This document shows, in pieces, positions 1 through 64,000 of a DNA stretch of 64,000 nt. Both the position numbers and the translations under genes were made by a program. Source of the DNA: Diacronema lutheri (taxonomy: Eukaryota; Haptophyta; Pavlovophyceae; Pavlovales; Pavlovaceae); the NCBI GenBank assembly GCA_019448385.1, contig JAGTXO010000003.1:186001-250000 (forward strand). Direction: 5' to 3'. How positions within the stretch are numbered: the stretch's first letter is position 1; each line of letters begins with the position of its first letter. The notes beneath the pieces were generated by a model that was given only the letters and a program-made list of their open reading frames with translations, searched no databases and had not been told where the DNA came from.

Positions 1-1457
1 TACTTGGCCGACTTTGAGAGGATGTTCTGCGCGGCGCCGCAGAGCACGGCGAGCATGAGCGGCGTCGTGCCGAGTGCGCGCACGATCCACGGCGCGAGCG
101 CGTCGTTGAAGAGGATCAGCCCGAAGAAGGCGCCGCCCGTCGCGAGCAGGACGCTCGGCGTGACGAGGGCTGCCACGCCCCAGCCGAACACCTTGAAGAC
201 GCGCTGGCCGATCAGCATCATCACGAGCGTCGCGGCGCCGGTGGCGCTGGAGAAGGAGCCCATGAACTCGGAGTAGTCGTTCGGGTTGGGGAAGGCCGCC
301 TTGAGCTTCGACTTCCACGAGACCTCGACGATGTTGATCGACATGCCGTACGCGATCACGAGGAGCGCGAGGTTGCGGATGTACGCCGACTTGGCGAGGA
401 ACGCGGCGCTCTCGCGGATGCCCATCTGCGTCTTCGTCTTCGCCTTCTTCGCCGCCGCGTTCCCCATGCACGCCGGGTCCGTCATCACGTTGAGCTGGAT
501 GTGTCGGAAGAGCGCAAGAATCGCACAGCCCGACACGGCGACCGCGCCCATCAGGTACTTGAGCGACGCGCCCCACGGGTCGATGGCGGCCATCGCGGGC
601 ATCGTCGCCCACGCCCTGCGCAGCCCGGACACGTACCGCACGTACTGCCCCGAGAAGATGAGCGCCACGTTTGCGCCCAAGCCGAAGAGGGGGTAGTACT
701 TCTTGGCCTCCGAGACGGTCGTCACCTCGTTGGCAAAGCCCCAGAAGAGGAGCGACGCGACGACGGAGCCCCACAGCTCGGCCATCGTGTAGAAGACGGC
801 GAAGGTCCAATTGCGCACGATCCCGATCGGCCCGGCGAAACCGGCGGGCAGCGCCGCGACGAGCACGTCGGCGAGCGCGTTCGGGTGGAGGAACGCCTGG
901 TTGGGGTAGATCACCATCGCGAAGGCGGCGAAGAAGAGGAGGAAGGGGACGAGGCAGATGTAGAAGACGGTCTCGCGCTTGTACCGGTTGGTCAGCTTCG
1001 AGTAGAGCATCGTGAAGAGCACCGCGCCGGGCAGGTTGACGTACGTCTTGAGGAAGGGGATGATCTCGGCGCCCGAGCCGCGCGCCGTCACGACGAGCAC
1101 GTCCTTCGTGTCGCGCAAAATGGTGTAGTTGAAGAGGATGAAGAAGAACATGAGGCCGAGCGGCAGCACCTTTTTCAGCTCCGACGCCGGCGGCAGCGCG
1201 CCGCCCTGCTCGCCCTCACTCGGCGCCGCCGCGCCGGGCGGCGTCGACGCGAGCACGCGGCCGCGCGCGCCGCGCGCGCCAGGCGCGCGCGCGCCAAGCA
1301 AAGGCGCGGGCGCGGCGCCGTGCAGCGCGAGGTGCAGCGGGCGCGGCGACGCCGCCATGGCGCGCGCCGCGCCCCGCGCCCGAAGCGCCGACGCGCCCGC
1401 GCCCGCGCTGAACGCGCCGGCGGCGGGCAGAAGCGCGATGGCGAGAAGGGAGCGCAT
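1..1457 (-). CDS. Plastid ATP/ADP translocase (NTT/TLC family), C-terminus beyond the window
   Basis: Nucleotide transporter that exchanges ATP and ADP across the plastid envelope. Reading the minus strand from ATG 1457 gives one uninterrupted frame to the window edge. It opens with a hydrophobic leader (MRSLLAIALLPAAGAFSAG) and an Arg/Ala-rich, acid-poor stretch. An Ala-Phe junction after a signal peptide is the usual bipartite targeting signature of complex red plastids. From about residue 95 the mature family sequence appears: LKKVLPLGLMFFFILFNYTI, then LRDTKDVLVVTARGSGAE and IIPFLKTYVNLPGA, followed by many hydrophobic helices. The last codons visible read NILSKSAK, the place where family members continue about 25-60 residues further, so the 3' end is cut by the window. 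It is divergent from the kinase-phosphatase gene, with only 79 bp between start codons. The family assignment is very secure; plastid location is inferred from the leader. Confidence 0.95.
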   Translation of the reverse strand, partial: MRSLLAIALLPAAGAFSAGAGASALRARGAARAMAASPRPLHLALHGAAPAPLLGARAPGARGARGRVLASTPPGAAAPSEGEQGGALPPASELKKVLPLGLMFFFILFNYTILRDTKDVLVVTARGSGAEIIPFLKTYVNLPGAVLFTMLYSKLTNRYKRETVFYICLVPFLLFFAAFAMVIYPNQAFLHPNALADVLVAALPAGFAGPIGIVRNWTFAVFYTMAELWGSVVASLLFWGFANEVTTVSEAKKYYPLFGLGANVALIFSGQYVRYVSGLRRAWATMPAMAAIDPWGASLKYLMGAVAVSGCAILALFRHIQLNVMTDPACMGNAAAKKAKTKTQMGIRESAAFLAKSAYIRNLALLVIAYGMSINIVEVSWKSKLKAAFPNPNDYSEFMGSFSSATGAATLVMMLIGQRVFKVFGWGVAALVTPSVLLATGGAFFGLILFNDALAPWIVRALGTTPLMLAVLCGAAQNILSKSAK

Positions 1458-1536
1458 GACGGGCGATCGACGACGCGCCTTCGATCGGCTTCTCAAATTT
1501 TGGGCCCACGCACGCGCGCGCGCGCGGGGCGTTCTC
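1458..1536. promoter_or_regulatory. Short bidirectional promoter region
   Basis: Only 79 bp separate the start codons of the plastid transporter (-) and the kinase-PP2C gene (+). It holds CG-dinucleotide runs and a short AT-richer patch (TCTCAAATTTTGGG near 1492-1505). Both transcripts must start within this gap or inside each other's 5' region. No TATA box is evident. Confidence 0.4.
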
Positions 1537-3615
1537 ATGGTGTCGGTGGCGAACGTCGCGTACGCCGACCTCGAGCGCGTGCGCACGCTGCACGAGACGG
1601 GCGCGACGGAGGTGTTCACGGCGCGACGCGCCGCGTCAGCCGAGCTGCTCGTCGTCAAGCGCGCCAAGATCACCGAGGCGGCCGCGATCACGCGCTTCCG
1701 CGACGAGGCCGACCTGCTGCGCGCGGCCGGCGCCGGCGCGCGCGCGGCGGCGGCGGCAGTCGCGGCGGCGGTGGGCGGCGCCGCGCCGACACCGACGATC
1801 GTCGCGCTGCTCGGCGTGCTCGTCGAACCGCCGCGCTACGCGCTCCTCCTCCCGTACCACCGCCACGGCAACCTGTACGACGCGCTGCACGCGCCCGGCG
1901 CGGCCGAGCTGCCGCTGCGCGCGGCGCTCTCACTCGGCGCGGACGTGCTGCGCGCGCTCGAGGCGGTGCACGACGCGGGGGTGGTGCACCGTGACGTCAA
2001 GCCGCACAACATCCTCCTCGCCGATGACGGCACCGCCGTCCTCGCCGACTTTGGCATCGCGTGCCGCGCGGCCGAGCTCGACGCGCAGCGGCGCGGCGAC
2101 GCGCCCGCGCCGGCCGCGCCGTCGGGCGGCGTGTACCGCCTCTTCGTCGTGGGCACGCTGCCGTACATGGCGCCCGAGTGCCTCCGCGCCACGCCCGCCT
2201 CGCCCGCCTCCGACGCGTACGCCGCCGCCATCGTGCTCAACGAGCTCGTGACGGGCGCGATTCCGTACGCCGGCGCGCGCACCTCCGCGCTGCAGATGCA
2301 CACGGTCATCGAGGCGCGGCTGGGCTGCGACGCGCTCGCCGCGGCGGTGGTCGCCGACGCGCTCCGCCCCGACCTGCCCGACGAGGCGCGCGCGCCGCCC
2401 AGCCTTATCCTCCTGACGATCCGCCTGTGGAGCCCGTCGCCATCGCTCCGGCCGCACGCGCGCGCCGCGCGTGCCGCGCTCGACGCCGCCGCCGCCGAGG
2501 CGGGGCTCGGCGCCGAGGCGGGCGGCGCGGCCGGGCGCGAGGCCGTGCGCGACGCGCTCGCCGCGCGCGACGCGCGCGCCGCCGCCGCCGCCGCCGCGGG
2601 CGCGGGCATGGGCGAGGGCGAGGGCGAGGGCGCGGGCGTGCCGCCACCGCCGCCACCGCCGCAGCCGACGCGCGACGCGGCCGCGCTCGCCGGCGGCGCG
2701 CCGCTCGCGCCGTTGCGCAGCGGCGACGGCCCATCCGCCGCGCCGCGGCTGCGCGTCGCCGGCGCAGTTGAAGCCAGCGCTGGTCGGCGCGGCGCTGACA
2801 GTATGGAGGACCGTGCTGTGCTCAGACTCCACCCGCGCGGGGCAGAGGCGGCGGCGTCGCTCGCCCTCGTGCTCGACGGGCACGGCGGCGCGGGCTGCGC
2901 GGCGTACTGCGAGCGGGCGATCCCGGCGGCGCTCGACGCGGCGCTGGCAGAGCGCGGCGCAGCCGCGGCCGCGGCGGGCGGCGGCGGCGACGCGCGCGCG
3001 GACGCCGACGCCGCCGCCGACGCGGCGTTTGCGCGCGAGGCGCTGCGCGGCGCGTTTGATGGCGCGCACCGCGGCTGGCTGCGCTCGGCGCGCGTGGACG
3101 ATTCGGGCGCGGCAGCCATCGCTCTCCTCCTCACCGACAGTTGGCACGGCGGGCGCGCCGCGCTGCACGTCTGCGCGGCGGGCGACTGCGTCGCGCTGCT
3201 CGTGCGGCGCGGCGAGCCGTTCCTCGTTAGCCGAGCCCACGTCGCGTCGGACGCGGATGAGGCGACCGCCGTGCTCGCGCGCGGCGGCACGGTGCGCGCG
3301 GGCCCCGACGGCAAGGCGCGCGTTGGCGGCCTGATCCAACTGACGCGCGCCCTGGGCGACCGGCGTCTCATCGACGCCGGAGTGAGCGCGCAGCCGGAGG
3401 TGGCGACGGTGTGGCTTGAGCCGGGCGAGGACGATCTCGTCATCGTCGGCACGGACGGCCTCTTCGAGGCGATGACGCCCGCCGAGGCCGTGCGCATCGC
3501 GCGCGCCACCGTGCGCTCCGCCGACATGCTCGCGCGCCGGCTCGTCACCGAGGCGCTCGCGCGCGGCTCGAGTGACAACGTGACCGCTCTCGTGCTCCTC
3601 CTCAGCTGGTGCTGA
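1537..3615 (+). CDS. Protein kinase fused to PP2C-type phosphatase
   Basis: A single 692-residue frame carries two opposing activities. The kinase half (about 10-330) has the ATP-binding Lys near residue 41 in VVKR, the catalytic loop HRDVKPHNIL at 151-160, DFG at 171-173, and an APE-type motif after GTLPYMAPE. The glycine-rich loop is poor (ETGATEVFTAR). After a low-complexity linker rich in Ala, Gly, Glu and Pro, the PP2C half begins with SMEDRAV. It has DGHGG at 447-451, LTRALGDR, GTDGLFEA near 638-645 and SSDN at 678-681, which are the metal-binding Asp residues of the family. Plants and protists have a few kinase-PP2C fusions, so the architecture is known but uncommon. I chose ATG 1537 because upstream in-frame ATGs (1438, 1456) lie inside the divergent neighbour. 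No intron is needed. Confidence 0.9.
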   Translation: MVSVANVAYADLERVRTLHETGATEVFTARRAASAELLVVKRAKITEAAAITRFRDEADLLRAAGAGARAAAAAVAAAVGGAAPTPTIVALLGVLVEPPRYALLLPYHRHGNLYDALHAPGAAELPLRAALSLGADVLRALEAVHDAGVVHRDVKPHNILLADDGTAVLADFGIACRAAELDAQRRGDAPAPAAPSGGVYRLFVVGTLPYMAPECLRATPASPASDAYAAAIVLNELVTGAIPYAGARTSALQMHTVIEARLGCDALAAAVVADALRPDLPDEARAPPSLILLTIRLWSPSPSLRPHARAARAALDAAAAEAGLGAEAGGAAGREAVRDALAARDARAAAAAAAGAGMGEGEGEGAGVPPPPPPPQPTRDAAALAGGAPLAPLRSGDGPSAAPRLRVAGAVEASAGRRGADSMEDRAVLRLHPRGAEAAASLALVLDGHGGAGCAAYCERAIPAALDAALAERGAAAAAAGGGGDARADADAAADAAFAREALRGAFDGAHRGWLRSARVDDSGAAAIALLLTDSWHGGRAALHVCAAGDCVALLVRRGEPFLVSRAHVASDADEATAVLARGGTVRAGPDGKARVGGLIQLTRALGDRRLIDAGVSAQPEVATVWLEPGEDDLVIVGTDGLFEAMTPAEAVRIARATVRSADMLARRLVTEALARGSSDNVTALVLLLSWC

Positions 3616-3662
3616 CGACTCTGGCTACAGAATTCCCCTGCGAGGGGGCTTAACGTACAAGC

Positions 3663-5658
3663 TTACAACATGCGCGCTGCTGCGCCGCCTCGGGCCCCGC
3701 CGCCCCGCCCATCGCGGCGTGTTTGCTCCTGCCGCCGTGACGTGCCGCACGCGCTCAACGGCGGGAACGGTCGCGTGTCCGCGATGCCCACACGCGGCCG
3801 CGGCAGCTGCGAGCTGGAGGGCGGCGTGGGCGCGCCGCTCATGGCCGGTGGCGACGCGCTTCGCGCAGCCGCGCCGAATGGCGATAGCGCAGCCGCGGGC
3901 CCTGTCGCGACCGCGGCCGGCGGCTCCGCGTGCGCTACGGCGGCTGCACGCGACTCGCGTGGCTCGCGAGGGCCAGGCGAAAGCCGGCCGCCACTCGGCG
4001 GCGAGCGCTCAGCTGCGCGCCCTGGCCCTCCGCATGCGAGCCCGCCACCGCCTGCACTCTCGCCTGCCGCCCCGCTGCCACCGCTGCACGCCTCGGCCGC
4101 GCCCGCCGTCGCCGCAGCGCGCGCGCCGCCGGCCTTGCCCGTGCCCCGTCCGCCGTGTGACGCGGCGGCATCCGATGGCACAGGCGGATCGAGCCGCGCG
4201 GGTCGAGGCATGGCGCTCGCCGAGCCCAGCCCGCCGCCCCCAACGGCCATCGCCGAGCCCAGCCCGCCGCCCCCAACGGCCATCGCCGAGCCCAGCCCGC
4301 CGCCCCCAACGGCCATCGCCGAGCCCAGCCCGCCGCCCCCAACGGCCATCGCCGCGCCGCCCGCCGCGCCGTGCGACAGGTGCGCGGCGGCAGACGGGGC
4401 GGCGGTCGCAGGCGCGATGGCCGCGCCGTACGCGCGCGCGACGCGCGAAGGGGCGACGAGGGCGTGGCTTGTGATGGGTGACGGCTGCATTGCGCCCGCG
4501 CGCGCCGAAGACGCGCCCAACCCCGTCTCGCGCAGTCCGGGTGCGACGCCGCCATCGTGCGGGCCCTTTTGCTCGACGCTCGCGCGGCGGCTGTGCGCCG
4601 GCCGGTCGGCGCGCCGGCGCCATAGTGCGGGCGCGGCCGTGCCGGGTAGCTCGCCGATGAGCAGGTCGATCCCGCCGAGTGCGAGCCGTTTCCAGTAGAG
4701 CGGGCAGCCGGCGAAGACGCAGCAGACGACCGCTCCTATCGCAAGGGCGAAGAGCGCCAGGGTCGTTGATGACCAGAGGCCAATCTCAGTGATGGCGCCA
4801 AAGGCGCGGGTGGTCCAGCAGCGCTCGGGGAGCACCGCCGAGATACTCACCACGTCGCCATCGCTGAGCTCGTGCGTGCGCAGCTGAGGCACGTGAAAAG
4901 GAAGGAGGGGGGAAGGGGAGCGGAGGCGGGGGCGGGGCGGGGCGGGGCGAAGGGGGCGGCGGCGGCGCGAGAACGGTGCGAGGGCGGCGTGCGTGTCGGC
5001 GCGCGCGCGATCGCGGCGCGCCATTGCAGCGCGCCGACGGCGGGAGGCGACGCAGGGGCAGCGCGGACGCCGCACACGCGTCGGCGTGCGCCGGTGCAGC
5101 GCGAAGCGTGGCGGTGCGGCACATGCCGGCCGCGAAGCAGCGGTTCGGCGGGCCAATGCCGCATCCGCCACGCGCGCTCCGCTGCGCGCCGCGCGCCGCT
5201 CGCCGCGCGCGCGTGGCGGCGCGCACGAGCGCGGCGGGTAGCGGCAGGCACTGCTCGACGCGGTAGTGACGGCCGCGCTCGGTGAGGCCCGAAGAGGTGA
5301 CGTTGAGCCAGACGAGGCGGCAGGGCTGGCAGCAGTACCGCTCGAGGCCCTCCGTTGCGCAGCAGCCGGGCGCGTCGGCGATGCCCATCGCGGCGCACCG
5401 GTACACCGAGTCCGACTCGAAGCGCTGCGAGACGGTCGGCGGCGGCGTGGAGGGCGGCGCGGTCCAGACGGCGAGCGGCGGGGCGGGCGGCTTGGCCGCG
5501 TGCTCCTTGAAGCCCTGGGAGAGCCCGTGGAAGAAATCCGAGGCCGTGCCCGGCTTGCCCAACGCGGCCGCATGCCACACGGCCGCGGCGAGCATCGCCT
5601 CCGCAGCGGGCAGCTTGTCGACCTCGGCCAAGTCCGCCCTCGACCGTTGAAGCAGCAT
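3663..5658 (-). CDS. Cys-rich single-pass membrane protein with internal tandem repeat (function unknown)
   Basis: Two-exon model: exon 1 5658-5227 (144 codons, phase 0), GT-AG intron 5226-4884, exon 2 4883-3663, giving 550 residues. Exon 1 holds a Cys-rich stretch (CCATEGLERYCCQPCRLVWL) and an N-glycosylation-like NVTSS. Exon 2 starts LRTHELSDGDVVSISAVLPE and contains one strong transmembrane segment (WSSTTLALFALAIGAVVCCVFAGC). It then becomes a low-complexity Ala/Gly/Pro/Ser tail that includes four exact 11-residue repeats. The start codon overlaps that of the plus-strand oxygenase gene (CATG at 5656-5659). I do not recognise a family. The acceptor CCTCAG is clear; the donor was chosen because it alone keeps phase next to the end of similarity in character. 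The C-terminal tail is the least certain part. Confidence 0.6.
4222..4353. repeat. Four exact copies of a 33-bp tandem repeat
   Basis: The 33-bp unit beginning GAGCCCAGCCCGCCGCCCCC is present four times with no mismatch between 4222 and 4353. On the minus strand it encodes an 11-residue unit (AMAVGGGGLGS) within the tail of the Cys-rich membrane protein. Exact identity implies recent expansion or homogenisation. Confidence 0.95.
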
Positions 5659-7357
5659 GGCGGCGGTGGTGGTCGCGTTGTTCCTGCAACACGACCACCT
5701 TTTGCTGCCGCGGACGGTCCTGCTGCCGAGGGACGGTTGCGCGCGCGGCGACGGCGTTTCGACCGAGCTATGCGCACCGCCGCTCGCCGCGCACCCACTC
5801 ACCGCCGTCGCGGTCAGCCCGCTCCTCGACCGCGCGCTGTGCGAGCGGTTTGTCGCGGCCGCCGAGGCGGCGGCCGCGCGCGCCGGCGGCTGGCGGAGCG
5901 TGCTGCGCTACGAGACGCGCGAGGTGCCGCTCGCCGAAATCCCCGAATTGCAACGTTGGTACGACGCGCACGGCGCCTCGCGCCTCGCCGCCCTCCTCCG
6001 CTCGCACCACGTGCCGCGCGGTCCGGCCGGCTCGCCGCCGCTCGCGCTCGCGCTCTTCGACTCGAACGTCGTCAAGTACGACGCGCGCGACGCGGAGGGC
6101 TCGCGCGGCGTGACGATGCACACGGACGGTGAAGACGTGTTCACCTTCAACGTGCTCCTCTCGCCGCGCGCTGCGTTTGGCGCCGGCGCGCATCCGGCGG
6201 GCGCTGGCACGCGCGCACCGCCGGACGGCGGCGGCGACTGCGACGGCGAAGGGCCGGGCCGGCGCGGCGTCGGCGCCTACTTTGCACACCTGAACCGCAC
6301 GGCATGCGTGGCGCAGGGCGAGGTGCTCACCTACTACGGCGGCCTCGCCCACTCGTCGGGCGAGCCGCTTGGCTGGGGCGTGCGATACGTGTGGCAAGGC
6401 TTCTACCGGCCCATGCCGCCGGCCGCGCGGCGGGTGGCGGGCGCGGACGGCGGCGCGGGTGCGCGACTGGCCGCGCTCGACGCCGAGCTGCTCGCCGTGA
6501 GCGCGCCGCTCGCGCGCGCCGCCGTCACCGCCGTCGAGCGCGCGCCGGACTTTGACCGGACGGCGCTTGCGCGGCTTCTGGCCAACCTGTGCGCCGTGCA
6601 GGGCAGGCAGCAAGAGCAGCTGCACGTGAAGGAGGCGGAGGCGTCGGAGGAGGAGGCAAAGGGTGCGCTCGACGCGTGCAAGCGCGCCATTGCCGCCGAG
6701 CCCACCGCCGGCGCGTACAACAACCTCGCCCTCGTGCTCGCGCGCACGGGCGACGCTCTCGCCGCCGAGGCCGCGCTGCGCGCGGGCTTGGCGCTGCTCG
6801 CGCAGCGCGCGGCGTGGTGCGGCGCGCGGCGCGGCGCGAGCGACGGCGGCGAGGACGGCGCGGCGCGGCCGCCAGCGGACGCGCAGCACTCGTGCGCGCG
6901 TGACGCACCCGAGGGCGCAGAGCTGTGGTCCAACCTCGGCGCGCTGCTGCGCGAGCAGCGTGGGCGCGGCGCGGACGCGGCGGCGGCGTGTGACGCCGCT
7001 GTCGCGCTCGCGCCCGACGTGTCGGCGCTGCACGCGAATCGGGGCGCAGCGTACGCCGAGCTCGACCCGATCGAGGCGCGCCGCGCATATGAGCGTGCCC
7101 TCGAGCTCGATCCCCGCGCGGCAAATGCCCGCTTCAGCATGGCTGTGCTGCTGCTGCGCGCGGGCGACGCGGACGGCGCGGCTCGCGCGCTGCGCGAGGT
7201 GCTGCGCGACGAGCCGCGCGACGACGAGGCGCGGCGAGCGCTCGCGCGCGCGCTTGTCGAGCTCGGCCGGCTCGACGAGGCGATCGCGCTCGGCCGCGAG
7301 GGCGCGCGCCTCTCCGCGCCGGGTGCCGACGTGCGGCCGGCCGGCGCCGCCGGCTGA
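5657..7357 (+). CDS. 2-oxoglutarate/Fe(II) dioxygenase (prolyl-4-hydroxylase-like) with C-terminal TPRs
   Basis: A 566-residue protein in one exon. Residues 50-250 form a P4Hc-type dioxygenase: iron ligands His155 and Asp157 (VTMHTDGED) and distal His232 (GGLAHSSGEP), and Arg243 in GVRYVWQGFYRP is the likely 2-oxoglutarate salt-bridge residue. An insertion rich in Gly and Ala separates the two halves of the barrel. From about 330 to the end there are at least four tetratricopeptide units, such as AYNNLALVLARTGDALAAEA and ANRGAAYAELDPIEARRAYE. The family hydroxylates prolyl or similar side chains; the TPRs probably recruit substrate, which cannot be named from sequence. Its ATG overlaps the start codon of the divergent gene by two bases. 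It converges with DNAI2, with about 215 bp between stop codons. Confidence 0.88.
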   Translation: MAAVVVALFLQHDHLLLPRTVLLPRDGCARGDGVSTELCAPPLAAHPLTAVAVSPLLDRALCERFVAAAEAAAARAGGWRSVLRYETREVPLAEIPELQRWYDAHGASRLAALLRSHHVPRGPAGSPPLALALFDSNVVKYDARDAEGSRGVTMHTDGEDVFTFNVLLSPRAAFGAGAHPAGAGTRAPPDGGGDCDGEGPGRRGVGAYFAHLNRTACVAQGEVLTYYGGLAHSSGEPLGWGVRYVWQGFYRPMPPAARRVAGADGGAGARLAALDAELLAVSAPLARAAVTAVERAPDFDRTALARLLANLCAVQGRQQEQLHVKEAEASEEEAKGALDACKRAIAAEPTAGAYNNLALVLARTGDALAAEAALRAGLALLAQRAAWCGARRGASDGGEDGAARPPADAQHSCARDAPEGAELWSNLGALLREQRGRGADAAAACDAAVALAPDVSALHANRGAAYAELDPIEARRAYERALELDPRAANARFSMAVLLLRAGDADGAARALREVLRDEPRDDEARRALARALVELGRLDEAIALGREGARLSAPGADVRPAGAAG

Positions 7358-7572
7358 GCGCGCATCTCTGATGAATCGCTCCTATTTGCGTGCGTGCTGT
7401 GTCGTCTCTGGAGGATTGGATGCGATGCGTCCGATTCGCAGCTCGCACTCGCCAGTGAATTCAAAGTGTGACGGAACGACGGGCGGAAAAACATCAAGGC
7501 CCATAGATGTTGTGGTTGTGGTCGAATCGGGCTCAAGTGTCTCTCTCCGCACCCCTCCCCTACCCCCCGCTT

Positions 7573-10473
7573 TCAGTCCTTGCGGTTCGCCTCGAGCTCC
7601 TTCTGCTCGTACTCGGCGATCGTGTCGTAGAACTCCTGCTCGACCGCCTTGAGCGCCTCGTCCGTCGGTTGGAGCGCAGTGGGGTCGCGCTGCGCCTCCG
7701 ACTCCTTCGCGGCCTGCGCGCGGCGAGGCCGAGCGGGGGCGGGGTCGGGGTCGGAGGGAGGTTCGGATGAGGTCCAGGTGAGCGAGTGGCGCACGTTACG
7801 CGGCACTGGCGCGTATCCGCCTGCCCACGCCAAGGTCGCGGTGCGTGGAGCCAAAAGGCGGCGCGGCGTGGCGCGTGCCTTCTTGGCGAGCTCCTTGGCG
7901 CGCGCCTCGAGGTTTTTCTCCTTCTTGAACTCGCGGTCGAGCATCTGCTGCATCGACTGCTTCTCCTGCGGCTGCTGCACCGCGAGGGAGTTGCACAGCT
8001 CCATCAAGTAGACCGACCCGTCGACCGAGCCCGTCGCAAGGATGACCCCGCCCTCCTGCACGCGCACGGCCTGCAGGCCATCGTCGTCTACCTGCAGCGT
8101 GAGCGTTGGCTCGTTCACCTGCCCTCGCCGCGGCGGGCGGTGGTGGCGGGGAGCAGCGGCGCGCGGCGGCGGCGGCAGGTTGGTGACGCGCGCGCAGCAC
8201 GGTGGGCCAAATAGCCCCAACCCCCGCAGCCCCCCCACCTCCCCCCTCCTCTCCCATGCGCGCGAGCGCGCGGCGTGCGCGGCGCGCCTTGTAGAAGAGG
8301 TCCCAGATGTCGAGCGTGCCGTCCATCTTCGACGAGAAGAAGACGGCAGGCCGCGTGGGCGACCAGCACGCCGAGAGGAGATAGGCCGAGTGATACGCGG
8401 AGGTCATGATGGGCGTGCGCAGCTCTTCGGACCAGAGCATGTGCCGCCAGTCGCCGATCGAGAGGAAGTACTTTGGGAAGAAGGGGTTGCGCTGCAGCGC
8501 GTACCTACGCCACCGATGCGCGCGCGCGCCGCGCGCGCGTGGCGAGGTTGGTGCTGGCGAGGTTGGTGCTGGCGAGGTTGGTGCTGGCGAGGTTGGTGCT
8601 GGCGAGGTTGGTGCCACGCGGCGCTGCGCGGCGCGCGGCGCGGTGCAGCGGGCGCGCGCAGCGCACGCACGTCGGTCCATGGTGCCCTGAGTAGACGGTG
8701 CCAATCTTATCCTGCGCGCTCTTCCCTTTTCGGTTACACATCAGGATCGTGCCCTGCTCCGTGCCCACCATGAACTTGGTCGGACCGCCCGCCGCTGAGT
8801 ATTCGAGCGAGACGCCGCCCATCGTCACGTCGCCCGAGATGAGCTCGAGCGACTCTGTCGGCTCGCCCAGCTTGCGGATGTCCCACCACAGCACCTGCGC
8901 CCGCGCCGAGCCGGCAGCGCGCGGCGGCGTCGGCGGCGTCGGCGTCGGCGACGGCGGCGCCCACGTGGGGCGGCGGCGCGCGAGCGGCGCGTGGCGGCGC
9001 GGCGCGCGCACCTGGCCGTCGGTCGAGGTGGACGCGCACTCATACGCGGTCTTGCCCTGCAGCCAGACGATAGAGTAGACGGGGTCTCTGTGACTCTTCT
9101 CGATGAGAGACGATTCGACGGGCTCCGAACCGCGCCGCGTGTCCCAATACGAGATGAGGCCGTTATAGCAGCCGCCCGCCAAGAGGAACGCGTCCTTTGA
9201 GTTGTACTCGAGGCACACGAGCTTGGACTGCGGGTTGATCTCGAGCTCGGGCTGGTTCGGGTTGTCCACCGCCCAGATGTACCTGAGGGCGCGAGGAGGG
9301 GCGGTGCAAACGCCGCCCCGCGCGGTGTCCGAGCCGGCGCGCGGCGGCCGGGCGGGCGGGCCGGGCAAGGGCGGCGGGCAGGCGACTCAGGCGGGCGGCG
9401 CGTGCACTCGCTTGTGCGCCGGTGCCGGTGCTCGCGCGCGGCGTGCGGCGTGCGAGGCGGGACGATCCGCGCGCGCGCCGTCCCCGGTCGGCCATCGCTC
9501 GCGCGCTCGCGCGGCAGCCGCGCAACGCCCCCGCCGCGCGCGGATCGAGCAATGGCCTTTCGGCCACACGGCGCCCTCCCCCCTCCGCCCTTCCGCGCGC
9601 AGCCGCGCGCACGACTGGTTGGACGCCGAATCCGCGCGCTCGTCCTGAAACTGGAGGAGCGAGAAGGCGACCGCAATCTTCCGGCCGCCGTCCGGGTGGA
9701 ACGAGAGGGAGGAGACGGTGCGCTTCACCGGGTTGGGGTCCTTGAAGACGGAGAGCGTCTTCGCGGACGGCGCCTCGGACGAATGGTCCGCGTGCTCGCC
9801 GGTGAAGTACCTGTCGCGACGAGCGGCGACCCGCAGCGTGGCGCATGGCCGCGCGCGCGCAAAGGACGGGCAAAGCGGCGGTGCGGCGCGGTGAGAAAGC
9901 GCGACACAGCGGTGGCGGCGACAAGGCCTTGCCGTGCGAGCGAGCGGTCGCGAACAGGCCACGCGCCTCTCCCCATCGCCCGCGCCCGGCCCGACGACGA
10001 GCATGCGCGTGCCCCGCGCCTCGCACGGCAGCACGCGCTCGCCCCAGCCGTCGCGCGCGCGCATGCGCGCACTCCTCGTAAATGTCGATGGCGTTGTTCT
10101 GCTTGATGTGGTGCTCGACAACATCGGCGAGCGCCTTCACCTCGCGTATGTACTCCTCGTCCTTCTCCACCTTCTTGCGGAAGCGCGCCGTCTGGTCCTT
10201 CTCGGCCCAGTCGATGTCCTTTGGCCAACCACCTTCGGCGTGCAGCATCCCGACCGACGCGTACGAGAAGGACTCGGTGTTCACGTCATGTTCGGACATC
10301 TCGGGGATGGCCTGCACGTCCAAGTGCGTCGGGTTGCGCAGCTCATACTGCGTGTCCTTGATCGAGGGGTCGGGCGCAAATTCGTCGAGAAGCTCCGCGG
10401 GCCGGTCGATGAACTGTGTCGTCGGGCGGCCAAACTCGCGCCGGCTCTTCTGGTAGACGTAGACGATCTCCAT
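7573..10473 (-). CDS. DNAI2: Axonemal outer-arm dynein intermediate chain 2 (DNAI2 / ODA6), WD40 protein
   Basis: Scaffold chain of the outer dynein arm that binds the heavy chains and docks them on flagellar doublets. Exons by hand: 10473-10073, 9810-9613, 9282-9012, 8894-8671, 8504-8288, 8118-7879, 7713-7573, totalling 1,692 nt or 563 residues, close to the animal and green-algal length. The N-terminus [18 protein letters not shown], then [20 protein letters not shown] and [12 protein letters not shown] are diagnostic. Later exons carry WD40 blades ([60 protein letters not shown]) and the charged helical C-terminus. Five introns are GT-AG. Introns 5 and 6 appear to use GC donors (AAG|GCGCGC and AAG|GCACGC). 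Its presence shows the organism builds motile flagella. Confidence 0.95.
8541..8615. repeat. Five 15-bp tandem repeats inside DNAI2 intron 4
   Basis: The unit GGCGAGGTTGGTGCT occurs five times without interruption (the last ends in C). It lies wholly within the intron between exons ending at 8671 and starting at 8504, so it does not affect the protein. Confidence 0.95.
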
Positions 10474-10630
10474 CGACAACGAAGGCGGCGAGTTGCCGCG
10501 GCCTTGGCGCTCGGGCGGCGGGCTGGCGGGGCTCGCGCGCGCTCGACGAACGGCTCGGCCGTCGCCTCTGGTGAGCTAGCTGCCCCTAAGAAACCGCCGA
10601 TATGCTTTCAGCATGGCGACCCTTCTACTT
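10474..10630. other. DNAI2 5' flank, no gene seen
   Basis: This is the upstream region of DNAI2 (-), rich in CG. It changes to AT-richer sequence at about 10590-10650, where the accessory island begins. No open frame with recognisable content was found. Confidence 0.5.
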
Positions 10631-10668
10631 ATACTAACGGCGCTTACGTCAGGACAGCGGGGTCAGCA
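10631..10668. repeat. 38-bp dispersed repeat, copy A (candidate end of the accessory element)
   Basis: The sequence starts ATACTAACGGCGCTTACG and ends GGGGTCAGCA. It is identical over 38 bp to 62057-62094 and related to 41725-41765. It sits 408 bp beyond the stop codon of the Fanzor-containing gene, at the change from host to accessory sequence. In TnpB and Fanzor loci the guide-RNA scaffold and the element end lie just downstream of the nuclease gene, so the position is suggestive. Confidence 0.6.
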
Positions 10669-11076
10669 GTTGTATAGATGGTCAAGCCAAATCCGATCAG
10701 GGGCACGATCGCGCCCCGAGTGCAGCGCGGGCCGTTCGGAAGGACGTCCTTGTGAGGGAGCTCTTCGCGTTTGGCGAGCGGGGGAGCACGACGCGCAGCG
10801 TTGCTGCGGCGGCGTGCGGGCGGCGAGCAGCGGTCGGGCTGCTCGCGACGAGGCCGGAGCAGACGGCGCCGTGGCCGCCGGCGCAGGTGACGCGCGCCGA
10901 CGAGCCGTAGCGAGCGTCCGTGATCCGCACGGCGGTTGGAGCGGGCCGGCTGGTGCGGCGCGCTCGGCCACGGGTGGCGGCGTGCACGGTCGTGCCGCGC
11001 GCGGCACGCGTCGCCAGCCGCGCGCGACCTGGGCAGAGCCCGCAAAGCGTCGACCGCTGCGCGGCTCGGCCGTGCG
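10669..11076 (-). other. 3' flank of the Fanzor-containing gene; candidate omega-RNA region
   Basis: About 400 bp lie between the stop codon at 11077 and the 38-bp repeat. No convincing open frame fits here. From family knowledge, Fanzor guide RNAs derive from the region overlapping or following the 3' end of the nuclease gene, up to the element end. I cannot fold or align it here, so this is a positional inference only. Confidence 0.3.
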
Positions 11077-14000
11077 TCAACGCCGGCCGCGCTTCGGCCC
11101 GCGCGCGCTGCCGCCGCCGGCACTGGCGCTGGCAGCTCCGCGGGCGGGGGTGCGGGCGCGAGAGCCGCCGCCGCCACCGCCGCCGCGCCCGCCGCCGTCG
11201 TCGCCACCGCCGTCGCCGCCGCCGCCTCCCCCGCCGTCATCGTCGTCGTCGCCGCCGCCGCCTCCGTCGCCGTCGCCGTCGCCGTCGCCCTCGCCGCCGC
11301 CGCCGTCGCCGCTGCCATCGTCGTCGTCGTCGTCGTCGCCCTCGTCGTCGCCCTCGTCGTCGCCGTCGCACTCGTCGTCGCAGTCGTCGCCCTCGCCGTG
11401 CACCATGCGCTCCTCACGCTCCCACACCTCGCCGCGCGCCCACCAGGCGAGCACGAGGGCAAAGCGCTCAGGCGTCGACGTGGTGTCGCGCCCGGCCGCG
11501 TGCGCCGCCATGTCGTGCACGTCGTAGAAGATGTTGCGCGCGGCGTTGTAGTCGCGGTGCACGGGCTTCTTGCCGCCGTTGCACGCCGGGCAGATGACGA
11601 GCGCGTGCACCGTGCGCGTGCCGCCCTTTGCCACGGGCAGGCGCGGGTTCTGCGCGAGCTCCGCGCCGCAGCGCTGCAGCCTGCCGCCCTTGGCGAGCCG
11701 CGGCATCGAGCAGTGCATCGACGTGTACGGCTCGGGCACGAAGACGGCCGCGACGCCGCGCCGCCGCAGCTCGCGCAGCAGCCCCACCTGGAAGGCGGGC
11801 GGCGCGCCCTTGGGCTGCGCGCCCTTGTGGTCGCGCAGCCACTTGCCCACGCACACGAGCAGCCGGTCGCGCGTCACGCCGTCGACACAGTGCGCCGCGA
11901 TGAGCGCCTCGGCGACGCGCGCCGCGTTGGACCGCCCGCCGCTGTCGCGCCGCCAGCGCTCCTTCCGGCGCGCCGGCGCGTCGTACACGTGCTCGGCGGC
12001 GCGCTCGCGCACCCGCGCGCTCTCGCGGTGGAAGGCGTGGAACTCGCCCTCGCCGAGCACCTTGGCGCTGTGCGCCTCGCCAAGCCGCGCCTCGTCCGCC
12101 TCCACGCTGAACTCCTCGCCGCGCCCGTCCTTGCGCACGCGCCGCCGCGCCGCGTTGGTCTTGGCCGTCTCGCGCGCAAAGCCCGCGGCGCGCGCGCGCG
12201 CGCGCTGCGTGAACTGCCGCCAGACGGCCGCCCGCCCGACGTGCGCAGAGTAGGTGGTGATGTTGCCCATGTTCGGGTCGGCCGCGACGACGACCGCCGC
12301 CTCGACGTCGATCGCCCGCCGCAGCTCGGAGCCGAGCGCGACGGCGATGCGCCCGTCCGGCCGGCGCCAGCGGTGCAGGACGCCCGAGCCGCCGGCCGGC
12401 GCCTGCGCCTTCGGCACGAGGACGGTCCCGACGGCGTGCACGGCGACGCCATCTGTCACCACCGACTTGACGGGCTGCCGGCCCGGGAGCGGCACGCGCG
12501 GCAGCGGCGCGAGGCCAACCCACGAGCGCCGCGCGTGCCACGGCAGATCGGCCGGCGGCCGCTCGCGCCCGGCGTAGTCGAAGACGCGGTTGGAGATGTC
12601 GAAGCGCGTCGCAAAGACCGCGTACCTGACGCGCACGTCCGACATCGGCGGGGTGTTGCCGTTTGTGCCTGTCCACTTGATCGGCTCGCCATCGTGGTCG
12701 CGCAGGTCCAGCGCCTTGAGCCGCGCGCGCAGCTCCTTGCGCTCGTCATCCGAAAGCGTCACCCAGATGGCGCTCGCGGCGAAGCGCACGTTGCGCGGCA
12801 CCTGCGCGCAGCGCGCGGCGCGCGAGCGCGCGGGCGCGTGACCAACCTGGCCGCGGGGCGGCGCGCACGGCGGCGGCGCGCGCGCGCTTGGGCCCTCGGC
12901 GGCGGCAGCGGCAGCCACGCCTCGCGCGCACATTGTGCGTGCGCAGCGGCGCCACATTGTACCGCGGCGGCCGTCCGGTCAGCTGCGTGTGGATGTGCGC
13001 GAGCCGGCAGAGCAGCGCCTGCCCCTCGGCCACGTGCTGCAGGGTGCGGATCTGCACGAGGAAGTAGCGCGTCGTGTGCCGGTCGTAGTTCCACCTTTTC
13101 GTGGGCGTGCACTTGTAGTCGATCTTGTGGAGGACCATGTCGGGCAGGTGGCGGTCGAGCGCGGCGGGGCAGCCGACGCGCGCGCCCTCCACGTCGCCGC
13201 GCAGCAGCCGCTCGCACAGCTCGCGCACGCGCGCGTTTCGCTGCATCTCGGGCAGCGCGACGAGCGCCTCGTCGCGCTCGACTGCCGCGCGGACGACGTC
13301 GCGGAGCAGCCCGTTCACGACGCGCGATGGATGCATCAGGCACGCGGTGGACACCTGCGTCGCCTCCGCCTCGAGGATCTCCGTGAGGCCCACCGCGCAG
13401 ACGGGCTGGACGCCCTCGGCCATCTCGCCGACGGCGCGCGCCGTCGCCGCCTTGGTCTGCGCGGCGGCTTGCTCGGCGGGCTTGCCTCGGGGCGCTGCAC
13501 CGTACGTGCTCTCGTCCTTGTGCCAGCCGATGGCCGAGAAGATCGCACGGACGGTTCCCTTGTCCATCGTGGTCGACGTGTGCACGCTGGTCGACGGGCC
13601 GCCCGACGCCGCGCCGACGGCCTGCGCGCTCGCCACCGCAGCCTCGTCGCGCACCACCTTGTTGATGACGCGGTACGCCTGTGTCGTGAGCCTGTGCACG
13701 GCCGCCGCGATGCGCCGCAGCTCCTTCCGCGCACCGGGCTGCGCCGTCACCGCCTGCGGCCCCGCGTTGAGCGTCGAGCGCTTGACCACGAAGCCCGGGA
13801 GCACGCTGCCGCGCGTGCGCGCCGTCGCGCCGCCGGCGGCGCGCGCGCTCGGCGCAGCGGGCTCGTCCACGCGCGCGCGCTCGACGCCGCGCGCGCGGGG
13901 AACGCTCGGCGCGCGCGCGCCCGCGGCGTCGCGCGCGCTCGCGGCGGCACCCGCCGCGGCGCGCTTGCCCGCGGCGCCCGACTCGCCGTGCGCGCGAAGC

Positions 14001-17000
14001 GGCGCCGACGCCAATGCCGACGCCGCGCCCGCGCCGCCGCTGCCGCTGCCCGATACGCCCGCGCGCCGCTTCTGCTCGTCGCGCGTCTTGCGGAACTGGG
14101 CGACGAGGTCGCTGCTCACGTTGGCCTCAGGCTCCCACGTGTCGGCGCTCTCGTCGTAGCCCCGCCACCTGATCCGGAACTGGAACGTCACCTTCTTGCC
14201 CGCCTTGCGGCGCTCGTCGACGACCGCCTCGACCTCGTACGTGCGCGCCTCCTCGTCGACGCTCGCGCCCGCCGCGCTCGCGCCCGTGTCCGGCCACCCA
14301 GCGACCGTGCCGCCCAGCCTCTCGGCGGCCGCGCGCAGCTGCCGCTCGCGCTGGGCGGCCGCGGCGCCTCGCGCGACCAGCGCGGGCAGCATGCCCGCGC
14401 CGCCCGCGAGGCCGTGCGCGCCGACGCTGGCGGTCATCAGCGCGTCGAGGCACGCGAACGTTGCGAGCGCACGCGCGCCATCGTCGCCGCCGCGCGGCTG
14501 CGAGCGCACGACGGGCGATGGCCGCGGCTCCCCCTCGGCCGCGAGCAGCGGCCAGATCGCACTGGCCAGCGCGACGGCATGCGCGCCGACCGCGACGGCC
14601 ACGTCCGCGTCGAGCGGCGCAAAGTCGTAGCGCACGAGCGCGGCCGGGCGCGAGTCGTCCGTCGGCCGGTCGGCGACGAGCAGCCCGACCGGGCGCGGCG
14701 GCTCGCCGGACGGCGCGGCGACGGGCACGCAGAGGAGCACGACGAGCAGGCGCGGCGTGCCGCCGAGCAGCGCGCGCGCGGCATCCGCCCCGTCGGCTCC
14801 GCCGCGCGCGGCCGCGGCGAGCAGCTCGGCCGCGCGCGTCGGGCCCAGCGCCGTGCGCGCGTCCTTGCGCGCGCGTGCGCGGGCCGTGTACGCGGCGCAG
14901 GCGTCGTCGAGCACCGCCGCGCTGGGCGCGGTGCCAGTCGTCGCCCACGCGCGCAGCGCGTCGCGCACCCGCGTGACGATCGCCTGGTCGACCGCCGCCT
15001 CGCCGGCAGCGTGCGCCGGCGCGCACGCCGGCGGTGCGGCGGCAGGCGCGAGCGCGGGCGCGCCGTCGGCGCCGTCAACGCCGACGGCGCCGTCGGCGCG
15101 CCGCCACGCGAGCTTCGCCTCGATCTGCTGCCGGACGGCGTGGCAGTGCCGGTCGATGCCGCGCGCGTCGTCGAGCGCGGCCAGCGCGTCCTCAGCGGCG
15201 GGACGGCCGCTCGCGTCCGCGACGGCCTGCAGGCAGAGCAGCGCGGCCGCACGCGCGTTGCACGCGCTCTGCGGCTCGGGCGCGAGCGCGAGCTCGAGCT
15301 CGAGCGGCGACGCGCCTCGCGCCGCGGCGATCGCGTCCATCAGCACGTCCAACCGCTGCACCAGCGCCCTGTGCGCGTCGCGCGGCGCGCCCGTCGACGG
15401 CGCGCGCGAGCGCGTCGCCACGAGCCCGAGCGCGCGCGCCGGCGCGCCCGCCGGCGTGTGCAGCACGAGCAGCGCCGCGCCCGCCAAGCTCGCGTTGCGC
15501 GTGACGAGCGCGAAGATGCGCGTCGCCTCGTGCGCGCCCACCGACGCCCAGATCGCAGCGCGATCGGCGTCCGTCTGCGCGTCGCACAGGTCGCGCACGT
15601 CGTCCGGCGCGAGCAGCGCGCCGCCGCCGGCGGAGCGCGCGACGATCGCCCGCGCCTCCGCCACGAAGACGGCCTGCGGCAGGTCGGCGTGGCGCGCGTC
15701 GACGATGGCGCGCGTCGCGTGCACGCCGAGCTCCACGCCGCGGTAGAAGGCGCGCGCGTTGGCCGCGCGCGCGTGCGCCGGCCGTCCGTCCGCGTTGCGC
15801 CTCGCGCGCGCCTGCTTGCTCGTGCGCGCGAGGCCGTCGCGTGGCGGTGGCGGCAGCGTGGCGAGGAAGCGCGCGGCGGGCGGCGGCGCGCGCACGCCGC
15901 GCTGCCGCCGTGCGATGGCCGCGAGCCGCCGGCCCGCCGCGCTGCCGCCCGCGCCGACGTGCTGCCGGCGGCCGAGCGCCGCCGGTGGCGGCGGCGGCGG
16001 CGGCGCGGCGGCGGGCGGCGGCGCGACGGCGGGCGGCGGCGCGGCGGCGGGCGGCGGCGCGGCGGTGGGCGGCGGCGCGGCGGCGGGCGGCGGCGCGGCG
16101 GCGGGCGGCAGCGGCGGCGGCGCGGCGGCGACGGCAGCACCAGTCGGCTTGTCCGCCCACGCACCCGAGACTCTGTCCCAGACCTTGCCCCATGGCGCGC
16201 GCCCACGCGGCCGCGCGAACTGCCCCGGCTCGAGCGCCTGGCCGCGCTTGGCGGCGGCGGCGGCGGCAGGGGGCGGGCGGCCGGCGCGCCAGTCGAAGAC
16301 AGGTGCAACCGTGGCGGCAGGCGCCGAGTGCCGCGCGTCGGTCACAGAGCGCGTGGTGCGCGCGGCGACCGTGGCACGCCTGGCGGGCGGGCGGTGAGCA
16401 GCGCCCGCCGGCGCGCCGGCGGGCGCGGCCGCCTCGAGCCCGGCGGAGGCGCCGCGCTTGCGCTTGCGCGTGCCGCCGCGCGTGCGCCTGCGCGCGCGCC
16501 CGCCGCGCGCCCGTTCGGCCTGCGCGTCGCCAGCCGCGTCGCCGGCCGCGTCGCCGCGCCGCACGTAGACGACCGCGAACGCCTCCTCGCCGGTCCCGTC
16601 GACGCCGCCGCGCGCGCGGCGCAGGACCGACCGCCACTGCAGCCGCCGCGCGCGGCCGGGCTCGCACGCAAACCAGCGCCCACCGCGCCTGACGACGGCC
16701 ACAAAGTCGTCGTCGCGCCGCCCGCGCCGGCGCGTGCGCAGCAGCACGCACTGCACGTCGAGCCAGCCCTCGTGCCAGTCGGCCGTGCTGGGGGCGACGC
16801 GAATCGACTGCGGGAGCTCGACGCCAAAGCCGGCGAGCCGCACGATGTGCGCGACGATGACGCTCGAAATGGCGGGGGCGCTCGACGGGTCGCCCGCTGC
16901 AGCGAGCACCGCCCCGCCCCAGTGCTCACGCGTGACGCAATCCGCGTCCTCGACGTGCACGTGCGCCACGCTCGCGCCGAGCTGGTGCAGCAACGCGCAG

Positions 17001-20000
17001 ATGTCGGCGTCGACCGTCCTCTCCTCCTCGGCCGCCTCGGCCGTGCCGCGGGCGGCGGCGTCGCCTGCCGGCTGCCCGAGGTACGCGATCGCCCGCTCGA
17101 CGGCCGCGCGCTCCGCACGCGCTGCGCTGTCGATCGCCGCATTGCCGACGGGCGCGCGCAGCGCCGCGATCGCGTCTTGCAACGCCGTCGCGTCGCCCGT
17201 CGCCGCCGTCGCCGCCACCGCCGCCGCGCTCGCGGTGCCGTGCGCGACGGCGTGCAGCGCGGCGGCGCGCGCGGCGGGGATGCGCCCGTCCAGCGCGAGC
17301 ACGAGCGGCGGCCCGGCCGGCGTCTGCTGCCGCCGGTGCCGCCGGCTCGCAGCCGGGTGGTCGGCGCGCGCGCGCTCGAGCCGCGCGCGCCGCTCGACGA
17401 CGCGCGCCCAGAAGGCCTGCACCCTCGGCTGCGCGAATGCAAGCCAGCCGACGCCGCGCGTCACGACGTGCACGACGATCCGGTCCTCGTGCCTGAGGTA
17501 CTGCACGTAGAGCGCTTTGCGCACGCCGAGGACGTGCATGCCGAGCTGCAGCTGATCGCGGTGCGGCTGCGGCGGCCCGTCCTCGTGCGCCTTGGCGTCC
17601 GCCTTGGTGAGCGTCTTCACCTCGACGAGGACCTGCTCGTTGTCTTCGGGGAGGATGGCGAGCCCGTCCGGCGAGAAGGCGAACGGCGCGCTCTTGTCGT
17701 GCGGGTCCGCACGCACCATCGGCAGGTTGCACACGACGGTGATGCCGTACGCGGCCGCCAGCTTGCGCAGCGCGACGGCCTCGCCGAGGATGCCCGCGGT
17801 CGTCGCCTTGGTCCGCACCTCGCGCCGCCGCCGGTGCACGTACTCGTCGGTGAGCGTCTCGTGCGCGACGCCGGCGTTGTCGTTCACGACGTCGCCAACC
17901 TTGCTGCCCGTGACCTCCTCCCATCGCTCGTCGTGCCAGCGCGGGCTGCGCTGCGCGGGCGCGCCCGCGCCGACGGCGTCGAGCACGCGGCGCAGCGCTG
18001 TGCCGTCGGGCGCAGCAGGCACGCGCGCGCGGTCCTGGGCCTCGCGAGCGTCGAGGACGCAGCCCGTAGTGGAATCTTGGGGTAGGTCGAGCTTGCTCGC
18101 CTCGCCGTAGCGGCTCTCCAGCTGGCGCGGTGCGTCGGCAGGGCCGCCGTCCGTGCGCGCACCCGACGCGCCCGCCAGTGCACGGGGCGCAGCGTCCGAG
18201 GCGCCCGCCGCGCCCGCGCCGCCGCCAATCGCGCCAGCGCACGCGCGCGCCGCGACCTGCGGACGGCCAGCCGCAGGGACCTCGTCCGCTCGGCCGGCCG
18301 CTGCGTCGGCCGTCCGCTTGGCCACCTCGCGCACGTCTCCGAGCGCGAGCGTGGCTGGCGCCGTCGAGCTCCCGTGGCGTTTGTTCCAAAACTCGAGCAG
18401 CCCGCCAAGGAAGGGCGTGCCCGTCGGGCGGTCCTCGGGCACCTCCGCCAGGATCGCGTCGACGCGCAGCGCGGCCGCCACATCGCAAAACGCGCGCGCG
18501 GCGCGCGCCATCCGCTCGGCGCGCGCGCCGCCGTCGTCCGCCGCGCGGCGGATGGCGTGGCTCACGTGCGCGACGCGGAGCGAGACGACGGCGTGCGCCG
18601 GCGCGTCGGCGCCCGTGCCGAGCGTGTGCCGCCGGATGGCCAGCTGCCCATCGCCCATGCGCGGCGGGAGCGACGCGCACGCCGCGACGGTCGTCTTGCC
18701 GGCCGCGCTGTCGCACAGCCAGCTCGCCTCGCCGCCGCCCGCAAACTCAAAGGTCGCGAAGCCCTCGCGGCCGAAAAGCGCGACGAAGTGGTCGAGCACC
18801 GCCTTGTTGATCGCGCGCGCCGCCGGCCGCGTCGATGCGCCGCGGGCAGCGCCACCCGCCGCGCCGCGCGCATCGCTGCACGTCGCAGGGCAGGTGCAGC
18901 CGGACGCGCGCACGCCGTCCGACCGCGTCCGCGGCAGCTCGAGCTCGCGCACCTTGGGGCAGAACCAGAGCGGGTTGGACGCCTCGAGGCACAGCACGAC
19001 GAGCCGCCCGTCCGTGCCGGCCAGCGCGCGCGCGTCGCGCAGCAGCTCGACGGCGAGCTCGGACGTCGCCGCGTGCACCGCCGGCTCGCCCGTCGCGCGG
19101 TCGGGCGGGAAGAGGCCGCCGCCGACGAGCGGGCTGGGGCAGCGGCCGAGCATCACGAGCAGCGGCGGCGGCGGCGTCTGCGGCGCCTGCTGCCCGACCG
19201 CAGCCGCCGTCAGCCCGGCCAGGTCGGAGCTCGTGCGGAGGGCCTTGAGCGCGACGCGCGAGCCGGTGCCCGCCTGCTCGGAAAACGTGGCGAGCATGGC
19301 GCACGTGCTCGCCCTCGCGCCGCACTGCCAGCTGACGCGCGCGAGGAGGCCTTCCAGCGTGTCGTTTTCGCGCGGCCGCGTGACCGCGTCGAGCGCCGCC
19401 GGGCCGAGCTGGAGGCTGCCGGGCGTGACGCACAGCACCGCCTCGTGGTAGGCGCGCAGCAGCTCCCTCGGCAGCTGCTCGGCGGGCGTCGCCGCCTGCC
19501 CGCCCACCCACCGTGCACCGTGGCCGCCGTCGCCCGCGCCCGCGAGCCGGACCGCCGGCCCGCCCGTGATCGCCGAGGTCGGTGGCGTGCCGAGCGCGTC
19601 GACGAGCGCGCGCACGGGCGCGACACGCCTGCGCGCAGCGTCCGCGCCGACGGCGAGCGCGGCGATCTGAGCGCCCTCCCATGCGCGCTCCCTCGCGTCG
19701 TCCCGCGCGGCCGCCGGCGCGGCGCCCGGCCGCGCGCCGTGCGGCACCGCGCACGCCGCCGCGACGACCTCCGCGCGCGCGCCGGCGGCGTCGGGCGCGT
19801 GCAGCTGCGCGAGCGCGCCAAAGAGCGCGGCGGCCGAGCGGTAGCGGCCGTGCGCCGCGACGAGCGCGTAGAGCACGCGCAGCGCGGCCACGCCCGCCTG
19901 GTCGGGCGCGTCGCCAGCGATTTGCTCGACCTCCCACGTGCGCGTGGGCGGCGGGCTGCCGTCAGCCGGGTCCGGACGCAGCGCCCACGCGCGCTCGACG

Positions 20001-21652
20001 ATCGCGTTGAACACGCCGTGCGCGGCGCCCTCGTCAAACTCGGCGGCGCCCGCCGCGTGCGCGCACCACCCGTGCACGCGCGACGTGGGCGCGTCCACGG
20101 CGCGCTGCATGACGAGCACCGCCGGCCGGTCGACGCAGCCGAGGCTCACCGCCGCGTGCTTGCCCTCGAGCAGCGCCGCCGCCGCAGCCTCGACCAAGGC
20201 GTCATCAGGCGCGTCGCCGACGACGACGGCACAGCCGTCGCCGTACTCGGCCTGCATCGCGGCGACGCACGACGCGACAAAGTCGCCGCCCGCGGCCGCC
20301 GCGTGTCGCGCCGCCAGCATCCGGCGCGCGATGGCAAGCCAGACGTACTCGGCCGGCGCGCGCGCGGCGCGCGCGCGAGGCGCGCCGGCCGCGCCGCGTG
20401 CGCCCGCGCGTGCGCCTCCAGCGGCCGCAACGGCCGAGGCGGCTGGAGCGGCGGTGAGCGTGCGCCGCGCGCGCTTCGCCGGCCGCGTGATGGGCGATGC
20501 ACCCGCCGTCGCACCGCCCGCAGCAGCCGGTGCGGCCGCCACAGCGCCCGCCGCGACGCCACTCGTCACGACGCCCGTGGCGGGCGGCGCGGCGGCGGAC
20601 GTGGCCGCCTCGACGGGCGTCGCGCAACTACCGCCAGCGGTCGCGGACGCGCCCGGCGACGCGTCGGCGAGGAGGTGGCGCAGCACGCCGCGCGCGAGCG
20701 CGACTCGCACGGCGAGCGTCAGCGCGCGCAGGCGGTCGGAAGGCGAGGCGTCGCGCTCGGCGTCGGCGGACGTGGCGGCAGCAGGCGGGGCGGCGGGCGG
20801 CGCGGCGGCGGACCGGGCGGCCGCCGGCGCAACCTCGTCGGCCTTGGCCAGCCAGACGAGCCCGGCGACTGCGAGCACGACGCTGTACGCGCCGACATCG
20901 TCACCCGCAACGCGCGCCAGCCGGGCGTGGGCGTCGGCCTCGGACACGGCGACGCGGAAGAGCACGTCGTCGCGGGCAGCTTGCTCGGCAAACTGACGCA
21001 GCTGCTTGGCCATCGTCACGCCGGCGACGGACGCCTCGCCCGCCTCTGCCTCGACCTGCTCGTCCTGGCCGATGGCGGACGCGCCGGCCTCGGCGCCACC
21101 GTCGAGTGTCCGGCGGCGCTCGAGGGCAAAGCCACGCACACAGACGCTCTGGAGGCCGCCGAGCGCGCCCGCCTTTTCGTGCAGCGCGCACGACAGCTCG
21201 ACCACCGAGTCCACGCGCCTCGCGGCGGCGCCCCCCCGCTCGCCGCGCGTGGCCGCGCGCACGACGAACACCGTGAATTGCGCGCGCTTCGCCGCGCGCG
21301 CCGACGCGCACGCGTGCTTCAGGAGCCGGCAAAGCGCGGGCCTTTGCGCCGCTGCGCCCCGCGTGCACAGCAGCAGTTGGCCGCGCTCGTCGCCCAGCTC
21401 CTGCTCGACGGCGGCCTCGAGCGCGTCGTCCGTCAAATCGCCGTGCTCCGTCGAGGCGAGCGCGCGCGCAGCCGCGAGCGCCAGCTCGCCTGCGTCCGCG
21501 CGCCGCCGGCGGCGCGCACCGGCGGGCGCGTGCGGCGCCGACGCGTGTGACGACGCCGCCGCGTCCGCGCGCGCACACGCGGCGCGCAACGCCTCACGCG
21601 CCGAGGCGGCCGCGCGCGCCCTGGGCGCGAGCTTCAAGAACGTGCGCGCGGC

Positions 21653-21725
<73 letters not shown>

Positions 21726-24700
21726 TCGCCCGCGTCGCCGGCCGGCGGCGGCGGTGGCGGCGGTGGCGGCGCGGCCACGGCGGCGGCAGCAGCGGCGGCG
21801 GCGGCGGTGGCGGCGGCGGCGGCGCCCAGCGCGGGCGGCGGCGGCGTGGCGGCGGCGGTGGCGGCGGCGGTGACGCCAGCGGCGGCCTTGGCGCCGCGCG
21901 TCTGCGGCGGCGTTTCGGCGCCATCGGGGCTGCCCCCGCCGCGCACCGCGCTCGTGACCGCGCAGACGCCGCCCGGCGCACGATCGCCGGCCGCGCCGGT
22001 CAGCGCGACGCGGAGGCGCTCGCCGACAGCGTACATGTCCGCCACGCTGAACGTGCGCGGCGCGGACGAGCAGCCCGCCGCGGCGAGCGCGTCGTTGAGC
22101 GCGCCCACTATCGCGAGGCCGCACGTCGCGCCACGCTGCGCCGCCTCGTTGAGCAGCAGCGCGCGGCGCACGCGCGAAATGTCGAGACCCGCCGCGTGCA
22201 GCGTGGCAGTTATCGCCTTGGCGAGCATGAGCGCCTGCCTGCAGGGCGACGCGAGCGTGTCGACGAGCACCGCGTCGTAGCGATGCTCGCCCGCGCGCGC
22301 GACGCGCACAAGGCGCAACGCGGTGAAATGGCCGGAGGCGAGCTGCGCGCCGTCGTCACCGCCCGCGCCGCCGCGCTCGTCCGACGGGCTCCACACGCCG
22401 ATGACAGCCTGCGTTGTCGCCTCGCTGCGCAGGCGGTGCAGCAGCGCGGCGCGCTCGGCGTCGTCCTGAAACACCGCGGGTTGCGCGGCGAGCGGCACGT
22501 GGCAGACATGCCCGCCGCCGGCCTGCCCGTGCACGCGCAGCACGACCTCGCAGCACGCGTCGACGGTTGAGGCGAGCATGTCGCCGCTGGCGATGCGCTC
22601 CACCTCTGCCTGCGGGAGGCCGGCGCTCGCGGCGGCGGCGGCCAGCCGGCGCGCAGCCGCGTCGCCCGCCCACGCAAGCAGCGCCGAGTTGGCGGGTTGG
22701 AGGGGAAGCTCAAGGGCGGCTGGTTCGGTGGCGGTAGCCTCGTTGGCAACGGGCACGTTGGCGGTGCGCGCGTTGGCGGCGGGCGCGGCGGCGATGGCTG
22801 GTGGGGCGGAAGACGCGCCCGCGGCGGCGGGCGCGGACGCGGCAGCGGCAGCGGCTAGTGGGGCGGGGAAAACGCCGTCGGTGGCAGGCGCGGAGGCGAA
22901 TGCAGGAGCAACTAGTGGGGCGGGAAAATCGGCGGCAGGCGCGAAGGCGGATGCAGCAGCGGCTAGTGCGGCGGGGAAAACACCGTCGGCGGCAGGCGCG
23001 AAGGCGGATGCAGGAGCGCCCAGCGGGGCGCAGAAAACACCGTCGGCGGCAGGCGCGAAGGCGACAGCAGCAGCGGCCAGTGGAGCGGAGGCGCAGGGCC
23101 ACGCGCGCGCCAGCCGTGCAAGCCCAAGCCGCGCGCGAGCGACGCACGCGCCGATGGCCGAGGCGGCGGCGCAGGCCACGACGTGGCCTGGCACCGGTGT
23201 GGCCAGCCGCTCGCGGGTGTGCACGTCGAGCCGCGCCCCACGCCAAGAGCGGCGGCGCGCTGAACGGAGGCGCGCGACCCCGATCGATCCGCCCGCGCAC
23301 GCGCGCGCCGGCTCAGTGTGGCCAACGCGCGCCGCTATGCAAGGCGCGCGCGCGATAACGGCGGCTGTCGGCCGTGGCGTGCGCGTGGCGGCGCCGCGGC
23401 GACGGGCGCGGCACACGAGCCGCTCGGGCGCGCCGCCGCCGCGCGGCACGATGTCGAGCAGCACGGTCACGCCGCGCGCGCGCGCGACCGCCGTGCACGC
23501 GAGCCGCACGGGCAGCGGCGGCCCGTCCGGGCGCGCGAGCGCCGCCACCTCGGCGTCGGTGAGGCTGTGCAGCTCGCGGCGCGCGCGCGCGAACGCGGCG
23601 ATGTCCGCGCGCAGCTCCGCGTCCGTGCCGAGCGCGGCACGCGCGTGCACGGGGAGCGACGCGCGCAGCGCGTGGAGCACGCCGCCGCGCGCGCCGCGCG
23701 GCGCCGGCGCGCGCTCGCGCTCAGCGCGCGCGGCGCGCGTGAGCTCGCGCACCGCGCGCGCGAGATTGCGCCGCGCGGCCGCGACGGGAGGGCTAGGTGC
23801 GCGCGCGCGCCGGTTGTAGCGCGGCCGCGCCGAGTCGAGGGGCGGCGGACGCGGTGCGTACGCCGCGGCGCGGCCCGCGCGCCAAAAGGCCGGCGGCGGG
23901 CGCAGCTCCGTCGCGTCGACCGCGGCCGCGAGCGCGCCGAGCGCGGCGTCGCTGTCGCCCGCCGCGTCGGCCGCGTCGACGAGCACGAAGAGCGCGCCGA
24001 GCGCGCGCGACGCGGCCGCCTGCGCGGCGGTGGGGCGGGCGCAGGCAGCGACGCATGCGGCCGCCATGCCGCGCGCCGCGGCGAACGCCGGTGACGTGAC
24101 GGCCGCGCCGATGGCAACGGCGGCGGCGGCGACGGTGGAGGCGGCAGCGCCGGCGATGGAGTTGGCAGCGGCGGCGGCGCTTGCCATCGCGCGGCGCGCG
24201 AGACGCGAGGCGCCACCGACCGCCGCCGCCGCAGCGCGCGCTGCGCGCGCGCCGGTGGCGCGCATCGTCGCCGCGCCAGGCGCCGCCGCGCCGACGCCGC
24301 CGGCGCCCGCGCCGTCGCCGCTCTCGGCCGTGCAGGGCTCCGATGGCGAACCCGGCGTGCGCTGGCGCGTGATGCGCGCGCCGAGGCGCGCGCTCCGCGC
24401 CGCGCGGCCGGCGACGTCGAGGAAGCGCCGTGCGCGCGCCGCGCGCAGGCCACGCGCGCGCGGCGGCGCACCGACAGGCGCCGAGCGCCGCGGCGCGCAC
24501 GCCGGCGCGTCGCTGTCGGGTTGCGCAGCGCGCGCGCGGGAACTCGGCGCGGCGTGTGCGGGCGGCGGGCGCGCGCCCGCGCGGCGCAGAGGCGCGAGGC
24601 GCCGGCCGCAGACGAGGCGTGTGCGCAACCAGGACGGCGAGGGCCGCAGGGCGCCGTCGACGTCGCGCATCGGCGGGCCGCGAGCCCGCCGCGCAGCCGT

Positions 24701-27700
24701 GCGGCGCGCGCGAGGCGCTCGGCGGCGCGCGCGCCGCACGGCGCGCGCGGCGGCGCGCACGCCAGCGACGGCTGCGGCCACGCCGCGCGCCAACACGGCC
24801 GCGGCGTGCGCCATCGCACCGAGCACGGCGCGTGGCGCGCCGAGCAAGCGCAGCAAGCGCGACGCCGTCGCGCGCGCCGGCGCACCGTGTGCAGGGGCCT
24901 CGCCAGCGCCAGCACCGACGCCGCCATCGCCGCAGCCGCAGGTGGCGTCGCCGCCGCCGCAGGCGTCGCGACGGACGCCGCCGCCGCCGAAACAACCGCC
25001 GCACACGTCGCCGCCGACGTTGCCACCCCAGCCGCCGTTGCGTGCGCAGGTGGCTGCGGCGCGTGCGTGCGGGAGGCGTGCCGTGCGGCGCGCATCACAC
25101 GGGCTGCGCGACGCGAGCGACGCCGCCGGGGGCCCCGCTGCGCCAGGCGCGCCGTGCGCGCCAGCCTCGCCGGCCTCGCCGGCGCGCGGTCGCGCGCTCG
25201 CCTCGACGTGGCCGCCTCCGCCGCCATCGCCGCCGTCGAACCGGGCGGCGGAGGGCTGCCGCTCGAACCGCTCGTCGGCGTCGGCCGCCACCGCCGCCTC
25301 GCGCTCCGCCGCCGCGGCGGCCGCACGGCGCGCGTGGCGGAGCGCGCGGCCGCCGTCCGCTGCGCGGCGTGGCGGCGCGGGCGCGGGCTTCGGCGCGCGC
25401 GGCCCCTCGGCGCGCTCGCGGAGCACGGCGAGCGGCGTGCCCGTGGCGACGCTCGTGCAGACGCGCCGCAAGGCGGCGCTTACGCACGCGTGGACGACGC
25501 GCGCCGTCCGCTTGTCGGCGGCGCGCGCGGCGCGGCGCGCGGCCTTGGCGGCGGCCTTTTTGGCGCGCCTCTGCTCCGCCTGCTCCGACAGCGCGCGCGC
25601 CTGGCGCTCGGCTGCGAGCGCGTCCTCGGGCGAAACGGTCGGCCTCGGCGGCCGCGCGCGCGCGCTGCGACGCTGCGCGCTGCGGCGGTCGGACGGCGGC
25701 TGCCGCGGCGGCGAGGACGGCGAGCGCGAGCTCGGCGTGGGCGACCAATCGCCGCTGACGGTTGCGAGCGGCGCAAACGGGTTGTCGTCCCCGCGACCCG
25801 CGGCGTGCGACAGTGCACGCGGCGTCGGGCGCCGGCCGACCGCTGGCGGGCCCCACTCGGACGGCGGCTCCGAGGGCGAGCGCGCCGTCGGCGCCGCGCG
25901 TTGCGCGGCCGGCGGCGCCTCCCGGTCCAGCGCCGCCTGCTCTCTCGCCGCGGCCTGCTCGTCACCCTCCGGCACGCCACGCGGCGCGAGCACCGCGGTG
26001 GCGCAGCGCGTCGCGTTGAGCAACGCCGCCTCCATCTGCCGCACGCTGGCCTTGGCGCACGCCACACCCTGTCTCGCCCGGCGCAGCGCCTCGTGCGCGC
26101 GGCGCACTTCCGCGTCGGCATCTTCGCGCATGCCAAAGTGCGCCTGTTGCAGCCGCAGGTCCGCAGGGCGCCCCTGCGCGCGAGGGGCACGGGCGCGGCG
26201 GCGCGCAGGTGACGGAGCTGGCGCGCCGTTCTGCGCTGCGCGCACGCCAATCGACGGGCGCGCGCGCGGCGGGGCGCGCGCGCGCGCGCGCGCGCGCGCT
26301 GCCTACCCAGCCGCCGGCCGGCTCGCGCGAGCGCGCCAGCTGCTCCGCCGCCTCGGCGTCGAGCACGCGCTGCTGCGCCTCCTCCTCGCCCAGTGCAGCG
26401 AGGTGCAGCCGGCGGGCTGCCTTGCGGCAGTTGCCCTCCGCCTTGCCCACGGCCTTGCGCGCCGCGTCGACGGGGTCGTCGTTGGCTCTGGCGCGCCTGC
26501 GCTTGCCCTTGTCGGCGGGCGGCGGCTCGGCGCGCTGCAGCGTGCCGAGCGCGTCGTCGGCTCCGCGCGCGGCCGCCCGCGGGCGGCGGGCCCCAAAAAG
26601 CGCACCGGTCGCCGTGCGCGCCGCGCAAGCAACGACCAGCGCTGACATGCCGGCGAAGACCGCACCGCCCAGCGCCACGGTTGCCACGATGCGCAGCGTC
26701 CCGTGCGCAGGCCGCGCTGCCTCCGCCGCTTTGGCGGCCTCGCGCGCGCGCGCATCGGCGGCTCTCATCTCGTGCAGCAGCCCGGCCGCGCCGCTCGCGC
26801 CGTCGCGGCCGCGCGCGAGCTCGCACAGCACCGCCGCCGCGCGCCGCGTGGGCTCGCGCGCGAGCAGCTGCGCGCCGCCGTCGGGGCGCAGCTTCTCAAC
26901 GAACTCGACAAACGTCGCGTCGCGCCAGAGGGACATGCGGAAGGCCCTGTGCACCGCCCCCTCGTGCTCGCGCATCCGCCGTGCCGCCCGCCTGCCGTCG
27001 CGCGCGTGCGCGTGCGCGGCCGCGTCGACTCCCGCGACGCCGCGCTGCGCGTCGCGCGCGGCCGACGACGGCGCCGCCGCGCTGCCCGCCAAGGGCGCCG
27101 CAGCGGCGACGCGCGCGTGCGGAGCGACGGGATCGCCGGCGGCCGGCGGCTCGGCGCGCTGCGGCGTGCCGTTTGCTCCGCGCGCGGCCGTCCCGGGGGA
27201 GATGGCCGCGATGGCGCCGCCAGCCGCGCCGCGCGCCAGCCACGCGCATAGGCTGCCGACGAGCTCGCCGAGACCCCCGACGGTCGCCGCGGCGGCGAGT
27301 GCGCCGGGCTTGCCGGCCGACAGCGGCTCGCGAGCGTCGTCGTCGCAGCCGCCGGCACCCGTCTTGGCGAGTGCGTCGCGCTCGCCCTCGACGCCCGCCA
27401 CGACCGCCGCCCCTCCGTCGTCCGCCGCGCCGGCCGCGCGCGCGGCCGGGCGCAGAGGAGGCGTGCCGGTGCAGCCGTCGCCGCTCGTCTTCGCCGTTTC
27501 CTCCACTTTGGTCACTTCGTCGCCACCTGCGCCATCTCCGACGCCGGGGCCCTTGGTCACGCTTGCCGCCATGCGCGCCGTGCCCGCCGGCCAGCCCGCC
27601 GACTGCTCGAGCGCGGCGGCGAGCGGCGCGACGCGCGTCGACTCGGGCGCGCTCTCGTCATCGGGCTCGAGCGCGTTGTGCAGGCGCGCGAGCGCGCGCT

Positions 27701-29981
27701 CGACGGCCGCGGCGCCACTGCCGGGGGCGCGGCTCGCCGCGCGCACCGCGCGCCGCCAGGCCGGCGCGAACATGAGCGCCGGCTCGAGCGCCGCGAGCGC
27801 GCGCGCCTCGCGCGCGTCGCTCGCGCCGAGGCGCGGCGGCACGCGCGCGGCTCCGCGCGGCGCGGTGCCTCGGAAGCGTGGGCTCAGCGTGTAGGCGAGG
27901 TGCTGCGGCACGCCGCGCGCCTCCGCGCGCGCGCGTCCGTCCTCGACCTCGCGCCGCGCCTTCGCGATCGCCGGCGTGGCGCGCGCGAGCCAGTCGGGGT
28001 CGGCGGGCAGGTGGATCACGACGAGAATCGGCGCCCAGTCCAGCCGCGGGTTCTTGTGACGGTCGGGCACGACCCACACGAGCAGCACCGTGCCCTCCGC
28101 GCCGCACGCCGCCTCGTAGATCCTGGGCTGCGAGCGCCAATCGGGCCTGACGCGCAGCGCCCGCGCGTGGTCGATGGCGGCGGCGCGGTCGCCATTGAAG
28201 TGAACCGTCGTCACCTCGCCGATGACGGACCGGCCGGACCGCCAGCAGAACACCGCGTCCGCCGACCCGCCGGCGATGGCCGCGAGCGATTCGGGCGCGG
28301 CGAGCCGCGGCAAGCCCTCGAAGGCGGCAAAGTCCTCGTGCGCATTGTACACGCCGCCCCAGCCGTCGTGCGCGTACGCGCGCGCGGCCGCTCGTACCGC
28401 GCGCGGCTGGTTCTCCACGCCCGACGTCATGTGCCATGTCGTCCCCGCGAAGCCGGGCTCGCCCAGCTCGGCCCGCACGACGGTACCGTACCCCGCGCCC
28501 TGCGTCGGGGCGGCGAGGTGGTGCATGCCCGCGCCGGTCACGCCCTCCGTGCGCTGCCGCGTGACGATCGTGCCCGTCGCGTGCGCGAAAAGCGTGTCGA
28601 CCACGGCGGGCGCGCGCCCGCTGTTCGCCCGTAGCCGCGCCCTGCCCGCTTTTAGCTGCTCGGGGTCCTTGGCGTCGTACACGCGCGCGTCCGCGTCGCC
28701 CTCATCAGGCGCAGTGTAGACGCAGCGGCGTTCGAGCGGCGCCGAGCCACCGCCGTCCGCCGCCGCCGGCGAGGTTGGCGCCGCGCCCGCCGCCACCGCG
28801 CTCGTCGCCGCCGTGCCCGTCGCCACCGCCGCAGCCGCCGCGCCCGCGGGGTCGTCGTCCCCGTCCTCCGCGCCCTCCCCGTCGTCAGCGGTGGTGGCGT
28901 CGCCATCGTCCCCGTCGCCCTCGCCCCCGCCGAGGCTGCTGAATGGTCGGGGCCCCCACGCCGAGGCGGCGCGCCGCTGCGGCGCACGCGGCGGTGGCGC
29001 TCGCGACGGCGGCCTTGGCGCCGCCGCGCCGCGCGGCCTGGCCGCCGTCGACAGCGCGCGGCCTGCAGCGCCCGTGAGCGCGTCGAGCGCGGCCGTGCGT
29101 GCGATGCGGTCGTCGGGCGCGCGCAGCGCCGCCTCGACGGCCTGCAGCAGCCCGTCGGGCGCGGATCCGCCGACACTGGCATCGCACGCCTCGGCGAGCC
29201 GCGCGGCCTCGGCGAGCCGCGCGGCCTCGCGGGTGAACGGGCCGAAGCGCCTGGCGCGGTCGCCGAGCAGAGCGCCGATGGCGGCGCGGAGCGTGCGCGC
29301 GCGGGTCTCCTCGTACGCGGCCGTCGTGAGGCGCGCGAGGCGCGCGTCCAAAGCCTTCTTGATGTCGACAAGGACACTCGCGCGGCGGCCGTAGAGCGTC
29401 GATGCGCTCGCCACGACCTCGGCCGCGACTGTTGCCGCGGCGAAGCAACACGCGGCCCCACTCTGCGGGGGCGCCTTGAAGGCATCGATGGGCGGCGCTG
29501 TTCTGCCGATGCGCTGCGCAAGCTTCTTGATGAGCACGCCGGCCGCCGTGGCGTACGCCGATTCGCCGTTGCCCAAGGTGCGCGAATCGGCGAGCAGGGC
29601 GAGCGCGGCGCCGGGCGGCGCGCCGCGCTGCGCGGGCGGCGCGAGGAGCAGGTACGCCGCCGTCCAGTGCACGAGGCCGCTGGACGCGCGGAGGCAGAGC
29701 GGTAGCACGACCACGAGCACCTGCCCAAACCGGTCCGCATCCGCGCATGCTTTGCGCAGGTTGCGCAGCGCCACCTTGAGCGCATGCTGCGAGCACCCCG
29801 TGTCGCCCACCCTAACCCTGCTCGTGCCGAAATCCGCGTAACGCAGCAGGGCGATGAGGCAAGTGGATGGGACCACGTGGGGGTGGGTATCTCCCGGCGA
29901 CAGAATGGTGCTGAGGGCCAGCGAGAAACTGTCCGAGCCGCCCCGCCCGCCGGGCAAAGCGTCCTTCACGGAGTCCTCCAT
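11077..29981 (-). CDS. Giant multidomain protein: Ulp1-like peptidase, YqaJ nuclease, chromodomain, Fanzor
   Basis: Three exons are proposed: 29981-26307 (1,225 codons), 26173-12932 (4,414 codons) and 12801-11077 (574 codons plus stop), giving about 6,213 residues. Both introns (26306-26174, 133 bp, donor GTAGGC; 12931-12802, 130 bp, donor GTGCGC; both acceptors GCGCAG) are phase 0. They look like the introns of the host genes here. The second join restores the Fanzor core sequence YNVAPLRTHN|VPRNVRF. In order: C48-like peptidase (residues 60-190), TM segment near 1100-1125, coiled region, long Ala/Arg-rich stretch, second Ulp1-like domain, poly-Ala tract, further degenerate modules, YqaJ nuclease, Pro-rich repeats, chromodomain, Fanzor, acidic tail. 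Whether the product is one protein or is processed or made from internal starts is unknown. Long frames come cheaply at this GC, but motifs recur along its whole length. No transposase was recognised. Confidence 0.7.
11150..11410 (-). repeat. Acidic low-complexity tail of the Fanzor
   Basis: Imperfect GTC/GCC-type trinucleotide repeats on the plus strand encode a C-terminal tail of more than 80 residues almost wholly Asp, Gly and Glu. It lies after the last catalytic motif. It may be a real acidic tail or repeat-expanded 3' sequence kept open by chance. Confidence 0.8.
11500..13760 (-). other. Domain: Fanzor RNA-guided nuclease (eukaryotic TnpB homologue)
   Basis: The N-terminal helical part (from about 13735, LRRIAAAVHRLTTQAYRVIN) and the core YNVAPLRTHN|VPRNVRF flank the 130-bp intron. 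RuvC-I is VVVAADPNMGNI with Asp at 12277-12279. RuvC-II is VFVPEPYTSMHCS with Glu near 11731-11733. A four-Cys zinc finger spans 11710-11580 (last pair CPAC). RuvC-III is HRDYNAARNI with Asp at 11551-11553. All three acidic catalytic residues are present, so the nuclease may be active. Fanzors are guided by an omega RNA to DNA targets; those in eukaryotes are usually carried by transposons. Confidence 0.9.
14095..14245 (-). other. Domain: chromodomain
   Basis: Fifty residues beginning YEVEAVVDERR and continuing FQFRIRWRGYDESADTWEPE match the chromodomain fold: the first aromatic (Tyr), the RWRGY strand and the Trp-Glu-Pro motif that together form the methyl-lysine aromatic cage. Chromodomains guide some retrotransposon integrases to heterochromatin. 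Here one lies about 120-170 residues before the Fanzor N-terminal region in the same open frame. Confidence 0.88.
15985..16120 (-). repeat. Pro/Ala tandem repeat in the giant protein
   Basis: An imperfect repeat of about 18-24 bp (GGCGGCGGCGCGGCGGCGGG-like) encodes AAAPPP units repeated six or more times. It forms a flexible linker between the YqaJ side and the C-terminal half. Confidence 0.85.
17400..17960 (-). other. Domain: YqaJ / lambda-exonuclease-type recombinase nuclease
   Basis: All landmarks of the family appear in order. QRSPRWHDERWEEVTGSKVG is the N-terminal motif. GILGEAVALRKLA supplies the first acidic residue. AFSPDGLAI (about 17661-17675), LVEVKTLTK (about 17613-17624) and HRDQLQLGMHVLG complete the PD-(D/E)XK core. 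Such enzymes digest one strand of double-stranded DNA ends and feed single-strand annealing recombination in phages and some large DNA viruses. Location inside a Fanzor-containing protein is unexpected. Confidence 0.85.
21650..21725. repeat. GGC trinucleotide run encoding poly-Ala
   Basis: An almost pure run of GGC triplets on the plus strand encodes about 25 consecutive Ala on the minus strand, next to a poly-Pro stretch encoded at 21735-21765. Such a run is prone to slippage and copy-number change. Confidence 0.95.
22000..22720 (-). other. Domain: second Ulp1-like cysteine peptidase
   Basis: The stretch reads LASGHFTALRLVRV, then about 20 residues on AVLVDTLASP, then QRGATCGLAIVGALNDAL. 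This gives the His...Asp...Cys order and spacing of C48 peptidases, and it is the better-preserved of the two copies. It sits downstream of a 20-residue tandem repeat and upstream of a long poly-Ala tract. Confidence 0.6.
22830..23085 (-). repeat. Diverged tandem repeat of about 60 bp
   Basis: Five imperfect units encode a roughly 20-residue motif of the form SAFAPAADGVFPAPLAAAA, just before the second Ulp1-like domain. Units differ by several substitutions, so the expansion is older than the exact repeats elsewhere in the window. Confidence 0.85.
29382..29981 (-). other. Domain: N-terminal C48/Ulp1-like cysteine peptidase of the giant protein
   Basis: Residues 1-200. The order His, Asp, Cys fits the Ulp1 clan: LVHWTAAYLLL (His105), ALLADSRTLG (Asp132) and SGAACCFAAATVAAEVV (Cys178/179). 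The aromatic residue after the His and the hydrophobic strands around it are typical. Ulp1-type peptidases cleave SUMO-like proteins; they also occur in several eukaryotic DNA transposons. Overall identity to known members looks low, so activity is unproven. Confidence 0.55.
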
Positions 29982-32316
29982 CTGCAGACTGTGGGCACGT
30001 CAGTGTCCGGATGGCGGCCCGGATGATACTTGGGAGAATTTACATGATGCCCTGGAGAATGCCCCGCTCTCCCACAACCAGGACCCGCCAGCGCGCCGAG
30101 CCTACTCGTTTGCCCGCGCCGCCTCTCTTTGCGCGCCCGAGCGCGGCCTCCGAGCGCGGCCAACGTCCTCCGGGGGCGTGCATCGTGGCTGCTCGGAGGG
30201 GCTGCGACGCGGCGAAAGCTCGCTGCGCGGCCGCAACGTGAGCGCGCGCGCGCGGCCGCGCGCCGGCCTGCGCTGCTCTGCACGGCCGCGCGCCGGCCTG
30301 CGCAGCCTCGTCGCGCAGCGTGAGCGCGAGCGCGCGCGAGGTGAGCTCGGCGGATGGGTGCGCGGCGGCGTTGGCGGCGGGTGCGGCGGCAGGCTGGGCG
30401 GCGGGTTTGGACGGAGAGTGTCGGGGAAGAACGGGGCGCATCCTGGCTGGGAGTTGGACGGCGCCCACCACGCGCTGGCGGATCCTGGTTGCCACCACCA
30501 CCCCCCCCCCCCCCCCCGGAGACGAGGACCAGGGGCATGGCCGACTCGCTGCGCCGCACAGCGCGCGGCGCGCGGCATGCTGCGCGACCTCAAGCACATC
30601 CAGCCGCGCTCCGCCCACGCAACGCGCGCAATGCCGCGTTGCACTGCAGGTGTGCACGTGCGGCTCTCACGCGCACTGTGTTGCACGAACGGCATCACGC
30701 CACCGAGCTGCGTCCGGACCACGCGCCGCGCGCAGGCGTCCACACAGGGGCGCGCCGCGCCGCGCGTGCGCGCCCTCGCAACCGTTGCAGCACGCTCTGC
30801 CTTGCACTGCGCCGAGCCGCCGCGCGCTGTGCGCGTGCATGCAGGGCGCACGCGTGCGACGAAGCGCGCGCGCGGCGAGGCGCGCGGGCGGCTCGCTGCG
30901 CGGGCGGCAACGCGCCCAGCTGCGCCCAGGCCAGGCGCGCGCCCGCGAGTGCCACCGGGACGCACTGCCCCCGCCGGGGTCGCCGCGCGCTCTGTGTGTG
31001 CGCTCGCGCGCTGCGAGCGCGGCGGAACGTTCGTGCATGGCGCGAAGAGCGCGGCACCCGAAGACGGCTGCCCCGAGCCCGCGCCGGGTGGCAGCGAGCG
31101 GCGGCACCTCCTCGGCGAGCCCGCCCCGCGCCTTCCCCTCCACGTGGCGTTTTGAGGCAGACGGACACGCGCCCACACTGCGACTGGGCACGCTGCTCGA
31201 GGCAGACACGCACCCAACGCGCGCGCACCACGCGCCCGCGTCGGCGGGCCGGTGTGAACGAGCGAGAGCTCGGTGTCGCCAACGGGGGCACGGGCGCGAC
31301 TTCGGTCCGCCTCTCGACGGACGCAGGCGACGCTGCCGGGAACTTCCCCGACGCCTGCACATCCAGGGCTTCGAGGTACAGAGCTGGGCAACAGTGCCGC
31401 TCGTCACCGATGAGGCGGCCAAGCTCGCTATCCTTGCTGCCCTCGGCTCCACCAAACAGCCGGGCGACCCAACGGTTCGTGATCGCCTGGCCGCCAGGTG
31501 CGAACCGCGCCCGTGCAAGCGCTTCACCCGCATTCTCCGCCCCGCTGCGGACGTCCGCCTGCCGGCCGCGAACACGGCCGGTGCGCGTTGCCGCCTGGCC
31601 CAACACGAAAACCCGCCCGCCCCCGAGGCCGCAGGTCCTACCTGCCCAAGCGCAGCCCAACGGCACGCAGACAGCCCGCCTTGGCAACCGACTCGTGCGC
31701 GAGCGCTCCGCCCTCCACAAGAGCCTGCCCCACGCCACCGCCGACGCGGAGCCAGCGCAGCCGACGCCCCTCCGCGACGCTCGCGCCGCAAGGCGCAAGG
31801 GCCCCGGCGAGACGGCGTCAACCAAGCCCGCCGCTGGCACAGCGCCGGCACCCGGAGCCCACCCCAAGCCCCCGCGCACGCCTCGCCCCCCCCCCCCCCC
31901 CCCCCCCCCCCCCGATCGGCGGACCGATTGCGTTTTGGTGCGCCAGGCTCAATGCGCCATCGCAGTGGCGGGCCCGCAGACGCAGACGCTGACATGCCCA
32001 ACGCTGGGCACTGAGGCCGCAGGCCGGCCCTCCTGGACCTGGCGGGCGAGCTGCCCGCGCAGCGGCCACGCGAGCCTCGCACTGACCGTGGCGGTCGCTG
32101 CCACCGTGATAGCTGCGGGTGCGGCGGCCTTGGCCCCAACCCCATCATCCGTCTTCATCCCCGCCCTGCTCGCGCTCGCGGCCTACGTCGGCAATCCCTG
32201 CACCGGGATCCGCCCCGCGAAGTCCACACAAGACTTATCCGTGCTGCACGCCAGCCGCGCGCGCCGACGCGCGCCGCTCCCACACGCTCACCTCCGTTTC
32301 CGCGGGCGGCCCAACG

Positions 32317-32355
<39 letters not shown>

Positions 32356-32604
32356 CCCCCCCCCCCCCCCCCCGGCAGGCGGCCATCGAGCCGCATTAGC
32401 ACACCCGCCCGGGGCCTCCCGCCGCACCCGCAGCGGCTCGGCGCCTTGAATCCTCCCGTCCCCCGGGGTGAGGCCTTCAACCCGGGCCCAGCGCGCTCCG
32501 ACTGCCTCACGCGCGCCAGCGCCAACCTCGGCGGCATGGTAGACCCCGAGCGAAAAGCCGCACTTCTCGCCGTCCTCGTCAGGCGCAAGTACGTTATCCT
32601 GCTC
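29982..32604. other. 2.6-kb stretch without a confident gene
   Basis: Several open frames exist on both strands but none shows a recognisable domain. Plus-strand patches that look protein-like are 31380-31500 (PLVTDEAAKLAILAALGSTK) and 32060-32220 (a hydrophobic segment, LALTVAVAATVIAAGAAALA). C-homopolymers lie before each possible acceptor (30506-30520, 31886-31913, 32317-32373). A decayed or multi-exon plus-strand gene is possible. On the minus strand, CCACAGTCTGCAG directly precedes ATG 29981, so that ATG could also be an internal exon start. Confidence 0.35.
32317..32373. repeat. 57-base C-homopolymer with one T
   Basis: Thirty-six C, one T, then twenty C on the plus strand. It is the longest C tract in the window and a likely site of length error or instability. 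The sequence GGCAG follows directly, as it would at a 3' splice site. Confidence 0.95.
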
Positions 32605-34378
32605 CTACTGCCGACGCGGCTCCCGCGCGCGCGGACTACTACGCCGGGCAGATCGCCGCAGACGCACGTGAGTGCACACGTGCGGACAAGGCGCACACGC
32701 TCGACGTCCAGTTAGCGCACGTGCACGTGCGCGCCACTGGTCACATTTGAGCGTCCGTGCTCGCCCACAGCGTCGCCATCCACAAGATGCGCGCTGGAGC
32801 CATCCAAGCAGGGCTCTGCCTGCTCGGCTTCCGCAAGGCAATTTGGGCCGCGGACAGCGGACAGCGGACGGCGTGCGCGTGCGAGGTGCGAAAGGAGGAA
32901 GAAGGTAGGGAGAGTTGTGTGTGTGTGGGGGGGGGGGGGGGGGGGGGGGCACAGCGGCCGCCGGAGACGAGGACGCACTCACCGCTGTTGGCAATGCGCG
33001 CGTCACGGAGACAACTTGGCGGGCCTCGCACGCAGCTGGGCCGATCGCCGCCGTAGAGATGTCTGCAGCCGTCTCCGCGATGCCGATCGTCGCATCTGTT
33101 GGCACCGCTGCCATCTGCCGCACCCGCGGCCAGGCTGCCGGCAAGGTCGGCGCGTCGGGCTCCGAGCTCGGCCACGCAGGCGATGCGGCCGACGGCGGTG
33201 ACGCTGAGCCCAGCGCCGGGTCCAACGGCTCCACGTCGAGCCGGCTGTGAACGAGCATGCTCGCACCACTTGCCCACGCCAGCGCGTCGGACTCAGGCAC
33301 GTTGTAGATCTGCGCGGGCAACGCGCGTGCGTGCGGCAGGCGCGCGCGCGAGCTTTCAGGCCACGCGCGCGTGCCGCGCGGGAGGACGGGGCGGTTGCGG
33401 CTGCGCTCGACCGCCGGTCGCGGCACCGAGCGACTGTGCGCGCCGCCGCACGTTGTAGTCGTCGCACGGAAGCCAAGCCTCGTTGCGGAGCACGATGGCG
33501 ACAAGGTGCCCGCTCATCGGCCCCTCGCCCACGTGCACCACGCCGGCGACGGGGAGGTGGTCGCGCCCGCCGAGCAGCAGCCGCGGCGCGCACACGAGCG
33601 CGCGGTTGTTCTTGCACTGCGAGCCATTGCCGCGCGTCGTGCGCGGCGCCTCGACAGCAATGCTGGCTGGCGTGAGCACGCCCGAGTGGCCCGCGTTCGT
33701 GTGGCGATCCCGCGGCGGCCCAGCGGCGCCCCCCAGAGCGTGTGCAAGCGCGCGCGCCGCATCGCCGCCGACGCTGACGAGTACGGCGATGCCCTCGCCG
33801 GCCTCTGAAGGCACGGCGATCTGCTCGAGCACTGGCCCGACGCGTGTGTCGGCTTCAAAGGCCGCAGCGAGCCCGGGCACTCGGCCGAGCAGCAACCGGA
33901 AGAACTCAGCGGCATCCTGCGGCGTCCTTCGCGCGCCACGGCCCGAGATGACGTCGATGACGGACACAAGACACAGCCGTGTCGGCGCCCTGGTGTCCTC
34001 GATCAGCGTGCCAAAGTCCCGAAAACGCGCCCTCTCGACGCTGTTGGCACGGCGCGAAGCGGAGCGAAGCATCGCACGGAGCATGTTCAGGGCGAAGAGC
34101 GATTGCATAAGGACGGTCGTGTAGCACGCGCTGCCCTCGTTTTTCGCGCCTGCGCCGCGCCGCGCAGCGCCGGGTGTGCGGGGTGCGCACGCACGGTTTG
34201 CGGCGGGATGGAGGGAGGCTGGCTGGGCGCGCGCCGAGCCCGGCAAGCCGTGCAGGCGCTCACCACGCGGCACGCCGGGCACTCTCACCGGCCACATCGG
34301 GCCGTCAAACGCGTCTTCCACAGGCTGCCGACCGACGACGTAAAACTTGCTCAAGGCGCCGCGCCGTGCACGCGCCAT
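32605..34378 (-). CDS. Ubiquitin-specific peptidase (C19 family)
   Basis: Deubiquitinase-type cysteine peptidase. The Cys box is KNEGSACYTTVLMQSLFALN (near 34100-34140) and the His box GHLVAIVLRNEAWLPCDDYN (near 33452-33510). Between them are LCLVSVIDVISGRGARRTP and QDAAEFFRLLLGRVPG, as expected for the QQDA..F..LL motif. An in-phase GT-AG intron 33451-33310 (142 bp) joins DDYN to IYNVPESDALAWASGASMLV, which restores the C-terminal strand of the family (DD..V..V....L..A..L). The start is uncertain: ATG 34378 is in frame, and an acceptor-like GCGCAG at 34154-34150 could mean the N-terminus lies on another exon. The 3' end beyond about 32920 contains a C tract (minus sense) and may be intron plus a further exon, so 32605 is only the end of the open frame. 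Catalytic residues are intact. It lies within the accessory island. Confidence 0.75.
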
Positions 34379-35899
34379 GCGCGCGCTGTTGCGGGCTGCG
34401 CAGCAGGGACGACGGGGGAATTGGCGAGCGAGGGTTGGGCGCAGATCAGCGTGGTGGCGCGGCAAGACGAGCGCGCGCCGGGCGCCTGGCGCGGAGGCGC
34501 CCCGCGCGAGGACGCGAGCCGCTTCTCGCACCGGACGGGCGCCCACGCGCAAGCCGGCTTTCGAGGGCTGGTGGATGGTGGCAGATGCCGAAACGGACAC
34601 ATGGAATGATGCGTCGGCGGCGCGAGCGCGGGACGATCTTGCCCGGGCAATTTTGCGCACGCTGCCAGCGCGCGTATGCGTGCGCATGCAGCGGGCGGCG
34701 CGCACGTTGCGCGTGACGGGGCGCCGAGCGGCACACCGGCGGGGACGCGCTCGCCGCTGCCGTGGCATCGTACGCTGCCTGCGTGCTGGCCCGCACGCAC
34801 GTTGCCGGCGCGAGGGGACGGCGAGTGCGCCTCGGCCGAACAGGCGCGAACGTTACGCCCGAGCGCGTGGCCGGGCCCCGCCGACTGCACGCAGCGCCGG
34901 CCCAGGCGCGCATCCGCCCGACGCGGATTTGGACGACGCATCGACCGGCACGCCGAGCGTCTGCGCCCGCCTCGCGGCCGGTCGCGCCGGCCCCTCTTCG
35001 GCCCGAGGCCGCACGTCCGCCGCGCGCCGCTTTGGCGCGCGGCGCGGCGCTCCCGGAACGCGCATGGCACACGCGCGGTGCGCGGGCACGCCCGCAACGC
35101 GCCATTCCAGCGCGAGCAGTTCGGCAAGCTTGCAGCGCGCGAGCAGCCGGGCATGTGCCGCGGAAACACAGTTCGCTGTGTGCGCCGGCCGCGACGACAC
35201 GGCGTAGCGGCGCGAGGCTGGCCGCCGGGGCCACGGGCGTACTGCCGTGGCGCGACGCCATGGTATGAGCATTAAATTCATCGGGGGGTGGGGTGGGGGG
35301 GGGGGGGGGGGGGGGGGCGCGTTGTGCGCACTTGGCGCGCGAGTAGTGCGAGTGGCGGGCGAGCCTCGTCGCCCACGGAGCCCGCCCCCGGCTCGGCGGC
35401 GCGCCGCCTGCTCGCCGGGTCGCGCACCGCCGTCGCCGCCGCTGCGCACTTGCCCAGCTTGCCGGCAGGCGGCAGGCGGCGGCGACGGCGGCGGCGGCGG
35501 CTGCGGCTGCGGCGCGAGCGCGACGCCGGGCGGCGGCAGCGCCGACGGCACGCGCGCAGCGGCGACCCACGCGGCGGCGGGCAGCGCGCCAGCGTGAGGC
35601 CCCTGCGCGCCGGCCGCATTGGCGCCGCCCTGCGCGCCCTAGAAGGGCGCGCAGGTACGCGGGCCGGTCGCGCGGCGCGCGGTGCTGGCGAGCACCCGAC
35701 GGCTGCGCGTCGGCGCGAGCGGCGCGGCGGGCGTCGCGCCGGCGGGTGCTGGCCAGCACCGCGCGCCGGCGGCGCGCCCGCCGCCAGCGCGCCGCCCGCC
35801 GCCGGCGCCGCGCGCGCCGTCCGCGCCCGCCGCCACCGCGCGCCGCCGCCGCGCATTCGCGCGCGGCGGCGACGGCGGCCGCGGCGAGCGCCGCCGCCG
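34379..35899. other. 1.5-kb stretch without a confident gene; poly-G at 35295-35317
   Basis: GC-rich open frames lack recognisable domains. On the minus strand the G run reads as a C tract, followed by ATGAATTTAATGCTCATACC and then GGCAG, which again resembles an intron 3' end. Unidentified upstream exons of the peptidase gene could lie here. Positions 35640-35870 are an Arg/Ala-type GC repeat with no support for coding. Confidence 0.3.
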
Positions 35900-38286
35900 C
35901 CGCCTCGCCACCGCTGACCGCGCGGAGCACCTCTTTGAAGACGACGCTGCGCGTCACGAGGTCCGGGCCGAGCGCAAAGCGGACGCGCGACGTGTGCCCG
36001 ACGCGCGAAGCGGCCACGTGGAGCTGGCCGTGCGTGAAGCACGGCTCGGCGAGCCACACGCCCGCGCACCCGAGCGCTTGCCCCTGCGCCTCGTTACGCC
36101 GGCCGCACCGGGGAACTGGCGGCGCATCCGCACAAGCGCGAACGTGCCGTCGTCGGGCGAGTGGTGGTCGACACGCGCGACGAGCACGGTGCTGTCGCGC
36201 CCGGCGGCCGCGCCGGGGCGTGCGCACTCGAGCAGCCGGCCGCCGGCGCGCACGCCGCGCACGATCAGCCGCGTGCCGCCGCACAGCCCCTCGCCGGGCG
36301 AGAGGTTGCGCGGCAGCATCACCACCATCCCGGGCTTCAGGTCGAGGACGCGGTGCGGCATCTGCGCGTGCTCGAGCGAGTCGAGGAATTCGACCGACGC
36401 CCGCGCAATCTGCTTGCCCGCCCCGTCGTCGCGCCAGCTCGTCCGCCGACGCGCACCTCGCCGCCGCGCCCGGGAAGCGGCCGATCGCCAGCCAGTTGAT
36501 CCGCGCCACGTCCGTCTGCTTGGCGCAGAGCACCGCGCGGTCGCACAGCGAGCCGTCGTCGGTCCAACACGTCGCGCCGTGGACAAAGTCGTCACGAGCT
36601 CCGTCGGGTAGGCCGAGCCCACGCGGATGGGGACGCCGCCGACGGCCTCGGGCAGCTGCACGGGATCGAGCGGGAATGCGCCGGGCATGGCCCCGGCCGC
36701 CGGCACCGCCGCGGGAACGGCGCCGTCGCCGGGGCTGCGCAGCAGCTCCGCCCACTCGCCCGCGCCGAGCGCGTCGCCCGTGTCGCGCGCCGCGCTCGAG
36801 GCGCGAACGTTCTCGACCAAGGCGTGCTGCCGATCGTGCTGCCACGGCGCCGAGTACTTGAGGCAGGAGCGCACGATCTGCGCGCGCGAGCCGCGCCGCA
36901 CCACCGGCAAGCACTGGCGAAAGTCGCCGGCGAGCAGCAGCGTCTCGCCGCCGAAGCGCTCGTCGACGCCCGTCACGTCGCGCAAACACCGATCAGGCGA
37001 GTCGAGGTGGCACCGCGTCTGCATCGGCGCCTCGTCCCACACGACCAGCCGCCGCGGCGGCCAGGGAGCGCCCGCGCTCGGAGCGCGGCACGCCATTGAA
37101 CGGCTTGCCCGTCGGAGTCGGCACCGCCGGGCACCTTGAAGGTCAAGTGGAAGGTGCGGCCGTCGGGCAGCAGCGTGGCGGCGACGCCCGAGGACGCGCC
37201 CACGACGACCGCGTGCCCATCCGCGCGCACGGCGGCGATAATGGCGCGCTCGACGAACGTCTTGCCCGTTCCGCCCGGCGCGTCGCAAAGATGCAGCCGG
37301 TTGCCCACGCCGCGCAGCGCCGATTTGACGACCGCGCCGTGGAGCGCGCACTGCTGGCCGCCCTCGGCCATCGCCGCGCGCGCCGCCGCCGCGCTCGCAG
37401 CCCGCTCGGCGCGATGGTAGCCCTGCGCGCGCGCGAGCTCGCGCCCGCCCGGCCCGGCCGGCGCGCGCGCCGTGCGCAGACCGGCCACCGCCGCGAGCGC
37501 CGCCGCGCGCTCGCGCTCGTCGGGCACGTACAGCCCCGTGGAGTCGAACGTGTCGGCCCAGGCGGGCACGCCGTACGAGGCGAAGGCGTCCGAGCCGGGC
37601 TGCGGCCGCTGCTCGGCGCGCTTCAGGAGCATGACCCCGCACACGTTCCACTTGGTGCCAAACATCGAGCCCGTGAGCCCCGTGTAGACGCGGTCGAGCT
37701 GCGTGGCGATGGCGCAGACGTCCTCGTGCCGGATCTCGTCGACCGGTTCGCGCCGCGCGTCGACGAGCGGCACGACGCGCTCGGAGCCCGCCCACGTGAA
37801 CGTGCGCGTCGACATGTTCAGCCGCGTGTGCGCGAGCGTGTCGTCCTCGTACTTGGGCTTGACGGCGGGCGAGAGCTTGCCGCGCACCTCCTCCTTCGAG
37901 AGGCCGCGCGTGTTGAGCAGCTCCTTCTGGCGCGCGTGCACCGTCTCGACGCGCTGATCGTCGATGGCGCGCAGGGCGCCAAAGTAGGCGTCCATCTGCG
38001 CGAGCGGCGCGCCTTCAATCGGCAGCTCCTTGTCGGTCACGCCGGCCGTGTACGCCGCCTTGTCGACGTCCGTCGGCCCGTACATGGTGCCAAAGTTGCC
38101 GTCGCCCGTGAGCTCGGGCCAGTCGACGACGCAGGGCGGCGAGACGAAGGCGAGCGCGCGGCGCGACGGCCCGTAGCTCAGCTTGTCGACCGTGCGCGCC
38201 TGCTCGCTCGGCTTGACCGGCCGCGTGCTCACGATCTCGCAGTTGACGAGCGCCGCGTCGAAGGCGCGCAGGTCGATGGCGGCCAT
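35900..38286 (-). pseudogene. Pif1-family helicase with extra N-terminal domain, frameshifted
   Basis: From ATG 38286 an open N-terminal region of about 300 residues (DLRAFDAALVNCEIVSTRPV onward) precedes the helicase. That region includes GDGNFGTMYGPTDVDKAAYT and a Trp/Phe-rich end. It is unidentified; its pattern recalls ssDNA-binding proteins of large DNA viruses, which is only a guess. Helicase motifs follow: CDAPGGTGKTF (about 37262-37290), RRLVVWDEAPMQ (about 37016-37050), LLLAGDFRQCLPVV (about 36900-36945), MVVMLPRNLSPGEGLC (about 36280-36330), EAQGQAL and CFTHGQLHVAASRVG (about 36000-36050). Reading them requires at least four frame changes, and codons around the conserved QGQ motif seem deleted, so this copy is broken unless the sequence has errors. 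The motif set is closest to Pif1 helicases of Helitron-type elements and viruses. No HUH replication-initiator motif was seen. Confidence 0.75.
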
Positions 38287-38761
38287 GGTCGTTGTGCGCG
38301 GGAGATCACGCTGCAGGCGGCTCCACAGTAGGTTCGAGAAAAAAAAAAGCTGGGCCAACGGTCAGTCGAGCGCCACAAGCAATCCTCGGGAGCCGGTGGC
38401 CCAACCCAACCCAACGATCTTCGTCGCCACCCTTCGCGCGTTTTCCGTTCGCGCCCAAGCAGACAATGAGACCACAATCTCGGTGCTGCTCGGCGCGATG
38501 ATGGGCCTCAGCGGCTCGGTGGCGATCGTGCTCTACGTGCGCGCGCGACGTCGCGAGGTGCAGCACGGGCGCGTGGCGACGCCGCGCATCATCCAGCGCC
38601 AGCTCGAGCTGCAGCTGCCGTGGGGCCGGCCGGACGAGGCATCCGTCGCCTCGCGTGCCGAAACGCCGGGCGTCGAGGCCGCGTCGCGCTCGGTGCGCGA
38701 CGCGGCGCCCGAGCCGGACCCGGACGAGGGCTACGTGCGCGTGGCGAGCGCGGCGTTCTGA
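38276..38761 (+). CDS. Small single-pass membrane protein (hypothetical)
   Basis: The open frame ends at 38761 with VASAAF. The convincing part starts near 38460: NETTISVLLGAMMGLSGSVA followed by IVLYVRARRREV, one transmembrane helix with a basic cytosolic flank, then RIIQRQLELQLPWG and an acidic tail. CAAGCAG at 38456-38462 could be a 3' splice site. In-frame ATGs are at 38276, 38498 and 38501; the first overlaps the antisense helicase start. No family recognised. Confidence 0.4.
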   Translation: MAAMVVVRGRSRCRRLHSRFEKKKSWANGQSSATSNPREPVAQPNPTIFVATLRAFSVRAQADNETTISVLLGAMMGLSGSVAIVLYVRARRREVQHGRVATPRIIQRQLELQLPWGRPDEASVASRAETPGVEAASRSVRDAAPEPDPDEGYVRVASAAF

Positions 38762-38842
38762 GGCGCGCACGACGTCGCCCAGCCAGAGCAGCCCGGGGCG
38801 GGGCGAGTCCGGCTGCGCGGAGGTCCGGCTCGAGCGGGCGGG

Positions 38843-39733
38843 CGCCATGCTCTGAGGCGCCGCCGCTTTCTAAAAGGGTGTAGGGTGTAGGGTGTAGGAT
38901 GCAAAACAAGCCCTCCCCACATTTGGGCCCGACGTCATTCCTTCTTCGAAGCCGTGACGTTACTCACATACGAGTACTTTTACTTAGTGTAGGATGTATC
39001 TATTCTCTAAGTATTTGCATAGTGTAGGGTGTAGGATAAGTACGGTTACGAAAGTCCTACAGGGAGTGAAGGAATGACGCTGTGACGAAAGAAGGAATGA
39101 CGTCGGGCCCAGATGTGGGGAGGGCTTGTTTTGCATCCTACACCCTACACCCTACACCCTTTTGAAAAGCGGCGGCGCCTCAGAGCATGGCGGCTCGACA
39201 GCATGGCGCCTATACAGCATGGCGTCGTCCAGCGTCACGCCGCGTCGTGGTCCTGCCGCTCCTCCGTGGCGCACGGATGGCGCTCCTCCGTGACGCAGCC
39301 GAACGACGTCGCGGCGTCACGGCCCGGGCGCAGTCGCCATCCTGGACGCCACGCTGGACGACGCCATGCTGTCGAGGCGCCATGCTGTCGAGCCGCCATG
39401 CTCCGAGGCGCCGCCGCTTTCTAAAAGGGTGTAGGGTGTAGGGTGTAGGATGCAAAACAAGCCCTCCCCACATTTGGGCCCGACGTCATTCCTTCTTTCG
39501 TCACAGCGTCATTCCTTCTCCCCCCTATGGGACTTTCATAACCGTACTTATCCTACACCCTACACTATGCAAATACCTAGAGAATAGATACATCCTACAC
39601 TAAGTAAAGGTACTCGTATGTGAGTAACGTCACGGCTTCGAAGAAGGAATGACGTCGGGCCCAAATGTGGGGAGGGCTTGTTTTGCATCCTACACCCTAC
39701 ACCCTACACCCTTTTGGAAAGCGGCGCCGAAGG
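38843..39733. repeat. 891-bp nested palindrome made of two inverted fold-back elements
   Basis: Unit 1 (38843-39190) has terminal inverted arms of about 100 bp starting GCCATGCTCTGAGGCGCC. Unit 2 (39396-39733) is the same element in the opposite orientation. The middle (39191-39395) is itself inverted-repeat, for example GGCGTCGTCCAGCGT at 39221 against its complement at 39351-39365. Each arm carries three tandem AGGGTGT heptamers. The interiors are clearly AT-richer than the surroundings. The structure fits a non-autonomous fold-back or MITE-like element that inserted twice or duplicated as an inverted dimer. No coding capacity is seen. Confidence 0.9.
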
Positions 39734-40143
39734 TGGGAGGATGCCACCCGTATGCGCGCGTTTGAACGTGCGCGGACGGCCGTTGGCTTCGCGCCCTTTC
39801 GCCCACGGTTTGCGCGCCAACGGACCAGTCCTCCGCGGGCGCCGCGCATCGTCTCAGGGGCGGTCGGTGTGGTACGCCGCGCGCATCGTCAGCGCCGCGG
39901 CGTCGAGCTCGGCGAGCGAGGGCGCGTACGTGACGCCGCTCAGCACCTCGTCCGCGCCCGCCCTCGTCGCGCTCGCCGCCTCCGCAGTGCGCGCAGGCGG
40001 CTTCGTGACGGCACGCGAGGCCACGCCGCGCGCCGCAGGTGCCTTCGCGCGCTGCATCGTCTGTCTGCCGGTCCGACGCGCTCTGCTCTGAACGAACGGA
40101 CGGCACGCCCGACGAGATCTCGTCGCGTGCACGCTCGCACAGC

Positions 40144-40976
40144 ATGTACCCCCAGAACGTCTCCGAGCTGCTGCCCGACGAGATCTTCGGCGACGAGCTG
40201 CTCGTCGACCGGCACTACCGCGTGCGCATCCTTCAGCGCGTCGCCCGCCGCCGCGATGCGGCCGAGGCCAACTTTTGGCTCGACGGCGGGCCCGCCGACT
40301 CGGTCGTCGGCGCGTGCATGTGCGGCCGAATCTACGCGCTCAAGTGCATGGGCCGGCTCGTCCGCGGCGCCCGGATCCTCGCGCTGCTGCGCAAAAATGT
40401 GGCGCTCGCCACGTGCCGCGCACACCTCATGGGCCACATGCTCCAGCGCATCGTCGGCGACAGCGGCGTCGCGCGGCTGCTGCAGCTGGTTGCAGCTCGT
40501 TCGCGAGGATCACGACACGCTCAACGCCGAGCACCAGGCCTTGGAAGCACAGCATGACACCGGCCAAGTCATGCGACGGCATGTGCGCGCGCGCCGACGC
40601 GCTCTCCAAGGACCTCGCACGGGCGCACGAGCACGCTCACAAGCTCGATGGCTATCTGGTGTGGTGCAGCGAGCGCCTCGGTGAGAGTGACTCTTTCAAC
40701 GGAGCGCTCGAGAACCTGAACACGCGGTGCAGCATGAGATGTGCTGGCTCCACGCCGAGATGTCGTCGCTCGTTGCGAGTTCGCCCGAGGCTTACGCGAA
40801 CGACAGCGAGGCCACCGACTTCAAGGACCACGGCGTGTGCGTCGAGTTCGATGTCTTCAACCGCGACGGGGTCGAGGGCGCGCCCGTGCCCGCGACCGCG
40901 CCCACGAAGGCAGAGCCGGGCATCGAGTCCGAGTGCATCGCGCCCGCACAGGCAGAGCCGGGCAGCGAGTCCGAAG

Positions 40977-41009
<33 letters not shown>

Positions 41010-41050
41010 GGCAGAGCCGCGCACCGAGCCCAAGTGAGCCAACGTGCCGC
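40144..41050 (+). pseudogene. Decayed gene, function unknown
   Basis: From ATG 40144 the frame reads MYPQNVSELLPDEIFGDELL, DRHYRVRILQRVARRRDAAE and further amphipathic helices to about 40490. There a near-duplication (GCAGCTGGTTGCAGCTCGTT) shifts the frame. The sense then continues in another frame as LVREDHDTLNAEHQALEAQH, and after a further shift as ADALSKDLARAHEHAHKLDG and later VCVEFDVFNRDGVEGAPV. The pattern is a helical or coiled-coil protein with at least two frameshifts. I do not recognise the family. Confidence 0.5.
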
Positions 41051-41663
41051 CGAACTCGCCCAAGCTCTCGTCGGTCGACAGTCAGGCCACCGAGTACAAG
41101 ACTTCCTACGCGAACTCACGTGCTCGCCACCTGCAACGCCTCGAGTTTACGCACGCGTTCGAGTCTGTGCAGGCCGAGGTCGCTTAGCCAAAGCGCGCCA
41201 AGGTTCCGGCCACCGGCGCATCCAGCCGCTGGCTGCGCAACACGGCGGTGCGCAACACCCGCAGCTCGGCCAACGGCAAGTAGCGCGCCGGCGCAGCGCA
41301 CGGTATGCCGCGGCGAGCTCAGTCGCGAAGAGTGTCCGACTGGCCGCGCCCTCCACGGGGTGCACGCGCACTCGGCGCGGTCCGGTCAGTCAGGGGGCCT
41401 CAGCTTGCGCGATGCCAGTTGCGAGCCCCCCCGGAATCCGCCATTCTATTCTACTAGGCGTAAATCACCCAAGCCCTTCCGGTCGCCCGCATTCCGGGGT
41501 CGGACCCTCCGTCGGCCCGGCTCGGGCCCTCCGTCCGCCGCGCCCGCTCGACCCCGAATTCTACTCCAAATCGGCCGGTCAGGAGGGTGTCTCGGTCCTA
41601 GGCTCGTCATAAGCCTCGCCCCGACCCCTCGAGCGCTCATTGGCTGGCTTTTAACCCTTGATT

Positions 41664-41681
41664 GTACGACCCGGGTCGTAC
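41664..41681. repeat. 18-bp perfect palindrome
   Basis: GTACGACCCGGGTCGTAC reads the same on both strands. It lies 43 bp before the diverged 38-bp repeat copy at the right edge of the island. Confidence 0.95.
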
Positions 41682-41724
41682 TCTCAGCCTTACACTGGCC
41701 GGACCAGCCCGGACCGCGCCCTAT

Positions 41725-41765
41725 ATACTAACGACGCTTTCCGACGGGTCAACAGATGGGGTCAG
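41725..41765. repeat. 38-bp dispersed repeat, diverged copy B
   Basis: Starts ATACTAACGACGCTTTCC and ends GGGGTCAG. It has the same orientation as copies A and C and aligns to them with substitutions and small gaps in the middle. It lies about 31 kb from copy A, at the other side of the accessory genes. Confidence 0.55.
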
Positions 41766-41816
41766 GAAGTGCGCAGCGAGGCGCCAGGCGGAGCAGGCCC
41801 AAAGGCCCACACGCGC

Positions 41817-42739
41817 CTAGCCACCGCGCGCCGCCGCCCGCGCGCCGCCGCACCGGTGGCCGCCGTCAAAGCAGTTAGTTATGGGGGGCAAGGCCGGCAT
41901 TTCTTTGGCGGCGAGCCGGCGCTCTTCCGCGTGCATCTGTTGCAAAACGTACAGCGCGCGCTCTTTGAGGTCGACGCCGGAGAAGGCCGTGTCCATGAAG
42001 CGCACGCTCCGCCAGTGCTTGCGCCCGACGCACGTCCAAACGCCCACACGCGCTCGGTGCCGTACGGTGATTACATAGGTGCCGGCGAGCTCTGTGATGA
42101 GTGCAAGTTCAGCGGGCGAGACCATCACGAGGTACACGCCCTGCGAATGCAGCACCCACAGCACGAAGGCCTTGGAGGTGGGCACCTCGTACGCCTGGTA
42201 GACGAGGTCCCACGCGAGGATGAACGCGGCGACCGAGCACGAGATAGTGAACGTGTTGAGTAAGAGCGCGACTCGGTGGTAGCGCACCACACGAGCCTCG
42301 TCGCCCATGAACCTTCTTTCGTCGAAGGACGTCGTCATCTGCGGCATCATCACCGCCATCAGCAGCGTGACGACGAGCAGCGTCACATCGAGTCGCGCAT
42401 CGGGCCCGTCCCGTTGGTGATCGCGCGCCACGCAAGAGCGTCGTTCCCGTCCTGCGATGCGATCCAAGCGAACAGCGCGTCGTCGCCTGCGATCGTCGTG
42501 AGGCCGCCCACAGCGTGCTGGCCGAAATCAAAATTGCTCGCGCCGAACGCGCTCGCGGCGCCACGCGGCGGCACTGCGGCGTTGCGCGAGCGCTGCGCTG
42601 CAGCGGCACAGACAAAGGGCAGGTCACGGTGCTCGCCCACGCGCAGACCACACCCCGAGTTGGTCTTCGCCAACCATCGCGCGCGGGATCCCGGGCCATG
42701 CGGATGTTGGGCAGGAAAACTCGCGGAAAACGCATCCAT
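41817..42739 (-). pseudogene. Multi-pass membrane protein, apparently frameshifted
   Basis: From ATG 42739 one frame reads through NFDFGQHAVGGLTTIAGDDA and GNDALAWRAITNGTGP and stops near 42383. One base out of register, the sense continues as LDVTLLVVTLLMAVMMPQMT, then DERRFMGDEARVVRYHRVAL and LLNTFTISCSVAAFILAWDL to a stop at 41817. The second part has about three transmembrane helices and a C-terminal helical region. No GT-AG pair obviously bridges the change, so I call a frameshift, though a sequencing error would make it an intact gene. Family unknown. Confidence 0.5.
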
Positions 42740-43340
42740 CTTTGCATAATTATTCCCTATTGTCCACTTTCAATTTAGCTCCTTTGCGGTCGAATGCACT
42801 GTGAGCCTCTGACCTTCGGAAAATTCAAAATGATTGTGAAGAATGCTCGGGCCTTCTCGAAGTCGGCAGCCGGCAGGGCGCACATGGCAGTGTCGCGCTG
42901 CAGCCCCCTTGCCACGTGCAGAGCACGCAAGGCGCCACGATTGACCGCGCTGCGCAGGTCGTGAGTCGAATCGACCTGGGCGCGTGGCGGCGCCGCGTGG
43001 CCCTCGTGCACGCCTTCGCGCTCGCGCATAGGGCAAGGTACGGCGGCGCGGCGGGTCGCTTGCCAACGCATCATCCGCCAACGCGCCACCCGTGCGCCCC
43101 TTGCGGCGTCCGTAGGCCAGCACTCGCGTGCCCCTGCCCCCGGCATCATGACCGACTCGTGAGCCTCGCGCGGGCGAGGCCCAACCGCCCAAGGCCAAAA
43201 CGTTGACTGGGCTTTTCGGGGCCCCCTCCCGTACTATACACCGGAATCTTGGTGCGCAACGCGGGCCCACTGCAACGGGGCGGCGCCCCACGGCGGCACG
43301 CCAACGCTGCTCGGCGCACGCCTGCGCGCGCACGCGTACC
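42740..43340. other. Upstream region of the zinc-finger gene
   Basis: Starts with an AT-richer patch (about 42735-42800) between divergent genes. The rest is GC-rich without a recognisable frame. It holds a probable promoter and 5' leader for the gene starting at 43341; a CTATACACC-like patch lies near 43235. Confidence 0.4.
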
Positions 43341-46121
43341 ATGTTCTTCGGCTCGGGCAGAAGCACCGACCCTGGCTCTGCAGGCCCGCAGCACTTGCAA
43401 GCGGCGCCGTCCGCGGCGCCGCAAGGCCAGCAGCATGCGCCGCAACCCCCCGGCGCCAGCATGCTCGTCGGCTCCGCGGGCGGCTACGGCGTGCCGGGCT
43501 GCGCGCTCGGCACGCCAATGACCGTCCTCGCCACGCCCGCGCTCGGCATGCCCGTCGGCCACGCGTTCGCCGCCGACGCGTTCCCCGTCGAGGTGCCGCT
43601 GCGCGTCTTCTGCCTCCGCTGCGGCAAACCGTACGCTTCGAACGATGGCGCGCGCAAGCACTGCAAGCGGTACCACCCGCAGTGGATGGCGGAGATGGAC
43701 GCGCGCCGCGAGCCCGTCTCGTCCACCACCCGCCCCGAGGGTCTCCCGCTCGACGACGCCGAGGCCGACGCGCCGCCCGCGCAGAAGCGAATTCGCGAGC
43801 AGCCGTCCGCGCCCGGCGCCGCGCAGCCGGGCGGCAAGGCGGCGGTGGGCGCGCGCGGCGTGGTGCGCAAGAGCGGCGACGCGGAGCATTCCATTGCCGC
43901 CGCGGACGTCGCCGCGCCGCAGCCCGGCCGCGTGCTCGCCTCGGAGCGCGCGGCGCCGGCCGCGGCGAGCTCCGCCGTCGGCGCCGACGCGGCCGCCTCG
44001 ACCGCCGGCGGCGTCTGGATGCGCGTCGGGCCGCTGCAGCAGCCTGCGTGCGGTGGTGGCGCGCACGCGGCCGCGCACGCGCATGCCATCGTGCCCGGCG
44101 TGCCCTTCGGCTCTGCGGGCGGCCTGGGCGTGAGCGGCGCGACAGGACCACCGAATGACCACCCCGCGGCTGTGCAGATGGCACACGCTGCCGAGGCGCA
44201 GGCGCAGGCGCAGGCGCAGGCGCAGGCGCTCGGCCTGCAGCAGCTCGCGCAGCTCGCGTCGCACCAGGCGCACGCACACGCGCAGCTCACGCCGCACGCG
44301 CCGCCGCCGCACACGCCCCTTCCCTTCTACGCTGGCTGCGGCGGCGGCGGGCACTTTGGCGCAGCGGGCGCGCTCAGCGGCACGCCCGCGCTCGGCGGCG
44401 GGTGGGCGGGAGAGGTGCACGTACACGCGGCGCAGGCGGCGCAGCACGCGGCGGCTGCCGCCGAGTGCCAGGCGCAGCTGCGGCCCGCCGGCGCCGACGG
44501 CGCGCACTCCGCCGGCGCCGGCGACTCCGCCGTCGCGCACGCGCCCGCGTCCGCCGCGTTCGCGCCCGCGTCCGCCGCCGCGCTGCGCGAGCAGCACGCG
44601 GTCGCACAGCAGGCGCACGCGCAGCGGCAGATGGAGCAGCAGATGCAGCAGATGCAGCAGATGCAGCAGATGCAGCAGCTCGAGCAGCAGCAGCAGCTCG
44701 AGCAGCAGCCGCAGCTCCTTGGCTCCGCCGCCGCCGCGGCAGTCGCCGCCGCCGCGCCGCTCGCGTGCGCGCAGATCGTCGCCGCCGCCGAGTATGAGGC
44801 GGCGGCGGCGCAGTGCGCGGCGGCGGGCCACGTGATTGCCGCCGCGCAGTACGAGGCGGCAGCGATGGCGGCGGCGCACGCCGCGCACGCCGCCCTCGAC
44901 GCCGTCGGGCGCGATGCGATGGCGATGGCTGAGGGCTGCGCGAGCCGCCACGAGCGCGCGGCGGCGGCCGCAGCGGCGGCGGGCGGCGGCAACGGCGGCC
45001 TGGCGTCGCTCTGCTGCTTGGGCTCGGCGGGCTCGGCGTCCGGCGGCTCGCTCCCCTTCGCGTACGGCGCGCCCATTTCTGCGCCCATCGGTGTGGTGGA
45101 CAGCGCGTGCACGCCGAGCCCGACGGGAACATGTGCGCTGCTCGGCGGCGCGCAGCCGCCTCCCGCGCTCGGCGCCGGCGGCTCGGACGCGGGCTCGTCG
45201 AGCCAATCGGGCGGCGGTCAGTCGAGCGGATCCGTGCCCGCCACGCCGTGCGCACACGCGCCGCCGCCCGTCCCCGCCCATCTGACGCAAGGCGAAGTGC
45301 GCGCATTAAGCGCCCAGCTGCTGCCTCCGCCTGCGCACGTCGGCGGCTATGCCGGCAGCGGGCTGGGCGGCGGCGGCGGCGGCGGTGGCGGCTGCGGCGG
45401 GCTCGGCGCCGCCGTGTGCGAAGGCGGCCTCGGCGCGACAGGCGGCTGCAGCCTGCACACCCTTGGCGGCATTGCGGCCATGGCTGTCGACGTGACGGAC
45501 CCTCTCGAGCTTGGCGCCGGCCTCTGCGCAACCGCGGCCGGCCCGCCGCCGCCCGAGGCCGCGACCGGCGGTGGCGACGCGACGCCCGCGCAGCTCGCCG
45601 CCGCCGCCGCCGCCGCCACCGCCGCCGGTCTCGGCTCGTTCGGCACCTTCGCAGCGCTCGGCGGATCTGGCGGCGGCAGCGGCGACAGCGCAGTGGCCGC
45701 CGCTGGCGATGGCGCGCTCGAGCAGCTGGGCTGCATTGCGACCGATCGCACCGTGCAGCGCGCCGGCGCCAATCTTCGGCCGCTCGCGTCGAGCAGCGGC
45801 TTCGAATGCGGCGGCGACAGCGGCGGCGGCGGGGGCGACGGCTCGAGCGGCGGCGTGCACGCCAGCGTCTCCGGTGAGCTCCGCGACATCTTGCCCTCGT
45901 CGTCGTCGGGCGCGCTCTTACTGCCCATGTCCGTCTCCTTTGTCGAGCAACTGTCGCTCTCCCTCTCGGAGGAGAACTTCTTCAAGCACTCGCTGCAGCA
46001 GACGTTGAACACGCAGCTCGCCGCGCACTCGGACGGCGCGCACGCCCAGAGCGGCGCGGGCCACGGCGCGGCCGGCGGCGGAGGGGCGCTCGGCGCTTCG
46101 GGCTCAGCGGCCGGCGTCTAG
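43341..46121 (+). CDS. C2H2 zinc-finger protein with long low-complexity regions
   Basis: A 926-residue protein from ATG 43341. One C2H2 finger lies near residues 89-112, FCLRCGKPYASNDGARKHCK followed by RYHPQW: two Cys, the hydrophobic core, then His-X4-His. A basic patch (AQKRIREQP) may be a nuclear localisation signal. The rest is Ala/Gly/Ser-rich with a Gln tract (about 44615-44730, QMQQMQQ repeats and EQQQQLEQQ) typical of transcription factors. A more ordered C-terminal region is SGELRDILPSSSSGALLLPM with SFVEQLSLSLSEENFFKHSL. A nuclear DNA- or RNA-binding role is inferred. Upstream in-frame sequence without a nearby ATG supports the start chosen. Plus-strand coding is favoured over the long antisense frame because the finger and C-terminal motif lie on this strand. 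Confidence 0.75.
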   Translation: MFFGSGRSTDPGSAGPQHLQAAPSAAPQGQQHAPQPPGASMLVGSAGGYGVPGCALGTPMTVLATPALGMPVGHAFAADAFPVEVPLRVFCLRCGKPYASNDGARKHCKRYHPQWMAEMDARREPVSSTTRPEGLPLDDAEADAPPAQKRIREQPSAPGAAQPGGKAAVGARGVVRKSGDAEHSIAAADVAAPQPGRVLASERAAPAAASSAVGADAAASTAGGVWMRVGPLQQPACGGGAHAAAHAHAIVPGVPFGSAGGLGVSGATGPPNDHPAAVQMAHAAEAQAQAQAQAQALGLQQLAQLASHQAHAHAQLTPHAPPPHTPLPFYAGCGGGGHFGAAGALSGTPALGGGWAGEVHVHAAQAAQHAAAAAECQAQLRPAGADGAHSAGAGDSAVAHAPASAAFAPASAAALREQHAVAQQAHAQRQMEQQMQQMQQMQQMQQLEQQQQLEQQPQLLGSAAAAAVAAAAPLACAQIVAAAEYEAAAAQCAAAGHVIAAAQYEAAAMAAAHAAHAALDAVGRDAMAMAEGCASRHERAAAAAAAAGGGNGGLASLCCLGSAGSASGGSLPFAYGAPISAPIGVVDSACTPSPTGTCALLGGAQPPPALGAGGSDAGSSSQSGGGQSSGSVPATPCAHAPPPVPAHLTQGEVRALSAQLLPPPAHVGGYAGSGLGGGGGGGGGCGGLGAAVCEGGLGATGGCSLHTLGGIAAMAVDVTDPLELGAGLCATAAGPPPPEAATGGGDATPAQLAAAAAAATAAGLGSFGTFAALGGSGGGSGDSAVAAAGDGALEQLGCIATDRTVQRAGANLRPLASSSGFECGGDSGGGGGDGSSGGVHASVSGELRDILPSSSSGALLLPMSVSFVEQLSLSLSEENFFKHSLQQTLNTQLAAHSDGAHAQSGAGHGAAGGGGALGASGSAAGV

Positions 46122-46809
46122 GCGCGGACGCAGCCAAGGATGTAACGGCCAAGGATGGCTCGCGCGCTCCGCCGGCGCTCCGTCGTCGCCCGGGCATGCG
46201 CCCTGCGCGCCCGTGCACAGTCGGGTGTGCGATCGCGCACCGCTGCACAACACGACACTCACCCTCAACACGACGCCACCTTTCAACACGACACGCATCC
46301 GCAACACGACACGCACCCTCAACACGACACGCACCCTCCCATGCAGCCCGTGCACGGCGCGCGCGGCGCGCCGAGGCTGCGCACCGGCTGCACCCCCAGC
46401 ATGCCGGCCGTTACATCCACCTCCTCCCCCCCCCCCCCCCCCCCCTCCCCGTGCCACACAATGTTTCCATGCACACACGCGTTGCACACAAAGACTGCGA
46501 GCGAGACATAGCAAGCCGAATGGCGGCCCAGGGGTAGCACCCAGGCGTGACCCGCGGCGCCGGCGGCGTCGGCCGACGCGGGCTCTCTCCACGTGGGCGC
46601 CTGCGCGTTGGCGCGCGTTGCCCTGTGAACCGATTGTAGCACGTGCCCGGGAGGGCGCAGGCTCTATAGATTTAGATTCGGTTTTGGTTGTTTGTTTGTT
46701 TGTTTTGTTCGGACGGCCGTAGCAACTCAGTCATCAGTCGTGCCACCGGGACGCCCCCCCCCCCTCCCCCACCCCCATCCCCCCCCCCCCCCACCCCCTT
46801 CCGCCTGGT
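46122..46809. other. Convergent intergenic region with homopolymers and minisatellite
   Basis: Between the zinc-finger gene (+) and CSE1 (-). It holds an 18-bp-type tandem repeat built on CAACACGACACGCACCCT (46262-46340), a C tract at 46428-46445, an AT-richer patch with TTTG repeats (46660-46715) that may include both polyadenylation regions, and another C tract at 46757-46790. No gene seen. Confidence 0.6.
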
Positions 46810-49800
46810 TCAGCGCAGCGAGCTCGGGTCGATGCCCGCGCGCTGCAAGTAGGCCATCAGGTTCTGCACGCACGAGAAGGGAGGGAAAGGGGCGGCGGGG
46901 AGGAGGCGCGCGCGCGGCGTGGCGAGCAATGGACGGCGCGGTAGGATCAGCGCGCGCAGGTGCCGCACTCGTTCTGACCGCAGCACCGCGCCGCGCGCGG
47001 TCTGCGGTTTCGCGTGTGTGCCGCACCGTTTTGAGCGGCTCGGACGGGTGCGCCGAGAGGCGCGGCATCAGAGCGCCCGGCTGCGCTGCGCACGCCGCCT
47101 GCACGCCGCGCGCAAACTCGATACGCACATCGCACCCGCGCGTAGGGTCGGAGGGCGGCTCGGCGGCGTGGTGCAATCTTGCGTACGCGGCAGCGTAGCC
47201 CGGCCCCTCCACCTCGACGCCGCCCGCCTCGTCCCCATCCTCGTCGCCGCCGCCGTTCGCGCCGCCGCCCGCCCTGTCCGTTGGCGCGTCGACCCGCTCG
47301 AGCAGCGCCTGGCCCACGTCGAGCGCGCGCACGGCCAGCTCGGCGTACCTCGCGTGTGCGCTGAGCGTGGGCGAGCGCGAGACAAGGCGAACGAGTGCAA
47401 GCGCGCAGAGCAGCCGCTCGGGTTGTGCGACTGTGTGCGGCACGTGCTCAAGCCACACCTGCTCGAAGAAACCGCAGAATGTGCCCGTGTGCAGCCCTGC
47501 CCGCCATCGGGGGATGGGGGGGGGGGGGGGGGGGGGGCAAGCGCATCGAAAGGTGGTGATGATCTCATCGCGGCACGCGCAAGAAATCACCTTCCCTCAT
47601 ATCGCCAACTGCATGGCACGCGCGTGACACGCGCGCGCACACGTCACGCGCCGCAGCGCGGCGTGCCCCCCCCCCCCCCCCCCCCTCCTTCCCCCCCCCT
47701 TCCCTTCCTCCTTCCGTTCCCCCGCGCGCACCTTCCATCGCATTGACGAGCAGCTCTGCGCCATGCTCGTGGCAGACGACCAGCCGCGAGAATGCGGCGC
47801 ACAGGCTGAGGGCATACCGGCGGGTCCGGTTGCCCTGCCAGCGGGTGAGCGTCACGCGGCACACCTCGGCCACGTACGGGCTCACAGACGCCGTCGGCGC
47901 CGCCTCGAGCACCGCGCCGAGCAGCGCGCAGCCGTCCACTTCCGTCGCCTGGCGGTGCGGTGCGGTGAGGTAAGCGAGAGGGTGGGCGGGGGGGGGGGGG
48001 GGGGCGGGTTAGGGCGGGGCGGGGCGGGGCGGGGCGACGTGTGGGCGCGTCGCCGCGCGCGGGTGGCGCGCGCCGGCCGCGCGCCGCTTGGCCTTCGCGC
48101 CCACGGGCGTCACCGCCGTGCCCTCCACGCGCGAGACCCGCCACCGACAGGGCGGCTTCCACCGCCACCGCCATCGCCACCGCCACCGCCACCGCCACCG
48201 CCATCGCCACCGCCACCGCCACCGCCACCGCCGCCGCCACCGCCACCTTTGCGGCGACATCCACCGCCGCCCCGCGCGGCGCACCTTGGCGGCGAGAAGC
48301 TTCTGGAAGATTCCGAGCACCGCGGGGAGCGAGACGAGCACGGCCGCGTTGCGCGTGCGCACAAAGGCGCGCAGCAGCCGCGAGAGCGCCGGCACGTTGG
48401 CGCGCGCCTCCCACATGGCGGGCAGCAGCAGCGGCGGCCACAGCGCCGTGTACGCTGCGGACAGCACGACGCTCGTGCCGGCGGCCGCGCCACCCGTCGG
48501 CGCTGCCGCCGGCGCGGGCGCGGCGGCAGAGCGCGCCTCGAGCAGCTGCGCGAAGATCTGGAAGACGTAGGGCGCGAATTCGGCAACGTCCATTTGCAGC
48601 ACCTGCTGGAAGGGCGGGAAAAGGGCCGATTCAAACGCGTCGACTGCGCCCGGCTGCGCCGCGCACGTGTCGCGCACAAGCGCGGCGACGGTCTCGAAGA
48701 GGTAGTGATTAAAAGTGGGCGCCGACGGGTTGGCGCACACGCGCGCGAGGACGCGCGTGAGCGACTCGAGCACCGAGCCGACGTGCGGCGCGATGAGCTC
48801 ACCACCGCAGAAGGCGCACAGCCGCAAAATGGCGCGCATCGCATACTCCGACTCGGAGGAGGTGGGGCGTGCGAGGATCGAGAAGAGCGCGGTGAGGAGC
48901 GGCTGCACGTGCGCAGCCACGTCCGTGGGCGCGAGCACGCGCCCGCCACCGCCCGCCGCAGCCGTCGCCGCCGCCGAGCCCGCCGCCGCGCCCGCCGCGC
49001 CCGCCGCGCCCGCCGCGCCCGCCGCGCTCGCCGCGCCGCGCGTCGTGAGCAGCCGTTCGAGCGCGTGCGCGGCGTAGGTGTGCACGACGACGGAGGGCGA
49101 GCCGAGCAACGCGGGCAGCAGCGGCAGCGTCTCGCGCAGCGCCGCGGGCGAGAGCTGCGCGCGGAACGTCGCCACAAACTTGAGCGCCGCCGCGCACAGC
49201 ACGTGCGCGCCACGCCGCGGCGCTGCGCCAGTCGCACCGCCGTCGGCGCGGAGCTCGGGGGCGATCGCCGCGGCGTGGAAGGCACCAATGTCGACAAGCC
49301 CGCTCGTCTGCGTCGCGCCCTGCGCGCCCGAGCCCGCCCTGTGCGGCGGCGGCGGCGCCGAGGGCGGGGGCGGCGGGGACGGCGCGTCACGCGCGTCGCG
49401 CGGCGCGTGCCGCCGTGCGCGGGGGCGGCGCGCGCCGCGCCGGGCCGCACCTGATCGAGAGGGCAGTGACGAGGAAGATGGCCACGTCCTTCGACTTCCA
49501 CGCGCCGCTCGGATCGCGCGCGTATTCGGCGAGCAGCGCCTGCACGTACGCGGCGAAGATGGCGCCGACGCGCTCGGCAAAGGTTCGACAAAGCGCGCGC
49601 ACGAGCTCCGCGCACACGCGCCGGCGCGTGTCGGTGTCGGAGCCCTCAATGTCGCGCCGTATGAACTCGGCAGGGTCGTCCTCAAACATCTCCTCGTCCG
49701 CCTCGAGGAGGCGGAGGTTTGGTACCTGCGCGCACGCCGCGGCGTGCCCCGTCGCCAAAAAGGTGGATGGAAGGGGGGGTGGGTTGGGGGGTGGGTTGGG

Positions 49801-51239
49801 GGGGGGGGGGGGGGGGCAGGGGAAGGGGGCGTGGGTGGGTGGGCGGGCGGGCGGCGCGCGAGAGGCGCAGCGCCGCGCGGCACGCGCGCAGAGGCGCGCC
49901 GCCCGCGTGCGCGCGCACGATAATCCGCTCGCACACGTCCTGCAGCGCGCTGCCGTGCGAGAAGAGCGTGTGGTGCACCGATGTGGCGACGGACGTGAGG
50001 AACTTGATCGACGTGGTGGCGAGCGGGTCGTAGCGAGGGCCGGTGCCAACGGCGATGAGCCGGGTCCACACGATCTGCACAAACGCCGGGAGGAACGCCT
50101 CAAACTCCTCGTCGTACCTGCGCGCCGCACGCCGTGCGCCGCGACGCGCCGCGCGACTCGGCGCGCGCCGCGTGAGGGGATTCAAATTCAAAAGGGAAGA
50201 CAAACATGTCGTCTCGGCCGCGTCGGGGCGCGGCGCGGCTCGCCGCGCGCGCACTTGGAGATGTAGAGCGAGAGGCACTCAACCGTCACCGCCTGCGCGT
50301 GCTCGAGGGGCCCCGGAGGGTCGTCCGCATCGCCCGCGAGCGCGCCGGCGGGCGCGAAGGCGAGCAGCTTCTGGAAAGCGCCCATCCACTCGGCCATGTG
50401 GTCCTCAAAGTACTCGGGCAGGTCCTGCGATGCCAGGTCCATGTGCACGTCCACCGCCGCCTGCAAGCACGCGAGCGCGGCGCCGGAGCGCGCCGCGTCC
50501 GTCGGCGGCGTCGCCTCGAAAGCGCTGACGAGCATCGCGCTCAGCTGGAGGAGGGGCGCCTGCAGGTGGCCAAGGACGTACTTCATCTTGGTGAGCAGCT
50601 CGTCCGATTTGAACTCGTGCCGGTACGGCTTGAACATGGCGTGCGCCGTCTGCAGTAGCGCGAGCAGGAGCGCCAGGTCGGGCACGGACGCAGCCGAGCC
50701 AAGCTGGCCGACGAGATGCGGCATCAGTGACGGCCAGCGCTCGGGGAAGTCGTGCGCCGAGATCATCGTGAGCGCCTCGGAGAGCTGCCGTTGCACGAGC
50801 TCGGGCACGCTCACCATCAGCGCGAGCAGCGCGCCCTTCACCGCCTCCTTGTCGGCCGCGCTGATCGGCCGCTCGTCGTCCGACCAGCGCTGGCGAACGA
50901 CGTTCTTAAAGTAGACGGCGGCGGCCTGGCGCACGCCGAGCGGCGCCGCGCCATCGGCCGCGATCGTGAGCAGCAGCTGCGAAAATCCCGCCTCCACCTC
51001 CGCGCGCCGCAGCTGCTCCTCGGCTGCGCGCGCGCGCGTGCGCGCGCGCGCGCGCGAGACGCGCGGCGCGCGGCGCGCGTGAGCGCGTGCCGGGCCGCGC
51101 CGCGGCGTAGCGGCGTCGCGGCGCGGCGGCGGCGCGATGCAACGCGGCGCGTGGAGCGCGCCGCGTGCCCACCTTGCTTGCGCACCGCCTTGTCCGCCGA
51201 GACCGTCTGCTCGAGGCAGCTCTGCACCGCCGCCTGCAT
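46810..51239 (-). CDS. CSE1: Exportin-2 (CSE1/CAS), importin-alpha re-exporter
   Basis: Karyopherin that returns importin-alpha to the cytoplasm with RanGTP. Exons by hand: 51239-51173, 51023-50255, 50117-49919, 49725-49451, 49338-48285, 47948-47732, 47496-47027, 46863-46810; the sum is 3,105 nt or 1,034 residues, slightly longer than the animal protein because of Gly/Ala-rich loops. All junctions are GT-AG and keep frame. Diagnostic segments are QAAAVYFKNVVRQRW (importin-beta N-terminal domain), DFPERWPSLMPHLVGQL, the highly conserved FEDDPAEFIRRDIEGSDTDT RRR, VVHTYAAHALERLL, APYVFQIFAQLLEA and VLGIFQKLLAAK. The last exon encodes NLMAYLQRAGIDPSSLR. Several introns have a long C run ahead of the acceptor. 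It is divergent from the PP2C gene, with 141 bp between start codons. Confidence 0.95.
48160..48246. repeat. Hexamer repeat in CSE1 intron 5
   Basis: About fourteen units of CACCGC/CATCGC on the plus strand lie wholly within the intron between exons ending at 48285 and starting at 47948. Confidence 0.9.
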
Positions 51240-51380
51240 CGCGTCCGGTGCCGCGTGCGCTCCCGACCGCGCTCGCGCTCTGACCGCGCTTTCACTCACT
51301 TTGAAGTGCGCTCCGGGCCGTTGGAGGGAGTAGGGTCTGCGTAGCGGCTGGCGCCCGCATCCGCCACCACCACAGGCTCG
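51240..51380. promoter_or_regulatory. Bidirectional promoter region, CSE1 / PP2C
   Basis: Only 141 bp separate the two start codons. An AT-richer patch (TTTCACTCACTTTGAAGTG, 51290-51308) lies near the middle. No TATA box is obvious. Confidence 0.4.
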
Positions 51381-52529
51381 ATGGCCGACGCGCTCGACCA
51401 GATGATGGCCGGCTTTCGGCCCAAGCCGCCAACGGCCGGCGGGTTTGGCGCCGCGCATCACGCGCCCGCGCCACCCCCGCCACGCGCGCACCCGCCGCCG
51501 GGGCCCACGCGCGCGCCGCCGCCGCCGTCGCCGTGGTCGGCGCGCGCCGACGAGCAGCGCACGCCGGCGCCGGCGCCGGCGCTCGCGCTCGCGCCGGCGC
51601 CGGCGCGCGCGCCCGCACCGCTTGTCTGGCCCGTCGCGCACGCCGCGTGCGCCGAGCAGAACGCGCGCCACCGCAGTTACATGGAGGACGAGACCGTCGC
51701 CGTGGTCGACCTGCTTGGCGGCGACGCGGGCGGCGGCGGCGTCGGCGGCAGCGGCGGCACGCCGGCGTACGCGCTGTACGCGGTGTACGACGGGCACGGC
51801 GGGCGCACCGCCGTCGACTACGTGTGCGCGCAGCTCCACCGCGCCATCGCAGCCGAGGTGCGCGCGTCGCGCGGGCTCGGGCTTGGCGAGTGCCTGCAGC
51901 GCGCGTTCATGCGCGCGGACGCGGCACTCAAGCCGGCGGGCGCCTACTCGGCGGGCACGACGGCGGCGGTCGTGCTGCTCGCGCGCGATCCGGGCGGGAG
52001 CGTCCGGCTGCACCTCGCCAACTGCGGCGACAGCCACGTGCTCCTTGTGCCCAGGCGCGCAGCTGGCGCGGCCGGCGCTGCTGGCGCGGCCGAGCGGCTG
52101 AGCGAGGAACATTCGGGCAAGGCGGAGCGCGAGGTGGCGCGGATTGAAGCGGCGGGCGGCACCGTCGCGTACGGCCGCGTCGGCGGCATGCTCGCCGTGA
52201 CGCGTGCCCTCGGCGATCACGCTTTAAAAAGCGACCCGCACGGCAAGGGCCTCACAGCCGAGCCGTTCCTCGCCGAGCGGCAGCTGCGCGCGGACGAGCA
52301 CCTCGCGCTCGTCCTCGGCTCTGACGGCGTGTGGGAGAGCCTCAACGATGCGGCGATAGGCCAGATCGCGCGCCAGGTCCTCGAGGAGCGGCCGCCTGCC
52401 GGCATGGCGGGCGCGCGCGCGCAGGCCGCGGCGGCCGAGGTCGCGCAGCGGCTGGTGCGCACGGCGGTGCAGCGCGGCTCGCGCGACAACGTGAGCGCCG
52501 TGTGCCTCGTCCTCGAGCCGGCGGCGTAG
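51381..52529 (+). CDS. PP2C-type Ser/Thr phosphatase
   Basis: A 382-residue single-exon protein. After a Pro/Ala-rich N-terminal 80 residues comes the complete PP2C fold: RSYMEDETVA (Glu102, Asp103), YDGHGGRTAV (Asp137-Gly141), SAGTTAAVVLL, LANCGDSHVLL, LAVTRALGDHALK, GSDGVWESL (Asp315) and SRDNVSAVCLVLEP (Asp369, Asn370). These are the metal-binding and phosphate-binding residues of the family, so it should be active with Mn or Mg. The substrate is unknown. It is related to the phosphatase half of the fusion at 1.5-3.6 kb but lacks the kinase. Confidence 0.93.
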   Translation: MADALDQMMAGFRPKPPTAGGFGAAHHAPAPPPPRAHPPPGPTRAPPPPSPWSARADEQRTPAPAPALALAPAPARAPAPLVWPVAHAACAEQNARHRSYMEDETVAVVDLLGGDAGGGGVGGSGGTPAYALYAVYDGHGGRTAVDYVCAQLHRAIAAEVRASRGLGLGECLQRAFMRADAALKPAGAYSAGTTAAVVLLARDPGGSVRLHLANCGDSHVLLVPRRAAGAAGAAGAAERLSEEHSGKAEREVARIEAAGGTVAYGRVGGMLAVTRALGDHALKSDPHGKGLTAEPFLAERQLRADEHLALVLGSDGVWESLNDAAIGQIARQVLEERPPAGMAGARAQAAAAEVAQRLVRTAVQRGSRDNVSAVCLVLEPAA

Positions 52530-52812
52530 CGCCGGAGGCCCGTCGAACCACCGGCCGGCCCGACGGCGCGTGCGACGGCGCGGCGTCCGCCTCCGAGCAC
52601 GCGGCGGACCGCGGACCCGCCGACCGTTTCCGCGCCCCACTTACGACCCACTTCCCACTGTCAACTGAGTCAATTCCAACCTGTGACTGTGAGTGAGACT
52701 GGAGATCGTCTGTCTCGTGTGTGTCACGGTGACGGTCGCGTCCAGTTTTGAGTTTTCAATTCATCGGCGATCGTCCTCGCAAGGTCGCCGTCGATCGGCG
52801 ACCGTCCTCGCA

Positions 52813-54162
52813 ATGTCGGTCACGGCGAGCAAGCTCTTCGCGCCAACGCGCCTCGGCTCGCTCGCGCTGTCTAACCGCGTGGTGATGGCGCCACTCACGC
52901 GCTCCCGCTCGACAACCGAGGGGCTCGTCCAGGACCACGTCGTCGAGTACTACGCGCAGCGCGCGAGCGCGGGGCTCATCATCGCCGAAGGCACGCAGCC
53001 GTCCGCGATCGGCCAGGGGTGCGCGCGCGCGCGCGCGCGCGCGCGCGACGCGCCGTTGGGACGGGCTGCGCGGCGTTGCGTGGCGCGCGCCTGCCCGCCC
53101 ACCGCGCGCGCGCGCGCGCCGCGCGCAGGTACGCGCGCACGCCCGGCTGCTTCACAGACGCGCACGTGCGCGCGTGGCGCAAGGTGACGGATGCGGTCAA
53201 GGCCAACGGCGGGCGCATGATGCTGCAGATCATGCACGCCGGCCGCATCACGCATCCGCTCAACCAACACGGCGCCTCCATCTGCGTGGCGCCGTCGGCC
53301 ATCCGTGCCGCCGGGCAGATGTGGACGGACGCCAAGGGCATGCAGGACTTCCCCGTCCCGCACGCGCTCTCGACCGCCGAGGTGCCGAGCATCGTCGACG
53401 AGTTTGTGCGCAGCGCCGAATGCGCGATCGCCGCCGGCTTTGATGGCGTCGAGGTGCATGCCGCCAACGGTCCGCCGCAGCGCAGCCGTCCGCTCCCGCG
53501 CATCGCCCGTCCGCTCCCGAATGTGCGCGCGCGCCGCCGCCGCCGTGCGCGCCACCGCCGCACCTCACGCGGCGCGCGCTCGCCGCGGCGCGGCGCTCTA
53601 CCGGCCAGGCTACCTGCTCGACCAGTTCCTGTGCACGGGCACCAACACGCGCACGGACAAGTATGGAGGCTCGGTGGGCGGCCGCGTGCGCCTGCCTGCG
53701 ATGGTCGTCGAGGCGGTTGCGGCTGCGATCGGTGCGGGCCGCACGGCCATACGGCTGTCGCCCGGGCACAAGTTCAACGACATGAGCGACGAGGCGCCGC
53801 TGCAGACCGCGCAGGTGTTGCTCGACACGATCCCAACCGTCGACCTCGCGTACGTCCACCTGATGCTTGCCGATGCCTTCGCCCCCGAGCTGAATGGGGC
53901 GGGCGACGCGGCGCAGATCTTGCCGACGCTGCGGCCGCACGCGCGCGGCGCGCTGATCGCGGCGGGCAACCTTGACCGCGCCAAGGCCGAGGCGGCGCTT
54001 GAGAGCGGCCTGCTCGACGCAGCTGTCTTTGGACGCCCGTTCATCGCAAACCCGGACCTGGTGCGCCGGCTGCGCGAGGGGATCGAGCTTGCGCAGCCGC
54101 GGCCTGAGCTCTTCTACACGCCCGGGCCGGAGGGCTACTCGGACTACACGCCCGCGCCCTAG
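52813..54162 (+). CDS. Old yellow enzyme family NADPH:flavin oxidoreductase (12-oxophytodienoate reductase-like)
   Basis: FMN-dependent ene-reductase that reduces alpha,beta-unsaturated carbonyls; oxylipin precursors are typical substrates. Exons 52813-53018, 53129-53469 and 53609-54162 sum to 1,101 nt or 366 residues, the family length. The frame restores IGQGYARTPGCFTDAHVRAW and VHAANGYLLDQFLC across the two junctions. Hallmarks: KLFAPTRLGSLALSNRVVMA at the N-terminus, MLQIMHAGRI, the substrate-binding HAAN (His-X2-Asn), TRTDKYGGSVGGR, AIRLSPG and VFGRPFIANPDLVRRL near the flavin phosphate site. The start ATG 52813 lies shortly after an AT-richer leader. No targeting signal is evident, so it may be cytosolic or peroxisomal. 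Confidence 0.95.
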
Positions 54163-54235
54163 GAGCATCGCGAGTCGCGACGCGCGGCGTGGTTCTTCGA
54201 CGGCGTCTGCGCGTGCGATGACCATCGGTACAGGG

Positions 54236-54238
<3 letters not shown>

Positions 54239-54289
<51 letters not shown>
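54239..54289. repeat. 51-base G homopolymer
   Basis: An uninterrupted run of 51 G between the old yellow enzyme gene and the ankyrin-RING gene, flanked by G-rich interrupted runs (54233-54300). It is about 125 bp upstream of the next start codon. Confidence 0.95.
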
Positions 54290-54290
<1 letters not shown>

Positions 54291-54424
54291 GGAGGGGGGG
54301 TGGGCAGGCAAGGCAAGCCCCACGGCGACGCCTTGTGTGCGCCTTCGCCCGTGCGGCGTGTGGTCTCACGTCTGGTGTCGCTGACCCAAACTGACTTGAG
54401 TCTGATTGCGACGTTGGAACTGAG

Positions 54425-55315
54425 ATGGCAGCCGCCTGGTTCGTCGTGGCGATCGGCGCGCTCGTGGGTGCGCGCGCGCGCGACGCGTGGGGCGAGGAGC
54501 TCGCGCCACAGTTTGCGGCAGCAGAGGCGCGTGGCGCCGATCCAACCACGCCCGCGTTTGGCGTCGACCGCGCGCTCGCGCCTGGCGTCGCGGCACGCAC
54601 CGTTCGCGACGAGCGCGCCACATCGACGGGCCCGGACGCCGAGGACCTGCAAGGCGAGCTGGTGAGGCAGCTGGCGAGCCTGCGCGACATGGGCGCGCAC
54701 GCGACGGCGCTCGTGGGTGGCGAGGCTGGCGACGAGGACGGCCGGCTCGCGAGTGGCGGCAACGAGCATTTGGCCGCGGGCGGCGCGCGCAAGGGCGCTG
54801 TCGGCGCGGACGATTTTGCCGCAGAATTCATGCGCGCGCTGCTCGACGATGCGGCCAAGCCACGCGCCGTCCCTGAACCCGAGTCCTCCGCGCTCGCGTC
54901 CGTGCCCTCCACGCTCGCGGCCGAGCTCGCGCACGCGCTCGCCGGCGCCGGCCGCTCTCGGGGCGCGGGTGGCATCGAAGCCGCGGACGCGCACGCGGGC
55001 GGGGCGGAGGAGGAGGTGGCGGCGAGCGTCTTTGCCGAGCTCGTGGCGCTCGCGTCGCGCGCGGGCGCGCTGCGCACACGCCGGCTGCCATTCGGCGCCT
55101 CCTACCGCCGAGGCTTCGAGCCCCGCGCAGCGCGTGTGCGTCCGGACGGCGGTCCGGTGGGCGAGGGCGAGCCGGCTGAGGATGAGCGTTGGACGGAGCT
55201 CATGGCGGGCTGGGGCTCGGCGGGGCAAAGCGAGGAGACGTTGCAGGATGGCGCGGACGATGCGCGCGGCGCAGGTGCGGACGACGAGGACAGCGAGGAC
55301 GACAAGGACAGCGAG

Positions 55316-55356
<41 letters not shown>

Positions 55357-58300
55357 CGAGGACGAGTCACGGACGCGGCGGCACGCGCCGTCCGGCGGCG
55401 ACGCGCCGTCGGCGTCGGCGCTGCTGCGCGAGCCCCTCGTCCGCGCCGCCGTCGTCGGCGACGTCGCCGCCGTGCGTGCGGCACTCGCGCCCACCGCGCC
55501 ACGCGCGCCTGCCGCTGGCGCCCTGGAGGTTGCCCTGCTGATGGCCGTGCAGGCGGGCAGCGCGGGCGGGCTCGGCGCGGCGGAAGCGCTGCTCGAGGCA
55601 GGCGCGCAGCCCAACGTGAACGCGAGTGGCTTTGGCGATGATGATTCGACGCCGCTCTGCCTCGCCGTGATCCACGCACACGCTGCCGCGCTACGGCTGC
55701 TGCTCGACGCGGGCGCATCGCCCGACCTGCCGAGCGGCCGCGGCCGACGGCCGTTACACCTCGCGGTGATCGGCCGGCGGCGTGGTACGCTCGATGCGCT
55801 CATTGAGGCGGGTGCGTCGCTCGAGCTCGGCGACGCGCACGGCATCACGCCGCTCATGACGGCTGTCGTCAACGCGGACGAGGTCGCCGTGAGCGTCCTC
55901 CTGCGCGCAGGCGCTCGACCCCACGCGACAATCGTGATGCGCCCATCGGCGTGGGGCGAGGGCAGGGGCGAGGGCGAGGGCGAGGGCGGGGGCGGGGGCG
56001 GGGGCGGGGGCGGGGGCGAGGGCGAGGACGAGGGCGGGGGCGAGGGCGGGGGCGAGGGCGGGGGCGAGGGCGAGGGCGGGGGCGGGGGCGGGGGCGGGGG
56101 CGAGGGCGAGGGCGAGGGCGAGGGCGAGGGCGGGGGCGAGGGCGAGGGCGAGGGCGAGGGCGGGGGCAGGGGCGAGGCGGTGCAGCGCGCGCCGGGCGTC
56201 AAGCGCCGCCGCGCCAGATCGCATGCCCGAGCCGCGTCGGGCGCGGACAAGGCGGACGAGGCGGAGGCGACAGAGCCAGTGGCGCCGTTCTCCATCTCAG
56301 CGCTTGAGCTCGCGCTCGCGGGCGAGTCGGAGGCGCACGGCACGATCGCGCTGCTCCTCGACGCACACGTCAGCGGACCCGTCGTCCACCTTTTCGCCGC
56401 CATCGACGTGGTCGCTACAATGGTGTGTCGGGTGCTTCACGAGCTGTCGCGTGGTGCCGCGCTGCGCGTCGGTGCGCCGGGCGCGCGTGCGCGCGGCGAC
56501 GAGGGCGAGCGGCTTGGCGGCGGCAGCGATCGTGAAGGCGTGCGCGCAACGGGCGGGGTGACGCCAGGCACCGCCGTGCACCCACCGTCCCCGCCCTTCC
56601 CGTCCTTCCCACCCTTCACCGCACGCACTGCCACGAGTGGCGCACTTGTCCTTGGGACGCCCGCGTGCGGCGCGCAGCTGTGTGCGCTGTGCGGCATGTA
56701 CGGCGCGCTGTTCGTCGTGATGGTCGTCGCGCACGCCGCGCTCGGCGGCGTCGACGCCGACGGCGCAGCCGCTCGCGCCGGCGGCGGCGGCGTGTTCGCG
56801 CGCGCGCGCGCGCACGCCGGCCGTGCGGGCGCGCGCTTCTGCCGGTCGGCGCTTGAGCTGGCGGGCTCGACGGTCCTCATCAATCTCGTCGTCGTCCACA
56901 CGAAGCTGGGCGACTGGATGCGCCACGGCAAGCGCGCGGCCGACCGCGCCGCCGCCGCCGCCGCCGCGGCCGCCGCCGCGCGCGACGGCGCCGCGGGCAG
57001 CGCCGCGGGCAGCGCGGCCGCCGCGGTCTCCGCCGGCCGTGGCGCGGCGAATGCCCTCGACGCGCGATGGGAGGGTGCACGCTCGCTTGCGTTCGCCTCG
57101 CTGCTGCTGCTCGAGAGTGCGCTGCGCATGGGGCGCGCGGTCGCAATGCGCGCGCTCGGCGTCGCGCGCGCGCGCGCCGCGCGCGCCGCGCGCCCCACCC
57201 GCCGCCGTGCGCGCGTCGGCGGCGGGTGGGGCGGCGGCGCGGCGGTGGCACTGCTCAGCTGTGTGGCCGCGCTTCTCGTCGCGCTCGGCTACGTGCTGCT
57301 GCACGCCGCGCTGCTCCGGCTGCTCGCAAGCGCCACGGGCGCATGGCACGGCGATCTTTGGATCATCAACATGGCGGTCTTGCTCAACTCGGGCGCGCAG
57401 CCCGCGCTGCTGCTCGTTGAGGCGGCTGCGCGCACGGCGCTCGCAGCGGCCTCGCTCGCGCGGCGCGCGGCGCGCGGCGCGCGCCACGGCACTCGCGGCG
57501 CGGCGGGCGCGAGCGCGGCGGTGGCGCTGCTCGCGGCGGAGCGCGCGGCCGCCGCGCCGCCGCGCGCACGCGAGCCCGCGCTGGGCGATGGCGGCGCGCG
57601 CGACGTGCCCTCGGGGTCCAACACGGGCGGCGGCGACGTGCCCTCGGGGTCCAACACGGGCTGCGGCGACGGCGGCGGCGACGGCGGCGGTGGCGACACG
57701 GCCGCCGCGGCGGATGGACGGGACGCGCACGCGCACGCGCACGGTGATAGCGACGGTGACGGTGACGGCGACGGCGACGGTGACGATGATGGTGATGGCG
57801 ACGGTGACGGTGACGGTGATGGCGACGGTGGCGACGGGCAGGAGTCGAGCGCGGTGACCCTCGCGTCCGCGCTCGTCTCGTGCGCCGTGCTCTGCACGAT
57901 GCTCGGCACGATCCTACGCGCGGCCCTCCGAGCCGCCCTCTCCGCGCGCGCCCACGGCGCCCACGATGGCGGCGGCGGCAGCCACTCGCACCCGTGGGGC
58001 CTTTCGGCATTCCTCGTCTCCGGACTCGTCTCCGGACTGGTGCACGACGTTCGCACGCTGCGCGCGCACGCCGGCGCGCGCCGCGCGCTGCGCGCGCTCC
58101 GCCCGGCGACGGCGGACGAGCTTGCGGTGTGCGCCGCCGACGTCTGCTGCGTCTGCCTCGGCCGCGTGCGTGCGCAACGGCCGTCGGTCGTCCTACCGTG
58201 CGCGCACGTCTTCCACGCGGACTGCATCGCGCGGTGGCTGCGCACGGGCAGGCCCGTCTGCCCGCATTGCCTCGCGCCCGTAGCGCTCGGCGCGCGCGCG

Positions 58301-58474
58301 CGCGAGCGAGCGCCGGACGCGGACGGGCTGAGCCGCGCGGCCGCGGCGGCGGCGGCGGCGGCTGCGACAACGGCGGCAGCGGCCGCCACCGCGGACGCGG
58401 CGACGGGCGGCGGCGGCTGTGAGAGCGAGGTGGCGGCGCAGTCCGCATCGGGATGCGTCGTGTCGGCCACCTGA
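54425..58474 (+). CDS. Ankyrin-repeat, multi-pass membrane RING-H2 protein (probable E3 ubiquitin ligase)
   Basis: A 1,349-residue single-exon protein. An N-terminal hydrophobic segment (AAAWFVVAIGALVGA) looks like a signal peptide. It is followed by an acidic run of more than ten Asp near residue 300. At least three ankyrin repeats follow (TPLCLAVIHAHAAALRLLLD, RPLHLAVIGRRRGTLDALIE, TPLMTAVVNADEVAVSVLLR). A Gly/Glu minisatellite region separates them from about five or six transmembrane helices (ALFVVMVVAHAALGGV, GSTVLINLVVVHTK, LLSCVAALLVALGYVLLHAA, LWIINMAVLLNSGAQPALLL, ALVSCAVLCTMLGTIL). The C-terminus has a RING-H2 finger: CCVCLGRVRAQRPSVVLPCA, then HVFHADCIARWL and CPHCLAP. RING-H2 with membrane helices is usual for ER or Golgi ubiquitin ligases; the ankyrin part may bind clients. 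The exact architecture is unfamiliar to me. Confidence 0.85.
55958..56175. repeat. GGGCGA minisatellite encoding Gly/Glu
   Basis: About 36 hexamers of GGCGAG/GGCGGG encode alternating Gly-Glu and Gly-Gly in the ankyrin-RING protein, just after the ankyrin repeats. Variable length between strains is likely. Confidence 0.9.
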
Positions 58475-58621
58475 ACGTGTTGTGTGGAAGGGAAGGGGGG
58501 GCTTGTCAGCATCAGCTCGTCAGCACCAGCTCGTCAGAACGTCTGAGTCTGAAAGTCAGCACTGAGGCATGGCGCCTCTCAAGAACCGGACTCTCACCAG
58601 AGCGACCCTCAGACTCAACCC

Positions 58622-59772
58622 TCAGATGCGCTTGTGCACAAAGACAGCGCAGGCGCCAACGCACGCGGCCGCGCCGAGCCCGAGCGCAGGCAGAAGCACG
58701 AGCAGCCCCGCCTGCGAGTTGCCCTGCCGGTCGTTGAGCAGCGAGAGGCGGCCGAGCACCTTATTCAAGACAAAGATGTGGAAGAGCAGCAGCGTGCACA
58801 CGCCGCCGACGGCAATCCACGCGCCGCCTGCGCCGTGCGCGCGCGCGCGTGCGCATGCCGTGGCGGAAGGGCGCAGCGGCCGGCGGCGGCGGCGGCGGCG
58901 GCGGCGTGAGCGCGCGGCACCGCGCGTGCGCCCCGAGGCGGTGGGCTGCGCTCGTCGGGAGGGGCGCGCAGCATGGCCGCAGCTCACCGGAGTGGAACCA
59001 CGGGCGGTCGGCCATGGGCTCGTCCATCGCAGCGCCGAGCGCCTGCAGCCATTCTGCGGTCGAGCGTTGCGACATGGCGTCAGAAAACTGCTCCTTGGCG
59101 AGCTGCAGGACGCGCAGCGTCTCGTGGTCGAGCAAAGGCGCGTCCTCATCTTCGACCGAGCCGGCGGCGCCGTCGACCGCGTCGAGCGCCGCGTTGTTCG
59201 GCTCGGTCCAGCGGTTGCCGCGCAACTTGTACTTCTGCACGACGGACGGCTGCGCGAGCACGTTGAGCGCGCACGCCGTCGCGTGCGGTAGGCAACCCTT
59301 TGAGCGCACAGTGAGGACGAGCAGCCCGCGCACCTCCGATTCGAGCGTTGCCCACTTGACGGACGGTGCGCTCATTGCGCTCGCTGCGCGCGCGGCGAGG
59401 CGGCGGCGGCGGCGGGGCGCGCGCGCGCGCGAGGCGACGTGTCACGGCTGGCGGATTGCCGGCGGCGCTCGGAGCGGTCGAGCACGAGACGCAGGCGTTG
59501 GCTGGCCCGACCCACGACACGGCGAGCGCGGAGCGCGCGCGCGCGCGCGCGCGCGCGCGCTCACGGTTGCCGTCGAGCGCGCCCGACGCGACGGCGAGCG
59601 CCGCGAGGATGAGTTTGAGCGAGGCCTCCTCCGCGAGCAGCGCGGGATCGCGGATGCCGAAATCGAGCGCCACGTCAATAAGCGCGCGCCCCGTCAGCGC
59701 GGCGAACGGCTTGTCGTCGAACGTGCGCAGCTCGTCGAACGTCGAGACGTTCACAGCGCGGAACGGGGCCAT
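58622..59772 (-). CDS. Small C-terminally anchored membrane protein (function unknown)
   Basis: Exons 59772-59565, 59383-58988 and 58827-58622 sum to 810 nt or 269 residues with consistent phases and GT-AG introns. It starts MAPFRAVNVSTFDELRTFDD; the soluble part includes WATLESEVRGLLVLTVRSKG and LQLAKEQFSDAMSQRSTAEW. Two hydrophobic helices end the protein (WIAVGGVCTLLLFHIFVLNK and GLLVLLPALGLGAAACVGAC), followed by the short basic tail VHKRI. A KXX-like basic end could keep it in the ER, which is a guess. I do not recognise the family, but the codon-clean exons and low-repeat sequence indicate a real conserved protein. Confidence 0.75.
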
Positions 59773-59983
59773 CGCCCGGGGCCGCGCGTCGCGCCGCCTC
59801 CTCGGCTCGGGCGGCCGGTGCTGCGCGCGCCCTGCGCGCGCAGCGGGGAGGCGGGACGCGCGTGCCGCGCGCGCGCCCACGCTCAGCGCGAGCCCATCCC
59901 ATCGCCGGCGCGCGCGCCGCGGCGAGAGCGCGTGCGCGTTCACAAGACACACGAGAGTGGTGGTGCCACGGGCACACCCGTCG

Positions 59984-61591
59984 ATGGCCCAAGTCGAAAC
60001 GCGGGAACGGCGTGTGAGTATGGAAGGGAGCGGCAATGCCGACGCAGCGAGGGAGCGGATCCGCGAGGCGGCGGCGAGCACGGTGCGGCTGCGCAAGCTC
60101 GAGGCGCAGCTCGCGTCGTGGCTCGTCGCGCAGCGCGCCGAGCTGCGTGCCAGCGCCGACGCGACGAGCGCCGCGCACGACGCGCTGCTCGCGAGCCTGC
60201 ACGCACCGCGCGTCGCGATCGGCGCCGGGCGCGCCGAGGGCGAGCGCGCGCGCGACGAGGGCGCACCAGGCGCACTCGAGCGCGTGGACACCGCGCACTG
60301 CGCGCCGCTGCGCTCGCCAGGCGCGCAGCCCGCCGCGTTCCCGCACATCGAGCGCGCCATCCGCGTCCGCAGGGCGGCGCACGAGCCACGCTCGTGCGCA
60401 GGTGCCGGCGCCGGAGCTGGCGCCGACGGTAGCGACGGTGCGCGCGACGGGTGTGGGCCCGCGCAGCCTATCGCGGCGCTAACTTCGCGGACGTTTGCGC
60501 TGCCATCGTCGCCATCGTCGCCGCGCGGCGCCGGCATCGGCGACGACACACGTGGCTCGTCGCCCGCTGCTGACGTTCGAGCGCGAGCGCGATTTGCCGC
60601 CCTCTCGCGCGCAGCCTTTGGCCGCGGGGATGCACCGGCGTTTGCGGAGCGCGATGCCGCGGCTGCGCCCGCGCGCTCGGCGCCGAGCGGCGGCGACTCG
60701 CCCCCGCTCGCGCGGCCGCGCACGGCGGACGCGAGCGCGGCGCGAGCGCGCGACGTGCTCGACGGCGCGGTGCGCGAGTGGCGGCGCGAGCGCGCGGCGC
60801 GCGCGGCGGTCATCTCGTTGCACGCGCGCCGTGCGGCGCTCCGCCGCTGGTCGACTGCCGCGCGCGCATCCGCGCGCATTGAGCCGGCAGCCATCGTTCG
60901 CCTTCTGCCGCCGCTCGGCCGAGGAACGCCGGCCGCGCGCCAGCCGCGCACGGCCGAGCCGCGGTGGGCGCGGCGCTGGCGCGGGCGCGCGGGCGCGCCG
61001 GGCGCGCAGCGCCTTGCGCTCCGCCGTTGGCGCGCGCGCGTCGACGCGCGGCGACGCGGCGGCGTGCGCGCGTGCGCATGGGCGCGCGCACGCGACGGCG
61101 CGGCGGCGGATGCATGGCTGCTCGCGCCGGCGCGGCTGCTGCGTGGCTTTGCGCGGCAAGAGTGGGTGGTGGAGCATGGGCGCGACAGGATGGCGGCCGA
61201 ATGGCGCCGCGCGCGCGTCAAGGCGGCCACCCTCGTCGCGCTGCGCCGCGCGCTTGCGCTGTCGTGCGATGCGCGCGCAGCACGAGCGCAGACGGACGGG
61301 GGCGTGGTTGCGCCCGGCGCGCGTGCGCAGGAGGAGGAGGAGCGGCCGGTGGGCGAAGCAGCGCGGCGCGGCGAGCGCGCGACACGCGAATCGGCGAGCG
61401 CCGCGACAGCCTCGCCTCTGCGTTCGCTGGACATGGCGTGCGCGCGCGGCGACGGCGGCCCGCCGACGGCGTCGCCGACGGCATTGAGCGATTCCGCGGG
61501 CTTGGCGGACGGCGGTGCCAGCCCGCGACCGCGCGGGCGGCGGCGGGTGGCAGCGCGCGCTCACGATGTCGCACGCATGCCCGCAGAATGA
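59984..61591 (+). CDS. Basic protein with Sfi1/IQ-like Trp-Arg helices (hypothetical)
   Basis: A 535-residue single exon from ATG 59984 (MAQVETRERRVSMEGSG). The N-terminal 70 residues form a charged helix (STVRLRKLEAQLASWLVAQR). The C-terminal half has helical repeats of the type ALRRWSTAARA, ALRRWRARVDAR and RMAAEWRRARVKA, resembling the Trp-centred centrin- or calmodulin-binding repeats of Sfi1-like proteins. The rest is Ala/Arg/Ser/Pro-rich. A centrosomal or basal-body role would fit a flagellate but is only an inference. The minus strand here is not coding except for the separate gene ending before 59772. Confidence 0.5.
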   Translation: MAQVETRERRVSMEGSGNADAARERIREAAASTVRLRKLEAQLASWLVAQRAELRASADATSAAHDALLASLHAPRVAIGAGRAEGERARDEGAPGALERVDTAHCAPLRSPGAQPAAFPHIERAIRVRRAAHEPRSCAGAGAGAGADGSDGARDGCGPAQPIAALTSRTFALPSSPSSPRGAGIGDDTRGSSPAADVRARARFAALSRAAFGRGDAPAFAERDAAAAPARSAPSGGDSPPLARPRTADASAARARDVLDGAVREWRRERAARAAVISLHARRAALRRWSTAARASARIEPAAIVRLLPPLGRGTPAARQPRTAEPRWARRWRGRAGAPGAQRLALRRWRARVDARRRGGVRACAWARARDGAAADAWLLAPARLLRGFARQEWVVEHGRDRMAAEWRRARVKAATLVALRRALALSCDARAARAQTDGGVVAPGARAQEEEERPVGEAARRGERATRESASAATASPLRSLDMACARGDGGPPTASPTALSDSAGLADGGASPRPRGRRRVAARAHDVARMPAE

Positions 61592-62185
61592 AACCGATTT
61601 TTCATTTTCCTGCTCGCGCGCGCGCAGATGGCGCGCGGGCAGGCGCCGCCACACCGCCACGCAGCTCACGGCGTCCGGGCGGATGTGGACGCCTGCGGCG
61701 GTGTGGACGGCCTCTGCTTCCGGCGCGGCGACGGCGGCGGCGGCCGGCGGGGGCCGGCGAGGGGTGGCTAGGCGTGTGTGGGTGTCCGCCCATGACGCGT
61801 CCTGCCGCGTCCTTGCCGTCCCGGCCGTTCCCGCTGCCGGCGTGCACAGGGTCGACGCCCTGATTTCGGCCTGATGTTGCGTGCGCCCTTTCGCTCGCTC
61901 CCTCCGTCACGCCTCGGCCCCGTACGCGCCCCTCCTGCTGACCCGCCAGCGTCGTCAGTATTTTTCAAGGTTGTTGTGGAGATACGTCGTGATTACTGCG
62001 CGTACGCACCTGCGGAAAAGCGCTACCCCCTAGGTTCTTAATCATGGATACCCATAATACTAACGGCGCTTACGTCAGGACAGCGGGGTCAGCACCAGCT
62101 GCGGGGGAATCGAGTAGCCACCAATGTCGTCGATTCCCGCGCATACCCATAATTATGTACCTTGAAAAAAAACGGTGAACGGCTC
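61592..62185. other. Intergenic region containing the short repeat unit
   Basis: GC-rich to about 61940, then distinctly AT-richer from 61950 to 62180, where the repeat unit at 62048-62153 lies. No gene recognised. Confidence 0.5.
62048..62153. mobile_element. 84-bp unit flanked by 11-bp direct repeats, contains 38-bp repeat copy C
   Basis: ATACCCATAAT occurs at 62048-62058 and again at 62143-62153 as an exact direct repeat, like a target-site duplication. The unit between them begins with the 38-bp sequence shared with 10631-10668 and ends with an inverted repeat (GGGAATCGA and TCGATTCCC, 16-nt loop). It looks like a minimal non-autonomous copy or remnant of the element family present at the island edges. 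Confidence 0.6.
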
Positions 62186-63805
62186 ATGGCAAGCGGCATG
62201 CGCCATGAGCGCAGCCAGCTGCGCGACCACTACCGGCGTAGCTCTGACGAGGCGGCCGAGGGCAGCGCACTCGTCGACGCGGCCGCTGACGACAGCGACG
62301 CCAGCGAGCCGTCGGCCGAGGCGGAGGCGATGGCGCAGATCGCGCGGCTCGAGCGGCAGCAGGCGGCTGCGCGCCGGTTGCGCGCCTCGTTCGCCTTCTC
62401 GCTGCGGCCATACCGTGCGGCGCGCCGGATCCAACGCGCGTGGCGCATCTGGCGCTGGCGGCTGGACCACCGCCGCCGCCGCCGCTCGATGCGCCGGCTG
62501 AGCGCGGCGGGCGAGAGGGCGGTCGAGGCCTTGATGCTCATGCTCGACGGCGCGCCGCAGCCGCACGAACTGCACCGGCGCTCGTGGCTCCACGCGCTGC
62601 GCGAGGCGCAGGCCGCCGAGCTCGCGCGCGAGGAGGCCGCCGCCGCGCTCGTCCAGCGCCTCGTCCGCGCGCACCTCGCGCGCGCGCTGGCCAAGCGGAC
62701 GCGAGCGCACCGCATCGTCCTCGCGATCGCGCACGCGGCGGTGGACGCGGTCGAGGGGCGACGCGCGCGGACGGCGGGCGCGACGCGCATCCAGGCCGTC
62801 GCGCGCGGCTGGTTTGCGCGCATGCGCGCCACGCGCATATCACGCGCGCGTTCTGCGCGCGAGCGGTGCCGGCAGGTGAGGCTCGTCGCCCACCTGCCCC
62901 GCACCGAGCTCGCGCGCCCGACGGACTGGCACTCGTACGGGCGGCAGGCGGCGCTGCGCAGGGCGAGCCGCTGGGACTTTGATGCCGACGCCGACGCCGA
63001 GCGCGCCGCGCTCGACGATGCCGACGGCGCAGAGCGCGCGCGCGCGCGCCGGCCGCAGAGCGCGGCCGCCGTGCTGCGCCGCCATGCGCGAGGCGGCGCA
63101 CCGTTGCGCGCACAGGCGACGCGCCGCAGCTTTGGCGCGCCGCCTGCGCGCCCGTGGCCTGCGGGCAGCGCGGGCGACAGCAGCGCGCTCGCCCGTCCGC
63201 CGCCGTTCCCCCGCGCGGCGCCGCCCGACGGCGCTGCGCCCGGCACCGACGCAGGCCCCGCCGGCGGCGAGGGAAGCTCGACTAGAGGGGAGGGAAGCGG
63301 CGAGCGCGGCATGCAGTCGCCGTACAGGTCGGCGCACGGCGCGCCGACGGACGGGCGCTCGACGCACTCGCCGCGCACCGCCGACACGATGGAGGCGCCG
63401 TTGGCGCCGCCTTTGGGCCGCGCACGCGCGCACCCGCCTGCCACGCCGCCTCCGCCAGGCCGCGCGCACGGCCACGGCCGCGCCGACGGGCGCACGGCCG
63501 GGGCGCACGGCGGCGCGCCGGCGCGCGGCGGCCACCGCAGCTCACGCGAGGCGGCGGCCGCGAGCGCACGCGCGCTGCCAGGCGGCGCGGCGGGCGGCAC
63601 GATGGGCGCGTCCGCGCTCTTCGCGCGCCGGCGCGAGGCGCTGCGCCGGGCGGTGCAGCCCGTGTTGCGCGAGGCGGCGCTGAGGGCGGCATCGCGCGCA
63701 GCCGCTGCCGCAGGCGGCGCTGCCGGCGCGGCGCCGCGGCTGCCCCGCTGCTCTCGCGCGGAGCTCGGCTTTCGCGCGGTGGGCAGCTGCCGTGCATCTC
63801 TCTGA
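62186..63805 (+). CDS. IQ-motif protein (probable calmodulin-binding)
   Basis: A 539-residue single exon from ATG 62186 (MASGMRHERSQLRDHYRRSS). Three IQ-like motifs: ARRIQRAWRIWRWRLDHRRR near residue 80, AALVQRLVRAHLARALAKR near 160 and ATRIQAVARGWFARMRATR near 200; the first and third fit IQXXXRGXXXR best. The C-terminal half is Ala/Gly/Pro-rich and looks disordered, with a short ordered end (EALRRAVQPVLREAALRAAS). IQ proteins are frequent in flagella and basal bodies, consistent with the dynein gene in this window. An upstream TTG-initiated extension is not needed. Confidence 0.65.
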   Translation: MASGMRHERSQLRDHYRRSSDEAAEGSALVDAAADDSDASEPSAEAEAMAQIARLERQQAAARRLRASFAFSLRPYRAARRIQRAWRIWRWRLDHRRRRRSMRRLSAAGERAVEALMLMLDGAPQPHELHRRSWLHALREAQAAELAREEAAAALVQRLVRAHLARALAKRTRAHRIVLAIAHAAVDAVEGRRARTAGATRIQAVARGWFARMRATRISRARSARERCRQVRLVAHLPRTELARPTDWHSYGRQAALRRASRWDFDADADAERAALDDADGAERARARRPQSAAAVLRRHARGGAPLRAQATRRSFGAPPARPWPAGSAGDSSALARPPPFPRAAPPDGAAPGTDAGPAGGEGSSTRGEGSGERGMQSPYRSAHGAPTDGRSTHSPRTADTMEAPLAPPLGRARAHPPATPPPPGRAHGHGRADGRTAGAHGGAPARGGHRSSREAAAASARALPGGAAGGTMGASALFARRREALRRAVQPVLREAALRAASRAAAAAGGAAGAAPRLPRCSRAELGFRAVGSCRASL

Positions 63806-64000
63806 CGGCAAAGTGAATGCAAGACACCTGACCGACTGATCTTCGTGAGACACGCCTCGGCTCGGCCCGGCCCCGACCCCCGTGCTGCCGTGCACGCCTG
63901 AAGCGTCGTTACGTACTATCTTCGTGAGTGAGCAGGGCCACTCACTGACGAACGATGGTGACGCCTTTTTGAACGTCCGACGCACGCATGAGCTCGGCCG
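63806..64000. other. 3' flank of the IQ-motif gene
   Basis: About 195 bp of mixed composition with no recognisable gene. It contains CTTCGTGAGAC and CTTCGTGAGTG, a near-repeat at 63841 and 63919. Confidence 0.5.

Follow-up and report, generated by a model that had tools for sequence, protein, structure and literature searches.

The window, a 64,000-nucleotide stretch of the Diacronema lutheri genome (C4:186001-250000; assembly of 43,492,796 bp in 103 contigs), carries a giant gene on its minus strand. This gene is part of a 31-kb high-copy mobile element, denoted element A, a setting with a broken Helitron-type helicase that was missed by the earlier note. Host genes flank the element: to its left are genes for kinase-PP2C and TPR proteins, and to its right those for CSE1, for an FMN oxidoreductase, and for an ankyrin-RING protein. 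The features discussed are listed here in window coordinates, except for the last.

10672..41727, minus strand: complete copy of element A of about 31.06 kb, oriented with the gene 5′ end right and 3′ end left, delimited by copy alignments and junctions
11077..12801, minus strand: exon 3 of the giant gene, the RuvC and zinc-finger (TNB) part of a Fanzor
12802..12931, minus strand: probable intron 2 of 130 bp with GT..AG ends, shortened by 2 bp in several other copies
12932..26173, minus strand: exon 2 of the giant gene, 4,414 aa inside a 4,518-aa open frame
14087..14239, minus strand: chromodomain, Pfam PF00385, E 5.7e-12, 45.8 bits against a cut-off of 25.1
17387..17962, minus strand: RecE / lambda-exonuclease-like nuclease domain, P0002 residues 2781-2972, PHROG_434 E 2.1e-15
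22118..22330, minus strand: Ulp1-like His-Asp-Gln-Cys motif 2, spacing found by regular expression
26174..26306, minus strand: junction 1, a GT..AG intron of 133 bp or a coding (GC)n tract, whose length varies among copies
26307..29981, minus strand: exon 1 of the giant gene, open frame, 1,225 aa counted from the first Met
29445..29669, minus strand: Ulp1-like His-Asp-Gln-Cys motif 1, spacing found by regular expression, without profile match
33884..34150, minus strand: UCH-like (ubiquitin hydrolase) stretch, PF00443 E 6.1e-8, covering the first 100 of 254 profile positions
36260..37353, minus strand: Helitron-type PIF1 helicase remnant with parts in different frames, PF05970 E 1.8e-24 and 3.7e-14 in two frames
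38858..39729, no strand: two related inverted-repeat units, inverse match 90.7% over 878 bp, with GTGTAGG-type subrepeats
41664..41681, no strand: 18-bp perfect palindrome GTACGACCCGGGTCGTAC at a distance of 46 nt from the element 5′ end; palindromes of the same length also occur inside the element
C4:712937-734422: copy of subfamily A2, 21.5 kb, with ends common to element A

The three minus-strand open frames of the earlier note are present at 25962-29999 (1,345 aa), 12746-26302 (4,518 aa, P0002), and 11077-12978 (633 aa, P0003), and so are the two phase-0 GT..AG joins of 133 and 130 bp, at 26306-26174 and 12931-12802. Translated from the Met at 29981, the predicted joined product comes by arithmetic to about 6,213 aa. 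An open frame alone is weak evidence at this locus because the DNA has a GC content of 75–83% and the strand opposite exon 2 is also open over long stretches, for 1,747 and 1,154 codons. The genome copies keep the exon-2 frame open, which argues that the giant gene is more than chance. A 321-aa slice of exon 2 is 98–100% identical in 124 scored copies, out of 244 candidates in the genome, and holds no stop codon in any of the 124. The frame around it reaches at least 4,000 codons in 96 copies, with a maximum of 5,753; it is shorter than 4,000 in the other 28 and shorter than 3,000 in 15. Among the compared copies, indels or indel clusters in exon 2 add up to multiples of three; only the copy at C4:9299 departs from this, by an insertion of 1 bp at 19368. 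Self-BLAST of joined exons 1 and 2 gave no internal repeat at E≤0.05. A coding unit of very large size is supported, one that carries a RecE-like nuclease and a chromodomain and ends in an exon with a Fanzor part.

The nuclease and the chromodomain both lie in exon 2. The nuclease region also matches the lambda-exonuclease family TIGR03033 (E 7.9e-6, under the curated cut-off) and Pfam YqaJ (E 0.017, under its cut-off), and contains SPDGL...VEVK...QLQ, which we take to be PD-(D/E)xK nuclease residues. No relative of P0002 residues 2250-3250 was found among 1,405 scored candidates. In exon 3, the Fanzor/TnpB zinc finger (TNB, PF07282) matches at 11530-11769 with E 2e-6 and 28.3 bits (cut-off 26.3), and NCBIfam guided_TnpB gives E 0.027 and 13.8 bits (cut-off 100). 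The candidate catalytic residues of P0003, D234, N236, E416, and D476, stand in the same order as D383, N385, E541, and D606 of SpuFz1 in the available part of PMC10432273. The Fanzor motif, described in the extract of PMC3627910 as D, E, D with a [TS][TS] pair preceding the zinc finger and RD following it, appears in P0003 as D234, E416, TS419-420 before the finger, and RD475-476 after it, all kept in the relative P0011 (45% identity). N236 matches SpuFz1 N385 and is absent from P0011, which keeps D, E, and D. Two relatives of exon 3 were found among 8,000 scored candidates; the two database proteins cover exon 3 alone, and both are gene calls on contigs shorter than 2.5 kb. No close solved relative of the exon-3 Fanzor was found in the PDB, three queries found no relatives in IMG/VR, and the AlphaFold model of exon 3 (pLDDT 36.4) is unusable.

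A Fanzor as the C-terminal module, as the earlier note had it, is supported by profile in exon 3, while its N-terminal WED/REC half was not matched at the end of exon 2. Exon 3 has only ~174 residues before the first aspartate, against 382 before D383 of SpuFz1 (PMC10432273, in part), so the N-terminal half must come from elsewhere and is most likely the end of exon 2. That end matches neither the PDB Fanzors, which are too distant for comparison, nor the Fanzor of a second mobile family, family B (score 80, with 26 of 200 shuffles as good), which is too divergent for testing junction 2. The proposal that the second join rebuilds conserved Fanzor sequence is therefore left without independent support. 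Because the profile-supported Fanzor part is in exon 3, the link between the giant gene and the Fanzor depends on this junction. It is out of frame in both observed tract states, and seven frame-keeping GT..AG pairs of 100–160 bp are available. The frames that hold the 148 Fanzor matches of the genome are all too short for exon 2, the longest being 1,779 codons with a family B score, and P0011 begins just where exon 3 does, a start that may reflect the gene caller's choice. On this comparison of copies and relatives, junction 2 is probably an intron. The observation of the earlier note largely holds, with the joining of the Fanzor to the very large coding unit likely.

Junction 1 permits two readings. 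The GT..AG join exists; however, the GC tract within it is 2 bp longer in the C4:9299 and C75 copies, so a coding microsatellite fits as well. In C4:9299, exons 1 and 2 form one frame of 3,752 codons until a later frameshift. In C75, the frame through the nuclease slice has 5,753 codons, as many as exons 1 and 2 should have when joined, and judged from tract length and frame length the two exons are probably read through. In the window copy, they are out of frame with each other. Junction 1 is thus an intron, in which tract length is irrelevant, or a coding microsatellite, and exons 1 and 2 belong to one gene either way.

Peptidases of the Ulp1 type, which had been proposed to process the product as a polyprotein, fare less well. 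No Pfam Ulp1/C48 match was found at E≤10, a search in which HMMER filters discard many weak matches, and what is present is the His-Asp-Gln-Cys spacing at two places. Foldseek on one of these stretches (motif 2; AlphaFold2 model with pLDDT 47.8) found no match at E≤0.001. Comparison of five supposed peptidase stretches by MAFFT and of two by BLAST gave no credible alignment. With no peptidase profile match and no known cleavage site, processing by peptidases of its own finds no support.

Element A has constant ends and is present in more than 100 copies. Five other loci on C71, C4, C3, C5, and C2 align with the window from the left end at ~90–100% identity by piece, those on C5 and C3 being more diverged; BLAST alignments start at 10666-10672, and by eye at the same base. 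For each element end, 40 scored places have 100% identity, out of 272 candidates for one end and 280 for the other. The Fanzor zinc finger has 148 matches in the genome (150 scored of 306 candidates), and 117 of these score 30.5–31.5 bits, the window copy scoring 31.3. The junctions of 21 copies read N, then CTATATA[C/G]GGCGCGG...GACCATCTATAC, then N, and their flanks are for the most part unrelated; five copies lack the first C, one has a variant 5′ end, and one an unreadable 3′ end. A target duplication, of 13 bp, occurs in one of 20 readable flank pairs and the other 19 have no common word of at least 7 bp, although left-right pairs of 31-kb copies may be misjoined because the repeat exceeds the read N50 (23.5 kb for the PacBio subreads, according to the accessible text of PMC8379373). 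Seven flank pairs that belong by coordinates to the 21.5-kb class are also without a target duplication of at least 7 bp.

CTATATA at the 5′ junction was considered as a target motif or TAM and rejected as element-borne, since CGTTAGTCTATATA (five places) and CTTAGTCTATATA (one place) adjoin element ends. One place of each is an inspected junction, three agree by arithmetic, and C69:1150957 is only plausible; the empty repeat sequence is CGTTAGTATA. As CTATATA belongs to the element, no target motif is demonstrated. Several copies have a short repeat, CTAACGGCGCTTACGTCAGGACAGCGGGGTCA, at their 5′ junction or close to it, and entered this repeat at a similar position (TTAGT); it is seen at window 10630-10669, in L015 around 2060, and in L031 and L037. 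Many contigs (C1, C6, C12, C26, C29, and others) begin or end at or very near an element A end. Telomeric insertion was considered for contigs starting at element ends, and the pattern was judged an assembly effect; element A probably limits this assembly.

The UCH-like stretch and the helicase remnant are upstream of the giant gene on the same strand. Against the PDB, the helicase remnant matches Helraiser at 4e-25 and PIF1 at 6.2e-6. A viral SSB was considered for the stretch before the helicase and had no support, with no Pfam match. The inverted-repeat units at 38858-39729 are probably nested MITE-like insertions. On the plus strand, 39653-41609 at the element 5′ end holds weak open frames with no family match; subfamilies A1 and A2 have 99.5% identity here and differ by 5–10% in the adjacent stretch. 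The 3′ side of the element has a palindrome of 12 bp at most, and asymmetric terminal inverted repeats of the Helitron2 type fall short of significance, as 102 of 300 shuffles score equally well. Pfam scans of the 33 longer open frames of element A, taken from both strands, gave no match to a transposase, integrase, recombinase, reverse transcriptase, or Rep. The Rep (HUH) domain PF14214 (Helitron_like_N) has one match in the whole genome, on C63 and outside element A. This sole match, at C63:35738-36019 and its surroundings (L053), is a broken Helitron Rep. No guide RNA was found: the element 3′ end has no Rfam match, and its fold signal is weak (z −1.5, with 8 of 200 shuffles as good). Helitron descent of element A (31 kb; A2 21.5 kb) is probable.

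The best explanation, to which we give an even chance, is that element A is a giant Helitron-descended, Fanzor-bearing transposon that was recently amplified and that the giant gene works for the element. Helitron descent and single-stranded or break-repair movement are suggested by the helicase type, by target duplications being absent as a rule, and by the Fanzor1 proteins already known from Helitron2 elements (extract of PMC3627910). Element A would thus spread by a single-stranded, rolling-circle-like, or break-repair route and not by a cut-and-paste DDE transposase, with the initiating Rep enzyme supplied in trans or no longer needed. That a RecE-like exonuclease is predicted in one chain with the Fanzor hints at empty sites being cut and then resected for copying. 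The Fanzor may make these cuts with a guide RNA from the element 3′ end, resection by the exonuclease would let the element be copied into the break, and the chromodomain may tether the giant protein to chromatin. Against the best explanation stand the lack of a Rep/HUH domain, of significant terminal repeats, and of a guide RNA in the searches above, the 5′ motif that turned out to belong to the element, the 28 copies whose frames fall below 4,000 codons, the Fanzor without a close solved relative, the concentration of the synonymous excess described below, and the missing excess in exon 3 and in the nuclease slice. A stronger form, that element A moves without a classical transposase and that the giant Fanzor-RecE-chromodomain protein itself makes and processes the break that receives the element copy, is unlikely; if true, transposase-free movement took a 31-kb element to more than 100 copies within 43 Mb of genome.

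The main rival to this holds the giant gene to be a passenger of a very young burst: element A would be a plain non-autonomous Helitron derivative moved entirely in trans, and the giant gene captured cargo with no part in movement, open by recency only. This is possible and less probable than a working gene. It fits the 98–100% identity of the exon-2 slice, the helicase broken in the window copy, and the Rep missing in cis. It also fits exon 1, where four copies compared with the window sum to 4 synonymous and 28 nonsynonymous changes, and the parts without a synonymous excess, namely exon 3 between A1 and A2 (1 synonymous and 8 nonsynonymous, n=9) and the nuclease slice of another subfamily, where purifying selection was not seen (8 nonsynonymous, 0 synonymous). 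However, A2 has exchanged the N-terminal part of the giant gene for a different sequence of roughly 800 codons and yet retains a single frame of 4,193 codons, and its identity to A1 is 97.6% over three quarters of exon 2, at the C-terminal side. Exon 2 also has 91 differences that are fixed between A1 and A2, 39 of them synonymous and 52 nonsynonymous, whereas the same changes placed at random give 21.4 and 68.6 (P 3.8e-5); the two other frames of this DNA give P 0.88 and 1.0. Of the 91 differences, 86 fall within 20500-22600 (37 synonymous, 49 nonsynonymous, P 1.9e-4). The exon-2 indels between the subfamilies are net multiples of three by cluster, and an indel in intron 2 is of 2 bp. The helicase and UCH frames are unconstrained, with no synonymous excess between A1 and A2.

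It is doubtful that exons 1, 2, and 3 are instead separate genes, translated apart from internal starts with no 6,200-residue product. In favour of separate genes, the exon-2 frame has 28 Met codons, exons 1 and 2 are out of frame in the window copy, and the two database proteins cover exon 3 alone, though both are gene calls on contigs shorter than 2.5 kb. The Met codons leave residues 3971-4246 of the exon-2 frame Met-free, and the chromodomain, at 4022-4072, falls inside this stretch. The continuous exon 1 and 2 frame in C4:9299, and that in C75 as read from tract and frame length, speak against separation, and with ~174 residues before the RuvC aspartate, exon 3 alone would be a truncated Fanzor.

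An integrated virus or Polinton-like element is very improbable. Large DNA viruses often carry RecE-like exonucleases and motifs of peptidase type. Fanzors occur in algal viruses according to the excerpt of PMC3627910. However, the 33 open frames have no capsid, packaging ATPase, DNA polymerase (PolB), or integrase against Pfam, the three IMG/VR queries have no relatives, and the ends lack long terminal inverted repeats. Segmental or subtelomeric duplication, suggested by the contigs that begin or end with an element A copy, is the least probable reading, given constant ends against mostly unrelated flanks in 21 copies, a window copy between host genes, and contig breaks that are expected at a 31-kb repeat with a subread N50 of 23.5 kb (PMC8379373, in part).

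Fanzors are studied as stand-alone RNA-guided nucleases. Element A resembles Fanzor1 systems such as SpuFz1 in its RuvC-like D, N, E, and D in order with a zinc finger, and in a Fanzor part that adjoins the element 3′ end, where the guide RNA lies in known systems; in contrast to SpuFz1, its Fanzor is predicted downstream of a chromodomain, a RecE-like nuclease, and thousands more residues (comparison with the available text of PMC10432273). According to the extract of PMC3627910, Fanzor1 proteins occur in non-autonomous Helitron2 elements, whose full-length 5′ ends are without target duplications and whose other, mostly truncated copies have duplications of 7–19 bp, which the one 13-bp duplication of element A resembles. 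The Chlamydomonas elements CRe-1, 2, and 3 described there (Bao and Jurka 2013) are likewise non-autonomous, Fanzor-encoding, and present in many copies, with no target duplication at full 5′ ends and variable ones in most other copies. They differ in that the Fanzor is the protein described, whereas that of element A is the end of a giant fused gene in 31 kb, and in that element A has no significant terminal repeats and no TTTT-type target was seen (same extract). Compared with Helitrons and Helraiser, element A has a helicase remnant that best matches Helraiser and, as a rule, no target duplication; unlike them, it has no Rep domain found, a frame-broken helicase, and ends that are not TC...CTRR. 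It shares a size class of tens of kilobases with giant transposons (Polintons, Terminons, and long Helitrons), from which it differs by a single reading frame of up to 5,753 codons and by its Fanzor, which the available portion of PMC6431247 does not mention.

The earlier note knew of no described system with this combination, and none appears in the open-access literature among the matches listed. New here are the predicted giant fusion and its size, as Fanzor-bearing and Helitron-type elements were already known. Element A offers a predicted fusion of a Fanzor with a resection nuclease and a chromatin reader, in a very young high-copy element of a cultured alga, and the giant gene is extreme in coding unit size for a transposon. 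RNA-seq was made for this alga, in which LTR and LINE elements make up 36.5% of masked bases (both from the part of PMC8379373 at hand), and element A probably accounts for part of the repeats outside these two classes. The role of a Fanzor for its transposon becomes directly testable in this alga.

The second mobile family, B, is unrelated and also ends in a Fanzor, with 25–30% identity to exon 3, and is represented at eight loci (L001-L008). A further locus, L050 (C69:649001-659000), has a family B Fanzor frame of 1,681 codons. Among the 148 Fanzor matches, 31 score unlike element A, and about 14 of these resemble family B by score.
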